Assembly: GCA_017465155.1 (NCBI GenBank) | Contig: JAFTWV010000001.1 | Coordinates: 1 to 63,201 of the forward strand | Length of the DNA: 63,201 nt | Source of the DNA: Clostridia bacterium | GTDB taxonomy: Bacteria; Bacillota; Clostridia; Christensenellales; Aristaeellaceae | Direction of reading: 5' to 3' | Shown here: one piece after another, positions 1-63,201 of the stretch | How the letters are laid out: every line of letters starts with the position of its first letter | How positions within the stretch are numbered: the stretch's first letter is position 1 | Notes under the pieces: model-generated | The model's database searches: none | What the model was told of the DNA's origin: nothing | What the model saw: the letters and a program-made list of their open reading frames with translations, nothing else | Program-made: the position numbers and the translations under genes

Positions 1-1
1 A

Positions 2-811
2 GAGGACGGTAAGTACTACTACTACGAGGAAGGCAAGCTGGGCGAAGGCGCTGGTCTGGTGAAGGTCGGCGAGGACTACTACTACATCACCGAGGACGGC
101 ACAGCTGTGACCGACGCCAAGGTCGATGTGGAAGAGAACGAGCTGGTCGACGCTGGTACCTACCGCTTCGACGAGACCGGTAAGATGATCCATACTACTG
201 AAATCGTTGAAGAAGACGGAAAGTACTACTACTACGAGGACGGCAAGCTGGGCGAAGGCGCAGGCCTGGTGAAGGTCGGCGAGGACTACTACTACATCAC
301 CGAGGACGGCACAGCTGTGACCGACGCCAAGGTTGATGTGGAAGAGAACGAGCTGGTCGACGCTGGTACCTACCGCTTCGACGAGACCGGTAAGATGATC
401 AATACTACCGAGCTTGTTGAGGAAGACGGTAAGCTGACCTACTACGAGAATGGCAAGCTGGGTAAGGATGCTGGCCTGATCAAGTATGAGGACGACTACT
501 ACTACATCGGCGAGGATGGCACCGCGGTGACCAACACGCAGATGCTGGTGGAGAAGACCAATGGCTTGCTGCCGGAAGACACCTACTGCTTCGGCGATGA
601 TGGCAAGATGTTCGAGCGCCTCGCGGGTGACGCGGACGAGAACGGCGTTGTTGATCTGGATGACGTGACGCTGATCTTCGAATACTGCACCGACGCGACG
701 ATCGAGATCAACCTCATCAATGCCAACGTAAATGGCGACACTGTGGTCGATGCCAAGGACGCGCTGCTGCTCATGCAGTATGACGCGGGCTGGGATATTG
801 AACTTCAGTAA
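2..811 (+). CDS. Secreted repeat protein with C-terminal type I dockerin (5' truncated)
   Basis: The frame is open from the window edge, so the N-terminus and any signal peptide are missing. What is visible is three copies of a 70-residue Tyr/Asp/Gly-rich unit (units begin near 11, 221 and 431; the first two are almost identical, the third has diverged), followed by a dockerin-like tail from about 625. The tail has two calcium-loop segments, DADENGVVDLDD and NVNGDTVVDAKD, each followed by a hydrophobic helix ending in Tyr, the standard duplicated F-hand plan of type I dockerins. The repeats resemble aromatic-rich cell-wall or glucan-binding repeats, but I cannot name the family. Inference: an extracellular protein held by calcium-dependent docking to a cohesin partner, which is not in this window. 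It is the last gene of its unit; the downstream genes begin after a hairpin-rich gap. Confidence 0.8.
   Translation, partial: EDGKYYYYEEGKLGEGAGLVKVGEDYYYITEDGTAVTDAKVDVEENELVDAGTYRFDETGKMIHTTEIVEEDGKYYYYEDGKLGEGAGLVKVGEDYYYITEDGTAVTDAKVDVEENELVDAGTYRFDETGKMINTTELVEEDGKLTYYENGKLGKDAGLIKYEDDYYYIGEDGTAVTNTQMLVEKTNGLLPEDTYCFGDDGKMFERLAGDADENGVVDLDDVTLIFEYCTDATIEINLINANVNGDTVVDAKDALLLMQYDAGWDIELQ
11..640 (+). repeat. Three 210-bp in-frame tandem repeats
   Basis: The AAGTACTACT block recurs at 11 and 221, and its diverged counterpart lies at 431, an exact 210-bp (70-codon) period. Copies one and two differ at only a few positions, which suggests recent duplication or gene conversion; more copies may lie upstream of the window. 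Confidence 0.9.
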
Positions 812-841
812 GCCGAAAATCTAAAAATGGTACGACTGGCC

Positions 842-873
842 TTCTGTCGGTGATGGAAGCATCACCGGCAGAA
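842..873 (+). terminator. 14-bp hairpin after the dockerin gene
   Basis: TTCTGTCGGTGATG pairs with CATCACCGGCAGAA around a GAAG loop with a single G-U pair, 30 bp past the stop codon. No U-tract follows, so termination is plausible but not proven; it could be an mRNA 3' end protector. Confidence 0.5.
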
Positions 874-900
874 GCGCCGGAAGTATGCAAACAAGCAACG

Positions 901-1037
901 CCGTCCATCCTGCGCAAGCAGGGTGGACGGCGCATCGGCACTGTAAGAAGTCTCCCGATTCAGCCGGAGGAGACGCAATGGAACTGTGAAACATGCTTTT
1001 GCCGGTTGGCGGCCCTCGCAGGGAAGCCTTGGCCGGC
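901..1037 (+). other. Structured intergenic segment (three further hairpins)
   Basis: The 812-1135 gap has no credible gene. Besides the hairpin at 842-873 it holds a 13-bp stem with a GCAA tetraloop at 901-930, a GTCTCC/GGAGAC stem at 950-974, and an interrupted stem at 1001-1037 (GCCGG, GGC and CCCT pair with AGGG, GCC and CCGGC). This could be a structured leader RNA for the polysaccharide operon or an intergenic repeat element. I recognise no known riboswitch, and no good promoter is visible before the first glycosyltransferase. Confidence 0.45.
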
Positions 1038-1135
1038 CCCGAATTTGAATGCACATGATCTGGATGGCGACGCCACGCCAGATGATTTATTGATAGAAAA
1101 GGACATTACAAGCCGACTGAGGAGGAGTATCAGGA

Positions 1136-2302
1136 ATGAAAAGAATATTGTTTGTGATCCACTCGCTCGGCTTTGGCGGGGCGGAACGGAGCCTTGTCAA
1201 TCTGCTCAATGAACTGCCCCAGGATCAATATGAGGTGGAACTGCTGCTGTTTCAGCGCAGGGGCGGCTTCCTGGAACAGCTGCCGGCTTGGGTGAAGGTG
1301 CTGGATACACCCAGGGAACTGAACCGTCTGTATGGCCCGCTGAAAAAGGCGGGGATGCTGGTGGTTCCTAAACTTCTGGGCAAGCTGGTTTCCAAGCTGG
1401 TTCGCGAAACGTACAAGGAACGGAATGGATGGCGATGGCGGCATGTGTACCGCCGCCTGATTCCGCCGCTGAAGGGCCATTACGACATTGCAGTGGCTTA
1501 TACCGGAGTGGAGATCCAGTACTTCGTTGCGGAACACGTCAGTGCGGACAGGAAGATCGTATTCATCCACAATGATTATCGCACGGCAGGATATTCCGCA
1601 GCTGATGACGAACCCTACTTTGCGCAGATGGATCAGATCGTGACGATCTCGCCTCAGTGCCTGAACGTGCTGGAGGAAACGTTCCCTCAATACAGAGAGA
1701 AGCTGATTTGTCTGGAGAACATTACCTCTTCCAACGTGGTGCGCAAGCGGGCAAGTGCTTTTGATCCGCCGGAATATCGTGCACAGACGCCGGTGCTGCT
1801 CTCGGTTGGCAGGCTCGATGTGCAAAAAGGCTTCGACATAGCTATTGATGCGGCAAAGATTCTCAAGGATCAGGGGAAACGCTTCCAGTGGTATATCCTT
1901 GGCGAAGGAGGTCTCAGGCAGGAGCTGCAAACGCAAATTGACGGTTACGGCCTGACGGAGGACGTTGTTCTGCTGGGTACACGAAGCAATCCCTATCCCT
2001 ATATGCGGGCTTGCGACGTGCTGGTGCAGTCCTCGCGTCATGAGGGGAAATCCGTCGTGCTGGATGAAGCGAAGATGCTCTGCAAACCGATCGTAGCCAC
2101 TGCTTATCCGACTGTCGGAGATCAGGTGATTGATGGTCAGGAGGGGATTGTAACGGCGATGACAGCCGAAGGCGTCGCAGCTGGCGTCGCCCGCATGATG
2201 GAGGATGCAGCCCTCCGGGAACATATCACAGCCTGTTTGGCAGCGCATGAGTATGGCAACCAGCAGGCAGTGGTCAAGTATGTACAGCTGCTGGATGAAT
2301 GA
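1136..2302 (+). CDS. Glycosyltransferase family 4 (first of a tandem pair)
   Basis: A 388-residue GT-B fold glycosyltransferase, expected to move a sugar from a nucleotide donor onto a lipid-linked glycan at the cytoplasmic membrane face. The N-terminal acceptor domain opens with a beta strand and a GGAE motif (residues 14-17). The C-terminal donor domain has LLSVGRLDVQKG and the E-x7-E signature (E303 and E311, within EGKSVVLDE). ATG follows a GAGGAGG ribosome site at normal spacing. Its TGA overlaps the next gene's ATG (ATGA), so translation is probably coupled. It is clearly paralogous to the next gene. Donor and acceptor cannot be read from sequence. Confidence 0.9.
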   Translation: MKRILFVIHSLGFGGAERSLVNLLNELPQDQYEVELLLFQRRGGFLEQLPAWVKVLDTPRELNRLYGPLKKAGMLVVPKLLGKLVSKLVRETYKERNGWRWRHVYRRLIPPLKGHYDIAVAYTGVEIQYFVAEHVSADRKIVFIHNDYRTAGYSAADDEPYFAQMDQIVTISPQCLNVLEETFPQYREKLICLENITSSNVVRKRASAFDPPEYRAQTPVLLSVGRLDVQKGFDIAIDAAKILKDQGKRFQWYILGEGGLRQELQTQIDGYGLTEDVVLLGTRSNPYPYMRACDVLVQSSRHEGKSVVLDEAKMLCKPIVATAYPTVGDQVIDGQEGIVTAMTAEGVAAGVARMMEDAALREHITACLAAHEYGNQQAVVKYVQLLDE

Positions 2303-3501
2303 TGAAAAAGATATTGATCGTGATCCATAACATGGGCATTGGCGGCGCGCAAAAGAGTCTTTTGTCGTTTCTGCAGTGCCTGGCTATGCATCCCCGGAAC
2401 AAAGAATACGACATTCATGTGCTTCCGCTTGATCCGTCTGGGGAGTTTCTAACTCAGGTTCCAAAGTGCTTCACTGTAGAAAAGCCAGACAATGCGCTGC
2501 GCTGGATGGGGACGTCCATGAGCTTTGCGTTGCTGCTGAGGCATTTTTCACTGCGTGGCATGGCGGGTGAAATTGTCTGGATGCTGAGAAAGCGATTGGG
2601 GCTGCTCCCCAAGGGACTGAATGTCCCCCAACGGCTCTGGTATAGCTGGAAACGATTCATTCCACACTGCCAGGATCAATACGATACAGCGATTGCCTAT
2701 ATGGACGGTACATCGGCCTATTATGTCATGGATAAGGTGCATGCTGGCAAAAAGATGCTGTGGCTGCATAGTGACTATCAGAAGCAGGCTTATCAGGTAG
2801 AATTTGATAAACCCTATTATGAGGCTTGCAATGGTGTGATAACTGTTTCTGAGGCTTGCAAGGAGTCAATGCGTCAGGCGCATCCGGCACAGGAAGCCAA
2901 GATTCAGGTGCTGGAAAACATATCAGCACCCTGGATGATACATGCAAAGAGCGTGGAAAAGGTTGCAGATGAGTTCTGTAATATGGAAGGCATCAGATTG
3001 CTGACTGTAGGACGGCTGCATGAACAAAAAGGTATCGACATTGCGATAGAAGCAGCAAGATGCCTGAAACAGCAAGGTGTTGAATTCCACTGGTTGATCG
3101 TAGGCGAAGGAGCCTTACGGGCTAAACTGGAAGAGATGATTGCTGCCTATGGACTGGAAGAGCAGGTTTATTTGCTTGGCTCACGGGAAAATCCCTATGT
3201 TTATATGGCTCAATGTGATATATTGGTACAGCCTTCGCGTGTTGAAGGCAAATCTATTGTGCTGGATGAGGCGAAAATCCTGTGCAAGCCTATTGTGGTT
3301 ACGGATTATTCAACCGTTCATGATGCTGTTGTTCATGGGGAAACCGGCTGGATTGTTGCCATGAACGGGGAGGCCATTGCCGACGGGATCCAGACGCTAT
3401 GCAAGCATCCAGAGTACAGACAAAAGCTTGTGGATCATCTGAAACGCTTGCCACAGGGGAATGAAGCCTTGGTAGAGCAATATATCGAAAAGATGTTTTG
3501 A
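2299..3501 (+). CDS. Glycosyltransferase family 4 (second of a tandem pair)
   Basis: A 400-residue GT4 enzyme with the same layout as its upstream neighbour: an MKKILIVIHNMGIGGAQ start, a GRLHEQKGIDIAIEAA donor-domain strand, and E-x7-E at E316/E324 in EGKSIVLDE. The stretch around EGKS, LDEAK and LCKPIV is nearly the same in both proteins, so the pair probably arose by duplication and then changed sugar specificity. The start ATG sits in an ATGA overlap; a second ATG one codon on is an equally good start. Presumed role: adding one residue to the repeat unit made by this cluster. Confidence 0.9.
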   Translation: MMKKILIVIHNMGIGGAQKSLLSFLQCLAMHPRNKEYDIHVLPLDPSGEFLTQVPKCFTVEKPDNALRWMGTSMSFALLLRHFSLRGMAGEIVWMLRKRLGLLPKGLNVPQRLWYSWKRFIPHCQDQYDTAIAYMDGTSAYYVMDKVHAGKKMLWLHSDYQKQAYQVEFDKPYYEACNGVITVSEACKESMRQAHPAQEAKIQVLENISAPWMIHAKSVEKVADEFCNMEGIRLLTVGRLHEQKGIDIAIEAARCLKQQGVEFHWLIVGEGALRAKLEEMIAAYGLEEQVYLLGSRENPYVYMAQCDILVQPSRVEGKSIVLDEAKILCKPIVVTDYSTVHDAVVHGETGWIVAMNGEAIADGIQTLCKHPEYRQKLVDHLKRLPQGNEALVEQYIEKMF

Positions 3502-3515
3502 AAGGAGGAGGACGC

Positions 3516-4601
3516 GTGTCGCCTTGGTTCAGTCTGATCTTGCCATGTTATAATGTGGAACGATATGTGGAGCGTTGCGTGCAGTCCATCCTCTCGCAGG
3601 CTTTTGATAATTTCGAAATTATTCTGGTGGACGATGGATCAACGGATCGGACGGTGTCTATCTGCGATTACTTGGCGGAGCAGCATCCATGCATTAGGGT
3701 GATCCATAAGGAAAATGGGGGACTATCCAGCGCACGCAATACAGGATTGGATGCGGCGCAGGGAAAGTATATTTGGTTTATTGACTCTGATGACTGGATC
3801 GAATCGGGTGCGTTGAATCAACTGTATCAGGCTTCTCAGGAAGGGGAGCCGGATCTTGTCAAATTCGCCTACTACCGGGTGGAAAAAGAAAAAAAATCCG
3901 TGCTGCTGAACGTGGAAACGGGGATTTATCAGGGAACAGAAAAGCTTGGCTTGCTCAGGAGAAAAGCTTTTTGTGAGACCGGAAAGTACGGTCTGTCCGT
4001 ATGGCAACATATATACCGCCGGGATTTTGTTGCCAAGTATCAGCTGCGGTTTGTATCTGAACGGCTCGTTGGCAGCGAGGATTATCTGTTCAATCTGCAG
4101 GCGCTGTGCCACGTGGGCAGCCTGCGGGTGATTCCGGCAGCGCTGTATGTGTATGAAATGCGGGCGGGAAGCCTGACGCAGACATACAAGGCTGATCTGA
4201 TGGATCGGTACAGTGAATTGTACCGGAGGCTGAAGCAGTATTATCGCGACGCGGACGCCGATCTGGAAACTGAAAAGCTGATTGACCGGTTCTATGTATG
4301 GCATTTGGCCGTCGGAACAGCTTTGACGCAGGAGTATGCAATGCTGGCGGCCCATAATCCTGTTAGGCAGGTGCGAAGGGCAGCACGTGCTGTTCTGAGT
4401 CGAAAAGATGTACAGAATGCCGCGAAAAACGCTGACCAAATTGGTATGCGGTGGCAGAAGAAGCTGCAGTGCTTTGCGATACAGGCGCGTTTTGAAGGCT
4501 TGTTCTATTGGTTGTATGCTGTGAAACCGGGCCTAAAACATGATGGGAAGAGGCGGAAGAGGAATGAAACGAATCAGAGTACCAAGAAGTATCTCTTTTA
4601 A
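3516..4601 (+). CDS. Glycosyltransferase family 2
   Basis: A 361-residue GT-A fold glycosyltransferase. I chose the GTG at 3516 because AAAGGAGG lies at correct spacing before it and the protein then begins at once with the canonical first strand (FSLILPCYNVERYV). D39-D40 (VDDGSTD) bind the nucleotide; D90-S-D92-D93 (FIDSDDW) is the DXD-type metal site. The C-terminal third is typical of capsule or exopolysaccharide GT2 enzymes. The 3' end overlaps the next gene by about 38 bp. Substrate unknown. Confidence 0.9.
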   Translation: MSPWFSLILPCYNVERYVERCVQSILSQAFDNFEIILVDDGSTDRTVSICDYLAEQHPCIRVIHKENGGLSSARNTGLDAAQGKYIWFIDSDDWIESGALNQLYQASQEGEPDLVKFAYYRVEKEKKSVLLNVETGIYQGTEKLGLLRRKAFCETGKYGLSVWQHIYRRDFVAKYQLRFVSERLVGSEDYLFNLQALCHVGSLRVIPAALYVYEMRAGSLTQTYKADLMDRYSELYRRLKQYYRDADADLETEKLIDRFYVWHLAVGTALTQEYAMLAAHNPVRQVRRAARAVLSRKDVQNAAKNADQIGMRWQKKLQCFAIQARFEGLFYWLYAVKPGLKHDGKRRKRNETNQSTKKYLF

Positions 4602-5832
4602 TTCAATGTTAATATATGTGGCGTTGTTCTGTGTGTCATCTTTTGCACTGCTGGAACATGTCACCATATCTGTTGGAGCCTTTTCACCGATCAAGTTCTA
4701 CTTGCTGTACTTGGGATTTTTCTGTATTTTGATGCAGATCAAGACCCTATCGAGATGTCTTTTGAAAAAGAAGTATTTTTACGTACTACTGGCGGTGTTT
4801 GTTTTCTGTATGTTCCTGGCAATTTCCATGCTGGCCAACAGAGGATCGTCGATGGGAATGCCACTATACAGTACGGTACGTATCGTGCTATTCTTGGTGG
4901 AGCTTTTCGCATTGATGATTGTGCTGGCTGAAACCGGTCGCGGAACAGCTGCGCTGAAGTTTCTATTCTGGTACACGCTTCTGATTGTGGGCGTAAATGA
5001 TGCCCTGATGTTTTCAAGAGTTATTACCTTTGGAACGTCAAGACATGAATACTATATTGTTGGTACGAAATTCTCCGTTTCCTATCTTCATATGGATCTG
5101 CTGACGCTGTGGCTGATGGTATATGCAAAACGGAGCGGAGGGATCAGGAAGAGGAAATTAGCTGTATTTCTGGCAACTGTCTTTATAGTGATGGTGACAA
5201 TCAGAACAAACTGTATGACAGGTTTGTTAGGCTGCATTTTGCTGGCTGCTATATTCGGATGGCTACAGACAAAAAAGAGAAAACTGCTCTATAGGCTTGC
5301 ATCTCCAGGTGTACTCGTGCTTGCAATTGTGGTAAGTGTTCTGTTCATTGGTGCTGTGGATACGATTGTGGGGATTCCTGTGGTCAGATACTTCGTTGAG
5401 GAAGTATTGAATCGTGACACCTCTATTACGGGCAGAACCAATATATATGAAATGCTATTGGAAAATATGCAGGGCCATTGGCTGCAGGGATACGGTTATG
5501 GTAATGCCAACAAGACGGCGATGAAGTTGTTTGGCTATGCCAATGTGCAGAATGGATTGATGCAGTGGGTGCTTCAGATCGGTGTTCCGGCGACGGTCAG
5601 TATGCTGGCTTTGTTTGTGCAGGTATTCCGCCAGCTGAAGCACAGCAATGGTGAAAAGCGGGAGCTTGTGATGCCGCTGGTGATTCTTGTGTATCTCTAT
5701 GTGATCCTGGCAACGATAGAAACAACCTTTAATATGGCGTTTATCATGTGGTTTGCATTGATCTTCATGCTTGTCACTGAAAGGCGGGAGAATCAGATGA
5801 CAGAGCAGGTTCAGAGAGTGGGGAGCACATGA
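4564..5832 (+). CDS. O-antigen polymerase/ligase-like membrane protein (Wzy-type)
   Basis: About 422 residues with around ten hydrophobic segments and a larger extracellular loop rich in aromatic and charged residues before the last helices, ending in a short basic tail. The layout fits polysaccharide polymerases of the Wzy/O-antigen ligase superfamily, which join lipid-linked repeat units outside the membrane. Sequence conservation in this family is low, so the call rests on topology and on the neighbouring transferases and flippase. The start is taken at 4564, which has the better-placed purine-rich site; 4540 is the alternative. The stop overlaps the next start (ATGA). A+T content here is higher than elsewhere in the window. 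Confidence 0.75.
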   Translation: MKRIRVPRSISFNSMLIYVALFCVSSFALLEHVTISVGAFSPIKFYLLYLGFFCILMQIKTLSRCLLKKKYFYVLLAVFVFCMFLAISMLANRGSSMGMPLYSTVRIVLFLVELFALMIVLAETGRGTAALKFLFWYTLLIVGVNDALMFSRVITFGTSRHEYYIVGTKFSVSYLHMDLLTLWLMVYAKRSGGIRKRKLAVFLATVFIVMVTIRTNCMTGLLGCILLAAIFGWLQTKKRKLLYRLASPGVLVLAIVVSVLFIGAVDTIVGIPVVRYFVEEVLNRDTSITGRTNIYEMLLENMQGHWLQGYGYGNANKTAMKLFGYANVQNGLMQWVLQIGVPATVSMLALFVQVFRQLKHSNGEKRELVMPLVILVYLYVILATIETTFNMAFIMWFALIFMLVTERRENQMTEQVQRVGST

Positions 5833-6926
5833 AAATTGCAATTCTTTCTATGCAGCGGATCGTGAATTATGGCTCCGTGCTGCAGGCCTGGTCCCTGAGA
5901 CAAATGATCCGGGAAGTTTCCGGCGTCACAGCCGACTTTCTGGATATTGAGGACAGTCCAGCTCTGAAAAGCAATGCGCCTGCATTGCCTGAGGCTGACT
6001 ATCAGAGTCCGGCGTATTATTCTCAGCATGTTTTGCAGAAGACAAAGCGCCGGATAATTACCATGCTGTCGGGATACAATAAAAAGCTGATCCGCAGGTT
6101 CATGCAGAAGGAATTGAAGCTGGACGCGGCTGAAACGCGCGAGGAATACGAGCTTGTGATCGTAGGTAGCGATGAGGTGTTTAATCATGCAGCAGGAATT
6201 CGCCTGCAACTGCATGGTTTGGTAAAGCAAGCGAGAGAAGTCATTTCTTATGCTGCATCCTGCGGCAGTGCGAAAGCGGAGCATGTATGCCCAGAGGATG
6301 TGAAAATGCTCCGGGATGCGATGAAACGGTTTGCGTCAGTCTCTGTGAGGGATGAGGGGACGGCCCGATATGTCAGTTGCTTTTATGACGGACTGATTTG
6401 CAAGCATATGGATCCTGTGCTGATGGGTGAACTTTATGCCCGGAAGGCGAGAAAGGTCTGGCTGAAAGGGTATATGTTGGTATATGCATATGGCCAGCGA
6501 ATCCGCACGGCAAATGAAATCGAAGCAATCCGCACCTTTGCAAGACAGAAAGGACTCCGGATCGTTGCTATGGGCGGGTCACAGTTCTGGTGTGATCTGT
6601 ATATTCCCGCATCACCCATGCGGTTGCTGGACTGGTTTGCCCATGCGGATTATGTGGTGACTGACACTTTTCATGGAGCTGTTTTTTCAGTGATTAACCA
6701 AAAGCGCTTTGCGGTGATCGTGCGGCCTTCCAATGAAAACAAGCTCACAAGCCTACTGAAGGATCTGTCGCTTGAACAAAGAACGGTGGAGGATCCGACG
6801 ATGTTAGGGTGCGTGCTGGATGCGTCTGTTGACTATGATGCGGTAAACACAATTCTTGCCCGGGAACGGATCAGAGCACGAGCCTACTTGAAGGAGCATC
6901 TGATAAATGAACAGGCAAGTCATTGA
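5829..6926 (+). CDS. Polysaccharide pyruvyl transferase family protein
   Basis: A 365-residue protein of the polysaccharide pyruvyl transferase family, GT-B-like enzymes that usually transfer pyruvate from phosphoenolpyruvate to form ketals on surface sugars. Typical features are the N-terminal NYGSVLQAWSL, the mid-protein VGSDEVFNH strand (a variant of the family's G-S-D-Q) and the C-terminal DTFHGAVFSVINQK motif. Some members act on other donors, so pyruvylation is inferred. It overlaps the next gene by 20 bp, an FrhB-like Fe-S protein; the same pairing occurs in many exopolysaccharide clusters. Confidence 0.85.
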   Translation: MKIAILSMQRIVNYGSVLQAWSLRQMIREVSGVTADFLDIEDSPALKSNAPALPEADYQSPAYYSQHVLQKTKRRIITMLSGYNKKLIRRFMQKELKLDAAETREEYELVIVGSDEVFNHAAGIRLQLHGLVKQAREVISYAASCGSAKAEHVCPEDVKMLRDAMKRFASVSVRDEGTARYVSCFYDGLICKHMDPVLMGELYARKARKVWLKGYMLVYAYGQRIRTANEIEAIRTFARQKGLRIVAMGGSQFWCDLYIPASPMRLLDWFAHADYVVTDTFHGAVFSVINQKRFAVIVRPSNENKLTSLLKDLSLEQRTVEDPTMLGCVLDASVDYDAVNTILARERIRARAYLKEHLINEQASH

Positions 6927-8124
6927 TTTGGTTCCTGACGCAGCCGATTGCTCGGGCTGCGGTGCATGTATGTTGGTTTGCCCCAAGGGTGCTATTACCA
7001 TGCAGGCTGCGTTGGATGGCAGCCTGTTTCCGGTGATTGACCAGAAGCAATGCATCGGCTGCGGCAGATGTTTGCGACAATGCGTCTATCGCCAGCCTGC
7101 CGACCTCAACGCACCGAAGGAAGCTTGTGCGGCCGTTGCCAGGGACAGTGAAGTTGTCTCCCACAGTGCATCTGGCGGAATGTTTGCTGCGCTTGCGAAG
7201 CACTGGATTCAGTGTGGTGGATTGGTGGCTGGAGCGGTGATGGACTGTTCGCATAGCGTCCAGGTATATCATATCCTCTCGGATAGAGTGGAGGATGTGC
7301 AGCGCATGCAGGGCTCGAAATATGTGCAGAGTGATGCCTGGCGCTGTTATCAGGCTGTTCTGGATGCGCTGGCGGCCGGAAAACAGGTGCTGTTCTCAGG
7401 TACGCCCTGTCAGGTCGCAGCGATTCGAGAACTGACAGGTGATCCAGACCATCTGACAACGATTGACTTGATCTGCCATGGCGTTCCGCCGCTCAAGTTG
7501 CTGGACGACTATGTGCGTTTGCTGAGCAGACGCTTTCACGGACAAATTGAAGCCTTCCGATTCCGAGACAAAGCGTTGAAGAAAAGTTTTTCCGCCAGCC
7601 TGGATGTGCGATATGGAGAAAAGGTGAAACGCTTCCATTTGCGATCCCATGAGCTGTCGTTTTACAAGTATTTCCTCGAAGGTGCGAATTACCGTGAAAA
7701 CTGCTACAGCTGTCCCTTTGCACGACTGGAACGGACGGCGGATCTGACGATAGGCGATTACTGGGGCGTCAGGAAACGGCATGCTGCTGATTTTGAAGCA
7801 AAAAAAATGCCGGATGTTGCTGACTGGTCCTGTGTGTTGGTGAATACCCCCAAAGGCCGTAGGCTGCTGGATTTGCATGCGCAAGAGATTTCGCTCTATG
7901 CTTCCGCACCGGAGTGGGTGGCGGAGGAAAATCATCAGCTGAGTCAACCGACGATTCCACCAGAGGGGAGGATGTCATTGAAACGTCTTTATGAGCAGAA
8001 AGGCTATGGAGGCGTGGAAAAGGCATTCATTCAGGAAAAGGGAGGATCACTGAAGTATCATCTCCGGCTGTGCAAGCAGCTGTATCGAAACCAACGTGCG
8101 GTTCAGCAGGACCAAACCAAATAA
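6907..8124 (+). CDS. FrhB-like Fe-S protein of a polysaccharide cluster
   Basis: 405 residues. The N-terminus carries two ferredoxin-type 4Fe-4S motifs (C15, C18, C21, C25, then a second set in KQCIGCGRCLRQC). The rest matches the N- and C-terminal domains of the F420 hydrogenase/dehydrogenase beta-subunit family, with VLFSGTPCQVAAIR, DLICHGVPP and a late Cys pair in ENCYSCPFAR. Despite the family name no F420 metabolism is implied: bacterial members beside pyruvyl transferases and glycosyltransferases have no firmly known reaction. It probably carries out a redox step on a sugar or acceptor. Last gene of the plus-strand operon; a terminator follows. Confidence 0.85.
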   Translation: MNRQVIDLVPDAADCSGCGACMLVCPKGAITMQAALDGSLFPVIDQKQCIGCGRCLRQCVYRQPADLNAPKEACAAVARDSEVVSHSASGGMFAALAKHWIQCGGLVAGAVMDCSHSVQVYHILSDRVEDVQRMQGSKYVQSDAWRCYQAVLDALAAGKQVLFSGTPCQVAAIRELTGDPDHLTTIDLICHGVPPLKLLDDYVRLLSRRFHGQIEAFRFRDKALKKSFSASLDVRYGEKVKRFHLRSHELSFYKYFLEGANYRENCYSCPFARLERTADLTIGDYWGVRKRHAADFEAKKMPDVADWSCVLVNTPKGRRLLDLHAQEISLYASAPEWVAEENHQLSQPTIPPEGRMSLKRLYEQKGYGGVEKAFIQEKGGSLKYHLRLCKQLYRNQRAVQQDQTK

Positions 8125-8130
8125 ACAGGG

Positions 8131-8169
8131 AACCCCGTTCAGCCGAAACAAATCGGTTTGAACGGGGTT
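8131..8169 (+). terminator. Bidirectional terminator between convergent genes
   Basis: AACCCCGTTCA pairs with TGAACGGGGTT, with an extra CCGA/TCGG step, just after the stop at 8124 and just before the stop of the minus-strand gene at 8173. T-rich bases flank it on both strands. Confidence 0.85.
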
Positions 8170-8172
8170 CTG

Positions 8173-9201
8173 TTATTTATCGGTAACAGTTGAAATGAGA
8201 TCGTGCGCAGCAGGCATCCAGTCATAAGCGACAACAGCGTCTCGAGTATTGACGTCAAGGGACATCGCTTTGTTTAGCGCAGCATCAATTGCTTCAGGAG
8301 AGAAGGAATCAAAGAACAGGAACCCTTCCTTCCCCTCAAACTCCTGCATTGCACCAAACCGCGTAGTGACAATGGGTAGATTGCATGCGGCAGCTTCGAG
8401 GCAGGAAAGGGGCATATCAATGCAGTGACTGGAGTCCTGCACGGGGAAGAAATAGGCGTCGGCCAGCTGAAATAGCTCTTCGATGTGGGGAACATAGGTG
8501 TCGATGATGCGGATGTTGGGTGCGGATGCCAGCTGTTCACGCAGAGCAACGTCCTGATCCGCTTGCGTCAGCGTACTCGTTACGAGCAGCACCTGATGGG
8601 CGGGATCGATCTTCAGCAGCTGCTCAATATTCCGCCCCTTTTTCATGTGGCCAGCATGCAGGACGACCTTCCTGTCCGGGTCAAGGCCATAGGATTGCTT
8701 CAGTGCCCTTCTCTTTTCTTCTGTGACTGGACAAAACCGGTCAAGATCCACGCCTGTGTGCAGATAGCGGGCCTTATCCGCGCCGACAAGGTTGGCGTAG
8801 AAGTCTGTGGCGCGCTGTGAAAGCAGGACGAAGGATGCGCCGGAAAGTCGATACAGGAATCGGGTCAGCCCAGTTTCTGGAGCCTGCATGGTGATGAGAA
8901 CCCGAACGCGTCTGCCTGAAAAGAGCGAAAGAACCAGCGTCCGCAGAGCGTTTGAAATTGCTCGGGCGGGAAAGGGAATGTACAGCAGGGATTTACGATG
9001 CTTCCAGGCCAGTGCTGCAACCTGAGGGGTCAACAGCAGCTTATTTACTTGCAGATGACGATCGGCCAGACGGGAGGTGCGCTCGTAGGATGCAACCTGG
9101 ATGGAGGCGTCGAGCTGCTTCATCCGGTTGACAAGGCTGCTGGCAACCTTTACGCAGCCTTCATCCGGGGTGTCGGATAAACAGTTGGTCAAAACCAGCA
9201 T
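8173..9201 (-). CDS. Glycosyltransferase, GT4-like
   Basis: About 342 residues of a GT-B type transferase. The C-terminal domain has VVLHAGHMKKGRNIEQLL, a YVPHIEELFQLADAYFFPV strand and a CLEAAACNLPIVTTRFG segment, where the glutamate corresponds to the GT4 donor-sugar site. The start is set at 9201 (MLVLTN), which has GAAAGG at usable spacing; an ATG at 9213 sits right on that site and is less likely. Last gene of the minus-strand operon that begins at 12598. Donor and acceptor unknown. Confidence 0.8.
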   Translation of the reverse strand: MLVLTNCLSDTPDEGCVKVASSLVNRMKQLDASIQVASYERTSRLADRHLQVNKLLLTPQVAALAWKHRKSLLYIPFPARAISNALRTLVLSLFSGRRVRVLITMQAPETGLTRFLYRLSGASFVLLSQRATDFYANLVGADKARYLHTGVDLDRFCPVTEEKRRALKQSYGLDPDRKVVLHAGHMKKGRNIEQLLKIDPAHQVLLVTSTLTQADQDVALREQLASAPNIRIIDTYVPHIEELFQLADAYFFPVQDSSHCIDMPLSCLEAAACNLPIVTTRFGAMQEFEGKEGFLFFDSFSPEAIDAALNKAMSLDVNTRDAVVAYDWMPAAHDLISTVTDK

Positions 9202-9237
9202 GGACGTCGTCATCCTTTCGTCTGTGGTGAGGGAATA

Positions 9238-10329
9238 TCAATCCTGGCCGCAGTGATTTTTATACAGCGCGCAGGTGGAGCATTTGTCCAGCTCTTCTTT
9301 GGATACTTTGCCGTCCCGGAGATCGCGGACGATCCTGTTCTCATACATGGAGTAGGGCTTCTTTGTGAACAGCGCCTTCAACTTGTGCCAGGCGACCCAG
9401 AAGCCGGGAACCCAAATGTACTTGTGCATTGCGGGGGATACGGAGCCGATCATCCAGCAGTTCCGGTCGCAGCAGCGCACCTTTTTGCGGATTGTTTCTG
9501 CCTGCTCGCTGTTCCACAATTCGTCCCAGCTTTGCTCGTTGAGGTTGCCCATGACCTCCTTGTCCTTTGTGCCGTTGCAGGGCATCACATCGCCGAAGGG
9601 GTCGATGAAGAAGGTGTCAAAGCTCATGTCGCAGGGGAGCAGGCGCTTCTGTCCGTAAATGTAGTTGATCAGCCCGTGGTTGAAATATGCCCGGAACCAC
9701 TTTTTCGGACTCCAGGAACGCAGCAGCTCATTGACCAGCGTCTCGAAGTGCTGCGCGACCATGGGGCGGTCGTGGATGATGTTGTTGGCTTCCACAAAAT
9801 AGAAGCTGTTGTGAAGCGATGCGGTGGCAAATTCCATGCCCATTTCATCGGAAAGCTTGTAAAGGGGCACGAGATCAGCGGCGTTTTTATCCTGCACGGT
9901 CATGCCGAAGCCAACGTCCTGCATGCCCATTTCGCGCAGCTTTTTCAGCGTGGAGTATCCCTTGTTGAAGCCGTCCTCCAGGCCGCGGATGGCGTTGTTG
10001 GTTTCTTCAAGCCCTTCAATGGAAATGCGGATGCCGACTTGGGGGAACTCCTTGCACAGGTCGATGATCTTCTCGGTGAAGAAGCCATTGGTGGAGATCA
10101 CGATACGGTCGCTCTTCTTGTACAGCTCCCGGACGATCTCCTTCAGATCATCCCGGGTGAAAGGTTCGCCGCCGGTAATGTTGGTAAAATACATCTCTGG
10201 AAGCTTGCGGATCGTATCAATGGACAGCTCATCCTCCGGGCGGGAGGGAGCCTTATACCGGTTGCACATATTGCACCGTGCGTTGCAACGGTAGGTAACG
10301 ATTACGGTGCCGTTGAGTTTTTTGCTCAT
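9238..10329 (-). CDS. Radical SAM/SPASM protein in a polysaccharide cluster
   Basis: 363 residues. C15-x3-C19-x2-C22 (CNARCNMC) binds the radical-SAM 4Fe-4S cluster, and TGGEPF is the SAM-contact motif. The C-terminal half has SPASM-like cysteines: CDMSF, a DPFGDVMPCN segment, CC..NCWM, and a final C-x2-C with CGQD, so one or two auxiliary clusters are likely. The start at 10329 has GAGG at 8-nt spacing; an upstream ATG at 10347 lacks a ribosome site. There is no RiPP precursor nearby and three glycosyltransferases surround it, so it more likely modifies a sugar or lipid acceptor than a peptide. Reaction unknown. Confidence 0.85.
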   Translation of the reverse strand: MSKKLNGTVIVTYRCNARCNMCNRYKAPSRPEDELSIDTIRKLPEMYFTNITGGEPFTRDDLKEIVRELYKKSDRIVISTNGFFTEKIIDLCKEFPQVGIRISIEGLEETNNAIRGLEDGFNKGYSTLKKLREMGMQDVGFGMTVQDKNAADLVPLYKLSDEMGMEFATASLHNSFYFVEANNIIHDRPMVAQHFETLVNELLRSWSPKKWFRAYFNHGLINYIYGQKRLLPCDMSFDTFFIDPFGDVMPCNGTKDKEVMGNLNEQSWDELWNSEQAETIRKKVRCCDRNCWMIGSVSPAMHKYIWVPGFWVAWHKLKALFTKKPYSMYENRIVRDLRDGKVSKEELDKCSTCALYKNHCGQD

Positions 10330-10349
10330 GGTGATGCCTCGTTTCATAT

Positions 10350-11384
10350 TCAGTGGTCACCGGAAAGGGCTTTGGAAACCTGTTCGCCCATGCTGCGGCG
10401 GGAGAATTTTGCCAGGAAGCTGAGCCGAGCCTGTTCGCCAATGCCGGGATACTGTCCGGAAAGTGCGGACTGAATCACCTGCTGGAACTGCGTTTCGTCC
10501 TTTGGGGTGAGCAGGGCGTCCACCTGATCCTGGACATACATTTCAGCCAGCGTGCTTGGAACTGTAACGATGATGCGGCGCTTGAGCGACATGGCAGTCA
10601 ACAGCACCGTGTCGCCGGAGCAAATAGAGCCGTCATCAATCGGGATGATCATCAGGGCGCAGTTGGCGATCCATGGATGCGAAGCGGCGCCTGCGACATT
10701 CGTCAGAATATGGATGTTCTGCGAGTCACTGCTTCCCTTATAGGTGTCGGAGATGATCACGAGGGGATAATCAATGCCTGACCAGGCCCGGATGAGAAAA
10801 TCGTAATCCCGGTTGGAACGCCCGATGGCAAGGGCATAGCCGTTGCGCTGATAACCATCGGGGGCGGGAAGGCTGGCCAGATCGTCATAGTGATCATTGA
10901 TGCCGAAGGTTGTGACGATGATCCGTTCCCGCGGGAAAGAGAACTGTTCATGGATGATGTCGGCATATTCGGCAGAAGGAACATGGATATAATCCAGATA
11001 ACGGGCGTCCATGCAGCGCTTCATGAACCAAAGATAAAGCTTCGAAAGACGACCGTGTTTTTCCTTGTAGGTATAGTTCAAGGCGACGACTGTGCAAGGT
11101 TTCTTGACGGAAAACAGTGAGCAGTAGAAGCAGAAAATCAGAGCGTAGAACTGCTGCCAGCCCACGATGGCTTCAAAGCGTCTGCGGGTACAGAAATATT
11201 TGAGCGCGACACAGAAGTACATCAGATAACGCTTCAACTCGCTCAGGGTTCCGGTACGTTTCCAATTTGCTATGTGGGATCTAACGTCGAAATTGCGTCC
11301 TTTATAGGAAAGTGTTTCGGCGAAGGATGTCACTTCTTCCTTTTTACAATCCGCAAGAAAAACAAACTGTTTTGCTTTTGCCAT
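10350..11384 (-). CDS. Putative glycosyltransferase (GT-B-like, divergent)
   Basis: 344 residues. I infer a glycosyltransferase from the C-terminal half (a GYALAIGRSNRDYDFLIRA strand, an IVTTFGIND turn, and a TAMSLKRRIIVTVPSTLAEM donor-site region) and from its position between transferases. The usual E-x7-E glutamate pair is not clear, and the N-terminal half has a hydrophobic patch around residues 45-95 (YLMYFCVALKYF, FYALIFCFYCSLFS) that suggests membrane association. The ATG at 11384 has GAGG 8 nt upstream. The substrate cannot be told. Confidence 0.65.
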   Translation of the reverse strand: MAKAKQFVFLADCKKEEVTSFAETLSYKGRNFDVRSHIANWKRTGTLSELKRYLMYFCVALKYFCTRRRFEAIVGWQQFYALIFCFYCSLFSVKKPCTVVALNYTYKEKHGRLSKLYLWFMKRCMDARYLDYIHVPSAEYADIIHEQFSFPRERIIVTTFGINDHYDDLASLPAPDGYQRNGYALAIGRSNRDYDFLIRAWSGIDYPLVIISDTYKGSSDSQNIHILTNVAGAASHPWIANCALMIIPIDDGSICSGDTVLLTAMSLKRRIIVTVPSTLAEMYVQDQVDALLTPKDETQFQQVIQSALSGQYPGIGEQARLSFLAKFSRRSMGEQVSKALSGDH

Positions 11385-11404
11385 CCCTGTCACCTCGCTG
11401 TTGA

Positions 11405-12598
11405 TCAGCTATTGCATTGATAGTAATTCATCAGGTTGTCTGCATACGCTTTTACGCTTTGATAAGCGATGCTGCTGCAGTCATAATCCGAATAATGTGC
11501 CCACATGCTGATGATTTGCGCACGCAAGGCCTCCGGATTGCCGCTTTCGAACAGCTCACCGGTTATGCCCGGGGAGATCAGTTCAGGAATGCCGCCGATA
11601 TCAGCACCAAGCACCGGAGTTCCGTAAATCTGACTCTCCATCACTGAAAAGGGGCAGTTTTCATACCATTCAGAGGGATAAACAGAAAAACGTGCCTCGC
11701 GGATCAGCTGGCGGAGAGCCTCTCCCTTCTGGAACCCCACATTTTCAATGTTGGGAACCTCCTTGAGCAGCGCCTCCAGCGGTCCGGAACCGGCAAAAAC
11801 AAAGTGGATCTCGGGGAGCTGCCTGCATACGTCAAGCAGGGTTGCAATGCCTTTTTCCTGGGAATAACGGCCAAAGTACAGCACATAATCCTTTTTGCGG
11901 GCAGGCGGCTGCCTGTCTGCGTCAATGAAATTATGCATGGCGACGGTCTTTTCCGCAAAGAGAGGATTGGTATCCAGCTTTGTTTTCATAAATTGTGAGC
12001 AGCAGATGATGGTATCAATATGCCGATATACGCCGGCAAGCTTCCAAAGGGCAGCTTCCATCATACCGATCATGGATTTTGCCGTACTGCCGTGAATGCA
12101 CTTGCCCTGCATGCAGGGCAGGAAGCTGCGTTGCAGACATTTTTCACAGTTTTCATGTGTGTTGGGGTTATGGCACATGTGATTGGGACAGACCAGCTGG
12201 TAGTCATGGGCGGTGTAAATGATTTTGCAGCAGCGACCGGTCTGCCTGCGCCATTTCACGATTTCGAGAATGATGCTCGGCGTCAGCTGATAGTTGAAAT
12301 TGTTCAGATGGCAAACGTCAGGCTGAAAGTCATCCAGTACTTTCCGGATTTTTTTTCGTGCGTCGGAAGAATAGATTGTCTTGACCGGATAGAGCAGTTT
12401 GCCAATGGCGGAGCCGTTGTGAAAATCCATATTGGAGGTGTAAGCATTGACCGTGTTTCCCACAACACGGTCTGGATGCTCCATGCCAAAGTATTGGACC
12501 TCATGGCCTGTGAGCGCAAGGTATTCCCCAAGTTTGAAGATATAGGTTTCTGAACCGCCATTGGGGTACAGGAACTTATTCACCATCAGGATTTTCAA
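11405..12598 (-). CDS. Glycosyltransferase family 4
   Basis: 397 residues, with a TTG start at 12598 preceded by AAAGGGG at 9 nt; the protein then begins LKILMVNKFLYPNGGSE, the usual GT4 opening with GGSE. Cysteines cluster in the middle (CPNHMCHN, CEKCLQRSFLPCMQGKC), a pattern seen in a GT4 subgroup and possibly structural. The donor domain includes VLYFGRYSQEKG, SVYPSEWYENCPFSVMESQ and GTPVLGADIGGIPELI. First gene of the minus-strand operon, read from the promoter at 12675-12703. Confidence 0.9.
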   Translation of the reverse strand: MKILMVNKFLYPNGGSETYIFKLGEYLALTGHEVQYFGMEHPDRVVGNTVNAYTSNMDFHNGSAIGKLLYPVKTIYSSDARKKIRKVLDDFQPDVCHLNNFNYQLTPSIILEIVKWRRQTGRCCKIIYTAHDYQLVCPNHMCHNPNTHENCEKCLQRSFLPCMQGKCIHGSTAKSMIGMMEAALWKLAGVYRHIDTIICCSQFMKTKLDTNPLFAEKTVAMHNFIDADRQPPARKKDYVLYFGRYSQEKGIATLLDVCRQLPEIHFVFAGSGPLEALLKEVPNIENVGFQKGEALRQLIREARFSVYPSEWYENCPFSVMESQIYGTPVLGADIGGIPELISPGITGELFESGNPEALRAQIISMWAHYSDYDCSSIAYQSVKAYADNLMNYYQCNS

Positions 12599-12674
12599 CG
12601 AACTTCGCCCCTTTGCGTACATTGGTGGAAGAAATAGAACCATCATCAGTGCTGAGAATACATATCATTTATAG

Positions 12675-12703
12675 ATTCTATCATATTATAGTAGGATTTG
12701 CAA
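12675..12703 (-). promoter_or_regulatory. Promoter for the minus-strand glycosyltransferase operon
   Basis: On the minus strand TTGCAA is followed after exactly 17 bp by TAGAAT, about 75 bp before the TTG start at 12598. It is divergent from the flippase promoter 60 bp away. Confidence 0.65.
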
Positions 12704-12735
12704 TACATATGCGTGGCGGCATTCCAGGAGGCGAC

Positions 12736-12764
12736 TTGACAGCATTGTTGGAAGGGGATACAAT
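12736..12764 (+). promoter_or_regulatory. Strong sigma-A-type promoter for the flippase gene
   Basis: Perfect TTGACA, 17-bp spacer, TACAAT, 50 bp before the ATG at 12815. Confidence 0.85.
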
Positions 12765-12814
12765 ACAGCAGAAGGCAGGACTTATGTCCAGCAAAAACGT
12801 GAAGGATCCGGATT

Positions 12815-14368
12815 ATGAAGATCGAACGAACGAAAAACGCGACGAGAAATATTGCTGCTGGGTTGGCTCTCAAGGTTTATCAGATGGTCGTGCCCTTCCT
12901 GATGCGTACTGTCATGATCCATATGATGGGCGTGGAGTATCTGGGCCTGAACAGTCTGTTCAATTCCATTCTGCATATTCTCAACCTGGCTGAACTGGGC
13001 GTGGGCGCAGCGATGGTATTCAGCATGTACAAGCCCATCGCGGAGGACGACACGCCTCGCATTTGTGCACTGATGGCCCTGTACCGGCGGTATTATCGCC
13101 TGATCGGATTTGTGATTGGCGCTGCCGGGTTGATCCTGCTGCCGTTCATTCCGAAACTGATTTCCGGAGATATTCCGCCAGAATTGAACGTGTATTGGCT
13201 GTATCTGCTCAACCTGGGGACAACGGTGCTGAGTTATTGGCTATTTGCATACAGAAACTGTCTCCTGCAGGCGCATCAGCGACAGGATATTGCCAGTAAG
13301 ATCACGATTCTTGTCACAACGTTCCAGTTTGCTCTGCAGCTGCTGGTGATCGTTTATCTGAAAAACTATTATTGCTACACGATCATTGCGCTGGCTTGCA
13401 CGGCGGTGAATAATATTCTGACCGGGATGATCACCCAAAGGAAGTATCCCCAGTATCGCCCGAAGGGAAAGCTGGCGAGAGATGAAGTGCGGGTGATCAA
13501 TGGAAAGATCCGGGATCTGTTTGCGGGCAAAATCGGCTCTGTGGTGCTGCAATATGCAGATACGATCGTTATTTCTGCCTTCCTGGGCCTCACGGCGCTT
13601 GCAGTTTACCAGAACTACTTCTTTGTGCTCACCTCTGTGATCGCCATTGTGGAGATACTGTTATCCTCCATCACAGCGGGATTGGGCAACAGCTTTGTAA
13701 CAGAGGCGAAGGAGAAGAATTACCGGGATATGCTCAAGTTCTCCTTCCTCTTCCTTTGGCTGACTGGTGTATGCACCTGTTGCTTCCTGGGTATGTACCA
13801 GCCCTTCATGCGGCTCTGGGTCGGGGAAGAACTGATGCTTGGATTCGGCATGGTGATCTGCTATGCGGTGTACTTCTTTACGTATACGCTCAACCGGCTT
13901 GCAAGCATATACAAGGATGCGGCGGGCTTATGGCACCAGGATCGCTATCGTGCATTGGTGACGGCAACAGTTAACCTGACATTGAACCTGTTGACGGTAC
14001 GCACTTTAGGGCTTTACGGAGTCCTGCTTTCTACGGTTTTTTCAATGGTAGTAGTAGGCATCCCGTGGCAGCTTCAGAACCTGTTTGCGCTGGTGTTCCC
14101 TGGAAAACTGAAAGGGTACTGTCGCCTGCTGGGGAAGATGCTGTTCCTCACCGTGCTTGCGGGCGCAGTGGTATGCCTGCTTTGCGGCGTAATCAGCCTG
14201 TCGCCGTGGGTGCAGCTGCTTGTATGCGCAGCGGTCAGCGTCATTGTGCCCAACGTGCTGTTCCTGTTGACGCTGCACCGGCATGCACAGTTCCGTCCAT
14301 CGGTGCAGTTCATAGACCGTCTGACCAAGGGCAGGCTGAAGCTTGAAAAGCGGCTGTTCCGTGGGTGA
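12815..14368 (+). CDS. Polysaccharide flippase (Wzx-like, MOP superfamily)
   Basis: 517 residues, almost entirely hydrophobic, with about 12-14 predicted transmembrane segments. Early motifs (MIHMMGVEYLGLNSLFNSIL, then LAELGVGAAMVFSMYKPI) are typical of the polysaccharide transporters that flip undecaprenyl-linked repeat units across the membrane. The ATG has AAGGA 8 nt upstream. It is transcribed alone from its own promoter and ends at a strong terminator. With the transferases and Wzy-like protein upstream it indicates a Wzx/Wzy-type pathway. Confidence 0.9.
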   Translation: MKIERTKNATRNIAAGLALKVYQMVVPFLMRTVMIHMMGVEYLGLNSLFNSILHILNLAELGVGAAMVFSMYKPIAEDDTPRICALMALYRRYYRLIGFVIGAAGLILLPFIPKLISGDIPPELNVYWLYLLNLGTTVLSYWLFAYRNCLLQAHQRQDIASKITILVTTFQFALQLLVIVYLKNYYCYTIIALACTAVNNILTGMITQRKYPQYRPKGKLARDEVRVINGKIRDLFAGKIGSVVLQYADTIVISAFLGLTALAVYQNYFFVLTSVIAIVEILLSSITAGLGNSFVTEAKEKNYRDMLKFSFLFLWLTGVCTCCFLGMYQPFMRLWVGEELMLGFGMVICYAVYFFTYTLNRLASIYKDAAGLWHQDRYRALVTATVNLTLNLLTVRTLGLYGVLLSTVFSMVVVGIPWQLQNLFALVFPGKLKGYCRLLGKMLFLTVLAGAVVCLLCGVISLSPWVQLLVCAAVSVIVPNVLFLLTLHRHAQFRPSVQFIDRLTKGRLKLEKRLFRG

Positions 14369-14387
14369 TGATCGTCCAATATCATAA

Positions 14388-14429
14388 GCGGCTCCCTGAA
14401 GGTTGAACCTTCGGGGAGCCGCATTTTTT
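14388..14429 (+). terminator. Intrinsic terminator after the flippase
   Basis: A GCGGCTCCC..GAAGGT arm pairs with ACCTTC..GGGAGCCGC, followed by a run of six T (14424-14429). It also lies just beyond the stop of the convergent amidohydrolase gene. Confidence 0.9.
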
Positions 14430-15264
14430 ACATGGAGAGCAGTTTGCGGGCGTTAGCGGAGAAGATATCCGTCTTTTCCACTTCTGTCAGCGGAAGATTG
14501 CGGATGCGCGCGACGCATGCGCCCATGTCATCCCAGGGACTGTCGGTGCCGAAAAGCACCCGCTGGCTGCCGAAGATGCGTACCAGCTCGCAGAACCGTT
14601 CATCTGCCAGCATGGGCAGCTCCTCCGGGGCGTAGTGGTCGTCAATGGGCGCGATGGAGCCAAGGGTGTAGGCGGTGTCCAAATACACACAGGTATCCAG
14701 CAGATGCTCGGGTACTTCCTGCCAGTTGCGCCAGCCGCCCATGTGGGCCGCGACCAGCGTCACTGGGCCTGCCTGATCGAGGGCGCGGCGCAGCATGGCG
14801 GGGCTGCACTTCTCCACGCCGGGGAAGCCAATGTCTGCGCCGCCATGCATTACGACGAGGAGCCCCAGTTCGCCGCAGCGGGCGAGGATGCGCACGAAGC
14901 GCGGGTCGTCAATGGCGACGTCCTGATACACGGGGTGGATCTTCACGCCCTTGAAGCCAAGCTGCTTCGCGCGGCCCAGCTCCTCGTGCCAGTCAGGCGC
15001 GTCGGGATGGATGGCGGCGAAATAGGTGAGGTTATCCCATCCGTTCAGGGCATGGGAGGTGTCATTCATGGAGGCGCATTTGAGGGGATTGGTCGCCACG
15101 GGAAGCACTACAGCATGATCGATCCCGGCAGAGCGCATACAGCGGAGGAGTCCTTCCCGTGTGCCGTCGGAATGGGAGCAGGCGTGGGCCTTCTGTTCCA
15201 GCTTGCTTACGGCGGCAGCGGCAATCTTGTCCGGAAAGGTATGGGCATGGAAGTCGATGATCAT
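14428..15264 (-). CDS. Amidohydrolase family 2 metal-dependent hydrolase
   Basis: 278 residues of a TIM-barrel amidohydrolase. DFHAHTFPD near the N-terminus supplies the metal-binding His-x-His; later ligands are probably the His in VVMHGG and AAHMGG and the Asp in FGTDSPW. Members of this family act as hydrolases or decarboxylases on small carboxylic or cyclic substrates. ATG follows AAAGGAG at 9 nt. It is divergent from the acyl-CoA synthetase/IorAB operon with its own TTGACA promoter, which may link it to aromatic acid metabolism; that link is inference. Confidence 0.85.
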   Translation of the reverse strand: MIIDFHAHTFPDKIAAAAVSKLEQKAHACSHSDGTREGLLRCMRSAGIDHAVVLPVATNPLKCASMNDTSHALNGWDNLTYFAAIHPDAPDWHEELGRAKQLGFKGVKIHPVYQDVAIDDPRFVRILARCGELGLLVVMHGGADIGFPGVEKCSPAMLRRALDQAGPVTLVAAHMGGWRNWQEVPEHLLDTCVYLDTAYTLGSIAPIDDHYAPEELPMLADERFCELVRIFGSQRVLFGTDSPWDDMGACVARIRNLPLTEVEKTDIFSANARKLLSM

Positions 15265-15288
15265 ACGGCATTTCTCCTTTGTGTATCC

Positions 15289-15317
15289 AGTTTAGCGCTG
15301 TTTAAGGATGCTGTCAA
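15289..15317 (-). promoter_or_regulatory. Promoter for the amidohydrolase gene
   Basis: On the minus strand TTGACA, a 17-bp spacer and TAAACT lie about 25 bp before the start codon. Confidence 0.8.
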
Positions 15318-15369
15318 CGCGGGAATGGAAGGCCGCTGTCAAAAAGACAAAGCCAGAACAATGGCCGCG

Positions 15370-15398
15370 TTGACTTCCAATGTCGTAAATGGTAAAAT
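15370..15398 (+). promoter_or_regulatory. Promoter for the acyl-CoA synthetase/IorAB operon
   Basis: TTGACT, 17-bp spacer, TAAAAT, 34 bp before the TTG start at 15433. The implied leader is too short for a riboswitch. Confidence 0.8.
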
Positions 15399-15432
15399 GA
15401 TTGATAAATATGCAGTCAAAGGAGAAAGTACA

Positions 15433-17067
15433 TTGCTGCTGACAGATTATCTGGAGCGGAACGCCCGCCTGTATGGGATCGAGACCGCTCTTGTTGAAAT
15501 CAACCCTTCTGAAGAACGCGACCAGGCCACTACCTGGCGCGACATGAATCTGATCGAGAGCGCCAATCCGGACGCTCCCTACCGCCGCGAAATGTCCTGG
15601 GCGGAGTTCGACCGGCGAGCCAACAAGTTTGCCAACCTCCTCCTCAGCCGCGGCGTGGAGAGGGGCACGAAGGTTGCTATCCTGCTGATGAACTGCCTGG
15701 AGTGGCTACCCATTTATTTCGGCATCCTCAAGGCGGGCTGCATCGCGGTTCCGATGAATTTCCGCTATTCCTCTGAGGAGATCAAGTACTGCCTTGAACT
15801 GGCGGATGTGGACGTGCTGGTTTTCGGCCCGGAATTCGTCAGCCGTATGGACACCATCGCGGATGAGCTGAAGCTGCACTTCACCTTCTATGTGGGCAAG
15901 AACGGCCCCGCTTATACCGAGGACTGCATCCGCCTGATGGGCTTCTGCTCCACCAGCGCGCCGCCTGTGGCCCTGACGGAACAGGATTACGCCGCGATCT
16001 ATTTCTCCTCCGGCACTACCGGCTTCCCCAAGGCGATTTTGCACAACCACCGCGCGCTGGCTTACTCCTGCGAGGTAGAGCAGAATCACCATGGCCAGCA
16101 GAAGGACGATGTGTTCCTCTGCATTCCGCCGCTGTATCACACCGGCGCGAAGATGCACTGGTTCGGCAGCCTGTATTCCGCCAGTAAGGCGGTGCTGCTG
16201 CGGGGCGTGAAGCCAGAGTGGATCCTGCGTGCGGTGACCGAAGAGCGCTGCACCATCGTGTGGCTGCTGGTGCCGTGGGCCCAGGATCTGCTGGACGCCA
16301 TTGATGCGGGCCGCGTGGATCTGGAGCACTATTACCTCGACCAGTGGCGGCTGATGCACATCGGCGCTCAGCCTGTCCCGCCGAGCCTGGTGGGCCGCTG
16401 GCTGAAGGTCTTCCCCCATCATCAGTATGACACGAACTACGGCCTGTCCGAGTCCATCGGCCCCGGCTGCGTGCACCTGGGTGTGGAAAATGTCCACAAG
16501 GTGGGCGCTATCGGCAAGCCCGGCTACAAGTGGGAGGCCAAAATCGTCGGCAATGACGGCGCAGAGGTCAAGCAGGGCGATGTGGGCGAACTGCTCGTCC
16601 GCGGTGACGGTGTGATGCTCTGCTACTACAAGAATGAGGAGGCCAGCGCGGAGGTTCTCAAGGACGGCTGGCTTTATACCGGCGACATGGCCATGATGGA
16701 CGAGGATGGCTTCATCTACCTCGTTGACCGCAAGAAGGACGTGGTCATCTCCGGCGGCGAGAACCTCTACCCCGTGGAGATCGAGAACTTCATGCGTCGC
16801 TTCGACAAGATCAAGGACGTGGCCGTCATCGGCCTGCCCCATCCGCGTCTGGGCGAGATCGCTGCGGCGATCGTCGAAATCAAGAAAGGCATGGAATGCA
16901 CCGAGGAGGAGATCAATGCTTTCTGCGAGGGCATGCCCCGTTACAAGCGGCCCCGCAAGGTCATCTTTGACAAGGTGCCCCGCAACCCCACCGGCAAGAT
17001 CGAAAAGCCCGTGCTGCGCGAGAAGTACTGCAAGGGACGCCTGGTGGAAAGCCAGATCACTGGCTGA
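15433..17067 (+). CDS. Acyl-CoA synthetase (AMP-forming, class I adenylate-forming)
   Basis: 544 residues from a TTG start with AAAGGAG 8 nt upstream; the open frame runs further up, but only this start follows the promoter. It activates a carboxylic acid as the acyl-adenylate and then the CoA thioester. Visible motifs: SSGTTGFPKAI (P-loop), YGLSESIG, GWLYTGDMAMMDEDGF, DRKKDVVISGGENLYP (hinge) and the catalytic Lys at about K522 in NPTGKIEKP. Its position with a solute symporter, IorAB and a PaaK-type ligase suggests an aryl or other organic acid substrate; fatty acids cannot be excluded. Confidence 0.9.
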   Translation: MLLTDYLERNARLYGIETALVEINPSEERDQATTWRDMNLIESANPDAPYRREMSWAEFDRRANKFANLLLSRGVERGTKVAILLMNCLEWLPIYFGILKAGCIAVPMNFRYSSEEIKYCLELADVDVLVFGPEFVSRMDTIADELKLHFTFYVGKNGPAYTEDCIRLMGFCSTSAPPVALTEQDYAAIYFSSGTTGFPKAILHNHRALAYSCEVEQNHHGQQKDDVFLCIPPLYHTGAKMHWFGSLYSASKAVLLRGVKPEWILRAVTEERCTIVWLLVPWAQDLLDAIDAGRVDLEHYYLDQWRLMHIGAQPVPPSLVGRWLKVFPHHQYDTNYGLSESIGPGCVHLGVENVHKVGAIGKPGYKWEAKIVGNDGAEVKQGDVGELLVRGDGVMLCYYKNEEASAEVLKDGWLYTGDMAMMDEDGFIYLVDRKKDVVISGGENLYPVEIENFMRRFDKIKDVAVIGLPHPRLGEIAAAIVEIKKGMECTEEEINAFCEGMPRYKRPRKVIFDKVPRNPTGKIEKPVLREKYCKGRLVESQITG

Positions 17068-17148
17068 ATCATGTAGATAAGTAGTTTTGTAGAAGTGGTT
17101 TCCCCGCAAGGGTTTCAGGTAGGATTGTAGTATGGAAGGAGAAACATC

Positions 17149-18702
17149 ATGGATCTGTTTATCAAGCTCGGTTTGCTCGTCGTGTTCTTTGGTATGACCA
17201 TTGCCATCGGCCTATACTGCCGAAAACACTCCACGGACGTGAATGGCTTCGTCCTCGGCGGACGCAGCGTCGGCCCTTGGCTGACGGCGTTTGCATACGG
17301 CACATCTTACTTCTCGGCTGTGGTGTTTGTTGGCTATGCGGGTCAGTTCGGCTGGAAGTACGGCATCGCTGCAACCTGGGCTGGCATTGGCAATGCGCTG
17401 ATCGGCTCGCTGATGGCTTGGGCCTTCCTGGGCCGTCGTACCCGCGTCATGACCCAGCATCTGGACAGCGCCACCATGCCGCAGTTCTTTGAGGCGCGCT
17501 TTAACTCGAAGGCCTTGAAGCTGGCGGCCTCGGCGATCATCTTCATTTTCCTGATTCCCTATACTGCTTCGCTGTATAACGGCCTCAGCCGCCTGTTCGG
17601 CATGGCCTTTGACATTGACTACTCCGTATGCGTCATCGTCATGGCGGTGCTGACGGCGATCTACGTCATCGCGGGCGGCTACATGGCGACAGCCATCAAC
17701 GACTTCATCCAGGGCATCATCATGATTGGCGGCATCATCGCGGTCATCGCAGCGGTGCTGAATGGTCAGGGCGGCTTCATGGAGGCGCTGAACAAGCTGG
17801 GTCAGGTGTCCGACCCTGCGGTGTCTACCACACCGGGTGTGTTTGCCTCCTTCTTCGGTCCCGATCCGCTGAATCTGTTGGGCGTCGTCCTGCTGACCAG
17901 CCTTGGCACCTGGGGTCTGCCCCAGATGGTGCAGAAGTTCTACGCCATCAAGTCCGAGCAGGCCATCAACAAGGGCATGATCATCTCCACCATCTTTGCG
18001 GCGATCGTCGCGGGAGGGTGCTACTTCCTGGGCGGATTTGGTCGTCTGTTCGATGTGGACGTTGCGACCCAGGGCTATGACGCTGTCGTGCCCACGATGC
18101 TCTCCGGCCTGCCGACCATCCTGATTGCCGTTGTGATCGTGCTGGTGCTGGCGGCCTCCATGTCCACGCTGTCCTCCCTGGTGCTGACTTCCTCTTCTAC
18201 CCTGACGCTGGACTTCATCAAAGGTACCCTCGTCAAGAATATGGATGAAAAGAAGCAGCTGCTGACCATGCGCGGCTTGATCGTGGTGTTCATCCTGATC
18301 TCTGTTGTGCTGGCGATCGTGCAGTACAAGTCCAGCGTCACCTTCATTGCTCAGCTGATGGGCGTGAGCTGGGGCGCGCTGGCAGGCGCATTCCTTGCGC
18401 CATTCCTCTTCGGCCTGTACTGGAAGAAGGCTACCCGTGCTTCCGTCTGGTGCAGCTTTATCTTCTCCACCGTCGTCATGCTTGCCAACATTGTTGCCAA
18501 GCCGATCTTTCCGGCGATGCTGCAGAGCCCCATCAATGCGGGCGCGTTCTGCATGATCGCTGGTCTGATTATCGTCCCGGTCGTCAGCCTGATCACTCCC
18601 AAGATGGACAAGGCGTACGTCGACCAGGTATTCTCCTGCTATGACCGGACTGTGACTGTGCATGTCACGGATTCCATCGGCGATACTCAACCCCAGAAGT
18701 AA
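17149..18702 (+). CDS. Sodium:solute symporter (SSS family)
   Basis: 517 residues with about 13 hydrophobic segments and the SSS layout: an N-terminal helix, GGRSVGPWLTAFAYGTSYFSAVVFVG, the LIGSLMAWAFLGRRTR loop, YVIAGGYMATAINDFIQG and STLSSLVLTSSSTL, the last two contributing to the sodium site in characterised homologues. ATG follows GAAGGAG. It lies 81 bp after the CoA synthetase and 24 bp before iorA in one apparent operon, so it probably brings in the organic acid or amino acid the operon processes. The exact substrate cannot be read. Confidence 0.88.
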   Translation: MDLFIKLGLLVVFFGMTIAIGLYCRKHSTDVNGFVLGGRSVGPWLTAFAYGTSYFSAVVFVGYAGQFGWKYGIAATWAGIGNALIGSLMAWAFLGRRTRVMTQHLDSATMPQFFEARFNSKALKLAASAIIFIFLIPYTASLYNGLSRLFGMAFDIDYSVCVIVMAVLTAIYVIAGGYMATAINDFIQGIIMIGGIIAVIAAVLNGQGGFMEALNKLGQVSDPAVSTTPGVFASFFGPDPLNLLGVVLLTSLGTWGLPQMVQKFYAIKSEQAINKGMIISTIFAAIVAGGCYFLGGFGRLFDVDVATQGYDAVVPTMLSGLPTILIAVVIVLVLAASMSTLSSLVLTSSSTLTLDFIKGTLVKNMDEKKQLLTMRGLIVVFILISVVLAIVQYKSSVTFIAQLMGVSWGALAGAFLAPFLFGLYWKKATRASVWCSFIFSTVVMLANIVAKPIFPAMLQSPINAGAFCMIAGLIIVPVVSLITPKMDKAYVDQVFSCYDRTVTVHVTDSIGDTQPQK

Positions 18703-18726
18703 TACATCCTGAAGGAGGATTTCTCC

Positions 18727-20463
18727 ATGAAAACCCTGATGCTGGGCAATGAAGCTGTTGCCCGCGGACTTTATGAAGCCGGCTGTTCCTTTGTGTCCAG
18801 CTACCCCGGCACACCGTCCACCGAGATCACCGAGGCCATCGCCAGGTACAAGGAGGTCTACGCAGAGTGGGCTCCCAACGAGAAGGTCGCCATGGAGGCT
18901 GCCTTCGGTGCGTCCCTCGCGGGCAAGCGCAGCTTCTGCGGCATGAAGCATGTGGGCCTGAATGTGGCCGCTGACCCTCTGTTCACCATCAGCTATACCG
19001 GCGTGAATGCCGGTATGGTCATCGGCGTGGCGGACGATGCGGGCATGCATTCTTCCCAGAATGAGCAGGATTCCCGCCATTATGCCCGTGCGGCGAAGAT
19101 CCCCATGCTGGAGCCTGCGGATTCCGCCGAGGCTATCGCCTTTGCGAAGCTGGCGTACGAGATGTCCGAGCAGTTCGACACTCCTGTGCTGCTGAAGATG
19201 TGCACTCGTGTATCTCACAGCCAGAGTGTCGTCGAGCCCGGCGAACGCGTGGAATGCGTCAAGGAATATGTGAAGAATCCTTCAAAGTACATCATGATGC
19301 CTGGCAACGCCAAGAAGCGTCACCCCGTGGTGGAGGAGCGTACCAAGGCCCTCGTCGAGTGGGCGGAGACGGCTGAGATCAACCGCGTGGAGGATGGCAA
19401 GGATCATTCCCGCGGCATCATTACTTCCTCAACGGCTTATCAGTACGTCAAGGAAGTCTGCGGCGACAAGTACCCGGTGATGAAGCTGGGCTTGATCTGG
19501 CCCCTGCCGGAGAAGAAGATCCGCGACTTTGCCGCTTCTGTGGACGAGGTCGTCATCGTCGAAGAGCTGGACAGCTTCATCGAGGCCCACTGCCGCGATC
19601 TGGGTATCACCGTCAAGGGCAAGGAGATCTTCCCCTGCATTGACGAATTTAGCCAGAACCTTGTGGCGGAGAAGCTGGGCGAAGTTGCACCCTGCGCTGG
19701 TTGCAGGGTAGGGGATGCGATCCCCGCCCGTCCCCCGGTGATGTGCGCCGGATGCCCCCATCGCGGCCTCTTCTACACGCTGGCCAAGAACAAGATCACT
19801 GTTCTCGGTGATATCGGCTGTTACACCCTGGGTGCGGTGGCTCCGCTGGCAGCGGTGGATTCCGTCATCTGCATGGGCGCGTCCGTGTCTGGCGCCCATG
19901 GATTCACCAAGGCTCTGGAGGGCAAGGCGGACGGCAAGACCGTGGCGGTCATCGGCGACTCCACCTTCATGCACTCCGGCATTACCGGTCTGGTCAACGT
20001 TGCCTACAATGAGTCCAATGCCACGATCATCATCGTGGACAACTCCATCACCGGCATGACCGGTCATCAGCAGAACCCCACCACCGGCATGAACCTCAAG
20101 GGCGATCCCTGCACGAAGATCGACCTGGAGACCCTCTGCCGTGCCGTCGGCATCCGCCGCGTGCGCGTGGTGGATCCTTACGACCTCAAGCAGACCGAGG
20201 ACGCCATCAAGGAAGAACTGGCTGCGCCGGAGGCTTCCGTCATCATCAGCCGCCGTCCCTGCGCGCTGCTGAAGTACGTCAAGCATAACAAGCCCGTCAA
20301 GGTGGATGCGGATAAGTGCCGCTCCTGCAAGATGTGCATGAAGATCGGCTGCCCCGCCATCTCCATGAAGGATGGCAAGGCCATGATTGACAATACCCTG
20401 TGCACCGGCTGTGGCGTTTGCACTCAGCTGTGCCACTTCGACGCGCTGAAGGAGGCCGAGTAA
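18727..20463 (+). CDS. iorA: Indolepyruvate:ferredoxin oxidoreductase, alpha subunit
   Basis: 578 residues. With IorB this enzyme oxidatively decarboxylates aryl pyruvates (indolepyruvate, phenylpyruvate and relatives) to aryl-acetyl-CoA and passes electrons to ferredoxin; the reverse, reductive carboxylation, is also possible. The N-terminal pyrimidine-binding domain has SSYPGTPSTEI and a conserved FCGMKHVGLNVAADPLF stretch. The TPP domain has GDIGCYTLG and GDSTFMHSGITGL. The C-terminus has two 4Fe-4S motifs (CRSCKMCMKIGCP and CTGCGVCTQLC). ATG follows AAGGAGG. It lies one base from iorB. Confidence 0.95.
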   Translation: MKTLMLGNEAVARGLYEAGCSFVSSYPGTPSTEITEAIARYKEVYAEWAPNEKVAMEAAFGASLAGKRSFCGMKHVGLNVAADPLFTISYTGVNAGMVIGVADDAGMHSSQNEQDSRHYARAAKIPMLEPADSAEAIAFAKLAYEMSEQFDTPVLLKMCTRVSHSQSVVEPGERVECVKEYVKNPSKYIMMPGNAKKRHPVVEERTKALVEWAETAEINRVEDGKDHSRGIITSSTAYQYVKEVCGDKYPVMKLGLIWPLPEKKIRDFAASVDEVVIVEELDSFIEAHCRDLGITVKGKEIFPCIDEFSQNLVAEKLGEVAPCAGCRVGDAIPARPPVMCAGCPHRGLFYTLAKNKITVLGDIGCYTLGAVAPLAAVDSVICMGASVSGAHGFTKALEGKADGKTVAVIGDSTFMHSGITGLVNVAYNESNATIIIVDNSITGMTGHQQNPTTGMNLKGDPCTKIDLETLCRAVGIRRVRVVDPYDLKQTEDAIKEELAAPEASVIISRRPCALLKYVKHNKPVKVDADKCRSCKMCMKIGCPAISMKDGKAMIDNTLCTGCGVCTQLCHFDALKEAE

Positions 20464-20464
20464 C

Positions 20465-21037
20465 ATGAATACGAAGAATATCATGATCGTCGGCGTGGGC
20501 GGCCAGGGCAGTCTGCTGGCCTCCAAGCTCCTGGGCAGATTGCTGTTGACCAAGGGCTATGATATCAAGGTGTCTGAAGTGCATGGCATGAGCCAGCGCG
20601 GCGGCAGCGTCGTCACCTATGTGCGCTTTGGCGACAAGGTGTATTCCCCTGTGATCGACAAGGGCGAGGCAGACTACATCGTCTCCTTCGAGCTCCTGGA
20701 GGCTGCCCGTTGGACGGAATACCTCCGCCCTGAAGGTAAACTGGTCACCAATATCCAGCAGATCAATCCCATGCCGGTCATCATCGGCGCGGCGGAATAC
20801 CCCGCCGATCTGGCGGCCAAGATGCAATCTGCCGGCATCCAGGTGGACGCCTTCGACGCGCTGACCTTGGCTGAGCAGGCGGGCTCCTCCAAGGCGGTCA
20901 ACATCGTGCTGATGGGCCACCTGAGCCGCAACTTTGACTTCACCCTGGACGAGTGGATGGACGCCATCGAAAAGAGCGTTCCCGCGAAGTTCCTTGAGCT
21001 CAACAAGAAGGCCTTCATGCTGGGCCGCGAAGCCTGA
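20465..21037 (+). CDS. iorB: Indolepyruvate:ferredoxin oxidoreductase, beta subunit
   Basis: 190 residues of the gamma-type subunit domain that pairs with IorA. Visible motifs: GVGGQGSLLASKLLG near the N-terminus and the conserved SEVHGMSQRGGSVVTYVRFG, both standard for IorB. Length is normal for the family. The start codon immediately follows the iorA stop. It forms the CoA-binding part of the complex with its neighbour. Confidence 0.95.
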   Translation: MNTKNIMIVGVGGQGSLLASKLLGRLLLTKGYDIKVSEVHGMSQRGGSVVTYVRFGDKVYSPVIDKGEADYIVSFELLEAARWTEYLRPEGKLVTNIQQINPMPVIIGAAEYPADLAAKMQSAGIQVDAFDALTLAEQAGSSKAVNIVLMGHLSRNFDFTLDEWMDAIEKSVPAKFLELNKKAFMLGREA

Positions 21038-21088
21038 TTTCGTACCCATACGCCGAGTGCGTTCAATCTATATTGGGAGATGATTTCC

Positions 21089-22387
21089 ATGGCAAACTAC
21101 TATCAGCCAGAGATCGAAACCGCATCGCGGGAGCAGATCGTAGCCTGGCAGAACGAGCGCCTGTTGAAGCAGGTGCAGCACGTGTGGGACAATGTGCCCT
21201 ACTACCGTGCGAAAATGGAAGAGAAGGGCGTCACCCCTGCGGACATCAAGTCCATTGATGACCTGCACAAGCTGCCCTTCCTGACTAAGGCCGACCTGCG
21301 GGATGCCTATCCCTACGGCCTGTGCGCCAAGCCCCTGAGCGAGTGCGTGCGCATCCAGTCCACCTCTGGCACCACCGGTCGCCGCGTGGTGGCGTTCTAC
21401 ACCCAGCACGACGTTGACCTGTGGGAAGACTGCTGCGCCCGCGCCATCGTTGCGGCCGGCGGAACCAAGGAAGATGTGGTGCAGGTGGCTTATGGCTACG
21501 GCCTGTTCACCGGCGGCCCTGGTCTGAATGGCGGCTCCCATAAGGTGGGCTGCCTGACGCTGCCCATGTCCTCCGGCAACACCGAGCGTCAGCTGACCTT
21601 CATGACCGACCTGGAGGCCACCATCCTGTGCTGCACGCCCTCCTACGCCCAGTACCTGGCGGAGAGCATCGAGGAAGCGGGCCTGCGGGACAAGATCAAG
21701 CTCAAGGCCGGCATCTTCGGCGCGGAAGCTTGGTCCGAGGAGATGCGCCATGACATCGAGAATCGTCTCGGCATCAAGGCCTATGATATTTACGGCCTGA
21801 CCGAGACCTCCGGCCCCGGCGTCTCCTTTGAGTGCTGCGAGCAGACCGGCATGCACATCAACGAGGATCACTTCATTGCTGAGATCATCAATCCCGAGAC
21901 TGGTGAAGTTCTTCCCGAGGGTGAAAAGGGAGAGCTTGTATTCACCTCCATTACCAAGGAAGCCTTCCCCCTGCTGCGCTACCGCACCCGCGACATCTGC
22001 GTGCTGACCCGCAAGAAGTGCTCCTGCGGCCGCACCCATGTCAAGATGTCCAAGCCCATGGGCCGCAGCGACGATATGCTGATCGTCAAGGGCGTGAACG
22101 TATTCCCGTCCCAGATCGAGACTGTGCTGATGGAGCAGGGCTACCCGGCAAACTATCAGATCATCGTCGACCGCGTGAACCACTCCGACACCCTGGAGGT
22201 GTTGGTCGAGATGGCGCCGGACAAGTTCTCCGACTCCCTGGCCGAGATCGCCGAGCAGGAGAAGAAGCTCGTCGGCGCCCTCAAGGCCATGCTGGGCATC
22301 TTTGCAAAGGTGCGTATCGTGTCGCCCAAGAGCATCACCCGCTCCGAGGGCAAGGCGGTGCGTGTGATCGACAAGCGCAAGATTTAA
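21089..22387 (+). CDS. paaK: Phenylacetate-CoA ligase-type adenylate-forming enzyme
   Basis: 432 residues, matching PaaK length. It converts phenylacetate or a related aryl acid plus ATP and CoA to the CoA ester, or can run backwards to yield ATP from the CoA ester. Motifs: NVPYYRAKM near the N-terminus, STSGTTGRRVVAFYT (P-loop), YGLTETSGPG, the TRKKCSCGRTH turn and the C-terminal LIVKGVNVFPSQIE. The ATG at 21089 has GGGAG at 9 nt; the ATG at 21080 is too close to it. It directly follows iorAB, whose product is an aryl-acetyl-CoA, so the functional link is strong. Confidence 0.9.
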   Translation: MANYYQPEIETASREQIVAWQNERLLKQVQHVWDNVPYYRAKMEEKGVTPADIKSIDDLHKLPFLTKADLRDAYPYGLCAKPLSECVRIQSTSGTTGRRVVAFYTQHDVDLWEDCCARAIVAAGGTKEDVVQVAYGYGLFTGGPGLNGGSHKVGCLTLPMSSGNTERQLTFMTDLEATILCCTPSYAQYLAESIEEAGLRDKIKLKAGIFGAEAWSEEMRHDIENRLGIKAYDIYGLTETSGPGVSFECCEQTGMHINEDHFIAEIINPETGEVLPEGEKGELVFTSITKEAFPLLRYRTRDICVLTRKKCSCGRTHVKMSKPMGRSDDMLIVKGVNVFPSQIETVLMEQGYPANYQIIVDRVNHSDTLEVLVEMAPDKFSDSLAEIAEQEKKLVGALKAMLGIFAKVRIVSPKSITRSEGKAVRVIDKRKI

Positions 22388-22399
22388 GGAGGTGCGGAC

Positions 22400-22831
22400 A
22401 TGAGCGTTCATCAGATTTCTGTGTTTCTGGAAAACCGTGCCGGTCAGCTGGCGGAAGTGACCAAGCTCCTGGCGGAGAACGGCATCGACATGCGCGCCAT
22501 CTCCATCGCGGAAACGAAGGACTACGGCGTGCTTCGCCTGATCGTGGATGATACCGACAAGGCTACTGAGGCGCTGCTGGCTTCCGGGTGCATCCTCTCC
22601 AAGACCCCGGTGACGGTGGTCTGTGTGCCTGATCAGGCGGGCGGCCTGGCTCCTGTGCTGGCGGTGCTGGCGGAGGGCAATCTGGACGTGGAGTACATGT
22701 ACTCCCTCTTCACCCACAAGGAGGGGAAGGCCTATATGGTCTTCCGCATCTCCGATGAAGAGAAATTCTGCGCGCTGCTGGCAGCCCACGGCATCCAGAC
22801 GGCGGACAAGGACGAGCTGGGCCTGAAGTAA
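22400..22831 (+). CDS. Double ACT-domain protein
   Basis: 143 residues made of two ACT domains in tandem (about 1-66 and 70-140). The first has ISVFLENRAGQLAEVTKLL, with the Gly-Gln turn where amino acids bind in ACT domains. There is no attached enzyme domain. Stand-alone ACT pairs are common at the end of iorAB/paaK operons and probably sense an amino acid such as Phe, Tyr or Trp; the ligand is inferred. ATG has AAGGAGG upstream. Last gene before the operon terminator. Confidence 0.9.
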   Translation: MSVHQISVFLENRAGQLAEVTKLLAENGIDMRAISIAETKDYGVLRLIVDDTDKATEALLASGCILSKTPVTVVCVPDQAGGLAPVLAVLAEGNLDVEYMYSLFTHKEGKAYMVFRISDEEKFCALLAAHGIQTADKDELGLK

Positions 22832-22841
22832 ACGGATATGC

Positions 22842-22875
22842 GAAGCCGGAAGGGGAGTCCTCCGGCTTCCTTTTT
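22842..22875 (+). terminator. Terminator of the iorAB operon
   Basis: GAAGCCGGA pairs with TCCGGCTTC, followed by C and five T, 10 bp after the stop codon. Confidence 0.9.
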
Positions 22876-22907
22876 GCGCAAAAGTTTTTTGAATGTAGGA
22901 TTTGGCC

Positions 22908-22936
22908 TTTACATGGCCAGAACGCTGTGGTATAAT
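22908..22936 (+). promoter_or_regulatory. Promoter for the ABC importer operon
   Basis: TTTACA, 17-bp spacer, perfect TATAAT, 58 bp before the start codon of the binding protein. Confidence 0.85.
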
Positions 22937-22994
22937 GACCATAACCGATATGGTTCGTTGTAAACCTATATTCAAATGCAAGGAGGACCCCCAC

Positions 22995-24194
22995 ATGAAG
23001 AAGCTCGTTTCCATGCTTCTGGCTCTGGTGATGGTACTGTCTCTGTGCTCTTTCGCTGCTGCGGAAGACTACTCCGATGTGACCATCCGCATCTACTCCA
23101 ACTCCAACTCCACCGAGCGCGCCACTTGGCTGAAGGAAGCGGCCAAGCAGGCTGGCTTCACCATCTCCATGGATGACTCTTCTGTCATCTCCGGTGACGT
23201 GGCTGCCGTGCAGGCTGCCAATGAGAACAAGGACGGCGACATTCTCTTCGGCCTGAACGAAGTCCGCTGGTCCCAGGTCATCAACGGCACCTACGAGAAT
23301 CTGAAGGTCATCGACTGGACTCCCTCCTGGGCGGAGCAGGTCGGCCAGTATAAATATGACGGCAAGGCTTACGGCCTGGTCATCCAGAACATCCTGATGC
23401 TCTACCGTACTGACGATCTGGGCACCAAGGGCGCCGAGCTGAAGTTCGAGCACTGGGCTGACATCGTCAACTGCGGCTACACCTGGTATCGTCAGGGCAA
23501 GGTAGGCGGTACTACCAACGGCAACATCAACAATTCCATGCTGTATGCCTTCACCGATCCTGCCAGCCCCGCCGGCGGCATCTCCATCGACGGCTGGAAG
23601 ACGCTGTGGGCCTACTGCCAGGGCGGCGTGTTCACCGGCGACAGCTATGGCTTCGATCCCCTGAACCGCGGCGAGGTGCAGGTTTCCACCTTCTACTCCT
23701 CTTCTCTGTACGGCAAGGTTGACGACGCAGCTTCCGGCTCCGAGAATCCCCTCGTCGGCGCTCTGGAACCCGAAAACTGGGCGCTGGTCGACATCGCTGA
23801 CGGCACTTACTACATCGCCGAGTATCTGGGCGTCCTCGACCGTGAGGGCCGCACCGCTGAAGAGACCGAGGTCGTGAAGGCCTTTGCCGAGTGGTTCGGC
23901 TCTGCCGAGACCCAGGCTGCATGGGCGGACGAGTTTGACTCCTTCCCCTGCAATCAGGGCGCTGTGGAAGAAATCTACGGCGAGGAGATCCCCCAGATCT
24001 ACACTCTCAAGAACTTCGCGCTGAACAAGGTTCCCGGCACCGACATGACCTATGCCGAGTACGTGGGCGCGCACTCCTCTGAGTGGACCAACATCATGAC
24101 CAATCTGGGCTTCTACTGGGCTGACAACTCTGCCGCCCCTGCCGAGCCCGATTGGGACAACCTGGACTGGGCGACGCTGACTCAGGCCAAGTAA
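22995..24194 (+). CDS. ABC transporter substrate-binding protein (type 2 periplasmic-binding fold)
   Basis: 399 residues with a Sec signal peptide (MKKLVSMLLALVMVLSLCSF, then AAAED as probable cleavage site). The Cys at position 18 is preceded by Leu-Ser-Leu, not a good lipobox, so membrane attachment is unclear. The mature part resembles the iron(III)/thiamine/2-aminoethylphosphonate group of binding proteins (an early strand with NSNSTERATWLKEAAKQAG and a GDILFGLNEVRW turn). ATG has AGGAGG at 8 nt. The next two genes encode the ATPase and a fused permease of the same class. The ligand cannot be decided. Confidence 0.85.
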   Translation: MKKLVSMLLALVMVLSLCSFAAAEDYSDVTIRIYSNSNSTERATWLKEAAKQAGFTISMDDSSVISGDVAAVQAANENKDGDILFGLNEVRWSQVINGTYENLKVIDWTPSWAEQVGQYKYDGKAYGLVIQNILMLYRTDDLGTKGAELKFEHWADIVNCGYTWYRQGKVGGTTNGNINNSMLYAFTDPASPAGGISIDGWKTLWAYCQGGVFTGDSYGFDPLNRGEVQVSTFYSSSLYGKVDDAASGSENPLVGALEPENWALVDIADGTYYIAEYLGVLDREGRTAEETEVVKAFAEWFGSAETQAAWADEFDSFPCNQGAVEEIYGEEIPQIYTLKNFALNKVPGTDMTYAEYVGAHSSEWTNIMTNLGFYWADNSAAPAEPDWDNLDWATLTQAK

Positions 24195-24212
24195 TCCACA
24201 GGTAAATCCATC

Positions 24213-24244
24213 AGGGCGAGTCTGAACTGCATCAGGCTCGCCCT
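24213..24244 (+). terminator. Hairpin between binding protein and ATPase genes (attenuator)
   Basis: AGGGCGAG and CTGA pair with TCAG and CTCGCCCT around a 6-nt loop, 18 bp after the stop. Only scattered T follow, so partial termination or 3' protection is likely, raising binding-protein levels over the membrane parts. Confidence 0.6.
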
Positions 24245-24276
24245 ATCCTGTATTTATGGAAGGGAGCATCCTCCTT

Positions 24277-25275
24277 ATGATCGAATTGAAGGATATCGTC
24301 GTTCGCTTCGGCGATTTCGAGGCCCTGCACAACATCAACGTCGAGGTGAAGGAGGGAGAATTCTTCACCTTTCTGGGCCCCTCCGGCTGCGGCAAAACCA
24401 CTACGCTGCGCACCATCACCGGCTTTATTGATCCGGCCGGCGGTACAGTCAATGTGAACGGGCAGGACATCACCCATGTGCCGATTGAGAAGCGCAACAT
24501 CGGTATTGTGTTCCAGTCCTACGCGCTGTTTCCGACGATGACGGTGTATGACAACATTGCCTTTGGCCTGAAGATCCGCAAGCTGAAGAAGGCGGAGGTT
24601 GATCAGAAGGTGCGCGAGATCGCGCGGAAGGTTGATCTGACAGACGAGCAGCTGCAGAAGGCTGTCAGCCAGCTTTCCGGCGGTCAGCAGCAGCGCGTGG
24701 CCATCGCCCGTGCGCTGGTGACGGGCCCGGCCATCATTTGCATGGACGAGCCGCTGTCCAATCTGGATGCGAAGCTCCGCGTGCAGCTGCGCAACGAACT
24801 GAAGAAGATGCAGCGCGATTTCGGCATCACGACCATCTACGTCACCCATGATCAGGAGGAGGCCCTGACGCTGTCCGACCGCATTGCTGTGTTCAATAAG
24901 GGCTTTATCGAGCAGATTGGTACCCCGAACGAGATCTACAATCACTCCGCGACGGAATTTGTGTGCAACTTCATCGGCGATATCAATGCTCTCCCTGCAG
25001 AGGTTACGGAAAAGATGGGGCTGGCGAAGGATGAAAAGCACTTTATCCGCCTGGAGCGTATCCGCGTCAACCAGCCTGCCATCGCGGGCGAATGCTGTGT
25101 GCCGGGCGTGGTGAAGGATTACGAGTATTACGGCCTGTACATCAAGTACCACGTGGATGTGAACGGCACGATCCTCAAGGCGGTGGAGAAAAATGACGGC
25201 GTACACCTTTACCGTCAGGGCGAGAAGGTGTCGCTGGCACTGAGTGCGGCGGACGTGATGTCCTATCCCGCGTGA
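24277..25275 (+). CDS. ABC transporter ATP-binding protein (PotA/FbpC-like)
   Basis: 332 residues. Walker A GPSGCGKTT, Q-loop VFQSYALFP, signature LSGGQQQR, Walker B IICMDEP and switch His in VTHDQEEA are all present, followed by a C-terminal TOBE-like region from about residue 240. This build is that of iron(III), polyamine and sulfate-type importers. The ATG at 24277 has GAAGGGAG about 10 nt upstream; an ATG at 24256 has no ribosome site. It drives import through the downstream fused permease. Confidence 0.92.
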   Translation: MIELKDIVVRFGDFEALHNINVEVKEGEFFTFLGPSGCGKTTTLRTITGFIDPAGGTVNVNGQDITHVPIEKRNIGIVFQSYALFPTMTVYDNIAFGLKIRKLKKAEVDQKVREIARKVDLTDEQLQKAVSQLSGGQQQRVAIARALVTGPAIICMDEPLSNLDAKLRVQLRNELKKMQRDFGITTIYVTHDQEEALTLSDRIAVFNKGFIEQIGTPNEIYNHSATEFVCNFIGDINALPAEVTEKMGLAKDEKHFIRLERIRVNQPAIAGECCVPGVVKDYEYYGLYIKYHVDVNGTILKAVEKNDGVHLYRQGEKVSLALSAADVMSYPA

Positions 25276-25294
25276 CGGAAGGAGGCTGCGACAG

Positions 25295-27211
25295 ATGCAA
25301 AAGGCAAAGCCCTCCTGGCGCTCGCCGGGGATGATCTGGAAGGTATTCGGCACGGCGTTCTTCGTGTACCTGTTCTTTGGCTTCATGCTGCTGCCCTGCC
25401 TGAATACCCTTGCCCAGATCTTCACAACCAGGGATGCAGCGGGCAATATCGACCCGCTGGCGGTCATCAGGTTCTTCCTTGCGGGCAATATGCCCCGGTT
25501 TTTGTGGAATTCTCTGAAGCTGGCGCTGTGCCTGGTCGTCACGGTGAATGTGGTGGGCATATCGATTGTGCTGCTGACAGAGTACTTCGACATCAAGGGT
25601 GCGAAGGTGCTGCGGATCGGCTACATGACCACGCTGGTGTATTCCGGTGTGGCGCTGGTGACGGGCTACCTGTTTCTCTACGATTCCGACGGCATCCTGA
25701 CCACATGGCTCAAGGGAATATTTCCGGACATGAACCCCAGCTGGTTCACCGGCTTCAACGCGGTGCTGTTCACGATGACCTTCGCCTGTACGTCGAATCA
25801 CTGCCTCTTCCTGCGCAACGCGATCCGCGGGATTGATTACAACACCGTCGAAGCGGCGCGCAACATGGGCGCAAAGCCCTTCAAGGTGCTGCTGAAGGTT
25901 GTGTTCCCCACGCTGATTCCGACGCTGTTCTCCCTGACGGTCATGACCTTTATCACGGGTCTGTGCGCCATGTCTGCGCCGACGCTGCTGGGCTATGACT
26001 CCATCAACCCGGAGATTGTCCGTCTGGCTGGCTCCTCTGTGGCAGATGAGGCCTTCCCCCAGGCCCGCGCAGCGCTGTTGTCGGTGATTCTGGCGCTGTT
26101 TACCATCATTCTGCTGAACATCCTCACTGCCTACGAGCGCAAGGGGCATTACCTGTCTGTCAGCAAGACAAAGGCCAAGCTGGTCAAACAGAAGATCACC
26201 AACCCTGTGGCGAATGCGCTGGCGCACATCTATGCGTATGTGCTGTTTGTAATCTACATGACGCCGGTGGTGATGATCGTCCTCTTTGCGTTCCAGAACT
26301 ATCCTGCCATCCGTTCCAAGACGCTGAGCTTTGATCAGTTCACACTGATCAACTTCTTCGGTCAGCAGGACTATGAGTTCCTGACCAACAGAGGCAAGCT
26401 TCGTACGCGTGTGGGCTCCATTTCCGGCCTGTTCTCCAATGCGGATACGGTGGGCAGCATCCGGCTGAGCTTTGTGCTTTCCGCGATTGCAGCGGCGCTG
26501 GCCTGCGTGATTGTGGTAGTGGCGGTCAACTATATCTTCCGCAACAAGGGCAAGAAGCGCGCTACCGTACTGGAATACAGCCTGCTCTTCCCGTGGCTGC
26601 TGCCTACGATCCTCATCTGCTATTCCTACCGTACCTACTTCAACACCGATACCGTCTGGTATGTGTTCAACACGAACCTGTATTACCGGGAGAATGTGCA
26701 GTTTCTGATCATCATGGCCTACACGGTGGTCAAGCTGCCCTTTGCGCTGAGGATGATCAAGGCAGCCTTCTACGCCATTGATGAGGAGTTGGAGGATGCG
26801 GCCCGTAATCTGGGCGCGAGCAGCCTTGTCTCCTTCCTGAGGGTGAAGCTGCCGATTGTGCTGCCCAGCGTGCTGGCGGTGTTCGCGCTCAACTTCAATG
26901 CGCTCTTCACGGAGTATGACATGTCTGCAACCTTCCATTCCAGCTACGGCAAGTCCTATGCCATGGTCATCCAGAACATGTGCTTTGAGGAAGGCCGCGA
27001 TGGTTACAATGTCAACGCTTCCGGACGTCGCTGCGCATCGACGGTGTTCATCATGGTCATATCGGCCTTGATTCTGTATCTGGTGTACGGCGTGGGCGCG
27101 CGCGACCTTGGCGAGCGCCTGGAAGCCCGTGCAAAGTGGAAACGGAGATTTGCCGCATGGCGCGGAAAGCTCCCCGGCGGCAAGCCCGCAGACAAGGCCA
27201 ACGCCGCATAA
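25295..27211 (+). CDS. ABC transporter permease, two permease domains fused
   Basis: 638 residues with roughly 12 membrane helices in two halves. Each half carries an EAA-type loop that contacts the ATPase: EAARNMGAKPFKVLLKVVFP (first half) and EDAARNLGASSLVSFLRVKL (second half). Fused permeases of this kind are typical of FbpB-like iron(III) and phosphonate importers. ATG has AGGAGG at 9 nt. The C-terminal tail is basic and cytoplasmic. With the binding protein and ATPase it completes one importer. Confidence 0.92.
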   Translation: MQKAKPSWRSPGMIWKVFGTAFFVYLFFGFMLLPCLNTLAQIFTTRDAAGNIDPLAVIRFFLAGNMPRFLWNSLKLALCLVVTVNVVGISIVLLTEYFDIKGAKVLRIGYMTTLVYSGVALVTGYLFLYDSDGILTTWLKGIFPDMNPSWFTGFNAVLFTMTFACTSNHCLFLRNAIRGIDYNTVEAARNMGAKPFKVLLKVVFPTLIPTLFSLTVMTFITGLCAMSAPTLLGYDSINPEIVRLAGSSVADEAFPQARAALLSVILALFTIILLNILTAYERKGHYLSVSKTKAKLVKQKITNPVANALAHIYAYVLFVIYMTPVVMIVLFAFQNYPAIRSKTLSFDQFTLINFFGQQDYEFLTNRGKLRTRVGSISGLFSNADTVGSIRLSFVLSAIAAALACVIVVVAVNYIFRNKGKKRATVLEYSLLFPWLLPTILICYSYRTYFNTDTVWYVFNTNLYYRENVQFLIIMAYTVVKLPFALRMIKAAFYAIDEELEDAARNLGASSLVSFLRVKLPIVLPSVLAVFALNFNALFTEYDMSATFHSSYGKSYAMVIQNMCFEEGRDGYNVNASGRRCASTVFIMVISALILYLVYGVGARDLGERLEARAKWKRRFAAWRGKLPGGKPADKANAA

Positions 27212-27234
27212 CGGCTTCACAGAAGAGGTGAAAA

Positions 27235-27267
27235 AACTCCCCCGCAGTCGCTGGCTGCGGGGGAGTT
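27235..27267 (-). terminator. Terminator, mainly for the minus-strand giant gene
   Basis: A perfect 13-bp stem (AACTCCCCCGCAG with CTGCGGGGGAGTT). On the minus strand it is followed by a run of T, which fits termination of the gene ending at 27282; it may also stop the ABC operon arriving from the other side. Confidence 0.85.
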
Positions 27268-27281
27268 CTGCGTCAGGTCGT

Positions 27282-30200
27282 TTACTCGAAGCGCACCTTG
27301 AACTGGAGGCTGTCGTTGTAGAGGTCGGAGTAGTAATCCTTGATGAACTTGATGTAGATGGTATGCTCTGTGTCATCCGGGACAGGAATGATGATCGTCT
27401 GTACGCTGCTGGAACTGATGTTGCGGAAGGTCTTGAACAGCTTGCTGCTGTTGTCAGCGCTGGAAGAAAGGGCCAGAGACGTATCCAGTTTGGATACCAT
27501 GCCGTAGTCGTCGCCAGATTCTGCATAGTTGATGCAGTCAAGGTAGATGTAGCCTGTGGTGGAGGTGAAGGTGAGCTTACACATCGCGTAAGAGTTGCTC
27601 TTCCCCCTGTTCTGGCTGACATAGTATCCGTTGTTCAGCTTGAAACCGTAGGTGTATCCAGTGCTGCTGACAGTGTAGGTGCTTTGTACAGCATCCAGCT
27701 CGCTCAGCATGGGAATGCGCTTGCCTTCAGCATAGGGCTTGTCGAAGGTGACGGCCTTACCGCTGCTGTTATAGAGCTTGTAGCCGCTGTTCGGTGCAGT
27801 GATCAGATCATACAGCGCGCGGTTCAGTGCCAGCTTCATGCCGGGACGGACGCCGTAGGAAGATGTTTTGCTTCCGTATTCATTCATATACGTGCTGCCG
27901 CTGGCGTACGTGACGTAATAACTTGAGTAGTTATTCGTGGAGGTCCAGACGTAGTCAACGCCTGAAACTCTGCGGTCGTTCTCGGTTGGCAGATACTTTT
28001 CTACCTCCGACTTGCTCATGATCCAGATCGTCGCCAGATCGCGCTCTTCAGCCGTAAAGAGATTGAAGGGGGCGGTTTTCATCCAGGAGGAGACTGTCGT
28101 GGCATTCGTTCGGCTGGACGTCATGGGGAGCTTCGCCAGCGACTTTTCAGAGACGAGGATCATCTTGCCGGACTCCGCGCCTACACGCGTCCACGTGAGT
28201 GCACTGCCGTCCTGACGGCCGAAGGTGATCTTCGTGATGTAGCGCATCTTCTGGAGGAATGCGGACATGTTCAGGTCGTCCACGTATGCCGGATCGATCT
28301 TGGCCAGCGTGTAGTACAGCTGATCTGCTTCGCTGTACTTGCCGCTGTCCAGCAGCTTGTCAGCCTTGTCATGGAGACTCTTGGCCAGGGCCTGCACCTT
28401 GGCAGCGGCGTCCTTGTAATCTCCGGCAAAGCCATATGCAAGGTATGCGTTCTGCTCGTCCGGCAGCATCTCGTAGTACTGGCCGATGCGGTGGAGGCAG
28501 TCGGACACGTCCTCGTAGCCTGCAAGGGTCTTGAAGGCATTCATGGCGTAGAGGTAATCCTGCGTGGAGAAGAAGTACTGGCCGATCTTGTAGAGCTGGC
28601 TGTGCGCGTCGGAGTAGCCGTCGGCGATTTCGTACCACTCTACGGCCTCGGTGTACTTGTTGGCAAGGTACAGCTCCTGACCCAGTGTGTGGGCGTGGAT
28701 CCGGACCTGCTGCTTGGCGTCGGCGATGTTCTGCGCAAGGACGTACTCATCGTAGGCCTGCCGTACCTTGCCTTGCGTATCCAGCGCTTTGGCCTTCATG
28801 TAATGGGCGGCCTGCGCGCGGAGGACGCTGTCGCTGTAATCGCCCAGAGCTTCGAAGCCGGTGATGGCCTTGTCGTACTGGCCATCCTGCAGGTACACGT
28901 CGTACTGGGCATAGCGGGCCTGCAGCCAGCGGGTCTCGCTGTCACGGTATTTTGCGCTCTTCAGGGTGGCAAACTGCTCGATGGCTGCAGCGTATTTCCC
29001 AGCGTTGTATTCGCGTTCGCCGATGGCATAGCGGCATTCGTTGACGCGGGTCTTGCTCTGGGAATAGCTGTTCAGGGCCAGATACATGGTCAGAGCATCC
29101 TCATAGCGCTGTTCGGAGAAGGCCTTTGCAGCGGCGCGGTAATCTGCTTCCTTGGCCATGGCCGCGCTGTCGGAGTATTGGCCCAGCGCGAGGAAGCGAT
29201 TCTTTGCGGAGGTAAAGTTACCCTTTTCGAGTTCCTCCTTTGCTGCAGCGTATTTGCAGATTTTCGCGCGCTCCTCCGTATTGGAGAAGCCGTTCATGCT
29301 GGCGAAAACCTCCGCAGCCCTGTCGTACTGTCCTCCTTCATACAGCTGCTCACCGTAGGCATAGGTGTCCATGGTCAGGCTCATGCCGCTGTCCTTGTAG
29401 GAGCCAAGCAGCGTGTAAGCGGAGACAGACACATCGTAGCGCTTCTGAGCGGAGGCCTTCTGCGCCAGGAGGTAGAGCTGCTCGCGGGCGTCCGCGTATT
29501 CCACGTCGCCCTGGAAAACCGTCAGCGCTTCCGCCAGCTTGCCGGATGCGGCGAGCTCCACGCCCATGCGGTAATTTTGCTGACGGCTGTCGCTGTAATC
29601 ACCCAGTGCCAGCCATACACTGCTGGCTTCGGCGTACTGGCCTGCCTGCTTCTGGGTCAGCGCATGCTGATAGCGGGCGTTCTGCGCGCTGGGGAGGTCG
29701 CCAAGGCTGTCGTACACGGCGGCGGCTTCGAGGAAATCCGAACGGGCGTAAAGCGCCGCGGCCTTGTCAACGCCAACCTCCAGCAGCTTTTCGGCCACGT
29801 TGGGATAGCTGCCGAGGGAGGCGTACAGGTCATAGGCCTCGTCATAGCGGCCCTCGGCCTGCAGTGCCTCGGCCTGCGAGAACAGGGAAGCGTAGTCGGC
29901 AGTATGGGTATGGTATTCCTGCGGCAGTGTGATGTAGATGGCGTACGCATCGGCATACTGGCCTTTTGAGAAGGCCTCATCTGCCTGCACGCGCTTGATG
30001 AGCGTCGCGGAATCCTTGTAGGAGGAAATCACGGTCAGGAGCGCGGAGGAAGCCTTGTAGCTGCCGGCATCTGCCAGATGGACAGCCTGCTGATACTTCG
30101 TTTCGGTCACCTGCGCGGCTGCGTCGGAGTATTTGCCCAGCGCGGAGAAGGCGGCGGCTGCGTCGTCGTACTTGCCTTCGGTTCGCTGGACTTCAGCGCT

Positions 30201-33200
30201 GGCGTAGAGGGCTGCGTAATCATCCGCGTGGGTGTGGTAGGCAGCGTCAAGGGTTGCGTACAGGTCGTAGGCGGCGCTGTACTGCCCCTTGGCAAAGAAT
30301 GCATCGGCGTTGTTGCGGACGATGAGGGATGTGCTGTCCTTGTAATCACTGATGCCCTTGAGGAGGGTATTGGCGTCGGAGTACTCGCCCTTTGCCGCAA
30401 GAGAAGCGGCCTGCTGATACTTCGTTTCGGTCACCTGCGCGGCTGCGTCGGAGTATTTGCCCAGCGCGGAGAAGGCGGCGGCTGCGTCGTCGTACTTGCC
30501 TTCGGTCCGCTGGACTTCAGCGTTGGCGTAGAGGGCTGCGTAATCATCCGCGTGGGTGTGGTAGGCAGCGTCAAGGGTTGCGTACAGATCGTAGGCGGCG
30601 CTGTACTGCCCCTTGGCAAAGAATGCATCGGCGTTGTTGCGGATGATGAGGGAGGCGCTGTCCTTGTAGGTCGTGATGGCGGAAAGCGTCAGGTTTGACT
30701 CGGTGTATTTACCGGCAGCGGCCAGCGACAGGGCATGCTGATACTGCATCTCGACAGCCTGTGCGGCAGCATCAGAGTAGCCGCCCAGCGCTGCAAAGCC
30801 TGCGGCAGCATCGGCATAAGCGCCTGCGTCGCGCTGCTGTCCGGCCTGCGCGTAAAGCGCGGTGTAGTCGTCGGCATGGGTGTGATAGGCCGCATCAAGC
30901 TGGCTGTACACGGCATAGGCCTCGCCGTATTCACCCTTTGCGAAAAGTGCGTCGGCGTTAAGCTGCAGGCGCAGGGCCTGGCTGTCACGGTACGTGCCCA
31001 GCGCGGCGTAGAGTGCGGCAGCGTCGGCGGTTTTGCCCGCAGCAGCCAGCGCGGCGGCCTTGCGATAGCGGCACTCGGAGACCATTTCCTGCGCCTTGCT
31101 GTAATCGCCGAGGGAACGGAAGAGCGCTTCGGCAGTATCGAATTCACCGGACTCAAGCAAGGTGTTGGCCTGCTGATATTCCGCGGCGTACTTGCCGTCG
31201 TAGGCCTGTTGAATGCGGGCGACGCTGTCGGAATAGCTGCCCAGCGCGGTGAAGGCAGAGATGGCTTCGTCGTAACCGGCGTTCTCCAGAAGCGCTGCGG
31301 CGCTGTCGTACATGGTCTGGTACTCCGCGTCGTGAGAATGGTACGGCGCGTCCAGCTGCGCATAGAGGCTCCATGCAGCAGCGTACTGTCCCTGATCGAA
31401 GAGTGCATCGGCATTGAGCTGGGCGGATAGAGAATCGCTGTCCTTGTAGCCGCGGAGACCGCCGGACAGGAGTGCGGCAGCGTTGGTGCGGTCATTTGCG
31501 GCAATCAGGGACAGGGCATAGCGATAGGTGGTTTCCTGAAGCATCGTCTGAGCGTCGCCGTATTTGCCCAGCGCCTCGAAGCCGCGGTATGCGGCCTCAT
31601 AGTCGCCGTCCTCCAGGGCCTTCAGGGCCGTCTTGTAGGGCACGACGTCGAAATAGAGATCCTTACCGGTCTTGTCGATGATCAGCCAGCCGGTTTCGTT
31701 CATCCGCACGGCGGCAAGCCCGTCTGCGAAGGCGGTTACTTCGTCATAAATGGCAGGGATGACCATCTCGCCGGAGGTGTTGATGAAGCCGTACTTCTTG
31801 CCGGACTTCACGCTGGCCAGACCGTCGTGGAAATTGCCGGCTTCCTCCCAGACTGCCTTGATAACGACCTCGCCGGAGGTGTTGATGAAGCCGTATTTCT
31901 TGCCGGACTTCACGCGGTACAGGCCTTCCTGGAAGCTGTAAATGCTGTCCCAGCAGATCTCGCCCATCAATTCGCCGGAGGTATTGACAAGGCCATAGGC
32001 TTTGCCGTTGCTGAGCTGCATCAGGCCGTTGGCGTCGAAGACCGGCTCCAGAACGGTGCTGGAACTAAGCCTGCGGCCGGTCGTGCTGCTGCCCAGAATC
32101 GTGTAGTCAGGGGGAAGCACCATCTGTCCCTGACGGTTCATCAGACCCAGGTGATTGTCCCGGGACAGCACCGTGCATATCTCGCCGGAGAAGACGCTGA
32201 TCTGCGCATACTGGCAGGGGATGATCTCCTGGCCTGTCACGTCGATATAGCCCCAGCCGCGCTCCGTGCGAACACGGCACATTCCCTGCGCATCAAAGGA
32301 GAAGGCGTCCAGATAGATGCAGGGGATTACGAGCTGTCCCTGCAGGTTGATATAGCCGTAGCCGCCATCCTTCTCCACGCGGGCCAGACCGAAGCTGTTG
32401 AAGGTGCTGATCTGATCCCAATAGGGTGCGGAGGCGAGGTTCTCATGGACGTTCAGCAGGCCGTAGAGATCATCCAGCCGGATGGAGGCGAGGCCTGCGC
32501 CAAGGCTGCGCAGGGCGGAGAAATCGCTGACCGACAGCACGCGGGCCTTTTCAGCGCTGTCACTGAAATCTCCCAGCGCAAGGAAGCCGTGCAGCGCCGA
32601 AGAGTAGCTGCCGTATTCCGCATTTTCAAGTGCGACGGCATAGTCGCGCAGCTGGCGGATCGCGCTGGCACGGGCGGCGCTGTCCTTGTAGGCGCCAAGG
32701 GCGGTGAAGCCGTCGTAGGCGGTGATGTAGCTGCTGGCAGCTTCAGCGCTGTCGGCGGCCTGATAGGCGGTCTCACAGATGTGGAGGCGAATGCGTTCTG
32801 CCTGTGCAGCACTGTCGCTGAAGTCGCCCAGCGCCAGGAAAGCGTCCATGGCGTCCTGCAGCCGACCGTCCTGCTCACAGGCCAGCGCAGCGTCATAGGC
32901 AGCTTGCAGCCCGGCTGTGCGTGCCTGATCTGCCCGCGCGGCGCTGTCAAGATAGTCGCCCAGCGCCAGGAAAGCCTCCGCGGCAGCGGAATAGCTGCCC
33001 TGCACATAAAGCTTCTCTGCCCTGGCATAGGCTGCAGACAGCTCTGCTTCCTGATCGGCGGCGCGGGCTGCTGCTGCCTGCTGGACGCTGTCAAGGTAAT
33101 TGCCCAGCAGATCGAAGCATACTGCAGCCAACTGGTATTCCTGATTGGCCAGATACTCCTTTGCCCGGGCATAGTCACGGGCGTTGGCCTTTTCGGTCAT

Positions 33201-33611
33201 CTCGGCGGCCTTTTCCGCCGCATCCCTGTACAGGGAGATGCTGAAAAACAGCTCGCGTGCCTTCTCGTAGTTGCCGCAGGCGTCCTCATGGCAGGCGGCG
33301 TAATACACCGCCTGCAGGCTGCTGTCACCCAGATCGCCCAGGGTCAGCAGGTTGGCGGAGGCCACGCTGTAGCTGCCCTCCTCGCCGGCAGCCATGGCAC
33401 GGCAGTAAACAGCATAGCGCGGTGCGTCCATGTAGGTGCCCAGCGCCGTGAAGGACATGGCAGCCTCGGTGTACTGTCCGTCCTTCATCAGGGACAGGGC
33501 CTGCTCATAGGCAATGACATTCCTGCCGACGAAGGCTCCTGCACCGATCAGCGCAAGGATCAGGATCAGCACAATGGCACAAACAATGCCGCTGATTCTC
33601 TTCTTTTCCAT
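27282..33611 (-). CDS. Giant membrane-anchored TPR-like/WG-repeat protein with C-terminal DUF6273-like domain
   Basis: 2109 residues. ATG at 33611 has GAAGGAG at 8 nt. Residues 1-8 are basic, 9-31 form one transmembrane anchor (GIVCAIVLILILALIGAGAF), and the rest is probably outside the cell. Residues about 32-375 and 655-1790 are dozens of short helical repeats with a G-x-Y-x-x-A-x-x-x-F-x-x-L-G-x-Y-x-D-S core, resembling TPR/Sel1 units. Residues about 377-655 contain WG-type beta repeats (YGYINLQGQLVIP, YGFINTSGEVVIK). About 1795-1935 is DUF6273-like (ILVSEKSL, VWTSTNN, SYGVRPGMKLAL). The last 170 residues look beta-rich and are unrecognised. No sorting motif. Function unknown; a surface scaffold or sensor is a guess. 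Confidence 0.85.
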   Translation of the reverse strand: MEKKRISGIVCAIVLILILALIGAGAFVGRNVIAYEQALSLMKDGQYTEAAMSFTALGTYMDAPRYAVYCRAMAAGEEGSYSVASANLLTLGDLGDSSLQAVYYAACHEDACGNYEKARELFFSISLYRDAAEKAAEMTEKANARDYARAKEYLANQEYQLAAVCFDLLGNYLDSVQQAAAARAADQEAELSAAYARAEKLYVQGSYSAAAEAFLALGDYLDSAARADQARTAGLQAAYDAALACEQDGRLQDAMDAFLALGDFSDSAAQAERIRLHICETAYQAADSAEAASSYITAYDGFTALGAYKDSAARASAIRQLRDYAVALENAEYGSYSSALHGFLALGDFSDSAEKARVLSVSDFSALRSLGAGLASIRLDDLYGLLNVHENLASAPYWDQISTFNSFGLARVEKDGGYGYINLQGQLVIPCIYLDAFSFDAQGMCRVRTERGWGYIDVTGQEIIPCQYAQISVFSGEICTVLSRDNHLGLMNRQGQMVLPPDYTILGSSTTGRRLSSSTVLEPVFDANGLMQLSNGKAYGLVNTSGELMGEICWDSIYSFQEGLYRVKSGKKYGFINTSGEVVIKAVWEEAGNFHDGLASVKSGKKYGFINTSGEMVIPAIYDEVTAFADGLAAVRMNETGWLIIDKTGKDLYFDVVPYKTALKALEDGDYEAAYRGFEALGKYGDAQTMLQETTYRYALSLIAANDRTNAAALLSGGLRGYKDSDSLSAQLNADALFDQGQYAAAWSLYAQLDAPYHSHDAEYQTMYDSAAALLENAGYDEAISAFTALGSYSDSVARIQQAYDGKYAAEYQQANTLLESGEFDTAEALFRSLGDYSKAQEMVSECRYRKAAALAAAGKTADAAALYAALGTYRDSQALRLQLNADALFAKGEYGEAYAVYSQLDAAYHTHADDYTALYAQAGQQRDAGAYADAAAGFAALGGYSDAAAQAVEMQYQHALSLAAAGKYTESNLTLSAITTYKDSASLIIRNNADAFFAKGQYSAAYDLYATLDAAYHTHADDYAALYANAEVQRTEGKYDDAAAAFSALGKYSDAAAQVTETKYQQAASLAAKGEYSDANTLLKGISDYKDSTSLIVRNNADAFFAKGQYSAAYDLYATLDAAYHTHADDYAALYASAEVQRTEGKYDDAAAAFSALGKYSDAAAQVTETKYQQAVHLADAGSYKASSALLTVISSYKDSATLIKRVQADEAFSKGQYADAYAIYITLPQEYHTHTADYASLFSQAEALQAEGRYDEAYDLYASLGSYPNVAEKLLEVGVDKAAALYARSDFLEAAAVYDSLGDLPSAQNARYQHALTQKQAGQYAEASSVWLALGDYSDSRQQNYRMGVELAASGKLAEALTVFQGDVEYADAREQLYLLAQKASAQKRYDVSVSAYTLLGSYKDSGMSLTMDTYAYGEQLYEGGQYDRAAEVFASMNGFSNTEERAKICKYAAAKEELEKGNFTSAKNRFLALGQYSDSAAMAKEADYRAAAKAFSEQRYEDALTMYLALNSYSQSKTRVNECRYAIGEREYNAGKYAAAIEQFATLKSAKYRDSETRWLQARYAQYDVYLQDGQYDKAITGFEALGDYSDSVLRAQAAHYMKAKALDTQGKVRQAYDEYVLAQNIADAKQQVRIHAHTLGQELYLANKYTEAVEWYEIADGYSDAHSQLYKIGQYFFSTQDYLYAMNAFKTLAGYEDVSDCLHRIGQYYEMLPDEQNAYLAYGFAGDYKDAAAKVQALAKSLHDKADKLLDSGKYSEADQLYYTLAKIDPAYVDDLNMSAFLQKMRYITKITFGRQDGSALTWTRVGAESGKMILVSEKSLAKLPMTSSRTNATTVSSWMKTAPFNLFTAEERDLATIWIMSKSEVEKYLPTENDRRVSGVDYVWTSTNNYSSYYVTYASGSTYMNEYGSKTSSYGVRPGMKLALNRALYDLITAPNSGYKLYNSSGKAVTFDKPYAEGKRIPMLSELDAVQSTYTVSSTGYTYGFKLNNGYYVSQNRGKSNSYAMCKLTFTSTTGYIYLDCINYAESGDDYGMVSKLDTSLALSSSADNSSKLFKTFRNISSSSVQTIIIPVPDDTEHTIYIKFIKDYYSDLYNDSLQFKVRFE
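30091..30738 (-). repeat. 324-bp tandem duplication inside the giant gene
   Basis: The block starting TGATACTTCG at 30091 recurs at 30415, an exact 324-bp (108-codon) period, with very high identity for at least the first 230 bp. It encodes two copies of a helical segment containing AAYHTHADDYAALYA. Confidence 0.85.
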
Positions 33612-33672
33612 GTCGAAAGCTCCTTCTGCATGTAGTGTGTCGTTTTCTTTTGTACAAACAAAAACTGATTCT

Positions 33673-33701
33673 ATTATACAGCAGAAAGACGGCTTCGGCA
33701 A
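33673..33701 (-). promoter_or_regulatory. Promoter for the giant repeat-protein gene
   Basis: On the minus strand TTGCCG, 17-bp spacer, perfect TATAAT, about 60 bp before the ATG at 33611. Confidence 0.75.
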
Positions 33702-33739
33702 TGTTTTTGCTGCTGTCCGGGCAGAAAATCACCGTGCGG

Positions 33740-33768
33740 TTTACAGTAAGCGTGTGCCGTGGTATAAT
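33740..33768 (+). promoter_or_regulatory. Promoter for the unknown protein at 33827
   Basis: TTTACA, 17-bp spacer, perfect TATAAT, divergent from the giant gene's promoter. It fixes the coding start downstream of about 33775. Confidence 0.8.
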
Positions 33769-33826
33769 GACGAAAGCATATCCCGGCTGCAAGAGTCGGA
33801 GGCAGATGAACGGAGTGGATATCGGA

Positions 33827-34480
33827 ATGAAACATCCTGTGTGCCGGAATCACTGGCGCGGCCGTCTGGATACGGACGATATGGCGCAGGTGCAGTCCCT
33901 GGTGGCGCAGTGCGAGGAAAATGCACGCATGCTGATTGCGCAGGGTCGCCTGATGACCGCCGCGCTGTATTACCATGGAAGTCAGCTCTTTCTGTACTAT
34001 GAGGCGCTGGAGGAGGAGCTGACGCCGGAAAGCTTCATGGCGCCGCTGCATCCTCTGCTGGCACAGTGGCCGCAGAAGGAGGAAACGCGCGACTGGGCGA
34101 GGATGTACAACATCTACTGGCATGATGAACCCCGCAGCATTGCCGACTGGCAGCGTCCGACGCCGCCGGAAAAGCGCCGCGGCCGCATCGCATATCTGAA
34201 GCACGAGAGCATGTGGCGCTATGTGTATCATCATTACGCCATCGTGGAGGAGGGGCTGCTGCAGGGAGACAGGTATCAGTCCATTGCCATGCATGAGGAT
34301 GTGCTGTTCAGCTACTTTGAGGAGCCCAGGACCTTCCGGAACATCCGCCGCGTGCCGCAGGGAGAATCTCAGGCGCTGCAGGCGTGGCTTGACGTGGATC
34401 CGGAGTCCCACTTCATTCCGCTGCCGGGCAGCAATGGGGCGAATTTCTTGCTTCTGCCGCACTATTTCGCGATCGGGTGA
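33827..34480 (+). CDS. Hypothetical cytoplasmic protein
   Basis: 217 residues, family not recognised. It has no signal peptide or membrane helix and is rich in aromatic and acidic residues (LYYHGSQLFLYYEALEEEL, WRYVYHHYAIVEEGLL, FLLLPHYFAIG). The ATG at 33827 is chosen because both it and the alternative at 33806 follow the promoter and the protein then starts MKHPVCRNHW; neither has a clearly better ribosome site. It is divergent from the giant repeat protein, with promoters 40 bp apart, so the two may share regulation. Confidence 0.65.
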   Translation: MKHPVCRNHWRGRLDTDDMAQVQSLVAQCEENARMLIAQGRLMTAALYYHGSQLFLYYEALEEELTPESFMAPLHPLLAQWPQKEETRDWARMYNIYWHDEPRSIADWQRPTPPEKRRGRIAYLKHESMWRYVYHHYAIVEEGLLQGDRYQSIAMHEDVLFSYFEEPRTFRNIRRVPQGESQALQAWLDVDPESHFIPLPGSNGANFLLLPHYFAIG

Positions 34481-34508
34481 AAGAAAGAGGTTCTTCAGTG
34501 CATACAAA

Positions 34509-34556
34509 GTGCCGGTCTGTTCCTGGAGCCATGTGACTCCGGGGATAGACCGGCAT
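34509..34556 (+). terminator. Terminator between convergent genes
   Basis: TGCCGGTCT pairs with AGACCGGCA, with an inner GGAG/CTCC step, between the plus-strand stop at 34480 and the minus-strand stop at 34577. Confidence 0.75.
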
Positions 34557-34576
34557 TGCTTTGCGGATTGGGATGG

Positions 34577-35557
34577 TCATCCGCGGCTTTCGCGGAAATA
34601 GGGCAGGCCCAGCGCTGCCGGGGGCTGATCCTCGCGCTTCTTGCGCAGGCTGGTGATGACCAGCACCACGATGGTGACCAGATAAGGCAGTGCCTTGAAA
34701 ACCTCCTGCATGTCGCGGCTCAGCGGCAGGTACAGGTACAGGATGTACAGGCCGCCGAAGAGGAACGAGCCCCAGATGGCGTTCAGCGGACGCCAGCGCG
34801 CGAAGATGACCAGCGCCACTGCCAGCCAGCCGCGGTCACCGAAGCCGTTGTTGACCCAGGTGCCGCCGGTGTACTCCATGACGAAGTACAATCCGCCCAG
34901 ACCGGCCATCATGCCGCCTACGATGGTGGAAAGGTACTTGTAGCGGGTGACGTTGATGCCCGCTGCGTCTGCCGTGGCGGCGCTCTCGCCGATAGAGCGC
35001 AGGTTCAGGCCGATGCGCGTGCGGAACATGAACCAGCTCAGGATGAATGTCATCAGAAGAGCGAAGTAGGTCAGCCAGCCATAGCTGAACAGCAGCTCGC
35101 CCACCACGGGAATCTCGCTGAGCACAGGGAGCTTGGCGCGGAAGGCGCTGGCCGTCACCTGCGTGGACAGCTGACCCACGCCGCCAGCCAGCTTTGACAG
35201 CGAACCGCCGAAGAAGTTGCCAAAGCCCATGCCGAAGGTCGTCAGCGCAAGGCCGGTGACGTTCTGGTTTGCGCGAAGGGTGATGGTCAGCACGCTGTAA
35301 ACCAGAGCGCCAAGCCCTGCGCACAGCAGCGCGCACGCCAGGGCGATCATCATGCCCACAAAGGGCACGGGATTTGCCGCGTTGTTTTCATAGAGGAACG
35401 CGCCGATCAGGCCGCCTACGCCGCCCATGTACATCATGCCGGGAACGCCGAGGTTCAGGTTGCCGGACTTTTCCGTCAGGATTTCGCCGCTGGCGCCGAA
35501 AAGGAGCGGAATGCCCTGCGTGATGGCCTTCTGCAGGAAAACGATGATCACATTCAT
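34577..35557 (-). CDS. ABC transporter permease, BMP/nucleoside type (second permease)
   Basis: 326 residues with about 8-10 helices of the branched-chain/ribose-type permease family. The N-terminus with GIPLLFGASGEILTEKSGNL and the GMMYMGGVGG loop are typical of the NupQ-like permease of purine-nucleoside importers. Its start overlaps the preceding gene's stop by 4 bp (ATGA). Last gene of the four-gene minus-strand operon from 39506. Confidence 0.9.
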   Translation of the reverse strand: MNVIIVFLQKAITQGIPLLFGASGEILTEKSGNLNLGVPGMMYMGGVGGLIGAFLYENNAANPVPFVGMMIALACALLCAGLGALVYSVLTITLRANQNVTGLALTTFGMGFGNFFGGSLSKLAGGVGQLSTQVTASAFRAKLPVLSEIPVVGELLFSYGWLTYFALLMTFILSWFMFRTRIGLNLRSIGESAATADAAGINVTRYKYLSTIVGGMMAGLGGLYFVMEYTGGTWVNNGFGDRGWLAVALVIFARWRPLNAIWGSFLFGGLYILYLYLPLSRDMQEVFKALPYLVTIVVLVITSLRKKREDQPPAALGLPYFRESRG

Positions 35558-36657
35558 GCCTTGATCGCCTCCTCTTTCTCAGCCTTGCGGAATTCCAGAC
35601 GGTAGTTGATGAAGAATTCGCAGCCCAGGATAAAGAACAGCAGTACGCCGGTGAGAATTTCGCTGGCGTTTTCGTTCAGGTTGAACTGGGAGGCGATTTC
35701 AATCGATCCCTTCTGCATGAACACGAGGAAGAACGCGACCAGCATCATTGCAAAGGGATTCAGCTTGCCCAGCCAGGCCACGACGATGGCCGTGAAGCCC
35801 CGGCCGCCGGCAAGACCGGTGGAGATGGTATGTCCCACGCCCGCTGTCAGCAGGTAGCCTGCGACGCCCGCGATGCCGCCGCAGATCGCCATCGTGCGGA
35901 TGATGACCTTGCGCACGTTGATGCCTGCGTAATGGGCGGTGTTCTCGCTCTCGCCCACGACGCTGACCTCATAGCCCTGCTTGGTGTAACGCATGTAGAT
36001 GAACAGGACGACTGCCATCACCACCACGATGATGATGGGCAGGATGTAATCGTTGTTCCATACCTTGGGCAGCCAGCCGATCTTGCCCTTCATGTTGATC
36101 AGGCCTACGGAGTTGGAGCCCTTGGGCTTTTCCCAGAAGATGATGCAGTAGGCTACCAGCTGTGTGGCGATGTAGTTCAGCATCAGGGTGAAGAGCGTCT
36201 CGTTGGTGTTCCAGTGCGCCTTGAAGAACGCGGGCACAATGCCCCACAGGATGCCGGCGGCGATACCCGCCAGCGGGCACAGGGTGTACAGCAGCCATGG
36301 GGGGAGATTCACGCCGTAGATCATCACGGCAGCCGTGGCCAGCGAACCGACGAGCACCTGTCCCTCTGCGCCGGTGTTCCAGAAGCGCATGCGGAATGCG
36401 GGCATGACTGCAAAGCCAATGCACAGCAGGATTGCCGAGTCGCGCAGGGTGATCCACATGCGGCGGGAGGTGCCCACAGCGCCATCCCACAGCGCCGCAT
36501 AGACATTCAGAGGATTCATCCCCGTCAGCAGTACGATGATGACCGCGCAGACGATCAGGCCAAGCACGATGGCTGCAAGGCGCACCAGCATGCCGCGCAG
36601 GAAGCTGCTGTTATCGCGCTTGACGACGTGGAAAAGGGGTTCCTTGACGGCGCTCAT
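35554..36657 (-). CDS. ABC transporter permease, BMP/nucleoside type (first permease)
   Basis: 367 residues, NupP-like. A cytoplasmic start is followed by about ten membrane segments. RFWNTGAEGQVLVGSLATA is the typical conserved loop, as is AHYAGINVRKVIIRTMAICGG near the ATPase contact. Start and stop both overlap their neighbours by 4 bp, so the operon is translationally coupled. It forms the channel with the next permease. Confidence 0.9.
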   Translation of the reverse strand: MSAVKEPLFHVVKRDNSSFLRGMLVRLAAIVLGLIVCAVIIVLLTGMNPLNVYAALWDGAVGTSRRMWITLRDSAILLCIGFAVMPAFRMRFWNTGAEGQVLVGSLATAAVMIYGVNLPPWLLYTLCPLAGIAAGILWGIVPAFFKAHWNTNETLFTLMLNYIATQLVAYCIIFWEKPKGSNSVGLINMKGKIGWLPKVWNNDYILPIIIVVVMAVVLFIYMRYTKQGYEVSVVGESENTAHYAGINVRKVIIRTMAICGGIAGVAGYLLTAGVGHTISTGLAGGRGFTAIVVAWLGKLNPFAMMLVAFFLVFMQKGSIEIASQFNLNENASEILTGVLLFFILGCEFFINYRLEFRKAEKEEAIKA

Positions 36658-38198
36658 GCGTGCACCTCCTTCTGTTCATGGCTGGTCATCATCAGGCCGA
36701 TCTGCTCCTTGGTGGCGGTGCGTGCGTCGACAACGCCGCTGATGTGTCCGTCCGCCAGCACAAGGATGCGGTCGCACAGCGCCAGCAGCACGTCCAGATC
36801 CTCGCCCACACAGATCACGCAGGAGCCCTGCTTCTTCTGCTCGTTGAGCAGGCCGTAGATGGTGTAGGAGGAGTTGATATCAAGGCCGCGCACGGGGTAG
36901 GCGACCATCAGCACCTGCGGGGAGGAGGCGATTTCGCGGCCCACAAGCACCTTCTGTACGTTGCCGCCGCTCATGCGGCCCACGGGCGCGTCGATGCTGG
37001 GGGTCACGACGCCCAGCTCGTGCATGATGCGCTCGGCCAGATCATGGGGTTCCTTGCGGCGGGAGAAGAAGCCGCGACCCTTGCGGTAGGAGCGCAGCAT
37101 CATGTTGTCTGTCATGCCCATGGAGGCCACCAGACCCATGCCGAGGCGATCCTCAGGCACGAAGGCCAGACGGATACCGATCTCGCGGATCTTCTGGGCG
37201 CTCATTTTGGTCAGCTCCTTGATGTGGCCCTTGCGGTTGGTATACTCGATGGAGCCGCTGACGAGATGCTGCAGGCCTGCGATGGATTCCAGCAGCTCCT
37301 TCTGGCCGCTGCCTGCGATACCGGCGATGCCCAGAATCTCGCCTGTATAGGCCTCAAAGCAGGCGTGGGAGAGCACCTCGCGGCCTTCCTTGTTCACCAC
37401 GGTCACGTCCTGCACCTTCAGCTTCAGCCTGGGGTTTACGGGGTCGGGACGTTCAATGTCCAGCACGACCTTTTCGCCCACCATCATTTCTGTCAGGCTC
37501 ATTTCGGTGGCGTCCCTGGTGTCCACAGTGCCGATGTAGCGGCCCTTGCGCAGCACGGCGACGCGATCGGAGAGGCTGAGCACCTCGTTGAGCTTATGGG
37601 TGATGATGATGATGGAATGGCCCTGCGTGCGCATGTTGCGCAGCACCTGGAAGAGCTTGTCCGTCTCCTGAGGGGTCAGGACGGCGGTGGGCTCGTCCAG
37701 AATGAGGATGTGGGCGCCGCGGTAGAGCATCTTGACGATTTCGACTGTCTGCTTCTGGCTGACGCTCATCTCGTAGATTTTAGCGTCAAGATCCAGATCG
37801 AAGCCGTACTTGTCCAGCAGCTTCTGGATATCGGCCTTGACCTGCTTCATGTCCATCACCAGCTTGCCGGGCAGGCCGAGGATGATGTTCTCGGCGGCGG
37901 TGAGGACGTCAACGAGCTTGAAGTGCTGGTGGATCATGCCGATGCCGAGGTCAAAGGCGTCCTTGGGCGAACGGATGACGACCTCCCGGCCTTCCACGAA
38001 GATGTGGCCTGCATCGGGGAAGTAGATGCCGGCCAGCATGTTCATCAGCGATGTCTTGCCGCTGCCGTTTTCGCCCAGCACGGAGAGGATCTCGCCCCGG
38101 CGGACGGTCAGGTCAACGTTTTCATTGGCGACCACGGAGCCGAAGCGTTTCGTCACGCCGCGCAGCTCGATCATGGCGCCTGCGGTATTCTTCTGCAA
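36654..38198 (-). CDS. ABC transporter ATP-binding protein with two ABC domains (nucleoside/simple sugar type)
   Basis: 514 residues containing two ABC modules. The first has Walker A GENGSGKTS, a variant signature (MSVSQKQ) and Walker B ILILDEP. The second has a degenerate Walker A (GIAGSGQKEL) and signature MSGGNVQKVL, the usual asymmetry of this class (NupO, RbsA). The TTG start at 38198 is supported by GGAGG at 9 nt; an ATG eight codons later lacks a good site. It powers the BMP-type importer. Confidence 0.92.
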   Translation of the reverse strand: MQKNTAGAMIELRGVTKRFGSVVANENVDLTVRRGEILSVLGENGSGKTSLMNMLAGIYFPDAGHIFVEGREVVIRSPKDAFDLGIGMIHQHFKLVDVLTAAENIILGLPGKLVMDMKQVKADIQKLLDKYGFDLDLDAKIYEMSVSQKQTVEIVKMLYRGAHILILDEPTAVLTPQETDKLFQVLRNMRTQGHSIIIITHKLNEVLSLSDRVAVLRKGRYIGTVDTRDATEMSLTEMMVGEKVVLDIERPDPVNPRLKLKVQDVTVVNKEGREVLSHACFEAYTGEILGIAGIAGSGQKELLESIAGLQHLVSGSIEYTNRKGHIKELTKMSAQKIREIGIRLAFVPEDRLGMGLVASMGMTDNMMLRSYRKGRGFFSRRKEPHDLAERIMHELGVVTPSIDAPVGRMSGGNVQKVLVGREIASSPQVLMVAYPVRGLDINSSYTIYGLLNEQKKQGSCVICVGEDLDVLLALCDRILVLADGHISGVVDARTATKEQIGLMMTSHEQKEVHA

Positions 38199-38283
38199 AT
38201 CAGAACGCCTCCATTGCGGTTGGTGGAAAAGGGGATAGCGGAGCTGCAGCCCCTTTCCGGTGCCGGTTCAAATGTAGAAAGAA

Positions 38284-38313
38284 TGCCCTGCCGTCTTGTC
38301 AGGCAGCAGGGCA
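38284..38313 (-). terminator. Attenuator-like hairpin after the BMP gene
   Basis: On the minus strand TGCCCTGCTGCC can pair with GGCAGGGCA; T-rich bases (TTCTTTC) follow. It lies between the binding-protein gene and the ATPase gene and probably lowers expression of the downstream transport genes. Confidence 0.55.
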
Positions 38314-38327
38314 GGGGGCGCAATGGA

Positions 38328-39506
38328 TTACTCAACCATGGAGATGCCGTCGATATCGATGCCGAAGTAGGGGGCAGAGCGCACCTCGGACTCGTGGAAG
38401 TAGCCGTCGGAGATCATCTCGATGCCGTCCAGGCCGTAGCAGGTGTTCCAGGAGGTCACGGTCTCGCCGTTCACGGTGAAGGTGGCGGTATCGAACACAT
38501 GCAGGGTGCCGTTCTTCAGGGCAGCCTCAACCTCGGCGACCTTTTCGGCGGTGCCGGGGGCCACGACAGCCTCGTTCAGCTCAGTCAGGTACACAGCGCC
38601 GTCAACATAGCCGTAGCACCAGTCGGGAGCGAAGGAGGTGCCTTCCAGCACGTTCTTGACGGCATAGGTGCAGTAAGCGCCCCAGTTGGCGGCAGAGGAC
38701 ACCAGTGCAGTGGTGGGAGCGGCGGGAATCATGGAGATGTTGTAGCCAACGCAGGGCACGCCAGCCGCCTCGCAGGCAGTGGGGGCACCGGTGGTGTCGG
38801 CATGCTGGGAGATCAGCACGCAGTTGTTGGCAATCAGGGCCTCGGCGGCTTCCTTTTCCAGCGCCATGTCGCCCCAGGAGTTGGTGAACTTGACCTCCAT
38901 GGTCACGGAGGGGCAGACGCTGCGGGCGCCCAGATAGAAGGCGGTGTAGCCGGACTTCACTTCTTCGAAGGGGAAGGCGCCGACATAGCCCATCTTGGCC
39001 TGCTCGGCGGTGATCTGGCCGTCAGCGATCATCTGGTTCAGCTTCAGACCGGCAACCACGCCGCTGACATAGCGGGCTTCGTAGATGGCGGTGAAGTAGT
39101 TGTGGAAGTTCTCCAGACCGGCGTCCTTGGCCTGGGTGCCGGTGGCGTGGCAGAACTCGATCTCCGGATACTCGGAGGCAGCCAGCATCACATAGGACTC
39201 GTGGCCGAAGGAGTTGGCGAAGATGATGTTGCAGCCCTGCTCAGCCAGGTCGATGGCGGCTTCATAGGCAGCTTCGGTCTCGGGGATGTTGTACTTATAG
39301 ATGACCTGAGTCGCCTCGTTGATGCCCAGCGCGGCGCAGGCCTGACGCAGACCGTTGATGTGGTTGGCGGTGTAGCCTTCGTTCTCATCACCGATGCAGA
39401 TCATGCCGATCTTGATCTGGTCAGCGGCAACGCCGTCGGCGGAAGCGACGGTGAACACGCTCAGCAGCATGCACAGCGCGAGCAGCAGGCTGGCAAACTT
39501 CTTCAT
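38328..39506 (-). CDS. BMP family ABC transporter substrate-binding protein (nucleoside-like)
   Basis: 392 residues. ATG at 39506 has AGGAGG at 9 nt. The signal peptide is MKKFASLLLALCMLLSVFTV with a probable ASA cleavage site and no lipobox Cys, although members in Gram-positive bacteria are usually lipoproteins. The mature part has IKIGMICIGDENEGYTANH and IIFANSFGHESYVML, matching the BMP/PnrA family that binds purine nucleosides. It heads an operon with a two-module ATPase and two permeases. A nucleoside ligand is likely, not certain. Confidence 0.9.
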   Translation of the reverse strand: MKKFASLLLALCMLLSVFTVASADGVAADQIKIGMICIGDENEGYTANHINGLRQACAALGINEATQVIYKYNIPETEAAYEAAIDLAEQGCNIIFANSFGHESYVMLAASEYPEIEFCHATGTQAKDAGLENFHNYFTAIYEARYVSGVVAGLKLNQMIADGQITAEQAKMGYVGAFPFEEVKSGYTAFYLGARSVCPSVTMEVKFTNSWGDMALEKEAAEALIANNCVLISQHADTTGAPTACEAAGVPCVGYNISMIPAAPTTALVSSAANWGAYCTYAVKNVLEGTSFAPDWCYGYVDGAVYLTELNEAVVAPGTAEKVAEVEAALKNGTLHVFDTATFTVNGETVTSWNTCYGLDGIEMISDGYFHESEVRSAPYFGIDIDGISMVE

Positions 39507-39554
39507 GGTTATCATCCTCCTGATTTTGTCGGTGGGGGGGAATCGTACCTCTTC

Positions 39555-39583
39555 ATGATACACCCAAATCAGGCGTTTGTAAA
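39555..39583 (-). promoter_or_regulatory. Promoter for the BMP importer operon
   Basis: On the minus strand TTTACA, 17-bp spacer, TATCAT, about 50 bp before the start. Part of a GGCGTTTGT inverted repeat (39572-39580, partner at 39655-39663) covers the -35 box. Confidence 0.75.
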
Positions 39584-39607
39584 GAAGCGGAACGGCTCAG
39601 AAATAAA

Positions 39608-39651
39608 AAAATCGGACAACTTTAGCGATTTGTCCATAAATGTTCGGTTTT
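39608..39651 (-). promoter_or_regulatory. Candidate PurBox pair upstream of the BMP operon
   Basis: On the minus strand AAAACCGAACATT (39639-39651) fits the Bacillus PurR box consensus AWWWCCGAACWWT as I recall it. A second, weaker and inverted copy (GTTGTCCGATTTT, 39608-39620) lies at about the right distance. Both are upstream of the -35 box. Purine repression of a nucleoside importer would make sense; no PurR gene is in the window. Confidence 0.4.
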
Positions 39652-39707
39652 TTGACAAACGCCGCAGGATTGCTGTTATTTTTCTGGAAAATACATCTGG
39701 AAAGGGG

Positions 39708-39736
39708 TTGACAAAGGCTGCGGACAGTGCTATATT
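39708..39736 (+). promoter_or_regulatory. feoA promoter
   Basis: TTGACA, 17-bp spacer, TATATT; the operator at 39746 lies at the expected transcription start. Confidence 0.85.
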
Positions 39737-39745
39737 AACAACGCG

Positions 39746-39761
39746 GTTAGCGTCTGCTAAC
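39746..39761 (+). promoter_or_regulatory. Palindromic operator at the feoA start site
   Basis: GTTAGC-N4-GCTAAC, perfect 6-bp arms, directly after the -10 box. The half-sites resemble those of the DtxR/IdeR/MntR family (TTAGGTTAG...CTAACCTAA). A related copy precedes feoB. Confidence 0.65.
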
Positions 39762-39788
39762 TGTAATTCACTGCGTCAGGTGATGAGC

Positions 39789-40001
39789 ATGAACTTGATG
39801 AATGCACAGGTGGGGAAGGAGTACATCATCCAGCGTATCGATACCGATGACGAAGAGATGAATGCGTTCCTGTTCTCCCTCGGCTGTTACAGCGGAGAGC
39901 CGATCACGGTGGTCTCGCGCCTCAGGGGTGGCTGCGTTGTTTCCATCAAGGACGCCCGCTATAACATCGACAATCAGTTGGCCGCTGCCATTGTTATCTG
40001 A
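39789..40001 (+). CDS. feoA: FeoA family protein
   Basis: 70 residues, normal FeoA length: a small SH3-like protein that supports FeoB-mediated ferrous iron uptake on the cytoplasmic side. Visible: an N-terminal strand with YIIQRIDTDDEEMNAFLFSLG and a Gly-x-x-Ile-Thr-Val-Val core strand. The ATG at 39789 has AGGTG 6 nt upstream; the ATG at 39783 is too close to it. The stop lies inside a 25-bp palindrome. feoB follows 107 bp later. Confidence 0.85.
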   Translation: MNLMNAQVGKEYIIQRIDTDDEEMNAFLFSLGCYSGEPITVVSRLRGGCVVSIKDARYNIDNQLAAAIVI

Positions 40002-40040
40002 TAACAATGGCGCAGGCGTCAAGCAGCTGATTGTTTTTTT
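39971..40040 (+). terminator. Nested stem-loop with T-run between feoA and feoB
   Basis: GCCATTGTTATC-T-GATAACAATGGC (39987-40011) is a perfect palindrome across the feoA stop. CAATCAG (39971-39977) pairs with CTGATTG (40027-40033), followed by a T-run to 40040. This looks like an intrinsic terminator or attenuator that would lower feoB transcription relative to feoA. Confidence 0.6.
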
Positions 40041-40050
40041 ACAGGGCGCA

Positions 40051-40066
40051 GTTAGCCAAGATTAAC
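40051..40066 (+). promoter_or_regulatory. Second operator copy before feoB
   Basis: GTTAGC-N4-ATTAAC has the same half-site and spacing as the feoA operator with changes in one arm. A weak promoter (TTTACA at 40038, 17 bp, then the operator's right arm) may lie under it. Confidence 0.5.
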
Positions 40067-40108
40067 TCGTCGTATCATGGAAGACAGGTATAAAGAGGAG
40101 GAAACACC

Positions 40109-42112
40109 ATGCGTATTGCTTTGACCGGTAATCCCAACAGCGGCAAAACGACCATGTACAATGCGCTGACGGGCCGCAACGAGCGCGTCGGCAACTGGGC
40201 GGGCGTGACCGTTGAGAAGAAGGAACACCCCATCAAGAGGGCCTACTGCAGCGGCGCTCAGGAGCTGATTGCGGTTGACCTGCCCGGTGCATATTCGATG
40301 TCTCCCTTCACGTCCGAGGAGAGCATCACCTCCTCCTACGTCAAGAACGAGAACCCTGACGTGATCGTCAACATCGTTGACGCAACCAACCTGAGCCGCA
40401 GCCTGTTCTTCACCACGCAGCTGCTGGAACTGGGCGTTCCGGTTGTGGTCGCGCTGAACAAGGCGGATGTGAATGAGAAGAAGAAAACCGTGATCGACGT
40501 GGCGGCGCTGTCCCAGAAGCTGGGCTGCCCCGTGGTGGAGACGGTCTCCACCACCAACGAAGGCCTGAAGGAGGTCATCGCTGCGGCCGTTGCGCAGGCG
40601 GGCAAGGGGCAGATGGCGCCCTACACGCAGGGCAATATCGACCTGACGAACAAGAAGGTCGTCGAACAGGCGGACCGCGCCCGCTTCCAGTTTGTCAACA
40701 GCGTTGTCGGCAAGGTGGAAAAGCGCGTTGTGAAGACTGCTGACAAGAACTTCCAGGACAAGATCGACGCGGTGATTACCCATCCTGTTGCTGGCCTGCT
40801 GATTTTCGCGGTGATCATGTATTTCGTGTTCTGGGTGTCTCAGGCAGCGTTTGGCCCGTGGCTGGCGGATACGCTGGTTGCCTGGCTGGAGGGCTTCCAG
40901 GGCTGGGTGGCTGAGAAGGTGTCCGGTGCATCCGATATTCTGCAGACCCTGCTGGTGGACGGCGTGATCGGCGGCGTGATCGCGGTGATCGGCTTCCTGC
41001 CCCTGGTGATGGTCATGTACTTCCTGATTGCCCTGCTGGAGGACTGCGGCTACATGGCCCGCGCCTCTGTGGTGCTGGATCCGATCTTCAAGAAGGTAGG
41101 CCTGTCCGGCAAGTCTGTGATTCCCTTTGTCATCGGTACCGGCTGCGCTATCCCCGGCGTCATGGCCTGCCGTACCATCCGCAACGAGCGTGAACGCCGC
41201 GCTACGGCAATGCTGACGCCCTTCATGCCCTGCGGCGCGAAGCTGCCGGTTATCGCCCTGTTTGCCGGCGCGTTCTTCTCCGATGCGTCCTGGGTGGGCC
41301 CGATGATGTACTTCGCTGGTATCCTGCTGATCTTCCTGGGCGCGCTGCTGATCAACCAGATTACCGGCCACAAGATCCGCAAGTCCTACTTCATCATTGA
41401 GCTGCCTGAGTACAAGGTGCCCAGCATCATCCGCGCCTGCCAGTCCATGCTGAACCGCGGCTGGGCCTACATCGTCAAGGCCGGCACCATCATCCTGCTG
41501 TGCAACACCGCCGTACAGGTGATGCAGATGTTCGACTGGTCCTTCCAGGTTGTGGCTGAGGGCGCGGAGAAGACTTCCATCCTCGCGACCATCGCCAATC
41601 CCTTTGCTTATGTGCTCATCCCGATTGTCGGCTATCATGCCTGGCAGCTGGCGGCTGCGGCCGTGACCGGCTTCATTGCCAAGGAGAACATTGTCGGTAC
41701 GCTGGCTGTGTGCTACGGCATCTCCAACCTGATTGATACCGAAGAGCTGGCCCTGATGGAGGGTGCCGGTGCTGAGGTTGCAGCGGTCTTCGGCCTGACA
41801 AAGGTGGCTGCATTGGCTTATCTGATGTTCAACCTCTTCACTCCGCCGTGCTTTGCGGCTATCGGCGCCATGAATTCCGAGATGAAGAGCTCCAAGTGGC
41901 TGTGGGGCGGCATTGGTCTGCAGATGGGTACCGGCTTCACCGTGGGCTATCTGGTGTACCAGATCGGCACGCTGATCACCACCGGCTCCTTCGGCGCCGG
42001 CTTCCTGCCCGGTCTGATCATCGTGGCTGCGATTGTGGCCGCCATCGTGGCGATCATCATGAATACCCGCAAGAACCTCAAGGCGGAGTACGAGCTCAAG
42101 GCCAAGGCGTAA
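40109..42112 (+). CDS. feoB: Ferrous iron transport protein B
   Basis: 667 residues, a normal FeoB of the shorter Gram-positive kind. The N-terminal G-protein domain has G1 GNPNSGKT (residues 7-14), G3 DLPGAYSMSPF and G4 NKAD, followed by a helical spacer. From about residue 220 there is a membrane domain with two Gate regions (VIPFVIGTGCAIPGVMACR; FMPCGAKLPVIALF), each carrying the conserved Cys. ATG has GAGGAGG at 7 nt. It imports Fe2+ together with FeoA and the small Cys-rich protein downstream. Confidence 0.97.
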   Translation: MRIALTGNPNSGKTTMYNALTGRNERVGNWAGVTVEKKEHPIKRAYCSGAQELIAVDLPGAYSMSPFTSEESITSSYVKNENPDVIVNIVDATNLSRSLFFTTQLLELGVPVVVALNKADVNEKKKTVIDVAALSQKLGCPVVETVSTTNEGLKEVIAAAVAQAGKGQMAPYTQGNIDLTNKKVVEQADRARFQFVNSVVGKVEKRVVKTADKNFQDKIDAVITHPVAGLLIFAVIMYFVFWVSQAAFGPWLADTLVAWLEGFQGWVAEKVSGASDILQTLLVDGVIGGVIAVIGFLPLVMVMYFLIALLEDCGYMARASVVLDPIFKKVGLSGKSVIPFVIGTGCAIPGVMACRTIRNERERRATAMLTPFMPCGAKLPVIALFAGAFFSDASWVGPMMYFAGILLIFLGALLINQITGHKIRKSYFIIELPEYKVPSIIRACQSMLNRGWAYIVKAGTIILLCNTAVQVMQMFDWSFQVVAEGAEKTSILATIANPFAYVLIPIVGYHAWQLAAAAVTGFIAKENIVGTLAVCYGISNLIDTEELALMEGAGAEVAAVFGLTKVAALAYLMFNLFTPPCFAAIGAMNSEMKSSKWLWGGIGLQMGTGFTVGYLVYQIGTLITTGSFGAGFLPGLIIVAAIVAAIVAIIMNTRKNLKAEYELKAKA

Positions 42113-42139
42113 GAATGCATCTGTAAGGGAGGCTGTGTA

Positions 42140-42301
42140 ATGACGGATATCATCATTGTGCTTGTGCTGCTGGTCGTCATCGGCCTCGCGGCAGGGTATG
42201 TCATCAAGGCCAAGAAGAGCGGAAGCAAGTGCATCGGCTGTCCCGAGGGTTCCTGCCCTCACAGGGGTACGAGTCAGTGCAGCTGCGGAAGCAGACGGTA
42301 A
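42140..42301 (+). CDS. FeoB-associated Cys-rich membrane protein
   Basis: 53 residues: one N-terminal transmembrane helix (IIIVLVLLVVIGLAAGYVI), a short basic stretch, then a tail with five Cys in C-x2-C-x4-C-x7-C-x-C spacing plus one His. This is the form of the small protein often encoded after feoB in Bacillota; the Cys tail may bind iron delivered to FeoB, by inference. ATG has AAGGGAGG 7 nt upstream, 27 bp after feoB. A terminator follows. Confidence 0.9.
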   Translation: MTDIIIVLVLLVVIGLAAGYVIKAKKSGSKCIGCPEGSCPHRGTSQCSCGSRR

Positions 42302-42308
42302 CATCCAC

Positions 42309-42341
42309 GGCGGATCTCCCACAGCGGGGGATCCGCCTTTT
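42309..42341 (+). terminator. Terminator of the feo operon
   Basis: GGCGGATC and CCC pair with GGG and GATCCGCC around a short loop, followed by TTTT. Confidence 0.9.
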
Positions 42342-42399
42342 GCTGCGCTTTTCAGGCGGCGGCCATTCATGCGAATTTCTGTCCATTAGCGCAAAAACC

Positions 42400-42428
42400 T
42401 TGACTTGTGTCCCCGGAGAATTTAAAAT
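42400..42428 (+). promoter_or_regulatory. Promoter for the Cna_B adhesin gene
   Basis: TTGACT, 17-bp spacer, TAAAAT, 63 bp before the ATG at 42491. Confidence 0.8.
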
Positions 42429-42490
42429 ACTATATGAACAGTGGGATAATATACTGCTGTGCATTTCGGATGTGAAACGGAGAGGTGCAA

Positions 42491-45400
42491 ATGAGAAGAA
42501 ATGACTGGCTGAGGAGAATGTCGGCGCTGCTGATGGCGTTTATGCTGACGATCTCGGGCTATGCTCTGCCGTCGCGGGCGGCAGAAGCCGCGGAGCGTAC
42601 GGAAGCACAGTATGTGTTCACGGATTATGAGCACGGCTATCATCTGGTGTCGTTTCTGGACGGCTACAATGTGCTGGCGTTCGGCAATGCATACTCCGAG
42701 CTGCACATGATGGGCGCTATCCTCGTGCAGGGTACCTATTCCGGCGGCTGGAGCAATTCCGGCTTTGCCGACGGCGAGAATCTGCCGCCATCCTATGTCA
42801 AGGGAATGATTCTTGCGCCGAATTCCGTGTACAATTCCCGCAATCACAGCAATGTCGCGCCGCTGTATGTCGGCTCCGGCAACGAGGTGGAGAGCTGGGA
42901 GTCCAACGGCACGACGTATTACAGCGTCAATGGCCTGCGCACGGGCAACAACAGCACCACGCCTGTCTATGTGAGCAATGATTTCTTCAGTTTTGAGGAG
43001 GCCTATGCCGTCATCAAGGCGGATCAGGCGACGATGGTGGCCCGCGGTACTGTGGTCAGGCCGGACGAAAACAACATTATCACCGTTCAGGCCGGCGATA
43101 ATGTGATCATCGAGTCGCTGGAGGGCGTGACGAGCATCAACATTATCGGTGATCCGACCTCCAGGATGAATACCACCATCAACATCATGGACAGCGGCGA
43201 TGTCAAGGTTCCCATGGAGCTCTTTGACGGCAGCCAGCCTGCTGTCCGCGAGCAGAATGAGGCGGGTACCGCCGTTGTGTTCAACTTCCCCAACGCCGAC
43301 TCTGTCGAGCTGCCCACCCAGAACTGGGTTGGTCATGTGATCGCGCCCGATGCAGACGTGACGCAGTATTCCGGCAACTTTAACGGCTGCATCATCTGCG
43401 AGGATCTCTACACGGGCGCTGAGGGCCACGTGTACAATTATAATACCACCGATACCTCCTGGGATACCGTTTTCAGCCTTGAAAAGGTATGGAACGACGG
43501 CAATGACGCCGAAGGACGCCGCCCCAGCTACATCGAGGTGCAGCTGCTGGCGAATGGCCAGCCCTACGGCAGCAAGGTGCGCATGACTCCCGATGCGTCG
43601 GGGGCATGGTACCATGTCTGGAACTCCCTGCCGGAAACGGATGACAGCGGCAGGAAGATTGATTACACTGTTGCCGAGGTGAACGTGCCTGACGGCTATA
43701 CCTCCGAATATGTGGATTCCACCCAGACACTGATCAATACCTATGAATATGAAGAGATCGACATCCGCGGCACGAAGACCTGGGCAGGGGAGGGGGCATT
43801 CGGCTCCCGCATGCGGCCGCCCTATCTGACGGTCTATCTGTATGCCAACGGCGAGGAGGTCGCGAAGCAGACCATCACGGTAGACAGCAATCCGACTCAG
43901 TCCTATGTGTTTGAGAATCTGCCCAAGTATAAGGACGGAAAGGAAATCAGGTACACCGTTCATGAGGACACGGTGCCCAACTACATCGGCGAAACGGACG
44001 GCTACAACCTGATCAATACCTGGGGCGGCGAGACGGTAGAAATCCATGGCGTCAAGACGTGGAACGACGATAACAACCGCGACGGCCTGCGCCCCGACAG
44101 CATTACCATTCAACTGCTGGCGGACGGTACGGTGATTGAGGAGCACATTTCCAGCGCGTCCAGCGGTTGGGCATGGCACTTTACCAACCTGCCCAAGAAC
44201 AATGCCGACGGCAGCGAAATCATCTACACCATCCGGGAAAAGACCGTTCCCAGCGGCTATACCACGCAGGTGAGCGGCTATGACGTCATCAACACCCATG
44301 AGATTGAGACCATCGACCTTTCCGGCCGCAAGACGTGGGACGACGACGGCAACAACGATGGTCTGCGTCCAGCCAGCATCACGGTCATCCTGCTGGCGGA
44401 TCAGGCGGAGGTGTCGCGGCAGGTGGTGACGGCTGCCAACGGCTGGAGCTGGTCCTTTGAGGATATGCCCAGGTATTACGGCGGCAAGGAGATCCGTTAC
44501 ACGGTGACGGAGCTGCCGGTGGAGGGCTACACGGCACATCCCTCCGGCATGAACATGACCAACACGCACGTCAATGAGACAGTGGAGGTTTCCGGCAGCA
44601 AGACCTGGGCGGACAATGACGACAACGATGGTCTGCGTCCGGCCAGCATCACCATCCGTCTGCTGCAGGACGGCACGCAGTACGCAGTCCGGACGGTCAC
44701 GGAGGCCGACGGCTGGGCCTGGTCCTTCACTGATCTGCCCAAATACACCGGCGGCAAGGAGCATGTCTATACCATCACGGAGGATGCTGTGTCCGGGTAT
44801 ACCGCCGCGGTTTCCGGCTACGATGTGACCAATACGCATGTCGGCGAAACCGTTGACATCAGCGGCGTGAAAACCTGGGCTGACAATGACAATCAGGATG
44901 GCCTGCGTCCGTACAGCATCTGGATCCGCCTCTGGGACGGCGCGACCGAGGTTGCTGCCCATGAGGTCGATGCAAATGACAACTGGGCCTGGTCCTTCAC
45001 GAACCTGCCCAAGTATGACAACGGCCGCGAGATCGTCTATACCATCACGGAGGACGCTGTGCCCGGTTACACCACGACGGTTTCCGGCTACAATGTGACC
45101 AACACACACACGACCGAGACCATTGACGTCAGCGGCGCCAAAACCTGGGACGACAACGATAATAACGATGGCAAGCGTCCATCCAGCATAACGATCCGCC
45201 TGTGGAACGGAGATACGGAGATTGCCAGCAAATCGGTCACGGCGGCGGACGGCTGGGCATGGAGCTTCACCGATCTGCCCAGGTACGAAAACGGCGGCCA
45301 TGAGATCGTCTATACCATCTCCGAGGATGCAGTCCATGAGTACAGCACCGTCATCAGCGGCTATGACGTGATCAATTCCTATGACACGGAGTACACGCAG

Positions 45401-47431
45401 GTGACCGGCTATAAGACCTGGGACGATGATGAGAATAACGACGGTAAGCGTCCGGCGAGCATTGTCATCAACCTGCTGGCGGACGGCGTGGAGATCGACC
45501 AGAAGACTGTGACTGCTGCAGACAACTGGCAGGGCAGCTTTACCGGTCTGCCCAAGTACAAGGATGGCCGGGAGATCGTTTACACCATCACCGAGGATCC
45601 CGTGACGGACTACACCACCGTCATCCATGGCTTCAATGTGGTGAACAGCTACGAGACCGAGCACTTCACCATGTCCGGCAGCAAAACCTGGAACGACAAT
45701 GGCGATCAGGACGGTATGCGCCCCGATTCCATCACCATTCGTCTCTTGGCCAACGGTGTGGAGATTGCGCATCAGGTGATTGATGAGGAGGATAACTGGG
45801 CGTGGGTGTTCCAGCTCCTGCCTAAATATGCCAACGGCGTGGAGATCGTATACACGATCACCGAGGATCCTGTCCCTGGCTATACCACTGACATCACCGG
45901 CGATGCGACGCGCTACACTGTCACCAACACGCATGAAACGGAAACGACCAGCGTGTCCGGCAGCAAGACGTGGGATGACGCGGAGAATCAGGATGGCAAG
46001 CGCCCCGCGAGCATCGTCATCAACCTGCTGGCGAACGGCGTAGAGGTAGATCAGAAGACCGTAACCGCCGCAAACGGCTGGATGTGGAGCTTTACCGACC
46101 TGCCGAAGTACGCAAACGGTGAGGAAATCGTCTACACCATTACAGAGGACTCCGTAGCGGACTACACCACCGTGGTTGACGGCTACAACGTGACGAACAG
46201 CTACGAAACGGAAACGACCAGCGTGTCCGGCAGCAAGACGTGGGACGACGCGGAGAATCAGGATGGCAAGCGTCCCGCGAGCATCGTCATCAACCTGCTG
46301 GCCGATGGCGTAGAGGTAGATCAGAAGACCGTAACCGCTGCAAACGGCTGGATGTGGAGCTTCACTGACCTGCCGAAGTACGCAAACGGTGAGGAAATCG
46401 TCTACACCATTACAGAGGACGCCGTAGCGGACTACACCACCGTGGTTGACGGCTACAATGTGACGAACAGCTACGAAACGGAAACGACCAGCGTGTCCGG
46501 CAGCAAAATCTGGTTCGATGCAGATGACGTCCATGGCGATCGTCCGGACAGCATCACCATTCATCTGCTGGCAGACGGCGTCAAGGTGGCGTCCAGGAAA
46601 GTCACTGAGGCCGATGAATGGAGCTGGACCTTCACAGAACTGCCCAAGTACAGCGGCAGCCGCCTGATCAAGTATACCATCGAAGAGGAGCCTGTTGAGA
46701 AATACGACACGGTGATTGATGGCTATGACGTGATCAACGCCTACTTTGGCACCACCTTCCGGGTGACCAAGGAGTGGCAGGGCGAACATGGCGGACAGAT
46801 CACCCTGACGCTCTATGCAGATGGTGTGAAGCTGAATCCCCAGCCGCCGGTAACCCGTATGGGAGATGTATACCTCTGGGAGAATCTGCCCCTGTGCAAT
46901 CCGGATGGTTCTGAGATCGTCTACTACGCGATGGAAAAATTCATGGATGGCTACATGACCATCTATGACAACGCAGCGCCCTATGCGCATGTCTCCGACC
47001 GCGTGTATGACGGCGGTACGATCATCAACCGGCAGACGACGGATGTGTTTGTCCGCAAGGTATGGACGGGCCTGAGCGAAGGAGAGACGCCGCCGGAGAT
47101 CGAGCTGATCCTGTACTGCAACGGCAAGCCTGTGGATTATCCGCAGCCCGCGCCGGATCAGTACGGCTGGTACAAGTACTACAATCTGCCTGCGACGGTC
47201 AATGGCGCGCCTGCCGTTTACACGGTCAGGGAAGCCTCAATGGCAGGCTATTTCGCCACCTACACCAATACAAACGGCGAGCAGGGTGCGGCTTATGACG
47301 ATGGCGTGATCACCAACCATAAGGTGCCCGCCACCGGCGATGAAACGCCGTTGCTGCTGCTGACGGCAATGCTGGCAGTATCCGTGGCCGGTCTGGGACT
47401 GATGGTACTGCAGCGCCGCAGGCATGCGTGA
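42491..47431 (+). CDS. Choice-of-anchor A / Cna_B-repeat surface adhesin with VPATG sorting signal
   Basis: 1646 residues. A signal peptide (about 1-34) is followed by a choice-of-anchor A domain at about 45-320 (NVLAFGNAYSELHMMGAIL, VIAPDADVTQYSGNFNG). Then come 14 Cna_B domains of about 90 residues from 326 to 1608. Most keep the Lys of K-T-W, the Glu of Y-T-I-T-E and the Asn of V-T-N, the trio that forms Lys-Asn isopeptide bonds, so the stalk should be rigid and protease-resistant. V1612-PATG, a hydrophobic helix and an RRRHA tail form the sorting signal. ATG has GAGAGG upstream. The sortase gene directly downstream probably anchors it. An adhesin or scaffold role is inferred. Confidence 0.92.
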   Translation: MRRNDWLRRMSALLMAFMLTISGYALPSRAAEAAERTEAQYVFTDYEHGYHLVSFLDGYNVLAFGNAYSELHMMGAILVQGTYSGGWSNSGFADGENLPPSYVKGMILAPNSVYNSRNHSNVAPLYVGSGNEVESWESNGTTYYSVNGLRTGNNSTTPVYVSNDFFSFEEAYAVIKADQATMVARGTVVRPDENNIITVQAGDNVIIESLEGVTSINIIGDPTSRMNTTINIMDSGDVKVPMELFDGSQPAVREQNEAGTAVVFNFPNADSVELPTQNWVGHVIAPDADVTQYSGNFNGCIICEDLYTGAEGHVYNYNTTDTSWDTVFSLEKVWNDGNDAEGRRPSYIEVQLLANGQPYGSKVRMTPDASGAWYHVWNSLPETDDSGRKIDYTVAEVNVPDGYTSEYVDSTQTLINTYEYEEIDIRGTKTWAGEGAFGSRMRPPYLTVYLYANGEEVAKQTITVDSNPTQSYVFENLPKYKDGKEIRYTVHEDTVPNYIGETDGYNLINTWGGETVEIHGVKTWNDDNNRDGLRPDSITIQLLADGTVIEEHISSASSGWAWHFTNLPKNNADGSEIIYTIREKTVPSGYTTQVSGYDVINTHEIETIDLSGRKTWDDDGNNDGLRPASITVILLADQAEVSRQVVTAANGWSWSFEDMPRYYGGKEIRYTVTELPVEGYTAHPSGMNMTNTHVNETVEVSGSKTWADNDDNDGLRPASITIRLLQDGTQYAVRTVTEADGWAWSFTDLPKYTGGKEHVYTITEDAVSGYTAAVSGYDVTNTHVGETVDISGVKTWADNDNQDGLRPYSIWIRLWDGATEVAAHEVDANDNWAWSFTNLPKYDNGREIVYTITEDAVPGYTTTVSGYNVTNTHTTETIDVSGAKTWDDNDNNDGKRPSSITIRLWNGDTEIASKSVTAADGWAWSFTDLPRYENGGHEIVYTISEDAVHEYSTVISGYDVINSYDTEYTQVTGYKTWDDDENNDGKRPASIVINLLADGVEIDQKTVTAADNWQGSFTGLPKYKDGREIVYTITEDPVTDYTTVIHGFNVVNSYETEHFTMSGSKTWNDNGDQDGMRPDSITIRLLANGVEIAHQVIDEEDNWAWVFQLLPKYANGVEIVYTITEDPVPGYTTDITGDATRYTVTNTHETETTSVSGSKTWDDAENQDGKRPASIVINLLANGVEVDQKTVTAANGWMWSFTDLPKYANGEEIVYTITEDSVADYTTVVDGYNVTNSYETETTSVSGSKTWDDAENQDGKRPASIVINLLADGVEVDQKTVTAANGWMWSFTDLPKYANGEEIVYTITEDAVADYTTVVDGYNVTNSYETETTSVSGSKIWFDADDVHGDRPDSITIHLLADGVKVASRKVTEADEWSWTFTELPKYSGSRLIKYTIEEEPVEKYDTVIDGYDVINAYFGTTFRVTKEWQGEHGGQITLTLYADGVKLNPQPPVTRMGDVYLWENLPLCNPDGSEIVYYAMEKFMDGYMTIYDNAAPYAHVSDRVYDGGTIINRQTTDVFVRKVWTGLSEGETPPEIELILYCNGKPVDYPQPAPDQYGWYKYYNLPATVNGAPAVYTVREASMAGYFATYTNTNGEQGAAYDDGVITNHKVPATGDETPLLLLTAMLAVSVAGLGLMVLQRRRHA
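43470..47320 (+). repeat. Fourteen Cna_B repeats, two nearly identical at DNA level
   Basis: Units average 270 bp. The ones beginning near 45951 and 46221 are almost identical, and the next repeat at 46491 starts with the same bases, showing recent duplication and a likely site for copy-number change. Confidence 0.9.
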
Positions 47432-47474
47432 TGCAGGAATGCTGCGTGCGGATGCATTTGTCTGAATGACTTGC

Positions 47475-47526
47475 GGCACAGCCGCCCGGGATGATCGCAG
47501 GCCGATCCGGAACGGGCGACTGTGCC
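47475..47526 (+). terminator. Hairpin between adhesin and sortase genes
   Basis: GGCACAG and CGCCCG pair with CGGGCG and CTGTGCC around a large loop. T bases are few, so readthrough to the sortase is expected; it may set the adhesin-to-sortase ratio. Confidence 0.5.
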
Positions 47527-47561
47527 GTCTTGTACATGGCTGCTGAAAGGAGGAGACTCGT

Positions 47562-48467
47562 GTGCGGGCACGCAATTATTACCGCAAGCGTCCCAGCCCC
47601 TGGCCGCGGCGGATTCTGGCGGCGCTGCTGACGGGAATGCTCGCGTATGCAGCGGTAAGTCTCATCCGCTATGGGGTACAGCAGCAGCAATCCCGCGCCA
47701 TACAGGAAGAGCTGCAGGCGGCGATCTGCACGGAAATGCCCGTGGATACGCCGATTGTCACCGCGCCTCCTGCCGCGCAGGAGCAGAATACGCCTGCGTT
47801 CACTTCCGTGCCGCGTCCCAGCGCTACTCCGACACTGGAGCCCTGGCGTACGCCGGAGATCCTCTTTGCCTACCAGAGCCTGTATGAAAAGAACAACGAC
47901 CTGATCGGCTGGCTGAAGATGGATCGGCTCTATCGTGTTGATTTTGCGGTGGTGCAGCGGGATCAGGCCTACTATCTGCGCCGGGATTTTTACGGCAAGA
48001 GCAACATGAACGGCACAGCCTTTCTGGATGCAGCAAACAGGATCTGGCCCCGGGATGACAACCTGATCATCTATGCGCACAATATGAAGAGCGGCGAGAT
48101 GTTCGGTGAGCTGAAGAAGCTGATGAACGAAGTTTACTATCGTGAAGCGCCGCTGACACGGTTCAATACGATTTACGAGCGGGGGACATATGTGCCTGTG
48201 GCGGTGGTGCTGTGCACCGTGGCGCAGGGCGACGAATTCTTCAACTTCTACACGCGCAGCTTCCGCAATGCGGCGGAGTTCAACCGTTTCATTGACCGTG
48301 CGCGGGAGCTGTCGAAAGTTCATCCGCCTTATGATGTGCGCTATGGGGACGATCTGCTGACGCTCGTTACCTGCTATGACGATGCGGATACGCAGCGTCT
48401 GGTGGTAATCCTGCGCCGCGTCCGGGATGACGAGGATCCGGCGGTGCTGGCTGTCAGATGGAAATGA
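47562..48467 (+). CDS. Class B sortase (partner of the VPATG adhesin)
   Basis: 301 residues from a GTG start with AAAGGAGG at 8 nt. An N-terminal membrane helix at about 12-35 is followed by a Pro/Thr linker and the sortase domain. The catalytic trio is H173 (IIYAHNMKSGEMFG), C271 (LVTCYDD) and R279 (TQRLVVI). The H-N-M-x-x-G-x-M-F pattern and helix-rich inserts mark class B. It cleaves sorting signals of exported proteins and links them to the wall or to each other. Its position 130 bp after the adhesin suggests a dedicated pair. Confidence 0.92.
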   Translation: MRARNYYRKRPSPWPRRILAALLTGMLAYAAVSLIRYGVQQQQSRAIQEELQAAICTEMPVDTPIVTAPPAAQEQNTPAFTSVPRPSATPTLEPWRTPEILFAYQSLYEKNNDLIGWLKMDRLYRVDFAVVQRDQAYYLRRDFYGKSNMNGTAFLDAANRIWPRDDNLIIYAHNMKSGEMFGELKKLMNEVYYREAPLTRFNTIYERGTYVPVAVVLCTVAQGDEFFNFYTRSFRNAAEFNRFIDRARELSKVHPPYDVRYGDDLLTLVTCYDDADTQRLVVILRRVRDDEDPAVLAVRWK

Positions 48468-48481
48468 AAACGAATACTCAG

Positions 48482-48516
48482 AGGCGCTCCTGTGCAATGC
48501 CTGCATGGGGGCGCTT
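48482..48516 (+). terminator. Terminator after the sortase gene
   Basis: AGGCGC..CC...TGCA pairs with TGCA...GG..GCGCT, followed by TTTGTG, before the next promoter at 48602. Confidence 0.7.
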
Positions 48517-48601
48517 TGTGTATGATGAGGAAGATATCCTGGACTTCAAATGAAATATGGAAGATTTTACGTCTTTAAGAAGGAAAAAGCAGATATAATA
48601 C

Positions 48602-48630
48602 TTGAAAATTGATATTCGGTCGTATACAAT
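48602..48630 (+). promoter_or_regulatory. Promoter for the two-component system
   Basis: TTGAAA, 17-bp spacer, TACAAT. A perfect 12-bp palindrome (ATGATATATCAT, 48638-48649) lies just past the expected start site and may be a regulator site. Confidence 0.7.
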
Positions 48631-48702
48631 ATGTAGTATGATATATCATGTCTCCGATATGCACTGAAGAAAAAGGAGCGGCTGACGGAAAGGATCAGAA
48701 CG

Positions 48703-50508
48703 ATGAAGAAGATGCCTCGCGGTGTGCTGCTGCAGGCGGTGCTGCTGGCGCTGAGTCTGCTGGTGCTGCTGGTTCGTTCGTGGAACAGCAGCCAGCCGGT
48801 GCGGCCGCCGGTGAAGCCGCAGTCCTTTATCGGTGAATACAGCCGTGACGGAGCGAACTGGCAGGCGCTGGCGGAGCTTCCTGAAGACCTTGGCGAGTGG
48901 GACATGCTGTATCTGCGCGGAAACTTTGGCCGGACGATCAACGCAGACCGCGAGGTGTATTTCTATCTGGATCATCTGTGGATAACGCTGGAGGTGGACG
49001 GGCAGGAATGGCTGGACACCGTTCCGCAGACGCATGCAGATGCGCGGGACAGGTGCGGAAAGCGCTGGCAGGCATGGAAAAGCCCGGGCGTCGGAGAGGA
49101 TTCGCTGATCAGCATCCGGCTGCAGCAGGCGCACCGCTTCGGCAACAACGGGGCGTTCGAGGCGTTTCTGGAGTCGATTTATGTAGGCGACTCAATCATT
49201 GTGGAGGACATGCTTCTCCAGCAGGGACAGATGGCTCGGGTGACCGGCTATGTCGTGGGCATCCTGGCGGTTGCGCTGCTCAGCGGAGCGGTTGTGTTCC
49301 GGATGATGCATGTGCCGACGGGCAGCAGCCTGTGGGCAATCTCCATCAGCGCGCTGTCGATGTGCGGCTACATCGTGCTGGATACGCCGGATGTGTCGCT
49401 GTGGAATGATCTGATTGTGTTTAATACCTATGGCAAGCTTCTCAGCATGATGAACGCGGGCCTGGGGCTCCTGTCCTTTGCGTCGATCGGGATGAAAACG
49501 GCGGCGCGTCGGCTGAGCAGCTGGGTGATGACGGCACTGGGCCTGTTTGACGTGATGCTCCTCTTGCCGTGTCTGTGCGGTGTGGTGCTGATCTGTCATG
49601 TCGAGCCGTTGTGGCTCACGGTGCAGAGCGTGGCAGGCGTGCTGATCCTGGTGTGCTGCTTCTGCGAGCATCTGAATCATCGGCCGAAAAGGGAACAATG
49701 GCTGCAGGTATTTGGACAGTTTGAGTTGATGATTGTGCTGACGGACAGCGTGCTCTGGCTGCATGGCTGGCAGTATGGCGGATGGGGCGCCAAGATCGGC
49801 TTCATTGTGCTGTATGTGACCTATTTGCTGTGGGTGCTGTGGGAGCTGCCGGAGAAGTACCGGCAGGCTATGCGCGCCACGGAGATGGAACGGGAGCTGC
49901 AGGAAAGCCGCATGCAGATGATGCTCAGCCAGATCAAACCGCATTTTCTGTACAATTCCCTGACGGCGGTCATGGATCTGTGCGACCGGGATCCCCGCAA
50001 GGCGAAGCAGGCGATCGTTGATTTTTCGCGTTATCTGCGGGCAAACCTGGATTCCCTGACCTGCAGGAAGCTGGTTCCCTTTGAAAGGGAACTGCGGCAC
50101 ACGCAGGTGTATCTGCGGCTGGAGCAGCTGCGATTCGGCGACAGGCTGAAGGTGTGCTATGATATTCAGGCGGAGCATTTCCTGCTGCCGGCGCTGTCCC
50201 TGCAGCCGCTGGTGGAAAATGCCGTCAAGCATGGCCTGACTGCCAAGGCGGAGGGCGGCACGATTACCATTGCAGTCCGGGCTGAAGCAGAGGGCATATG
50301 CATTACCGTGACGGACGACGGCATTGGCTTTGACGCCGGTGCGCAGGCAGCGGAGGAACGAACTCATGTTGGCCTGCAGAATGTACGGGAGCGCCTGTCA
50401 GCCATCTGCGGCGGTACGCTGACAATCAACAGCACGCCGGGCAGCGGTACTGCTGCACAGGTGTACATCCCAAAGGAGATCAAAAATGAAGATTATGGCG
50501 ATCGATGA
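48703..50508 (+). CDS. Sensor histidine kinase with extracellular domain and multi-helix membrane region
   Basis: 601 residues. An N-terminal helix (about 8-27) leads to an extracellular region to about 170, rich in beta strands and Trp, resembling the jelly-roll sensor of 7TMR-DISM proteins. About seven membrane helices follow (175-385). The cytoplasmic kinase belongs to the LytS/YesM-type His_kinase family: H414 in QIKPHFLYNSL is the phosphorylation site, and LVENAVKHGL plus DDGIGFD bind ATP. Its 3' end overlaps the response regulator gene by 23 bp. It probably senses an outside ligand and controls the pilus operon that follows. Confidence 0.9.
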   Translation: MKKMPRGVLLQAVLLALSLLVLLVRSWNSSQPVRPPVKPQSFIGEYSRDGANWQALAELPEDLGEWDMLYLRGNFGRTINADREVYFYLDHLWITLEVDGQEWLDTVPQTHADARDRCGKRWQAWKSPGVGEDSLISIRLQQAHRFGNNGAFEAFLESIYVGDSIIVEDMLLQQGQMARVTGYVVGILAVALLSGAVVFRMMHVPTGSSLWAISISALSMCGYIVLDTPDVSLWNDLIVFNTYGKLLSMMNAGLGLLSFASIGMKTAARRLSSWVMTALGLFDVMLLLPCLCGVVLICHVEPLWLTVQSVAGVLILVCCFCEHLNHRPKREQWLQVFGQFELMIVLTDSVLWLHGWQYGGWGAKIGFIVLYVTYLLWVLWELPEKYRQAMRATEMERELQESRMQMMLSQIKPHFLYNSLTAVMDLCDRDPRKAKQAIVDFSRYLRANLDSLTCRKLVPFERELRHTQVYLRLEQLRFGDRLKVCYDIQAEHFLLPALSLQPLVENAVKHGLTAKAEGGTITIAVRAEAEGICITVTDDGIGFDAGAQAAEERTHVGLQNVRERLSAICGGTLTINSTPGSGTAAQVYIPKEIKNEDYGDR

Positions 50509-51268
50509 TGAGCGCGCTGCGCTGAACGTACTGTGCAGTGCCATCCGTGAAGCGGAACCGGAGGCGGAGATCGCTGCGTTTCAGTCGCCGGCAGAGGCGC
50601 TGAAGCATGCGCAGGAATCGGCGTTTGACGTGGTATTTCTGGACATCAGCATGTATGAGATGAATGGTCTGGAGCTGGCGCGCCGTCTCAAGGAGCTTCA
50701 TCCGCACCTCAATTTTATCTTCGTGACCGGCTATGGAGAATATGCGGGCGAGGCGATCAGTATCCGTGCCAGCGGATACCTGCAAAAACCCGTTACAGCG
50801 GAGGATGTGTCGGAAGAGCTGCGGAATTTGCGCTATCCCCTGCCGAAGGAGCGGGCGATGATCGAGGTGCAGACCTTCGGTCATTTCGAGCTGTTCGTAC
50901 ATGGACGGATGGTGTCCTTCCCGCGGGCAAAATCCAAGGAACTGCTGGCATATCTGGTCGACCGGCGGGGTGCCGGCGTGAGCCGCAAGGAGATCGCAGC
51001 TGTCCTGTTTGAGGACAAGGCATACACCCGCAGCACGCAGGATTATGTCAATCATGTGATCAGCGATCTGCTGCATGCCCTGAAGGCGGTGCATGCTGAG
51101 CAGATGATCATTCGCAGCCGCAACAGCATTGCGGTGGATGTGGAGTGCTTTGCCTGTGATCGTTATGACTACGAGCGGGGCGATGTACAGGGCCTGAACG
51201 CCTTCCGGGGCGAATATATGGCGCAGTACAGCTGGGCGTCGGAAACGGAGGCGCTCTTCTATCGCTGA
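50486..51268 (+). CDS. Response regulator with SARP-like DNA-binding domain
   Basis: 260 residues. The receiver domain (1-118) has the acidic pair D7-D8, the phosphoacceptor D53 (VVFLDIS) and K101 (LQKPV). The C-terminal half (about 128-255) has an OmpR/SARP-like winged helix (TFGHFELFVHG, KSKELLAYLVDRRGAGVSRKE, NHVISDLLHAL) with little of the usual BTAD extension. This type is unlike the LytTR or AraC regulators commonly paired with LytS/YesM kinases. The direct repeats at 51291-51312 just downstream are its most likely target, by inference. Confidence 0.88.
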   Translation: MKIMAIDDERAALNVLCSAIREAEPEAEIAAFQSPAEALKHAQESAFDVVFLDISMYEMNGLELARRLKELHPHLNFIFVTGYGEYAGEAISIRASGYLQKPVTAEDVSEELRNLRYPLPKERAMIEVQTFGHFELFVHGRMVSFPRAKSKELLAYLVDRRGAGVSRKEIAAVLFEDKAYTRSTQDYVNHVISDLLHALKAVHAEQMIIRSRNSIAVDVECFACDRYDYERGDVQGLNAFRGEYMAQYSWASETEALFYR

Positions 51269-51290
51269 AGCGTGTGGTGAAACAGGTTTT

Positions 51291-51312
51291 TGTCATACAT
51301 TATGTCATACAT
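51291..51312 (+). promoter_or_regulatory. Two 10-bp direct repeats before the pilus operon
   Basis: TGTCATACAT occurs at 51291-51300 and again at 51303-51312, a 12-bp period (about one helical turn). The second copy overlaps the candidate -35 box, as expected for an activator of the response-regulator type. Confidence 0.6.
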
Positions 51313-51330
51313 GGCATGTAATAATATAAC
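51302..51330 (+). promoter_or_regulatory. Candidate pilus operon promoter
   Basis: A weak -35 (ATGTCA), 17-bp spacer and TATAAC, 36 bp before the ATG at 51366. The poor -35 box suggests a need for an activator. Confidence 0.5.
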
Positions 51331-51365
51331 AATGCAGTATTTTGGCGATGGAAGGAGGGGTACGG

Positions 51366-52970
51366 ATGCGCGGAAACTGGCGCAAACGGCTTTGTTATGT
51401 GATCGCGCTGACCGTATTGCTGCTTCCGATCACGCAGCGCTGGCCGGAAGGAACAGCGCATCCGGCATATGCGGACGGTATCACCAGCAGTACGGATCTG
51501 CCGGAGGATAAGGTTACGGAAGCCCCGACGGCCACGCCCGTCCCGACGGAAGCGCCCACGGAAGCCCCGACGGTCACGCCTGTCCCGACGGAAGCGCCCA
51601 CGGAAGCCCTGACGGCCACGCCTGTCCCGACGGAAGCGCCCACGGAAGCCCCGACGGTCACGCCCGTCCTGACGGAAGCGCCCACGGAAGCCCCGACGGT
51701 CACCCCCGAACCCGAACCGACCGGGGAGCGGCGCAGTGGATACGCGCTGCTGCAGGGTGGTGTGATGCTCTGGGCAAACCGGCAGCGTACGGAGGAGCTG
51801 GGCAGGACGTCTGGCGCGGTGTTTGTGTGGGTGCCGGATACGGCGGTATCAGCAAAGACCTATAAGGTGATGTTCGATACGGCAGAGACAAAGCAGAGCG
51901 GCTCGTGTCATACGGCCTATGTCCGGGCGAAGGATGTGGACTGGCTGTTTGAATCGGAGAGCCGCAAGGTGATCACCCGGCTGGAGAAGCAGGATGTCCG
52001 CAGAGCCGGCGGTGCGTTGATTCCGGTGATCTCCGTGGTGTACAGCATCACGCCTGCGCCCGCGGCGACCCCGACAGTCACGCCCGTGCTGACAGCGGAG
52101 GTCACGGCAGCCCCGACGGAAACGCCTGCCCCGACAGCGGAGGTCACGGCAGCCCCGACGGAAACGCCTGCCCCGACAGCGGAGGTCACGGCGGCTCCGA
52201 CGGAAATGCCTGCCCCGACAGCGGAGGTCACGGCGGCCCCGACGGAAACGCCTGCCCCGACAAAGAAGGTCACTGCGAGCCCGACGAAGAAGCCTGTGAA
52301 GCCTGCTGCGACGGCCGCACCGTCTCCTGCGCCTTCGGCTGCGGGGCGGGAAGACAGCGATCGTTTGACCACGGAAACAGATTTGACGACGGCGACGCCT
52401 GTGTCCACGCCGGTGCGTATTCCCGTACAGGAGCCGGTTACCGGGACGGATCTGGTCACGCCTGCGCCGCAGATGACCGTTGTTCCCGCAACGCCTGTGC
52501 CGCCTGCGGAGACGCCCGCTGTTCAGCTAACGGCAGCGCCTGTGCCCATGCTCACTGCTGTTCCGCCCCTTGTAACGGCGGCGCCGCAGCAGAATACGGC
52601 CACGGATACCGACTTGCCCGGCGACAGCCAGGATGTGACCACCGGCACGGATCTTGCGCCGGAGCAGCCCAAGCTCTCGGCAGCGGAAATGAAGGCGCTG
52701 CTGGACGTTACCCATCCTGACCGTCAGCTGACGCTGCGTATTACCTGCACCAACATCTATTATACCGTGGGCAGCAGGATGAGCCTGTGGGCGGATGTGA
52801 CGGGTTATGACGGCTTGGAATACCAGGTGATCTGGGAGGTAGACCGCGGCGATGGCTGGGTCAATGCAGGCATGGATGGTCTGCCGGGATTTACCTTCAT
52901 CATCACGGAAGAAAATTGTCGCTGGAACTGGCGCGCAGGCGTCAGTGTGACCAGCACTGAAACGGAGTAA
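51366..52970 (+). CDS. Secreted Pro/Thr-rich protein, first gene of the pilus operon
   Basis: 534 residues. ATG has AAGGAGG upstream. A signal peptide at about 1-37 (cleaved near AYADG) is followed by a Pro-Thr-Glu repeat stretch (about 50-118), a folded domain at about 120-235 (SGYALLQGGVMLWANRQRT), a longer Pro/Thr/Ala stretch to about 440, and a C-terminal domain of about 95 residues with beta strands and several Trp (ITCTNIYYTVGSRMSLWADV). No sorting signal or membrane tail, so it should be released or attached by another component. A pilus tip or wall-bound accessory role is a guess; I do not recognise the folded domains. Confidence 0.8.
   Translation: MRGNWRKRLCYVIALTVLLLPITQRWPEGTAHPAYADGITSSTDLPEDKVTEAPTATPVPTEAPTEAPTVTPVPTEAPTEALTATPVPTEAPTEAPTVTPVLTEAPTEAPTVTPEPEPTGERRSGYALLQGGVMLWANRQRTEELGRTSGAVFVWVPDTAVSAKTYKVMFDTAETKQSGSCHTAYVRAKDVDWLFESESRKVITRLEKQDVRRAGGALIPVISVVYSITPAPAATPTVTPVLTAEVTAAPTETPAPTAEVTAAPTETPAPTAEVTAAPTEMPAPTAEVTAAPTETPAPTKKVTASPTKKPVKPAATAAPSPAPSAAGREDSDRLTTETDLTTATPVSTPVRIPVQEPVTGTDLVTPAPQMTVVPATPVPPAETPAVQLTAAPVPMLTAVPPLVTAAPQQNTATDTDLPGDSQDVTTGTDLAPEQPKLSAAEMKALLDVTHPDRQLTLRITCTNIYYTVGSRMSLWADVTGYDGLEYQVIWEVDRGDGWVNAGMDGLPGFTFIITEENCRWNWRAGVSVTSTETE
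51520..52265 (+). repeat. Two blocks of 42-bp Pro/Thr repeats
   Basis: In 51520-51715 a unit encoding EAPTEAPTVTPVPT recurs every 42 bp. In 52098-52265 a second 42-bp unit encodes TAEVTAAPTETPAP. Copies are nearly identical within each block. Confidence 0.85.
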
Positions 52971-52976
52971 GAACAG

Positions 52977-55900
52977 ATGAGAAAACTGTGCAAGCGCATT
53001 TTCACACTGCTGTCAGCCCTTGTGCTGCTGACGGCTGTGTTTCCTGCGCTTGCAGAGCAGCTGGTGGAGTATTCGGAAGGCGTGTCAGTGCTGGATATGC
53101 GTGCTGCAGCAGGCTATGATACGGATCTGTACGTCTGCATCGACAATGAATGGGTCGACGTCGGCGATGCACTTTCGGGGAAAAGCAAGGTTAACTGGCT
53201 GGAGTATTGTACGGTCAACCTGACGGATATTCAGGCGCAGTTTGTGCCATTCGGCTTCGATCCTGACACATACGAGCCAGCAAACCGGCTGTTCCCCTAT
53301 ACGAGCAACGGCGGCACGTCTCCCTCTTCGCAGATTCTGGGAAGCTGGGGCAATAAATCGCTGATCCCTCTGGGGTTTGACAGCTGTGATTCCTATGCTG
53401 TTTACTACACGCCGAGCTGGCCCGGCTCTGAAACCAGTGCGACGGCCAGCAGCCTTGCCCAGACGAACTCCTTCTATACAATCAGCGTTGCCGGTCTGGC
53501 AGATGACGATCTGGCTGCGGTTGATTACGGCGATGCGTACGACACGGATTATGGCCGGCTGGTGTATACCGGCGACACGGCGACGATCACCGTGCCCAAG
53601 AGCGAGTCTCGCCAGTGGAGCTGCGCGGGAACCTACGAGTCGGTCAGCGAGACAGAGACGGACACGGCTGTCACCTATACCTTTACGAATGTTGCCGGTC
53701 CGCTGACACTGACCGCCGAGGAAGCCGAAACGATCAACGTGACGGTGCAGCAGCTGGGGCTGAACGGCAGCGTCCTCCTGACGCAGACCTATGCCATCGA
53801 GCCGGGCAGCACGCTCCCGGCGGAGGCGCTCACCGGCTTTGACAGCCAGTATTCGTGGTATGACGAGGATGGAAACCGCATTGACAGCCCCTCGACCAAG
53901 ACATTCTCTGCCGATGCGACCATCACGACCAGACCCACTGCGGTCACCAGCGGCGCGGGCGCAAACTTCTATGTGTATCTGGACGGCGCCTGGAAGCAGG
54001 TCGGCTCGACCAGCACGCTCTACGGCCCGTACAATACAAACGGCGCCTATCGCTATCTGATCGGCATCAGCCAGATGGAGGCTGCCTTTGCACCCTACGG
54101 CTTCGATGCGGATTCCTACAACAGCGCTTCCGACCGGCGGTTTGTCTACAACTATCAGGGCAACAAAGCCGTCTGGGCGGATACTACGTCCATTGAGTAC
54201 TACGGCGATTGGGCGCTGCCCCTGAGTTCGGGCCTGTCCGTCTACGATGTGTACTACCTGCCTGACAATACTTCGGATATCTACGGCAGTCAGGTGAACA
54301 ATTTTGCAGCTGCCAACGCCTTCTGGACCATCACCCTTACCGAGGAAGCGACCGGCGCGACGGCGACCTTCATCCTGGAGGAAGAAACGGTTCTGAGCCA
54401 GTGGCTGGCGGAGCGTGCCGATACGAAGCTGCCGGGCTGGAGGGAACCGCTGGGCAGCTTCACCTGGACGGATACGGATTCCGGCGCTGTCCTTTCGGAC
54501 ACAGATACTGCAGCGACCGTTCACAACCTGACCGGTGCGGTGCCGACTGTCACCATCACGATGGTGGATAAGGCCGGCAACGTTCTGGGTACGGTGGAAA
54601 ACGTGCGTGTCGGGCAGGCACTGGCGGACTGGCTGGCCAACAATGACAGCATGACCCTGGCAGACGGCACTGTCCACCATTACTACTGGAGTCTGCCGAC
54701 GGATACGGCCATCAGCAACCAGATCATCACGGAAGATACGACGATCATCGGCACGAGGAAGCCGGTCTACACTGTCCGCTTCCATGACACGAAGCCTGAT
54801 GGCAGCGAAGCTGCGGGCGGCGAGTTCCAGAATGACGACGAGGCATATACCAGCATCACCGTTCTGGAGGGTGATTCCATCCCGGCGGCCTTCATCACCC
54901 GCATGCGCAACAACCTGACCGTTTATGACGATTATGCTTTCCTTGAGTGGCGTTATCCGGGCAATGAGGGATATCTGATTCTGGATCAAAACGCTACTGT
55001 CGTATCGGATATGGATGTGTGGGCGGCCTATACCCAGCAGGTGTATGTCCGATTCTGGAAGACCAATGCCATGAAGGAGACCTTCCCGGAGACGGGCAGC
55101 GAATCATGGGCGGTCGGTACGCCTTATACAGGCGCCATGCCGGATGACAGTACGATTATGGCCAATGCCCCCGTGGCAGGCATGCGATTCCGCTACTGGG
55201 TGGACGTCAACACGGGCCGTGTATTCACCATCGCCACGGATGACGTGACGGATAACACTGACCTGTACCCGGTATACGAGCGCGCAATCTTCCGCTTTAC
55301 CGATGCGGACGGCCAGGCGCTGACGGCGCTGTACGACGGTGACAGCCTGATGTACGACGCGCCGGAACGCGAGGGCTGGTACTATGCCGGACTGCAGGTC
55401 GAAACCGCAGACGGCGGCACGGTTGTTATCCCCAACGGCACGCAGATCAGCCGGGAGGCGCTTGAGGCGCTGGGTGTTGTTGCGGGCGACAGCACGGATG
55501 GCGTGTATACCATCCCGGCAGAGCCTGTGTACAACCCGCGGCGTACGGTGGTCTATCATACCGGCGCAGATGCTCAGTTCATCCTTTATGGCGCGGAGTC
55601 GTCGGAGAGCTACACGGTACAGGTGGATAACGAGCTGATCCTGCTGGGTGCACTGGACATCATCAACACAACCAGCCCCATCGGTCTTGCGCTGGATGGC
55701 TGGACGACCGTGAAGGGCTCCACGACGGTGGAATTTGCGCCCAATGCCTCCTTTGAGGGGGAAACCGAGCTGAATACGCTGGTGGGCGCAGGCGAAACGG
55801 TGCATCTCTACCCCGTGTGGGCGCAGCAGACCAATACCATTGCCATCACCTTCGTCTCCAACTATCCGGACGACGCGGTGGACGCGAACAACAATCTGTT

Positions 55901-58265
55901 GACCGAGCGGAGTTACACCATCTACATCAAGGAGGGTTCCAAGCCCACCATGCCTACTCTGGCCAAGACGGGCATGGTCGAGCCGTCCAACACCTGCAAC
56001 GGCACCCAGCAACGTTACCTGCTGGCGGGCTGGTCGCTGGATCAGGACGGTAAGCTGGACAGCTCCGATACGGATTACACCGAGAAGAACGGTACCTATA
56101 CCGAGGGCAGCCAGTACCTGCACTCGATCGATGAGAACAAGACCTTCTACGCGGTCTGGGTCGACCGAGCGCCGGAAACCACCGAGACCACGGCCGCCTT
56201 CCACATCCGTCTGGACGGCACGCTTCCCATCGAGCCCAGCCAGTACACCCAGTCGGGCTACCTTCCCGGCGCCTGCTCGGGTACCAATGCCTGGTACGGC
56301 ACCATCAAGAAGCAGATCAATGTCGTCAACGATGTGGCGCGTGTGGAGGCCAACATCCTGACGGAGCCGGACATTCCGACCATTTACGCTGCCCTTGCCG
56401 CCAACAGCAGCTACTCGGCCAAATTCGCCAACCTGACGGAGGACGATTACGGTACCAAGTGGTGGATCGACTGGTACGCCTGTAAGTTCTCCTGCGGTTA
56501 CCATTACCATGTAGACGGCCGCGTGCGCTTTGAGGATCAGGTGGAGCTGAATTACCATGCCAACGGCGGTTCGAACGTACCTGCTGGTACCGTGCATGAC
56601 AAGGACACGTGGACGACGGTCAATAAGACGCGTATCCCTGTACGTGAGAATTTCACATTCATCGGCTGGGACGAGGATCCGGCTGCGACGGTACCGGATT
56701 ATCCGGCCAGCGGCCTGAGCTTCCCCACCTCTCCGAATCTGAGCGACATCTATATGGACACGGACAAGGATCTGTACGCCATCTGGAAGCCGAATCAGAT
56801 TACCATTCCCATGGATCAGGACTTCCAGGGCATGAAGTATGAGCAGACCAACAGCGCTGCTGCTGCGCCGGCAGGCACAGCGGGCCGTTACAGCTTCACC
56901 ATTGAAGCGGTCTCTCTGCCTGAGGGTGCTGCCAGCTATGCCAAGCGAACGGTTGCCAACAAGGCGGACGGTACCTTCACCTTCCCGCAGATTCAGGTGC
57001 AGGTTCCCGGCATGTACGTCTTTGAGGTGCGCGAGGTCATCGGCGATGATGCTGTGCAGTACGATACCGCTGTGTATCGCCTGACCATCAACATCGTCCA
57101 GAGCGATTACGGTCTGGGCATCGGCGGTTACTCCTTCACGAAGAACAACAAGATCATCACGGTCACGGAGAACAATGTGGACAATGTGGTGTTTGAGTTC
57201 ACCAACCGTACAGATCTGCGCAACGTCACGGCCACCAAGGTATGGGATGACGGCGAGGATCAGGATGGTCTGCGGCCTGCAGCGGTTAACGTGACGCTGC
57301 ACCGCGTGGGTGATTCGCTCTTCAGCGATACGCAGACGCTCAGTGCTGCCGGTGGCTGGACGTACACATGGGAGGATCTGCCCATCAAGAACAGCAGCGG
57401 TGAAATCTATGCCTACATGATCACCGAAGAGCCGGTGGCTGGCTACGAAACGTCCTACAGCGGCGACATGAACACGGGTCTGATTGTCACCAACAGCCGT
57501 GAACCTCTGCTGGCCGATTTCCCGGTGGAGAAGACCTGGGCAGACAAGGACAACGCATACGGTTACCGGCCGGAAAGCATCGCCTACACCATCGAGGGCA
57601 CAACGCCGGACGGCATCGTCGTCGCCCGATATACCAGCACGGTGACGGCGCCGTGGGAGCATACCTTCGAGGATCTGCCCCTGTTCAGCAAGGGAAATCC
57701 CGTGACCTACACGCTGACGGAGGCGGCCATTGACGGCTACCGGGGCGATGTAAGCGTTTCGGTGACGGCCAATGCGGATGGCGGCAAGAGCTTCTTTGTG
57801 ACCAACACGCTGCTGCTCACGCCTGTGACGGTCACCAAACAGGTGGCAGGCAATGCAGCCGATCAGGACGCCATGTTCGACTTCACGGCGCTGGTCTATG
57901 ATGCAGACGGCCGCACGGTGACCGGATTGCCGGAGGGCGAAGGCTACACTGTTGATGCGGATGGCACGCTGCGCTTCAGCCTTGCCCATGGGCAGAGCGT
58001 GAAGCTGGAGCGGCTGCCGCTGGACGGCGAGATCCTGCTGCTGGAGAACAGCGGCGACTACGAACTGGAATGGTCATCCGGCGCATCGGTGACGGATGAC
58101 GGCGCGTGCTACGCCATTACGGAAGGTCTGGCCGTCACAGCGACAAATCGACTGGCGGCGGAGATTCCCACGGGCGTCACGCTGGACGTCGAGCCTTACC
58201 TGCTGCTGCTGGGCTTCAGCCTTGCAGGCATGCTGGGTTGGCGATACAGAAGGAGGAGTGCCTGA
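52977..58265 (+). CDS. Large pilus-associated adhesin with duplicated N-domain, FctA-like and Cna_B domains
   Basis: 1762 residues. A signal peptide (1-27) is followed by two related domains at about 42-178 and 328-465 (both contain a YV-[IV]-x-x-W-x-x-VG start and an APYGFD or VPFGFD turn). A long region to about 1270 contains InlB-like repeats (FIGWDEDPAA) and a Cys/Trp-rich segment (WWIDWYACKFSCGYHYH). An FctA-like isopeptide domain lies at about 1275-1410, two Cna_B domains at about 1415-1605, then a final beta domain. I1730-PTG-V, a hydrophobic helix and an RYRRRSA tail match FctA-type sorting signals. It probably fills the Cpa role (tip adhesin). No thioester Cys-Gln motif was seen. Confidence 0.88.
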   Translation: MRKLCKRIFTLLSALVLLTAVFPALAEQLVEYSEGVSVLDMRAAAGYDTDLYVCIDNEWVDVGDALSGKSKVNWLEYCTVNLTDIQAQFVPFGFDPDTYEPANRLFPYTSNGGTSPSSQILGSWGNKSLIPLGFDSCDSYAVYYTPSWPGSETSATASSLAQTNSFYTISVAGLADDDLAAVDYGDAYDTDYGRLVYTGDTATITVPKSESRQWSCAGTYESVSETETDTAVTYTFTNVAGPLTLTAEEAETINVTVQQLGLNGSVLLTQTYAIEPGSTLPAEALTGFDSQYSWYDEDGNRIDSPSTKTFSADATITTRPTAVTSGAGANFYVYLDGAWKQVGSTSTLYGPYNTNGAYRYLIGISQMEAAFAPYGFDADSYNSASDRRFVYNYQGNKAVWADTTSIEYYGDWALPLSSGLSVYDVYYLPDNTSDIYGSQVNNFAAANAFWTITLTEEATGATATFILEEETVLSQWLAERADTKLPGWREPLGSFTWTDTDSGAVLSDTDTAATVHNLTGAVPTVTITMVDKAGNVLGTVENVRVGQALADWLANNDSMTLADGTVHHYYWSLPTDTAISNQIITEDTTIIGTRKPVYTVRFHDTKPDGSEAAGGEFQNDDEAYTSITVLEGDSIPAAFITRMRNNLTVYDDYAFLEWRYPGNEGYLILDQNATVVSDMDVWAAYTQQVYVRFWKTNAMKETFPETGSESWAVGTPYTGAMPDDSTIMANAPVAGMRFRYWVDVNTGRVFTIATDDVTDNTDLYPVYERAIFRFTDADGQALTALYDGDSLMYDAPEREGWYYAGLQVETADGGTVVIPNGTQISREALEALGVVAGDSTDGVYTIPAEPVYNPRRTVVYHTGADAQFILYGAESSESYTVQVDNELILLGALDIINTTSPIGLALDGWTTVKGSTTVEFAPNASFEGETELNTLVGAGETVHLYPVWAQQTNTIAITFVSNYPDDAVDANNNLLTERSYTIYIKEGSKPTMPTLAKTGMVEPSNTCNGTQQRYLLAGWSLDQDGKLDSSDTDYTEKNGTYTEGSQYLHSIDENKTFYAVWVDRAPETTETTAAFHIRLDGTLPIEPSQYTQSGYLPGACSGTNAWYGTIKKQINVVNDVARVEANILTEPDIPTIYAALAANSSYSAKFANLTEDDYGTKWWIDWYACKFSCGYHYHVDGRVRFEDQVELNYHANGGSNVPAGTVHDKDTWTTVNKTRIPVRENFTFIGWDEDPAATVPDYPASGLSFPTSPNLSDIYMDTDKDLYAIWKPNQITIPMDQDFQGMKYEQTNSAAAAPAGTAGRYSFTIEAVSLPEGAASYAKRTVANKADGTFTFPQIQVQVPGMYVFEVREVIGDDAVQYDTAVYRLTINIVQSDYGLGIGGYSFTKNNKIITVTENNVDNVVFEFTNRTDLRNVTATKVWDDGEDQDGLRPAAVNVTLHRVGDSLFSDTQTLSAAGGWTYTWEDLPIKNSSGEIYAYMITEEPVAGYETSYSGDMNTGLIVTNSREPLLADFPVEKTWADKDNAYGYRPESIAYTIEGTTPDGIVVARYTSTVTAPWEHTFEDLPLFSKGNPVTYTLTEAAIDGYRGDVSVSVTANADGGKSFFVTNTLLLTPVTVTKQVAGNAADQDAMFDFTALVYDADGRTVTGLPEGEGYTVDADGTLRFSLAHGQSVKLERLPLDGEILLLENSGDYELEWSSGASVTDDGACYAITEGLAVTATNRLAAEIPTGVTLDVEPYLLLLGFSLAGMLGWRYRRRSA

Positions 58266-58597
58266 TGGATGCCCATGAGGAAAGCCTGAACCCGAAGCAG
58301 TCCCGACGGCGCAGGGCGGACAAATCTCCTGCGGCGCCTGCGGGGCCTGCGCTGCCCGAGAATCCCTGGCAGAAGAAGATTGCCGACTGGCTCGGCAAGC
58401 TGAAGCTGCGCAAGGTTATGTTCGGCGGCGTGAGCGAGAAGCAGGTGTGGAAACGCATCGGAGAGCTGAACGAGATGTATCAGGCGATGCTCCAGGCGGA
58501 GCGTGCCCGATACGAGGTGCTGCTGCATCAGCAGCAGATCACCATGGATCCGCAGACGCCCTATCCTGATCCCGAAAAGGGAGGTGAGAGCGCTTGA
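58265..58597 (+). CDS. Small coiled-coil protein of the pilus operon
   Basis: 110 residues, with no signal peptide or membrane helix, so cytoplasmic. The N-terminal 45 residues are basic and Pro/Ala-rich; residues about 58-96 form a predicted helix or coiled coil (VSEKQVWKRIGELNEMYQAM, then RARYEVLLHQQQ). ATG overlaps the previous stop (TGATG) and has GAAGGAGG at 8 nt; its stop overlaps the next start (TTGA). The tight coupling to the SipA-like gene suggests a joint task in pilus assembly, perhaps localising the machinery. Family not recognised; distantly DivIVA-like in build. Confidence 0.8.
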   Translation: MDAHEESLNPKQSRRRRADKSPAAPAGPALPENPWQKKIADWLGKLKLRKVMFGGVSEKQVWKRIGELNEMYQAMLQAERARYEVLLHQQQITMDPQTPYPDPEKGGESA

Positions 58598-59136
58598 CAG
58601 GTTCTGAGCAGCGCATTGCACGCGTCATTGCGAAGCGGCGCGACCAGGTTCTTGCAAGGCAGGAGACATGGGCGCTTGTGCGGCGTGTGCTGCTGCTGGC
58701 AGTCATTGCCTTTGCGGCGCTGACGCAGGTGTTCCTGATCACACAGGTGGATGGGCAGGAGATGTTTCCTGCCGTGAAGGACGGTGATCTGGCGCTGGTC
58801 TACCGGCTGCAGCGCAGCTACATGCGCGGCGACGTCGTGGCCTACGAGGTGAACGGTCAGATGCGGTTCGGTCGCATCGCCGGCATGCCGGGGGACGAGG
58901 TGGCCATCAGCACCAATGGCACGCTGCTGGTCAACGGTCTCATCCAGAGCGGCGAGATCCTGTTCCCGACCGAGCCCCGCAATGGGGAGGCCTTCACCTG
59001 CAGCGTTCCTGACGGCTGTTACTACATTCTGGGTGATTACCGTACCCAGGCGGAGGACAGCCGCGACTTTGGCCCCGTTCCTGCACAGGATATGACGGGT
59101 AAGCTCATCACCATCCTGCGCCGAAGAGGTCTGTAA
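58594..59136 (+). CDS. SipA-like pseudo-signal peptidase (pilus assembly)
   Basis: 180 residues from a TTG start with GGGAGG upstream, coupled to the previous gene. One membrane helix lies at about 31-50, followed by the type I signal peptidase fold: RGDVVAYEV, RIAGMPGDEV and YYILGDYRTQAEDSRDFG are all there. The catalytic serine position (G-x-S-M-x-P) is E56 in GQEMFP, and the general-base lysine position (K-R-x-x-G-x-P-G-D) is G93. It therefore should not cleave. Streptococcal SipA of the FCT pilus locus has the same double loss (Asp and Gly, from memory) and acts as a pilus-assembly chaperone; that role is inferred here from homology and position just before the major pilin. Confidence 0.9.
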   Translation: MTGSEQRIARVIAKRRDQVLARQETWALVRRVLLLAVIAFAALTQVFLITQVDGQEMFPAVKDGDLALVYRLQRSYMRGDVVAYEVNGQMRFGRIAGMPGDEVAISTNGTLLVNGLIQSGEILFPTEPRNGEAFTCSVPDGCYYILGDYRTQAEDSRDFGPVPAQDMTGKLITILRRRGL

Positions 59137-59142
59137 ACAAAG

Positions 59143-59171
59143 GTATCAAGCCGAAATGGCTTCGTTGATAC
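59143..59171 (+). other. Hairpin in front of the major pilin ribosome site
   Basis: GTATCAA and GCC pair with GGC and TTGATAC around a short loop, ending about 6 bases before the GAGGAGG of the pilin gene. It may stabilise or mark a processed pilin mRNA 5' end. Confidence 0.5.
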
Positions 59172-59193
59172 AATGAATGAGGAGGAAATCACC

Positions 59194-60171
59194 ATGAAAA
59201 AGTTTCTTGCGATCCTGCTGTCCATCATGATGCTGCTGGGCATGACCGCTGCGATGGCGGAAGAAGGCGGCGAAGAACAGACGCCCGTGCAGACGACGGC
59301 TATCGAGAAGGTCTACACCGGCATGCTGCCCGTGGGCGACACGCTGACCTTCACCATTGAGTGCGTGGAGACCGTCGGCGTTGCGTCTGACACGCCCTAT
59401 GTGACGCTGGGCGCCGCCACCGAGAACGGTACGTATGAGTACACCGTTACGGAGAGCGATGACCTGACCAACAGCATCGCGCTGAATGTCACCTATCCCG
59501 AAACCTACGGCACCTACACCTACAAGATCACCGAGACTTCCACCGGCAACACCAATGTTACCGCTGTGAAGGATACCGTGTATCTGCAGGTTTACAACCT
59601 GAAGGACAGCGGCAAGGGCTGCACGGTTGTCGGCGCTCCTGACGCGACGGACACGACCAAGAACGATACGTTCGAAAATGCCTACGCTGTGGGCTCTGTC
59701 GAAGTGACCAAGAAGATCACCGGTAACGCGGCCAACTATACTGATACGTTCCCGGCGACCATCACCCTGACCTCTGATAAGCCCCTGACCGGCGCGGCAC
59801 TGCAGTGGGACGGCGCGGATATCACCTATACCCTTGTGCCGGACAGCACGTACAAGTATTCCATTGCTGTCACGCTGGGCGGCGCGGAAGAGAGCACCAA
59901 GACGCTGACCGGTGTGCCTGTGGGCGTGACGGTCGAGATTGCCGAGGATGAGGCTTCGCTGAACGGCTACACGGCTAATGTGACGGGCAATGGCGCGGCT
60001 GTTGCTGCGGACGCTGCAGCAAAGCTGGAGGTCACCAACGAGAAGTCCACCGACATCCCCACCGGCGTGTACATGGACTATATCCCCTACGTCCTGCTGC
60101 TGGCTGTGGCCGTGGCTGGTCTGGCGGGCTTCGTGGTCAAGCGTCGTCTGGCTTCCCGCGACGAGGACTGA
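59194..60171 (+). CDS. fctA-like: FctA-like major pilin
   Basis: 325 residues. ATG at 59194 has GAGGAGG at 8 nt. Signal peptide MKKFLAILLSIMMLLGMTAA (cleaved near AMA-EE). Domain 1 (about 35-165) has the FctA/Spy0128 pattern: Lys in AIEKVYTG, GTYTYKITE with the catalytic Glu, and Asn in FENAY, so a Lys-Asn isopeptide bond is likely. Domain 2 (about 168-285) starts VEVTKKITG and ends LEVTNEK, giving the same trio. I288-PTG-V, a hydrophobic helix and a KRRLASRDED tail form the sorting signal, close to the VPTG type of streptococcal FctA. Presumed to polymerise into the pilus shaft by the sortase encoded next. Confidence 0.9.
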   Translation: MKKFLAILLSIMMLLGMTAAMAEEGGEEQTPVQTTAIEKVYTGMLPVGDTLTFTIECVETVGVASDTPYVTLGAATENGTYEYTVTESDDLTNSIALNVTYPETYGTYTYKITETSTGNTNVTAVKDTVYLQVYNLKDSGKGCTVVGAPDATDTTKNDTFENAYAVGSVEVTKKITGNAANYTDTFPATITLTSDKPLTGAALQWDGADITYTLVPDSTYKYSIAVTLGGAEESTKTLTGVPVGVTVEIAEDEASLNGYTANVTGNGAAVAADAAAKLEVTNEKSTDIPTGVYMDYIPYVLLLAVAVAGLAGFVVKRRLASRDED

Positions 60172-60190
60172 GTTTTTCATTGAAACAATG

Positions 60191-60217
60191 CCCGGGGCTT
60201 GAGTCATCAGGCCCCGG
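60191..60217 (+). terminator. Hairpin after the major pilin gene (attenuator)
   Basis: CCCGGGGC pairs with GCCCCGGG around a 12-nt loop, 20 bp past the stop, without a T-run. It probably gives partial termination or 3' protection, so more shaft pilin than sortase or anchor is made. Confidence 0.6.
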
Positions 60218-60294
60218 GGGTCATCTCAGCAGCCGGTTCCGGCGGGCTGCTGACATGGCCCCTGAGAGGATTCCAAAGAGAAAGGAGCATCGCC

Positions 60295-61068
60295 GTGCAG
60301 CGTAAGATCGTCCGGTTCATCAATGGTGTCGTGTCCGCCGCAGAGGCGCTGATCCTGATCGTTATTATGCTTTATGCCGTGTATGCACTGTGGGACAACC
60401 AGCATGTTTACAACCGTGCCAGCAACGTGCAGAGTGAACTGCTGGCCTTCAAGCCCGCGGAGGAAGAGGAAGCAGGTCCGTCCTTTGATGAGCTGCAGAC
60501 GCTGAATCCGGATGTATGTGCGTGGGTGACCATGGAGGGAACCCGCATTGACTTCCCCGTGGTACAGGGCAGCAATAATTTTGAGTATCTGAGCCTTGAT
60601 GTTTACGGCAAGTTTTCCCTTGCCGGCAGTATCTATCTGGATTCCCGGAATGGGCGCGATTTCGGCGATGCGTACTCCCTGCTGCATGGACATCATCTGG
60701 ATCAGGGGCGCATGTTCGGCGACCTTGACCTGTATAAGCAGCGGGATTTCTTTGACGAGCATACCACCGGTACGCTCATGACGCCTGAGGGAAGCTATGC
60801 GTTGGAAGTCATGGCGTATCTGCTTGTCCGTTCGACGGACGATGTGATTTTTGCACCGCAGCACTGGCGCGAGGATGCCTCCGAGTTGTTGGCGTATGTA
60901 CAGGAGCATGCTGTCTATACCCATGAAGAGGTACTTGCCCGTGCAGCAGCCATGTCCTCTGAGGATGCGGCGATGCTTTGTCTGGCAACCTGTTCTACGG
61001 AGTATACCGACGCCCGGACGATCATCCTGTGCCTGATGACAGCGAACGGACAGGAGGTGTCGCCATGA
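60295..61068 (+). CDS. Class B sortase of the pilus operon
   Basis: 257 residues from GTG at 60295 with AAAGGAG at 7 nt. An N-terminal helix (about 13-33) anchors it outside the membrane. H133 (LLHGHHLDQGRMFGDL), C233 (LATCSTEY) and R241 (DARTIIL) form the catalytic set, class B in pattern. In streptococcal FCT loci the pilus polymerase is likewise a class B-type sortase acting on VPTG-type signals, so this enzyme probably links the FctA-like pilins and attaches the adhesin. Its stop overlaps the next start (ATGA). Confidence 0.92.
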   Translation: MQRKIVRFINGVVSAAEALILIVIMLYAVYALWDNQHVYNRASNVQSELLAFKPAEEEEAGPSFDELQTLNPDVCAWVTMEGTRIDFPVVQGSNNFEYLSLDVYGKFSLAGSIYLDSRNGRDFGDAYSLLHGHHLDQGRMFGDLDLYKQRDFFDEHTTGTLMTPEGSYALEVMAYLLVRSTDDVIFAPQHWREDASELLAYVQEHAVYTHEEVLARAAAMSSEDAAMLCLATCSTEYTDARTIILCLMTANGQEVSP

Positions 61069-62822
61069 GCCGCCGAATAACAGCTGTCGTGCTGCTGCTT
61101 GTGCTGCTGATGCTGCTGCTTCCGGGCAGTGCATTGGCAGCGAGCGTCAGCCTGCCCGTAACCGTACAGATCACCGGCAGCATTCCCGATGTGGCGGAGC
61201 GCTTCACCATCGTGCTGGAGGCAGCGGGGACAGAATGTCCCATGCCTGGCGCAGCGCAGGGCGGCAGCGTGAGCATGATCCTGACGGGCGGAACCAGCGG
61301 AACGTTCCCCGCCATCAGCTATGATGTACCGGGAGATTACCACTATACCATCCGCCAGCTCCCGGGAGATGCGGAGCTGTGCACTTACGATGCCTCCGTG
61401 TTCCTGGTGGAGGTGTGCGTCGTCCGTACGGAAGACGGATTGTATCCTGTGGTTGTGGTTCAGGAAAAGGTTAACGGCGTGAAGCTGGACAGCATCACGT
61501 TCATCAATGATTACCTGCCGCCGCCTACGCCTACACCGCCGGGGTTCACGACGGTCACGCCTGTACCGGGTGTAACGGTTACGCCGGTTCCGGATGTGAC
61601 GGTCACGCCCGTCCCCGACGTGACGGTTACGCCTGTGCCTGATGTGACGATTACCCCTGCGCCGGAGGCAACCGTTACGCCTGTGCCCGAGGTGACGGTC
61701 ACGCCGCTCCCGGATGTCACAGTCACGCCTGTACCTGATGTGACGGTTACGCCCATTCCGGATGTAACGGTTACCCCTGTGCCGGATGTAACGGTTACGC
61801 CGCTTCCGGATGTCACAGTCACCCCCGTCCCTGATGTGACGGTTACGCCGCTTCCTGACGTGACTGTCACCCCCGTCCCCGATGTGACGGTTACGCCCAT
61901 TCCCGACGTAACGGTTACCCCTGTGCCGGATGCGACGGTTACGCCGATTCCTGACGTGACAGTTACGCCCATTCCCGACGTAACGGTTACGCCGCTCCCT
62001 GACGTGACGGTCACGCCTGTGCCTGATGTGACGGTTACACCGCACCCCGGTGTGACCGTTACCCCTGTCCCAGACGTAACGGTTACGCCGCTTCCCGGCA
62101 CAACGAATACACCTGTCCCCGATGTGACGGTTACACCTGTACCTGATGTAACGGTGACGCCCGTGCCTGATGCGACAGTTACGCCGATCCCTGACGTGAC
62201 AGTCACGCCTGTACCTGATGCGACGGTTACGCCGATCCCTGACGTGACAGTCACGCCCGTGCCTGATGCGACGGTTACGCCGATTCCTGACGTAACGGTT
62301 ACGCCCGTGCCCGATGCAACGGTTACGCCGATTCCTGACGTAACGGTGACACCCGTGCCTGATGCGACGGTCACGCCGATCCCTGATGTGACAGTCACCC
62401 CCGTGCCTGATGCGACGGTGACGCCGATCCCTGACGTAACGGTGACGCCCGTGCCTGATGCGACGGTCACGCCGATCCCCGACGTGACGGTCACTCCTGT
62501 ACCCGATGCGACGGTTACGCCTGTGCCTGATGTGACAGTCACGCCTGCACCTGATGCGACGGTGACGCCCGTGCCTGATGTGACGGTCACACCTGTGCCT
62601 GACGTGACAGTCACGCCTGTCCCTGATGTGACGGTCACGCCCGTTCCCGGTGTAACGGTCACGCCTGCACCGACGGTGCGTCCCACGCCCGACCCGGATC
62701 TCCCGCCCACTGGCGTGGAGGATTATTGGATGTTCTATTTAGGCGGCGCTGCTGTGCTGGTGCTGGTCGCAGGCTTGATGCTGCGGATTATCCTTCGTCC
62801 GGAGCGGGATCGTGATGAGTAA
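61065..62822 (+). CDS. fctB-like: FctB-like anchor pilin with long Pro/Thr/Val stalk and LPPTG signal
   Basis: 585 residues. ATG has CAGGAGG at 7 nt. A signal peptide (1-27, ending ALA-AS) is followed by one FctA-like beta domain at about 28-150 (DVPGDYHYTIRQLPG, TFINDYLPPP). A stalk of about 47 eight-residue units (VTVTPVPD type) runs from about 162 to 537. L546-PPTG-V, a hydrophobic helix and a RPERDRDE tail end the protein. Domain plan and position after the sortase match FctB, the basal pilin that fixes the fibre to the wall, but FctB lacks so long a stalk; here it may span a thick wall or capsule. Confidence 0.88.
   Translation: MSRRITAVVLLLVLLMLLLPGSALAASVSLPVTVQITGSIPDVAERFTIVLEAAGTECPMPGAAQGGSVSMILTGGTSGTFPAISYDVPGDYHYTIRQLPGDAELCTYDASVFLVEVCVVRTEDGLYPVVVVQEKVNGVKLDSITFINDYLPPPTPTPPGFTTVTPVPGVTVTPVPDVTVTPVPDVTVTPVPDVTITPAPEATVTPVPEVTVTPLPDVTVTPVPDVTVTPIPDVTVTPVPDVTVTPLPDVTVTPVPDVTVTPLPDVTVTPVPDVTVTPIPDVTVTPVPDATVTPIPDVTVTPIPDVTVTPLPDVTVTPVPDVTVTPHPGVTVTPVPDVTVTPLPGTTNTPVPDVTVTPVPDVTVTPVPDATVTPIPDVTVTPVPDATVTPIPDVTVTPVPDATVTPIPDVTVTPVPDATVTPIPDVTVTPVPDATVTPIPDVTVTPVPDATVTPIPDVTVTPVPDATVTPIPDVTVTPVPDATVTPVPDVTVTPAPDATVTPVPDVTVTPVPDVTVTPVPDVTVTPVPGVTVTPAPTVRPTPDPDLPPTGVEDYWMFYLGGAAVLVLVAGLMLRIILRPERDRDE
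61551..62675 (+). repeat. About 47 tandem 24-bp repeats (8-residue VTVTPxPD units)
   Basis: The period is 24 bp, encoding V-T-V-T-P-[VIL]-P-[DG] with a D-V or D-A alternation. In the second half (about 62150-62510) units alternate regularly between VTPVPDAT and VTPIPDVT, a 48-bp higher-order repeat, pointing to recent block duplication. Confidence 0.95.
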
Positions 62823-63201
62823 GAAGAAGCGCCTTGCCGCGCTGATCATGGTGCTGTGCCTTGCGGCAGCGGTGTTCCTGTGCTGTCTGGCGATGCAGGA
62901 GCTCCAGGATCGCAAGGCAGGAAAAGATTACTATGCAGAGCTCCTTGCACAGATGCAGCCGCCGATGCTGACGGAGCAGGCAGTTGCTTCCACAACGGAA
63001 ATGCCTACGCCTGAAGCAACGGCAGCAGTGTCCCCGACGGCTGCCCCAACGGCGACGGAAATGCCCACGCCTGAAGCAACGGCAACAGTGTCCCCGACGG
63101 CTGCCCCAACGGCAACGGAAGTGCCCACGCCGACCGCAACGGCAGCAGTGTCCCCGACGGCTGTCCCAACGGCAACGGAAGTGCCCACGCCTGAAGCAAC
63201 G
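62815..63201 (+). CDS. Membrane-anchored protein with Pro/Thr linker, possibly a further sortase (3' truncated)
   Basis: The frame is open to the window end (129 codons seen). ATG at 62815 has GGAGC 9 nt upstream and overlaps the previous gene by 8 bp. A basic N-terminus and helix (LAALIMVLCLAAAVFLCCLA) are followed by QELQDRKAGKDYYAELL, which resembles the segment after the membrane helix of class B sortases, then a Pro/Thr/Ala linker. No catalytic domain is in view, so the sortase call rests on this short likeness and on position. Confidence 0.5.
   Translation, partial: MSKKKRLAALIMVLCLAAAVFLCCLAMQELQDRKAGKDYYAELLAQMQPPMLTEQAVASTTEMPTPEATAAVSPTAAPTATEMPTPEATATVSPTAAPTATEVPTPTATAAVSPTAVPTATEVPTPEAT
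62998..63201 (+). repeat. 60-bp tandem repeats at the window edge
   Basis: A unit encoding TEMPTPEATAAVSPTAAPTA repeats exactly every 60 bp (near 63001, 63061, 63121 and 63181) and continues past the window. Confidence 0.9.

Follow-up and report, generated by a model that had tools for sequence, protein, structure and literature searches.

Our analysis indicates that the genome of a gut bacterium encodes a hair-like surface fibre closely similar to the streptococcal one. Within the window, that is, the whole stretch of 63,201 nucleotides that was analysed, the locus at 51366-63201 almost certainly encodes an FCT-type pilus, as judged from its protein sequences. FCT-type pili in Clostridia are already in print, and the less ordinary part of the locus is CC, a small soluble protein encoded next to the signal-peptidase homologue SipA. 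We consider the best explanation to be an FCT pilus in which CC serves as a cytosolic SipA adaptor that clusters or places assembly, with a probability of roughly 0.6. CC may tell the cell where to build its pilus.

Gene layout and parts of the pilus

The locus comprises, in order, genes for a secreted PT-rich protein, a large adhesin, CC, SipA, FctA, a class B sortase and an FctB-like anchor, followed by the start of a second sortase gene:

51366..52970, + strand: PT1, opening the cluster, a secreted protein rich in Pro and Thr (open reading frame; without family match)
52977..58265, + strand: large tip-adhesin-like protein with Cna_B, DUF7601 and a sorting signal EIPTGVTLDVEPY (open reading frame, profile search)
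58265..58597, + strand: CC, 110-residue soluble protein with an FGGVxExxVW core (ATG at 58265, overlapping the adhesin stop)
58594..59136, + strand: SipA, S26 signal-peptidase homologue with an Arg-rich cytosolic N-terminal tail (TTG at 58594; profile and PDB match)
59194..60171, + strand: FctA-like major pilin, two domains, sorting signal IPTGV (profile, PDB match, residue alignment)
60172..60294, + strand: intergenic stretch with very stable hairpins, 3' of the pilin gene (folding z -4.6, 0/200 shuffles)
60295..61068, + strand: class B sortase that probably polymerises the pilin (starts at GTG; TIGR03064 and PDB matches)
61065..62822, + strand: basal pilin of the FctB kind, long stalk of the TPVPDVTV type, LPPTG signal (ATG at 61065, overlapping the sortase stop)
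62812..63201, + strand: opening part of a second sortase gene, encoding a PT-rich stalk (the contig ends within the PT repeat)

The open reading frames lie where the first-pass annotation had placed them, with the starts of some genes slightly changed; the most likely start codon of the sortase is the GTG at 60295, not 60199. A two-component system is located just upstream of the cluster (48703-51268).

The assignment to the FCT type rests on the SipA, pilin, anchor and sortase, which all match solved FCT-type pilus proteins by sequence, so that profile and PDB matches agree with the counterparts proposed initially. The pilin matches DUF7601 (2.4e-10), FctA (7.1e-4; 20.8 bits, just below the cut-off of 22.1) and the T18.1 backbone pilin in the PDB (2.5e-15). 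In an alignment of 40 of 56 FctA rows plus the window (A4), the predicted isopeptide set of domain 1, K39-E114-N162, is present in 34, 35 and 39 of the 41 rows, respectively, and each residue of that of domain 2, K173-E251-N282, in 41/41. These residues point to a backbone pilin of two domains, each with a Lys-Asn isopeptide bond and an accompanying Glu, in which K156 is the probable acceptor residue. The operon contains a class B sortase, which exceeds the TIGR03064 cut-off (165 bits versus 153.75), falls just below that of Pfam Sortase (25.2 versus 26.6) and matches 4y4q (1.7e-33) and 3psq (2.1e-33), the latter of which we take to be Spy0129 of S. pyogenes. The basal pilin is of the FctB type and ends in an LPXTG-like signal (LPPTG); it matches the FctA profile (1.6e-7) and, in the PDB, the T18.1 pilin first (1.3e-8), then FctB3 8k6t (7.6e-6) and the pilus anchor 3klq (8.8e-6). 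Its stalk repeat comprises 22.7 copies of a 48-base unit. The very long stalk noted at first pass is indeed present, but it is a lineage trait rather than a special addition, the FctB open reading frame encoding 610 residues in L017 and 287 in L018.

With regard to the remaining parts, the adhesin matches Cna_B (6.7e-36) and DUF7601 (2.4e-8), and its C-terminus resembles pilus ancillary protein 1 (4.9e-11; 41.8 bits, far below the whole-protein cut-off), while a PDB sequence search with its N-terminal part gave no match. PT1 has counterparts in L017, L018 and five further loci (3e-4 to 9e-24), the weaker of these matches being unsafe because of its low complexity. The PT repeat of the gene at 62812 recurs near the end of contig C112 (93 and 95% identity), where it leads into a sortase, and L017 carries a sortase gene of this type 3' of FctB (11308-12519). 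The second sortase is thus assigned through the shared repeat and L017, its sortase part lying on another, unjoined contig.

The same gene order was found in the same-genus genomes L017 and L018, the contig of the latter ending without the second sortase, and in full or in large part at eight of nine other relatives' loci, the missing genes of L023 excepted. Since the order recurs in independent genomes, mis-assembly, which the first-pass annotation had named as one finding that would undo it, was rejected as unlikely. The nearest named relatives are Clostridia MAGs, in line with the host proposed at the outset.

In Streptococcus pyogenes FCT-2/3/4, the gene order is Cpa, SipA/LepA, FctA, class B sortase and FctB. 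The window shares with these loci the gene kinds, their order, an apparently inert SipA, a two-domain isopeptide pilin, a class B sortase and an FctB-type anchor, and the best or near-best PDB matches of its proteins are FCT-type pilus proteins of the streptococcal kind. It differs in the extra CC and PT1, the second sortase at the end and the long anchor stalk; most of its relatives also exhibit DTG in place of PTG in the pilin sorting signal (36/41). The Arg-rich tail of the window SipA may be a further difference. A location outside streptococci is less unusual than first supposed, as FCT-like class B sortase pili are known from Clostridia: the report on C. perfringens VR-10B describes CnaA, FimA, FimB, a signal peptidase, a class B sortase and a two-component system, and calls the locus syntenic with streptococcal loci (PMC8088525). 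The last three of these components are common to VR-10B and the window, both of which carry a Clostridia pilus locus. Compared by this description only, the seven open reading frames of VR-10B leave no room for CC.

CC as a regular neighbour of SipA

The cytoplasmic protein beside SipA had been regarded as a local addition. This view did not hold, as CC was found to be a regular SipA neighbour across related pili. Its gene occurs at 68 named loci, spread over Clostridia, Erysipelotrichia and Coriobacteriia; SipA lies after it at 66 of them, and the contigs of the remaining two stop after a further 145 and 39 bases. Where more than 3.5 kb of downstream sequence was available (n = 53), FctA was present at 52 loci, a sortase at 53 and FctB at 46. 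No CC exhibits a membrane-helix-like stretch (0/68), which indicates a soluble protein, and 14 positions, including the start Met, are invariant or nearly so across 69 rows. Between the window and L030, the CC genes differ at 18, 16 and 36 sites in the first, second and third codon positions. Both CC and SipA behave as real genes, because the sites at which they differ from L030 and L031 are concentrated in third positions; this bias and the pairing with SipA led us to reject CC as a chance open reading frame.

The window CC matches no Pfam or NCBIfam model, which makes it a family for annotators to name. By sequence, the best PDB values for CC are 0.43 and 0.33, and no match was found on plasmids or, in PADLOC, for the window protein, the G300 protein giving only weak coil matches there. 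The 16 plasmid SipA matches all show less than 60% identity, and the annotated ones are named signal peptidase I. When the long G300 CC was used as query, it retrieved itself and coils in long open reading frames, mostly of about 815 residues, which were taken by their length for ClpB. Two CC-profile matches away from SipA, in G621 (2.4e-5, 712-residue frame) and G1073 (2.5e-4, 294-residue frame, no SipA in the 1.5-kb flanks), were taken for chance.

CC is not required by every FCT-type pilus, given the seven VR-10B open reading frames and 21 SipA loci without CC nearby, defined as having no CC-profile match within 900 bases upstream inside the fetched flank. In the 296 genomes of the SipA search, CC was sought in the flanks, and genome-wide only in genomes that recurred in the CC search.

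These data bear on two alternatives. An ordinary FCT-type pilus with unremarkable extra genes would fit the match of the core parts to known FCT-type proteins and a C. perfringens pilus for which no CC is listed; we regard it as unlikely, since CC adjoins SipA across three bacterial classes and has no family model. CC could otherwise serve secretion or translation, either as a pilin chaperone acting before export or as a coupled leader gene that tunes SipA levels. It is small, soluble and close to SipA, and the nearest possible SipA start codon, a generous measure, overlaps CC at 48 of 66 loci. The protein sequence itself is kept, however, at the 14 near-invariant positions, and CC tracks SipA and its tail more than FctA, which renders this the least probable of the alternatives. 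We think it quite probable that CC works together with SipA.

The SipA tail and its association with CC

The window SipA matches Peptidase_S26 (2.6e-21), with SipA 4n31 as its best PDB match (1.5e-27). Its catalytic Ser and Lys positions are occupied by Glu and Gly, and it was therefore rejected as an active peptidase. S. pyogenes SipA has Asp and Gly at the two sites (PMC4049620). Among the SipAs of the CC group, the catalytic Lys is present in 0/67 and the Ser in 9/67, L067 being cut short there. The G300 SipA, which adjoins CC, retains both residues, so CC does not need an inert SipA.

The cytosolic tail is Arg-rich, lies near the membrane and follows the consensus [ST]xxx[IV]IxxRR, with an [IV]IxxRR core and Arg at one column in 65/66. 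A regular expression for the tail missed 5 of 70 CC-bearing rows and matched 2 of 21 without CC and 2 of 5 true peptidases, and a profile was therefore used. Four held-out SipAs beside CC scored 14.8, 9.5, 4.3 and 3.2 bits, and the 21 without CC nearby reached at most 4.4, the rest 3.0 or less. That maximum belongs to G575, which lies within the CC clade and lacks CC; the 66 training rows, scored by their own model, gave at least 27 bits, and of the four held-out tails from loci with CC, two do not exceed G575. Once the SipA ectodomain is accounted for, CC and the tail still co-diverge (partial r 0.33, p 0.001, 66 rows), more than CC and FctA do (0.14, p 0.067, 41 rows). With the tail controlled for, CC follows the ectodomain as well (0.335), and co-divergence is in any case usual for neighbouring genes. 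The analysis of tail and tree leaves out L130 (same gene as L172 10477), L159 (contig start), L183 (only 350 bases upstream) and L067 (SipA cut short). L158 and L177 were excluded as copies of L038 and L085. The SipA alignment A3 comprises 48 of 63 trimmed named rows plus the window.

In the SipA tree, which contains no named streptococcal SipA, the window SipA groups with many CC-bearing loci in one large clade (SH-aLRT 92, not starred); a separate pilus lineage, as suggested at first pass, is possible. Only four changes of CC fall on the tree, one independent pair among them being starred, and a sign test would need more. Most CC loci belong to this one clade, and CC and the Arg tail could simply have been inherited jointly without a functional link. 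We find this rather improbable: the tree shows CC together with the tail at three separate places, albeit with weakly supported deep forks, the tail has faded in G575 where CC is gone, and the two show partial co-divergence.

Likeness to DivIVA/GpsB and a possible mechanism

CC weakly resembles the N-terminal domain of DivIVA/GpsB, in register. Against an identity-reduced set of 18 DivIVA/GpsB sequences, hhalign gave 19.8 with one CC Gly column removed, none of 80 shuffles being as high and one reaching 19.1, and 17.4 with both Gly columns; dropping one of the two was our choice, and shuffles were run for one version only. Seven GY-type sequences, chosen after a first weak score, gave 21.5 and 22.6 (0/60 shuffles each), compared with 9.6 and 9.8 for the reversed profile and 13.9 for the highest-scoring of 63 ClpB windows. 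The DivIVA set from the clade itself gave 14.1, a score that 5 of 150 shuffles reached. The hhalign probability ranged from 2 to 45%, depending on the DivIVA sequences chosen.

The DivIVA/GpsB motif is GY[DN]xx[QE]V[DN] (PMC9858780). CC reads GV[SD]Ex[DQ]VW, and both the Tyr and the second Asp/Asn are absent (0/73 each), while the heptad core after the motif Val is kept (I or L at +4 in 70/73; L, I or V at +7 in 73/73). Neither the window protein nor that of G300 passes a family cut-off: the best values are 0.0089 for PF05103 (16.4 bits versus 28, from the long G300 CC) and 0.0092 for TIGR03544, and each model matches at most 2 of the 69 members of A2, amid other scattered weak matches. CC also differs from DivIVA and GpsB in its location in pilus operons; in the accessible literature, subscription papers and preprints aside, no DivIVA- or GpsB-like protein was found in a sortase pilus operon.

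CC could be a partner of SipA and yet a small helical scaffold of unrelated origin, its likeness to DivIVA reflecting coiled-coil convergence. The lack of a curated family match, the absent Tyr and second Asp and modest scores that vary with the set would all fit. The match, however, keeps its register through the loop, the Val and the core positions that follow, 0-1 of 60-80 shuffles score as high in four of five CC/set pairs with the wider sets, and CC exceeds the reversed profile and 63 helical windows. We thus view such a scaffold as somewhat unlikely, and DivIVA/GpsB descent as nearly an even prospect.

GpsB is described as an adaptor that binds Arg-rich cytosolic tails near the membrane, with the client motif SRxxR(R/K) (PMC6335420), and is reported to help confine flagella too (PMC12327844). 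The strict SRxxR(R/K) motif is absent from the SipA tail consensus. By analogy with GpsB, for which Arg-rich tails of cell-wall enzymes serve as docking sites, we propose that CC, as the dedicated cytosolic partner of SipA, docks on its Arg-rich inner tail, which we believe to be rather likely. The adhesin would sit at the tip of an FctA-like shaft linked by the class B sortase, on an FctB-like base, and SipA, without the signal-peptidase Ser and Lys, would act as an assembly factor. CC may dimerise and contact the membrane, and its docking would cluster or place the assembly site there, perhaps at the division site; a role in placing assembly within the cell is somewhat doubtful. More tentative still is the full proposal that CC represents an overlooked branch of the DivIVA/GpsB kind in sortase-pilus operons of gut Bacillota and Coriobacteriia, which docks on the Arg-rich tail of an inert SipA and ties assembly to the division site. 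If true, SipA would connect, through the membrane, an internal landmark of the cell-cycle type with the external sortase.

In a Streptococcus species, pili of this kind require SipA. With a dedicated cytosolic partner and a conserved tail as its likely dock, its role can be addressed directly by tests of binding and localisation. Among the named isolates that carry CC are Anaerobutyricum hallii DSM 3353, Extibacter muris DSM 28560, Dorea phocaeensis Marseille-P4003 and Parafannyhessea umbonata 105184, which offer hosts for removal experiments.

Composition of the pilus locus and its FCT-type components

The window spans contig C20 in full (63,201 bases), one of 136 contigs of a 2.80-Mb genome with a completeness of 68.5%. 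Its pilus genes are preceded directly by a two-component system at 48703-51268.

51366 to contig end, forward strand: pilus cluster encoding PT1 (secreted Pro/Thr-rich protein), an adhesin (1762 aa), CC, SipA, a pilin (325 aa), a class B sortase, an FctB-like anchor and a further gene of which only the start is present
58265-58597, forward strand: CC, a small soluble protein of 110 aa
58594-59136, forward strand: SipA, a signal-peptidase homologue

The first-pass annotation regarded these genes as an FCT-like pilus locus outside streptococci, and its reading of the core genes was right, since SipA, the pilin, the sortase and the anchor all match solved FCT-type proteins. SipA matched the solved SipA 4n31 (1.5e-27) and its namesake LepA 4k8w (1.7e-26), the best match among signal peptidases I in the PDB being far weaker (2.1e-9). 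The sites of the catalytic Ser and Lys are occupied by Glu and Gly, and by Asp and Gly in S. pyogenes SipA (PMC4049620). The top PDB matches of the pilin were T-antigen backbone pilins (T18.1, 2.5e-15), and its two Lys-Glu-Asn sets, K39-E114-N162 and K173-E251-N282, resemble K36-N168 and K179-N303 of the S. pyogenes pilin (PMC7900414). K156, located six residues upstream of N162 and conserved in 34 of 41 rows, is a candidate for the acceptor lysine. In Spy0128 the acceptor is K161. The class B sortase matched 4y4q and 3psq (the latter Spy0129), and the N-terminal domain of the anchor matched T18.1 (1.3e-8), FctB3 (7.6e-6) and the anchor 3klq (8.8e-6). The sorting signal of the pilin is PTGV in the window and DTG[IV] in most relatives (Asp in 36 of 41 rows, alignment A4), a distinct signal.

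A pilus of the FCT type is not new for this group, as one is already known in Clostridia: the locus for a class B sortase pilus in C. perfringens VR-10B, comprising seven ORFs according to its description, includes genes for a signal peptidase and a two-component system and has been likened to streptococcal loci (PMC8088525). As far as that description goes, a two-component system is common to both loci; that of the window is located just upstream of the pilus genes.

The last gene of the cluster is interrupted inside a PT repeat at the contig end. Contig C112 terminates in the same repeat and continues to a sortase, and in a genome of the same genus (L017) a gene of this type is located behind FctB. 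Between the pilin and sortase genes, hairpins of high stability are found at 60172-60294 (z -4.6), and for a 110-base stretch 3' of the pilin gene, scored with 40 rough shuffles per relative, z fell below -2 in 26 of 53. These hairpins may keep the pilin mRNA more abundant than the sortase mRNA.

With regard to the other surface proteins, the N-terminal part of the adhesin (53055-54389) contains, by eye, two copies of a stretch of about 120 residues and had no match in Pfam or PDB searches. A further adhesin and sortase pair lies upstream at 42485-48467, separated from the pilus genes by the two-component system. This adhesin has an ice-binding-like adhesive domain as well as 14 Cna_B stretches, and the sortase that follows it scored 110 bits with the class B model, below the cut-off of 153.75.

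Distribution of CC and conservation of its neighbourhood

Of 150 relatives, 12 carry CC, counting the genome of the window itself, and the neighbourhood of CC was read in 11 loci of relatives. The gene order pointed out in the first-pass annotation was fully or largely kept in all of these except L023 and L027, the latter a 3.8-kb contig with CC and a response regulator only. A scan of named genomes yielded 68 loci encoding CC, 10 of which are, judging by length, contigs already counted among the relatives. SipA directly follows CC in 66 of the 68, and the remaining two contigs stop 145 and 39 bases past CC. Among the carriers are Clostridia, Coriobacteriia (for example Parafannyhessea umbonata) and, from the Erysipelotrichia, a Holdemanella MAG. 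None of the 68 loci encodes a CC with a membrane-helix-like stretch. The CC of the window matched no Pfam or NCBIfam model, and 69 CC members gave weak scattered matches only, each in at most five members.

Several loci depart from the common arrangement. L088 and L023 (Candidatus Excrementavichristensenella intestinipullorum) retain CC and one sortase and lack both FctA and the first sortase; the SipA frame of L088 continues in frame into FctB. In L067 (10101-11054), SipA is truncated past its first third and continues in frame into FctA, reflecting either a deletion or an assembly fault. L209 (genome G1194) has a different gene order, with an FctB-like gene upstream of CC and a sortase immediately 3' of SipA.

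Association of CC with the cytosolic tail of SipA

In the SipAs of the named set, the N-terminal tail that precedes the membrane helix has a shared [IV]IxxRR core, and one Arg is present in 65 of 66 rows. Wider SipA searches covered 299 (cut-off 1e-20), 391 (1e-32) and 296 (1e-30) genomes; CC was sought in the sets of 299 and 391, by profile in the fetched loci and in 67 relatives of genome G836, yielding SipA loci both with and without CC. Against a tail profile built from the named SipAs, held-out SipAs beside CC scored 14.8 (G781), 9.5 (G836), 4.3 (G1194) and 3.2 bits (G300). Among 21 SipAs without CC nearby, two of which were unscored, G575 reached 4.4 bits and the others at most 3.0. The overlap between G575 and the two lowest CC-bearing tails is real.

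The SipA pilus locus of G575 (L170) falls inside the CC clade on the SipA ectodomain tree yet lacks CC, and its faded Arg tail therefore fits a natural, recent joint loss of CC and tail. A second SipA of this genome (L159) starts at a contig end. The four gains or losses of CC on this tree, 45 of whose 92 inner forks are without support, do not suffice for a sign test.

In G300, CC adjoins a tailed SipA that retains Ser and Lys, whereas the inert SipA of the same genome has no tail. CC thus accompanies the tail rather than the loss of catalysis. The G300 CC (L172, 10969-11637, contig C45) is long, with a DivIVA-like coil; the locus adjoins the inert SipA pilus locus.

With the SipA ectodomain controlled, CC and tail distances were correlated (partial r 0.33, p 0.001, 66 rows). 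The correlation of CC with FctA was weaker (0.14, p 0.067, 41 rows), and tail and FctA distances were not correlated (0.025, p 0.35). As CC also tracks the ectodomain when the tail is controlled (0.335), this co-divergence speaks for a pairing of CC with SipA over one with the tail alone.

Possible relation of CC to DivIVA and GpsB, and a proposed mechanism

By definition, a DivIVA-like domain has the motif RGYDxxEVD followed by heptads; ahead of GYD, R is the commonest residue and E or G come next (PMC9858780). The core of CC is GGV[SD]Ex[DQ]VW; counted from the Val, [IL] is found at +4 in 70 of 73 members, [LIV] at +7 in all 73 and Tyr at +11 in 72. In place of the Tyr and second Asp of the DivIVA motif, two residues that pair across the DivIVA dimer, CC has others, usually Val and Trp. 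In the alignment, the solved DivIVA 7o39 likewise lacks this Tyr and Asp, with Leu and Ala instead.

Curated Pfam and NCBIfam profiles do not assign CC members to the DivIVA family; among Pfam models, the long G300 CC matched PF05103 best (0.0089), under the cut-off. Profile comparison with the 29 DivIVAs of the clade itself gave 13.2 and 14.1, the latter matched or exceeded by 5 of 150 shuffles. Adding four PDB sequences gave 15.0 (1 of 60 shuffles as high), and 17.3 (0 of 60) when one of the two Gly columns of CC was removed. Seven GY-type sequences gave 21.5 and 22.6 (0 of 60 shuffles each), against 9.6 and 9.8 when reversed and 13.9 for the best of 63 ClpB windows. With 18 identity-reduced sequences the scores were 17.4 and 19.8, the latter reached by 0 of 80 shuffles (one at 19.1); 25 random subsets of this set ranged from 11.1 to 24.8. 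Judged by sequence, CC may work in a GpsB-like manner and descend from the GpsB/DivIVA kind, and we refrain from calling it a family member.

In FCT pili, pilins are linked by the class B sortase, growth is ended by FctB and the fibre is fixed to the wall by the housekeeping sortase; SipA is required for polymerisation and has been proposed as a scaffold or chaperone (PMC7900414). CC, a soluble protein whose gene immediately precedes that of SipA, would grip the SipA tails from the cytosolic side, and the second sortase of the window could perform the final wall-fixing step. Precedents for an adaptor of this type are GpsB, which attaches to wall enzymes through their Arg-rich tails (PMC6335420) and contributes to confining flagella (PMC12327844), and a staphylococcal signal peptidase that is enriched at the septum (PMC11898559).
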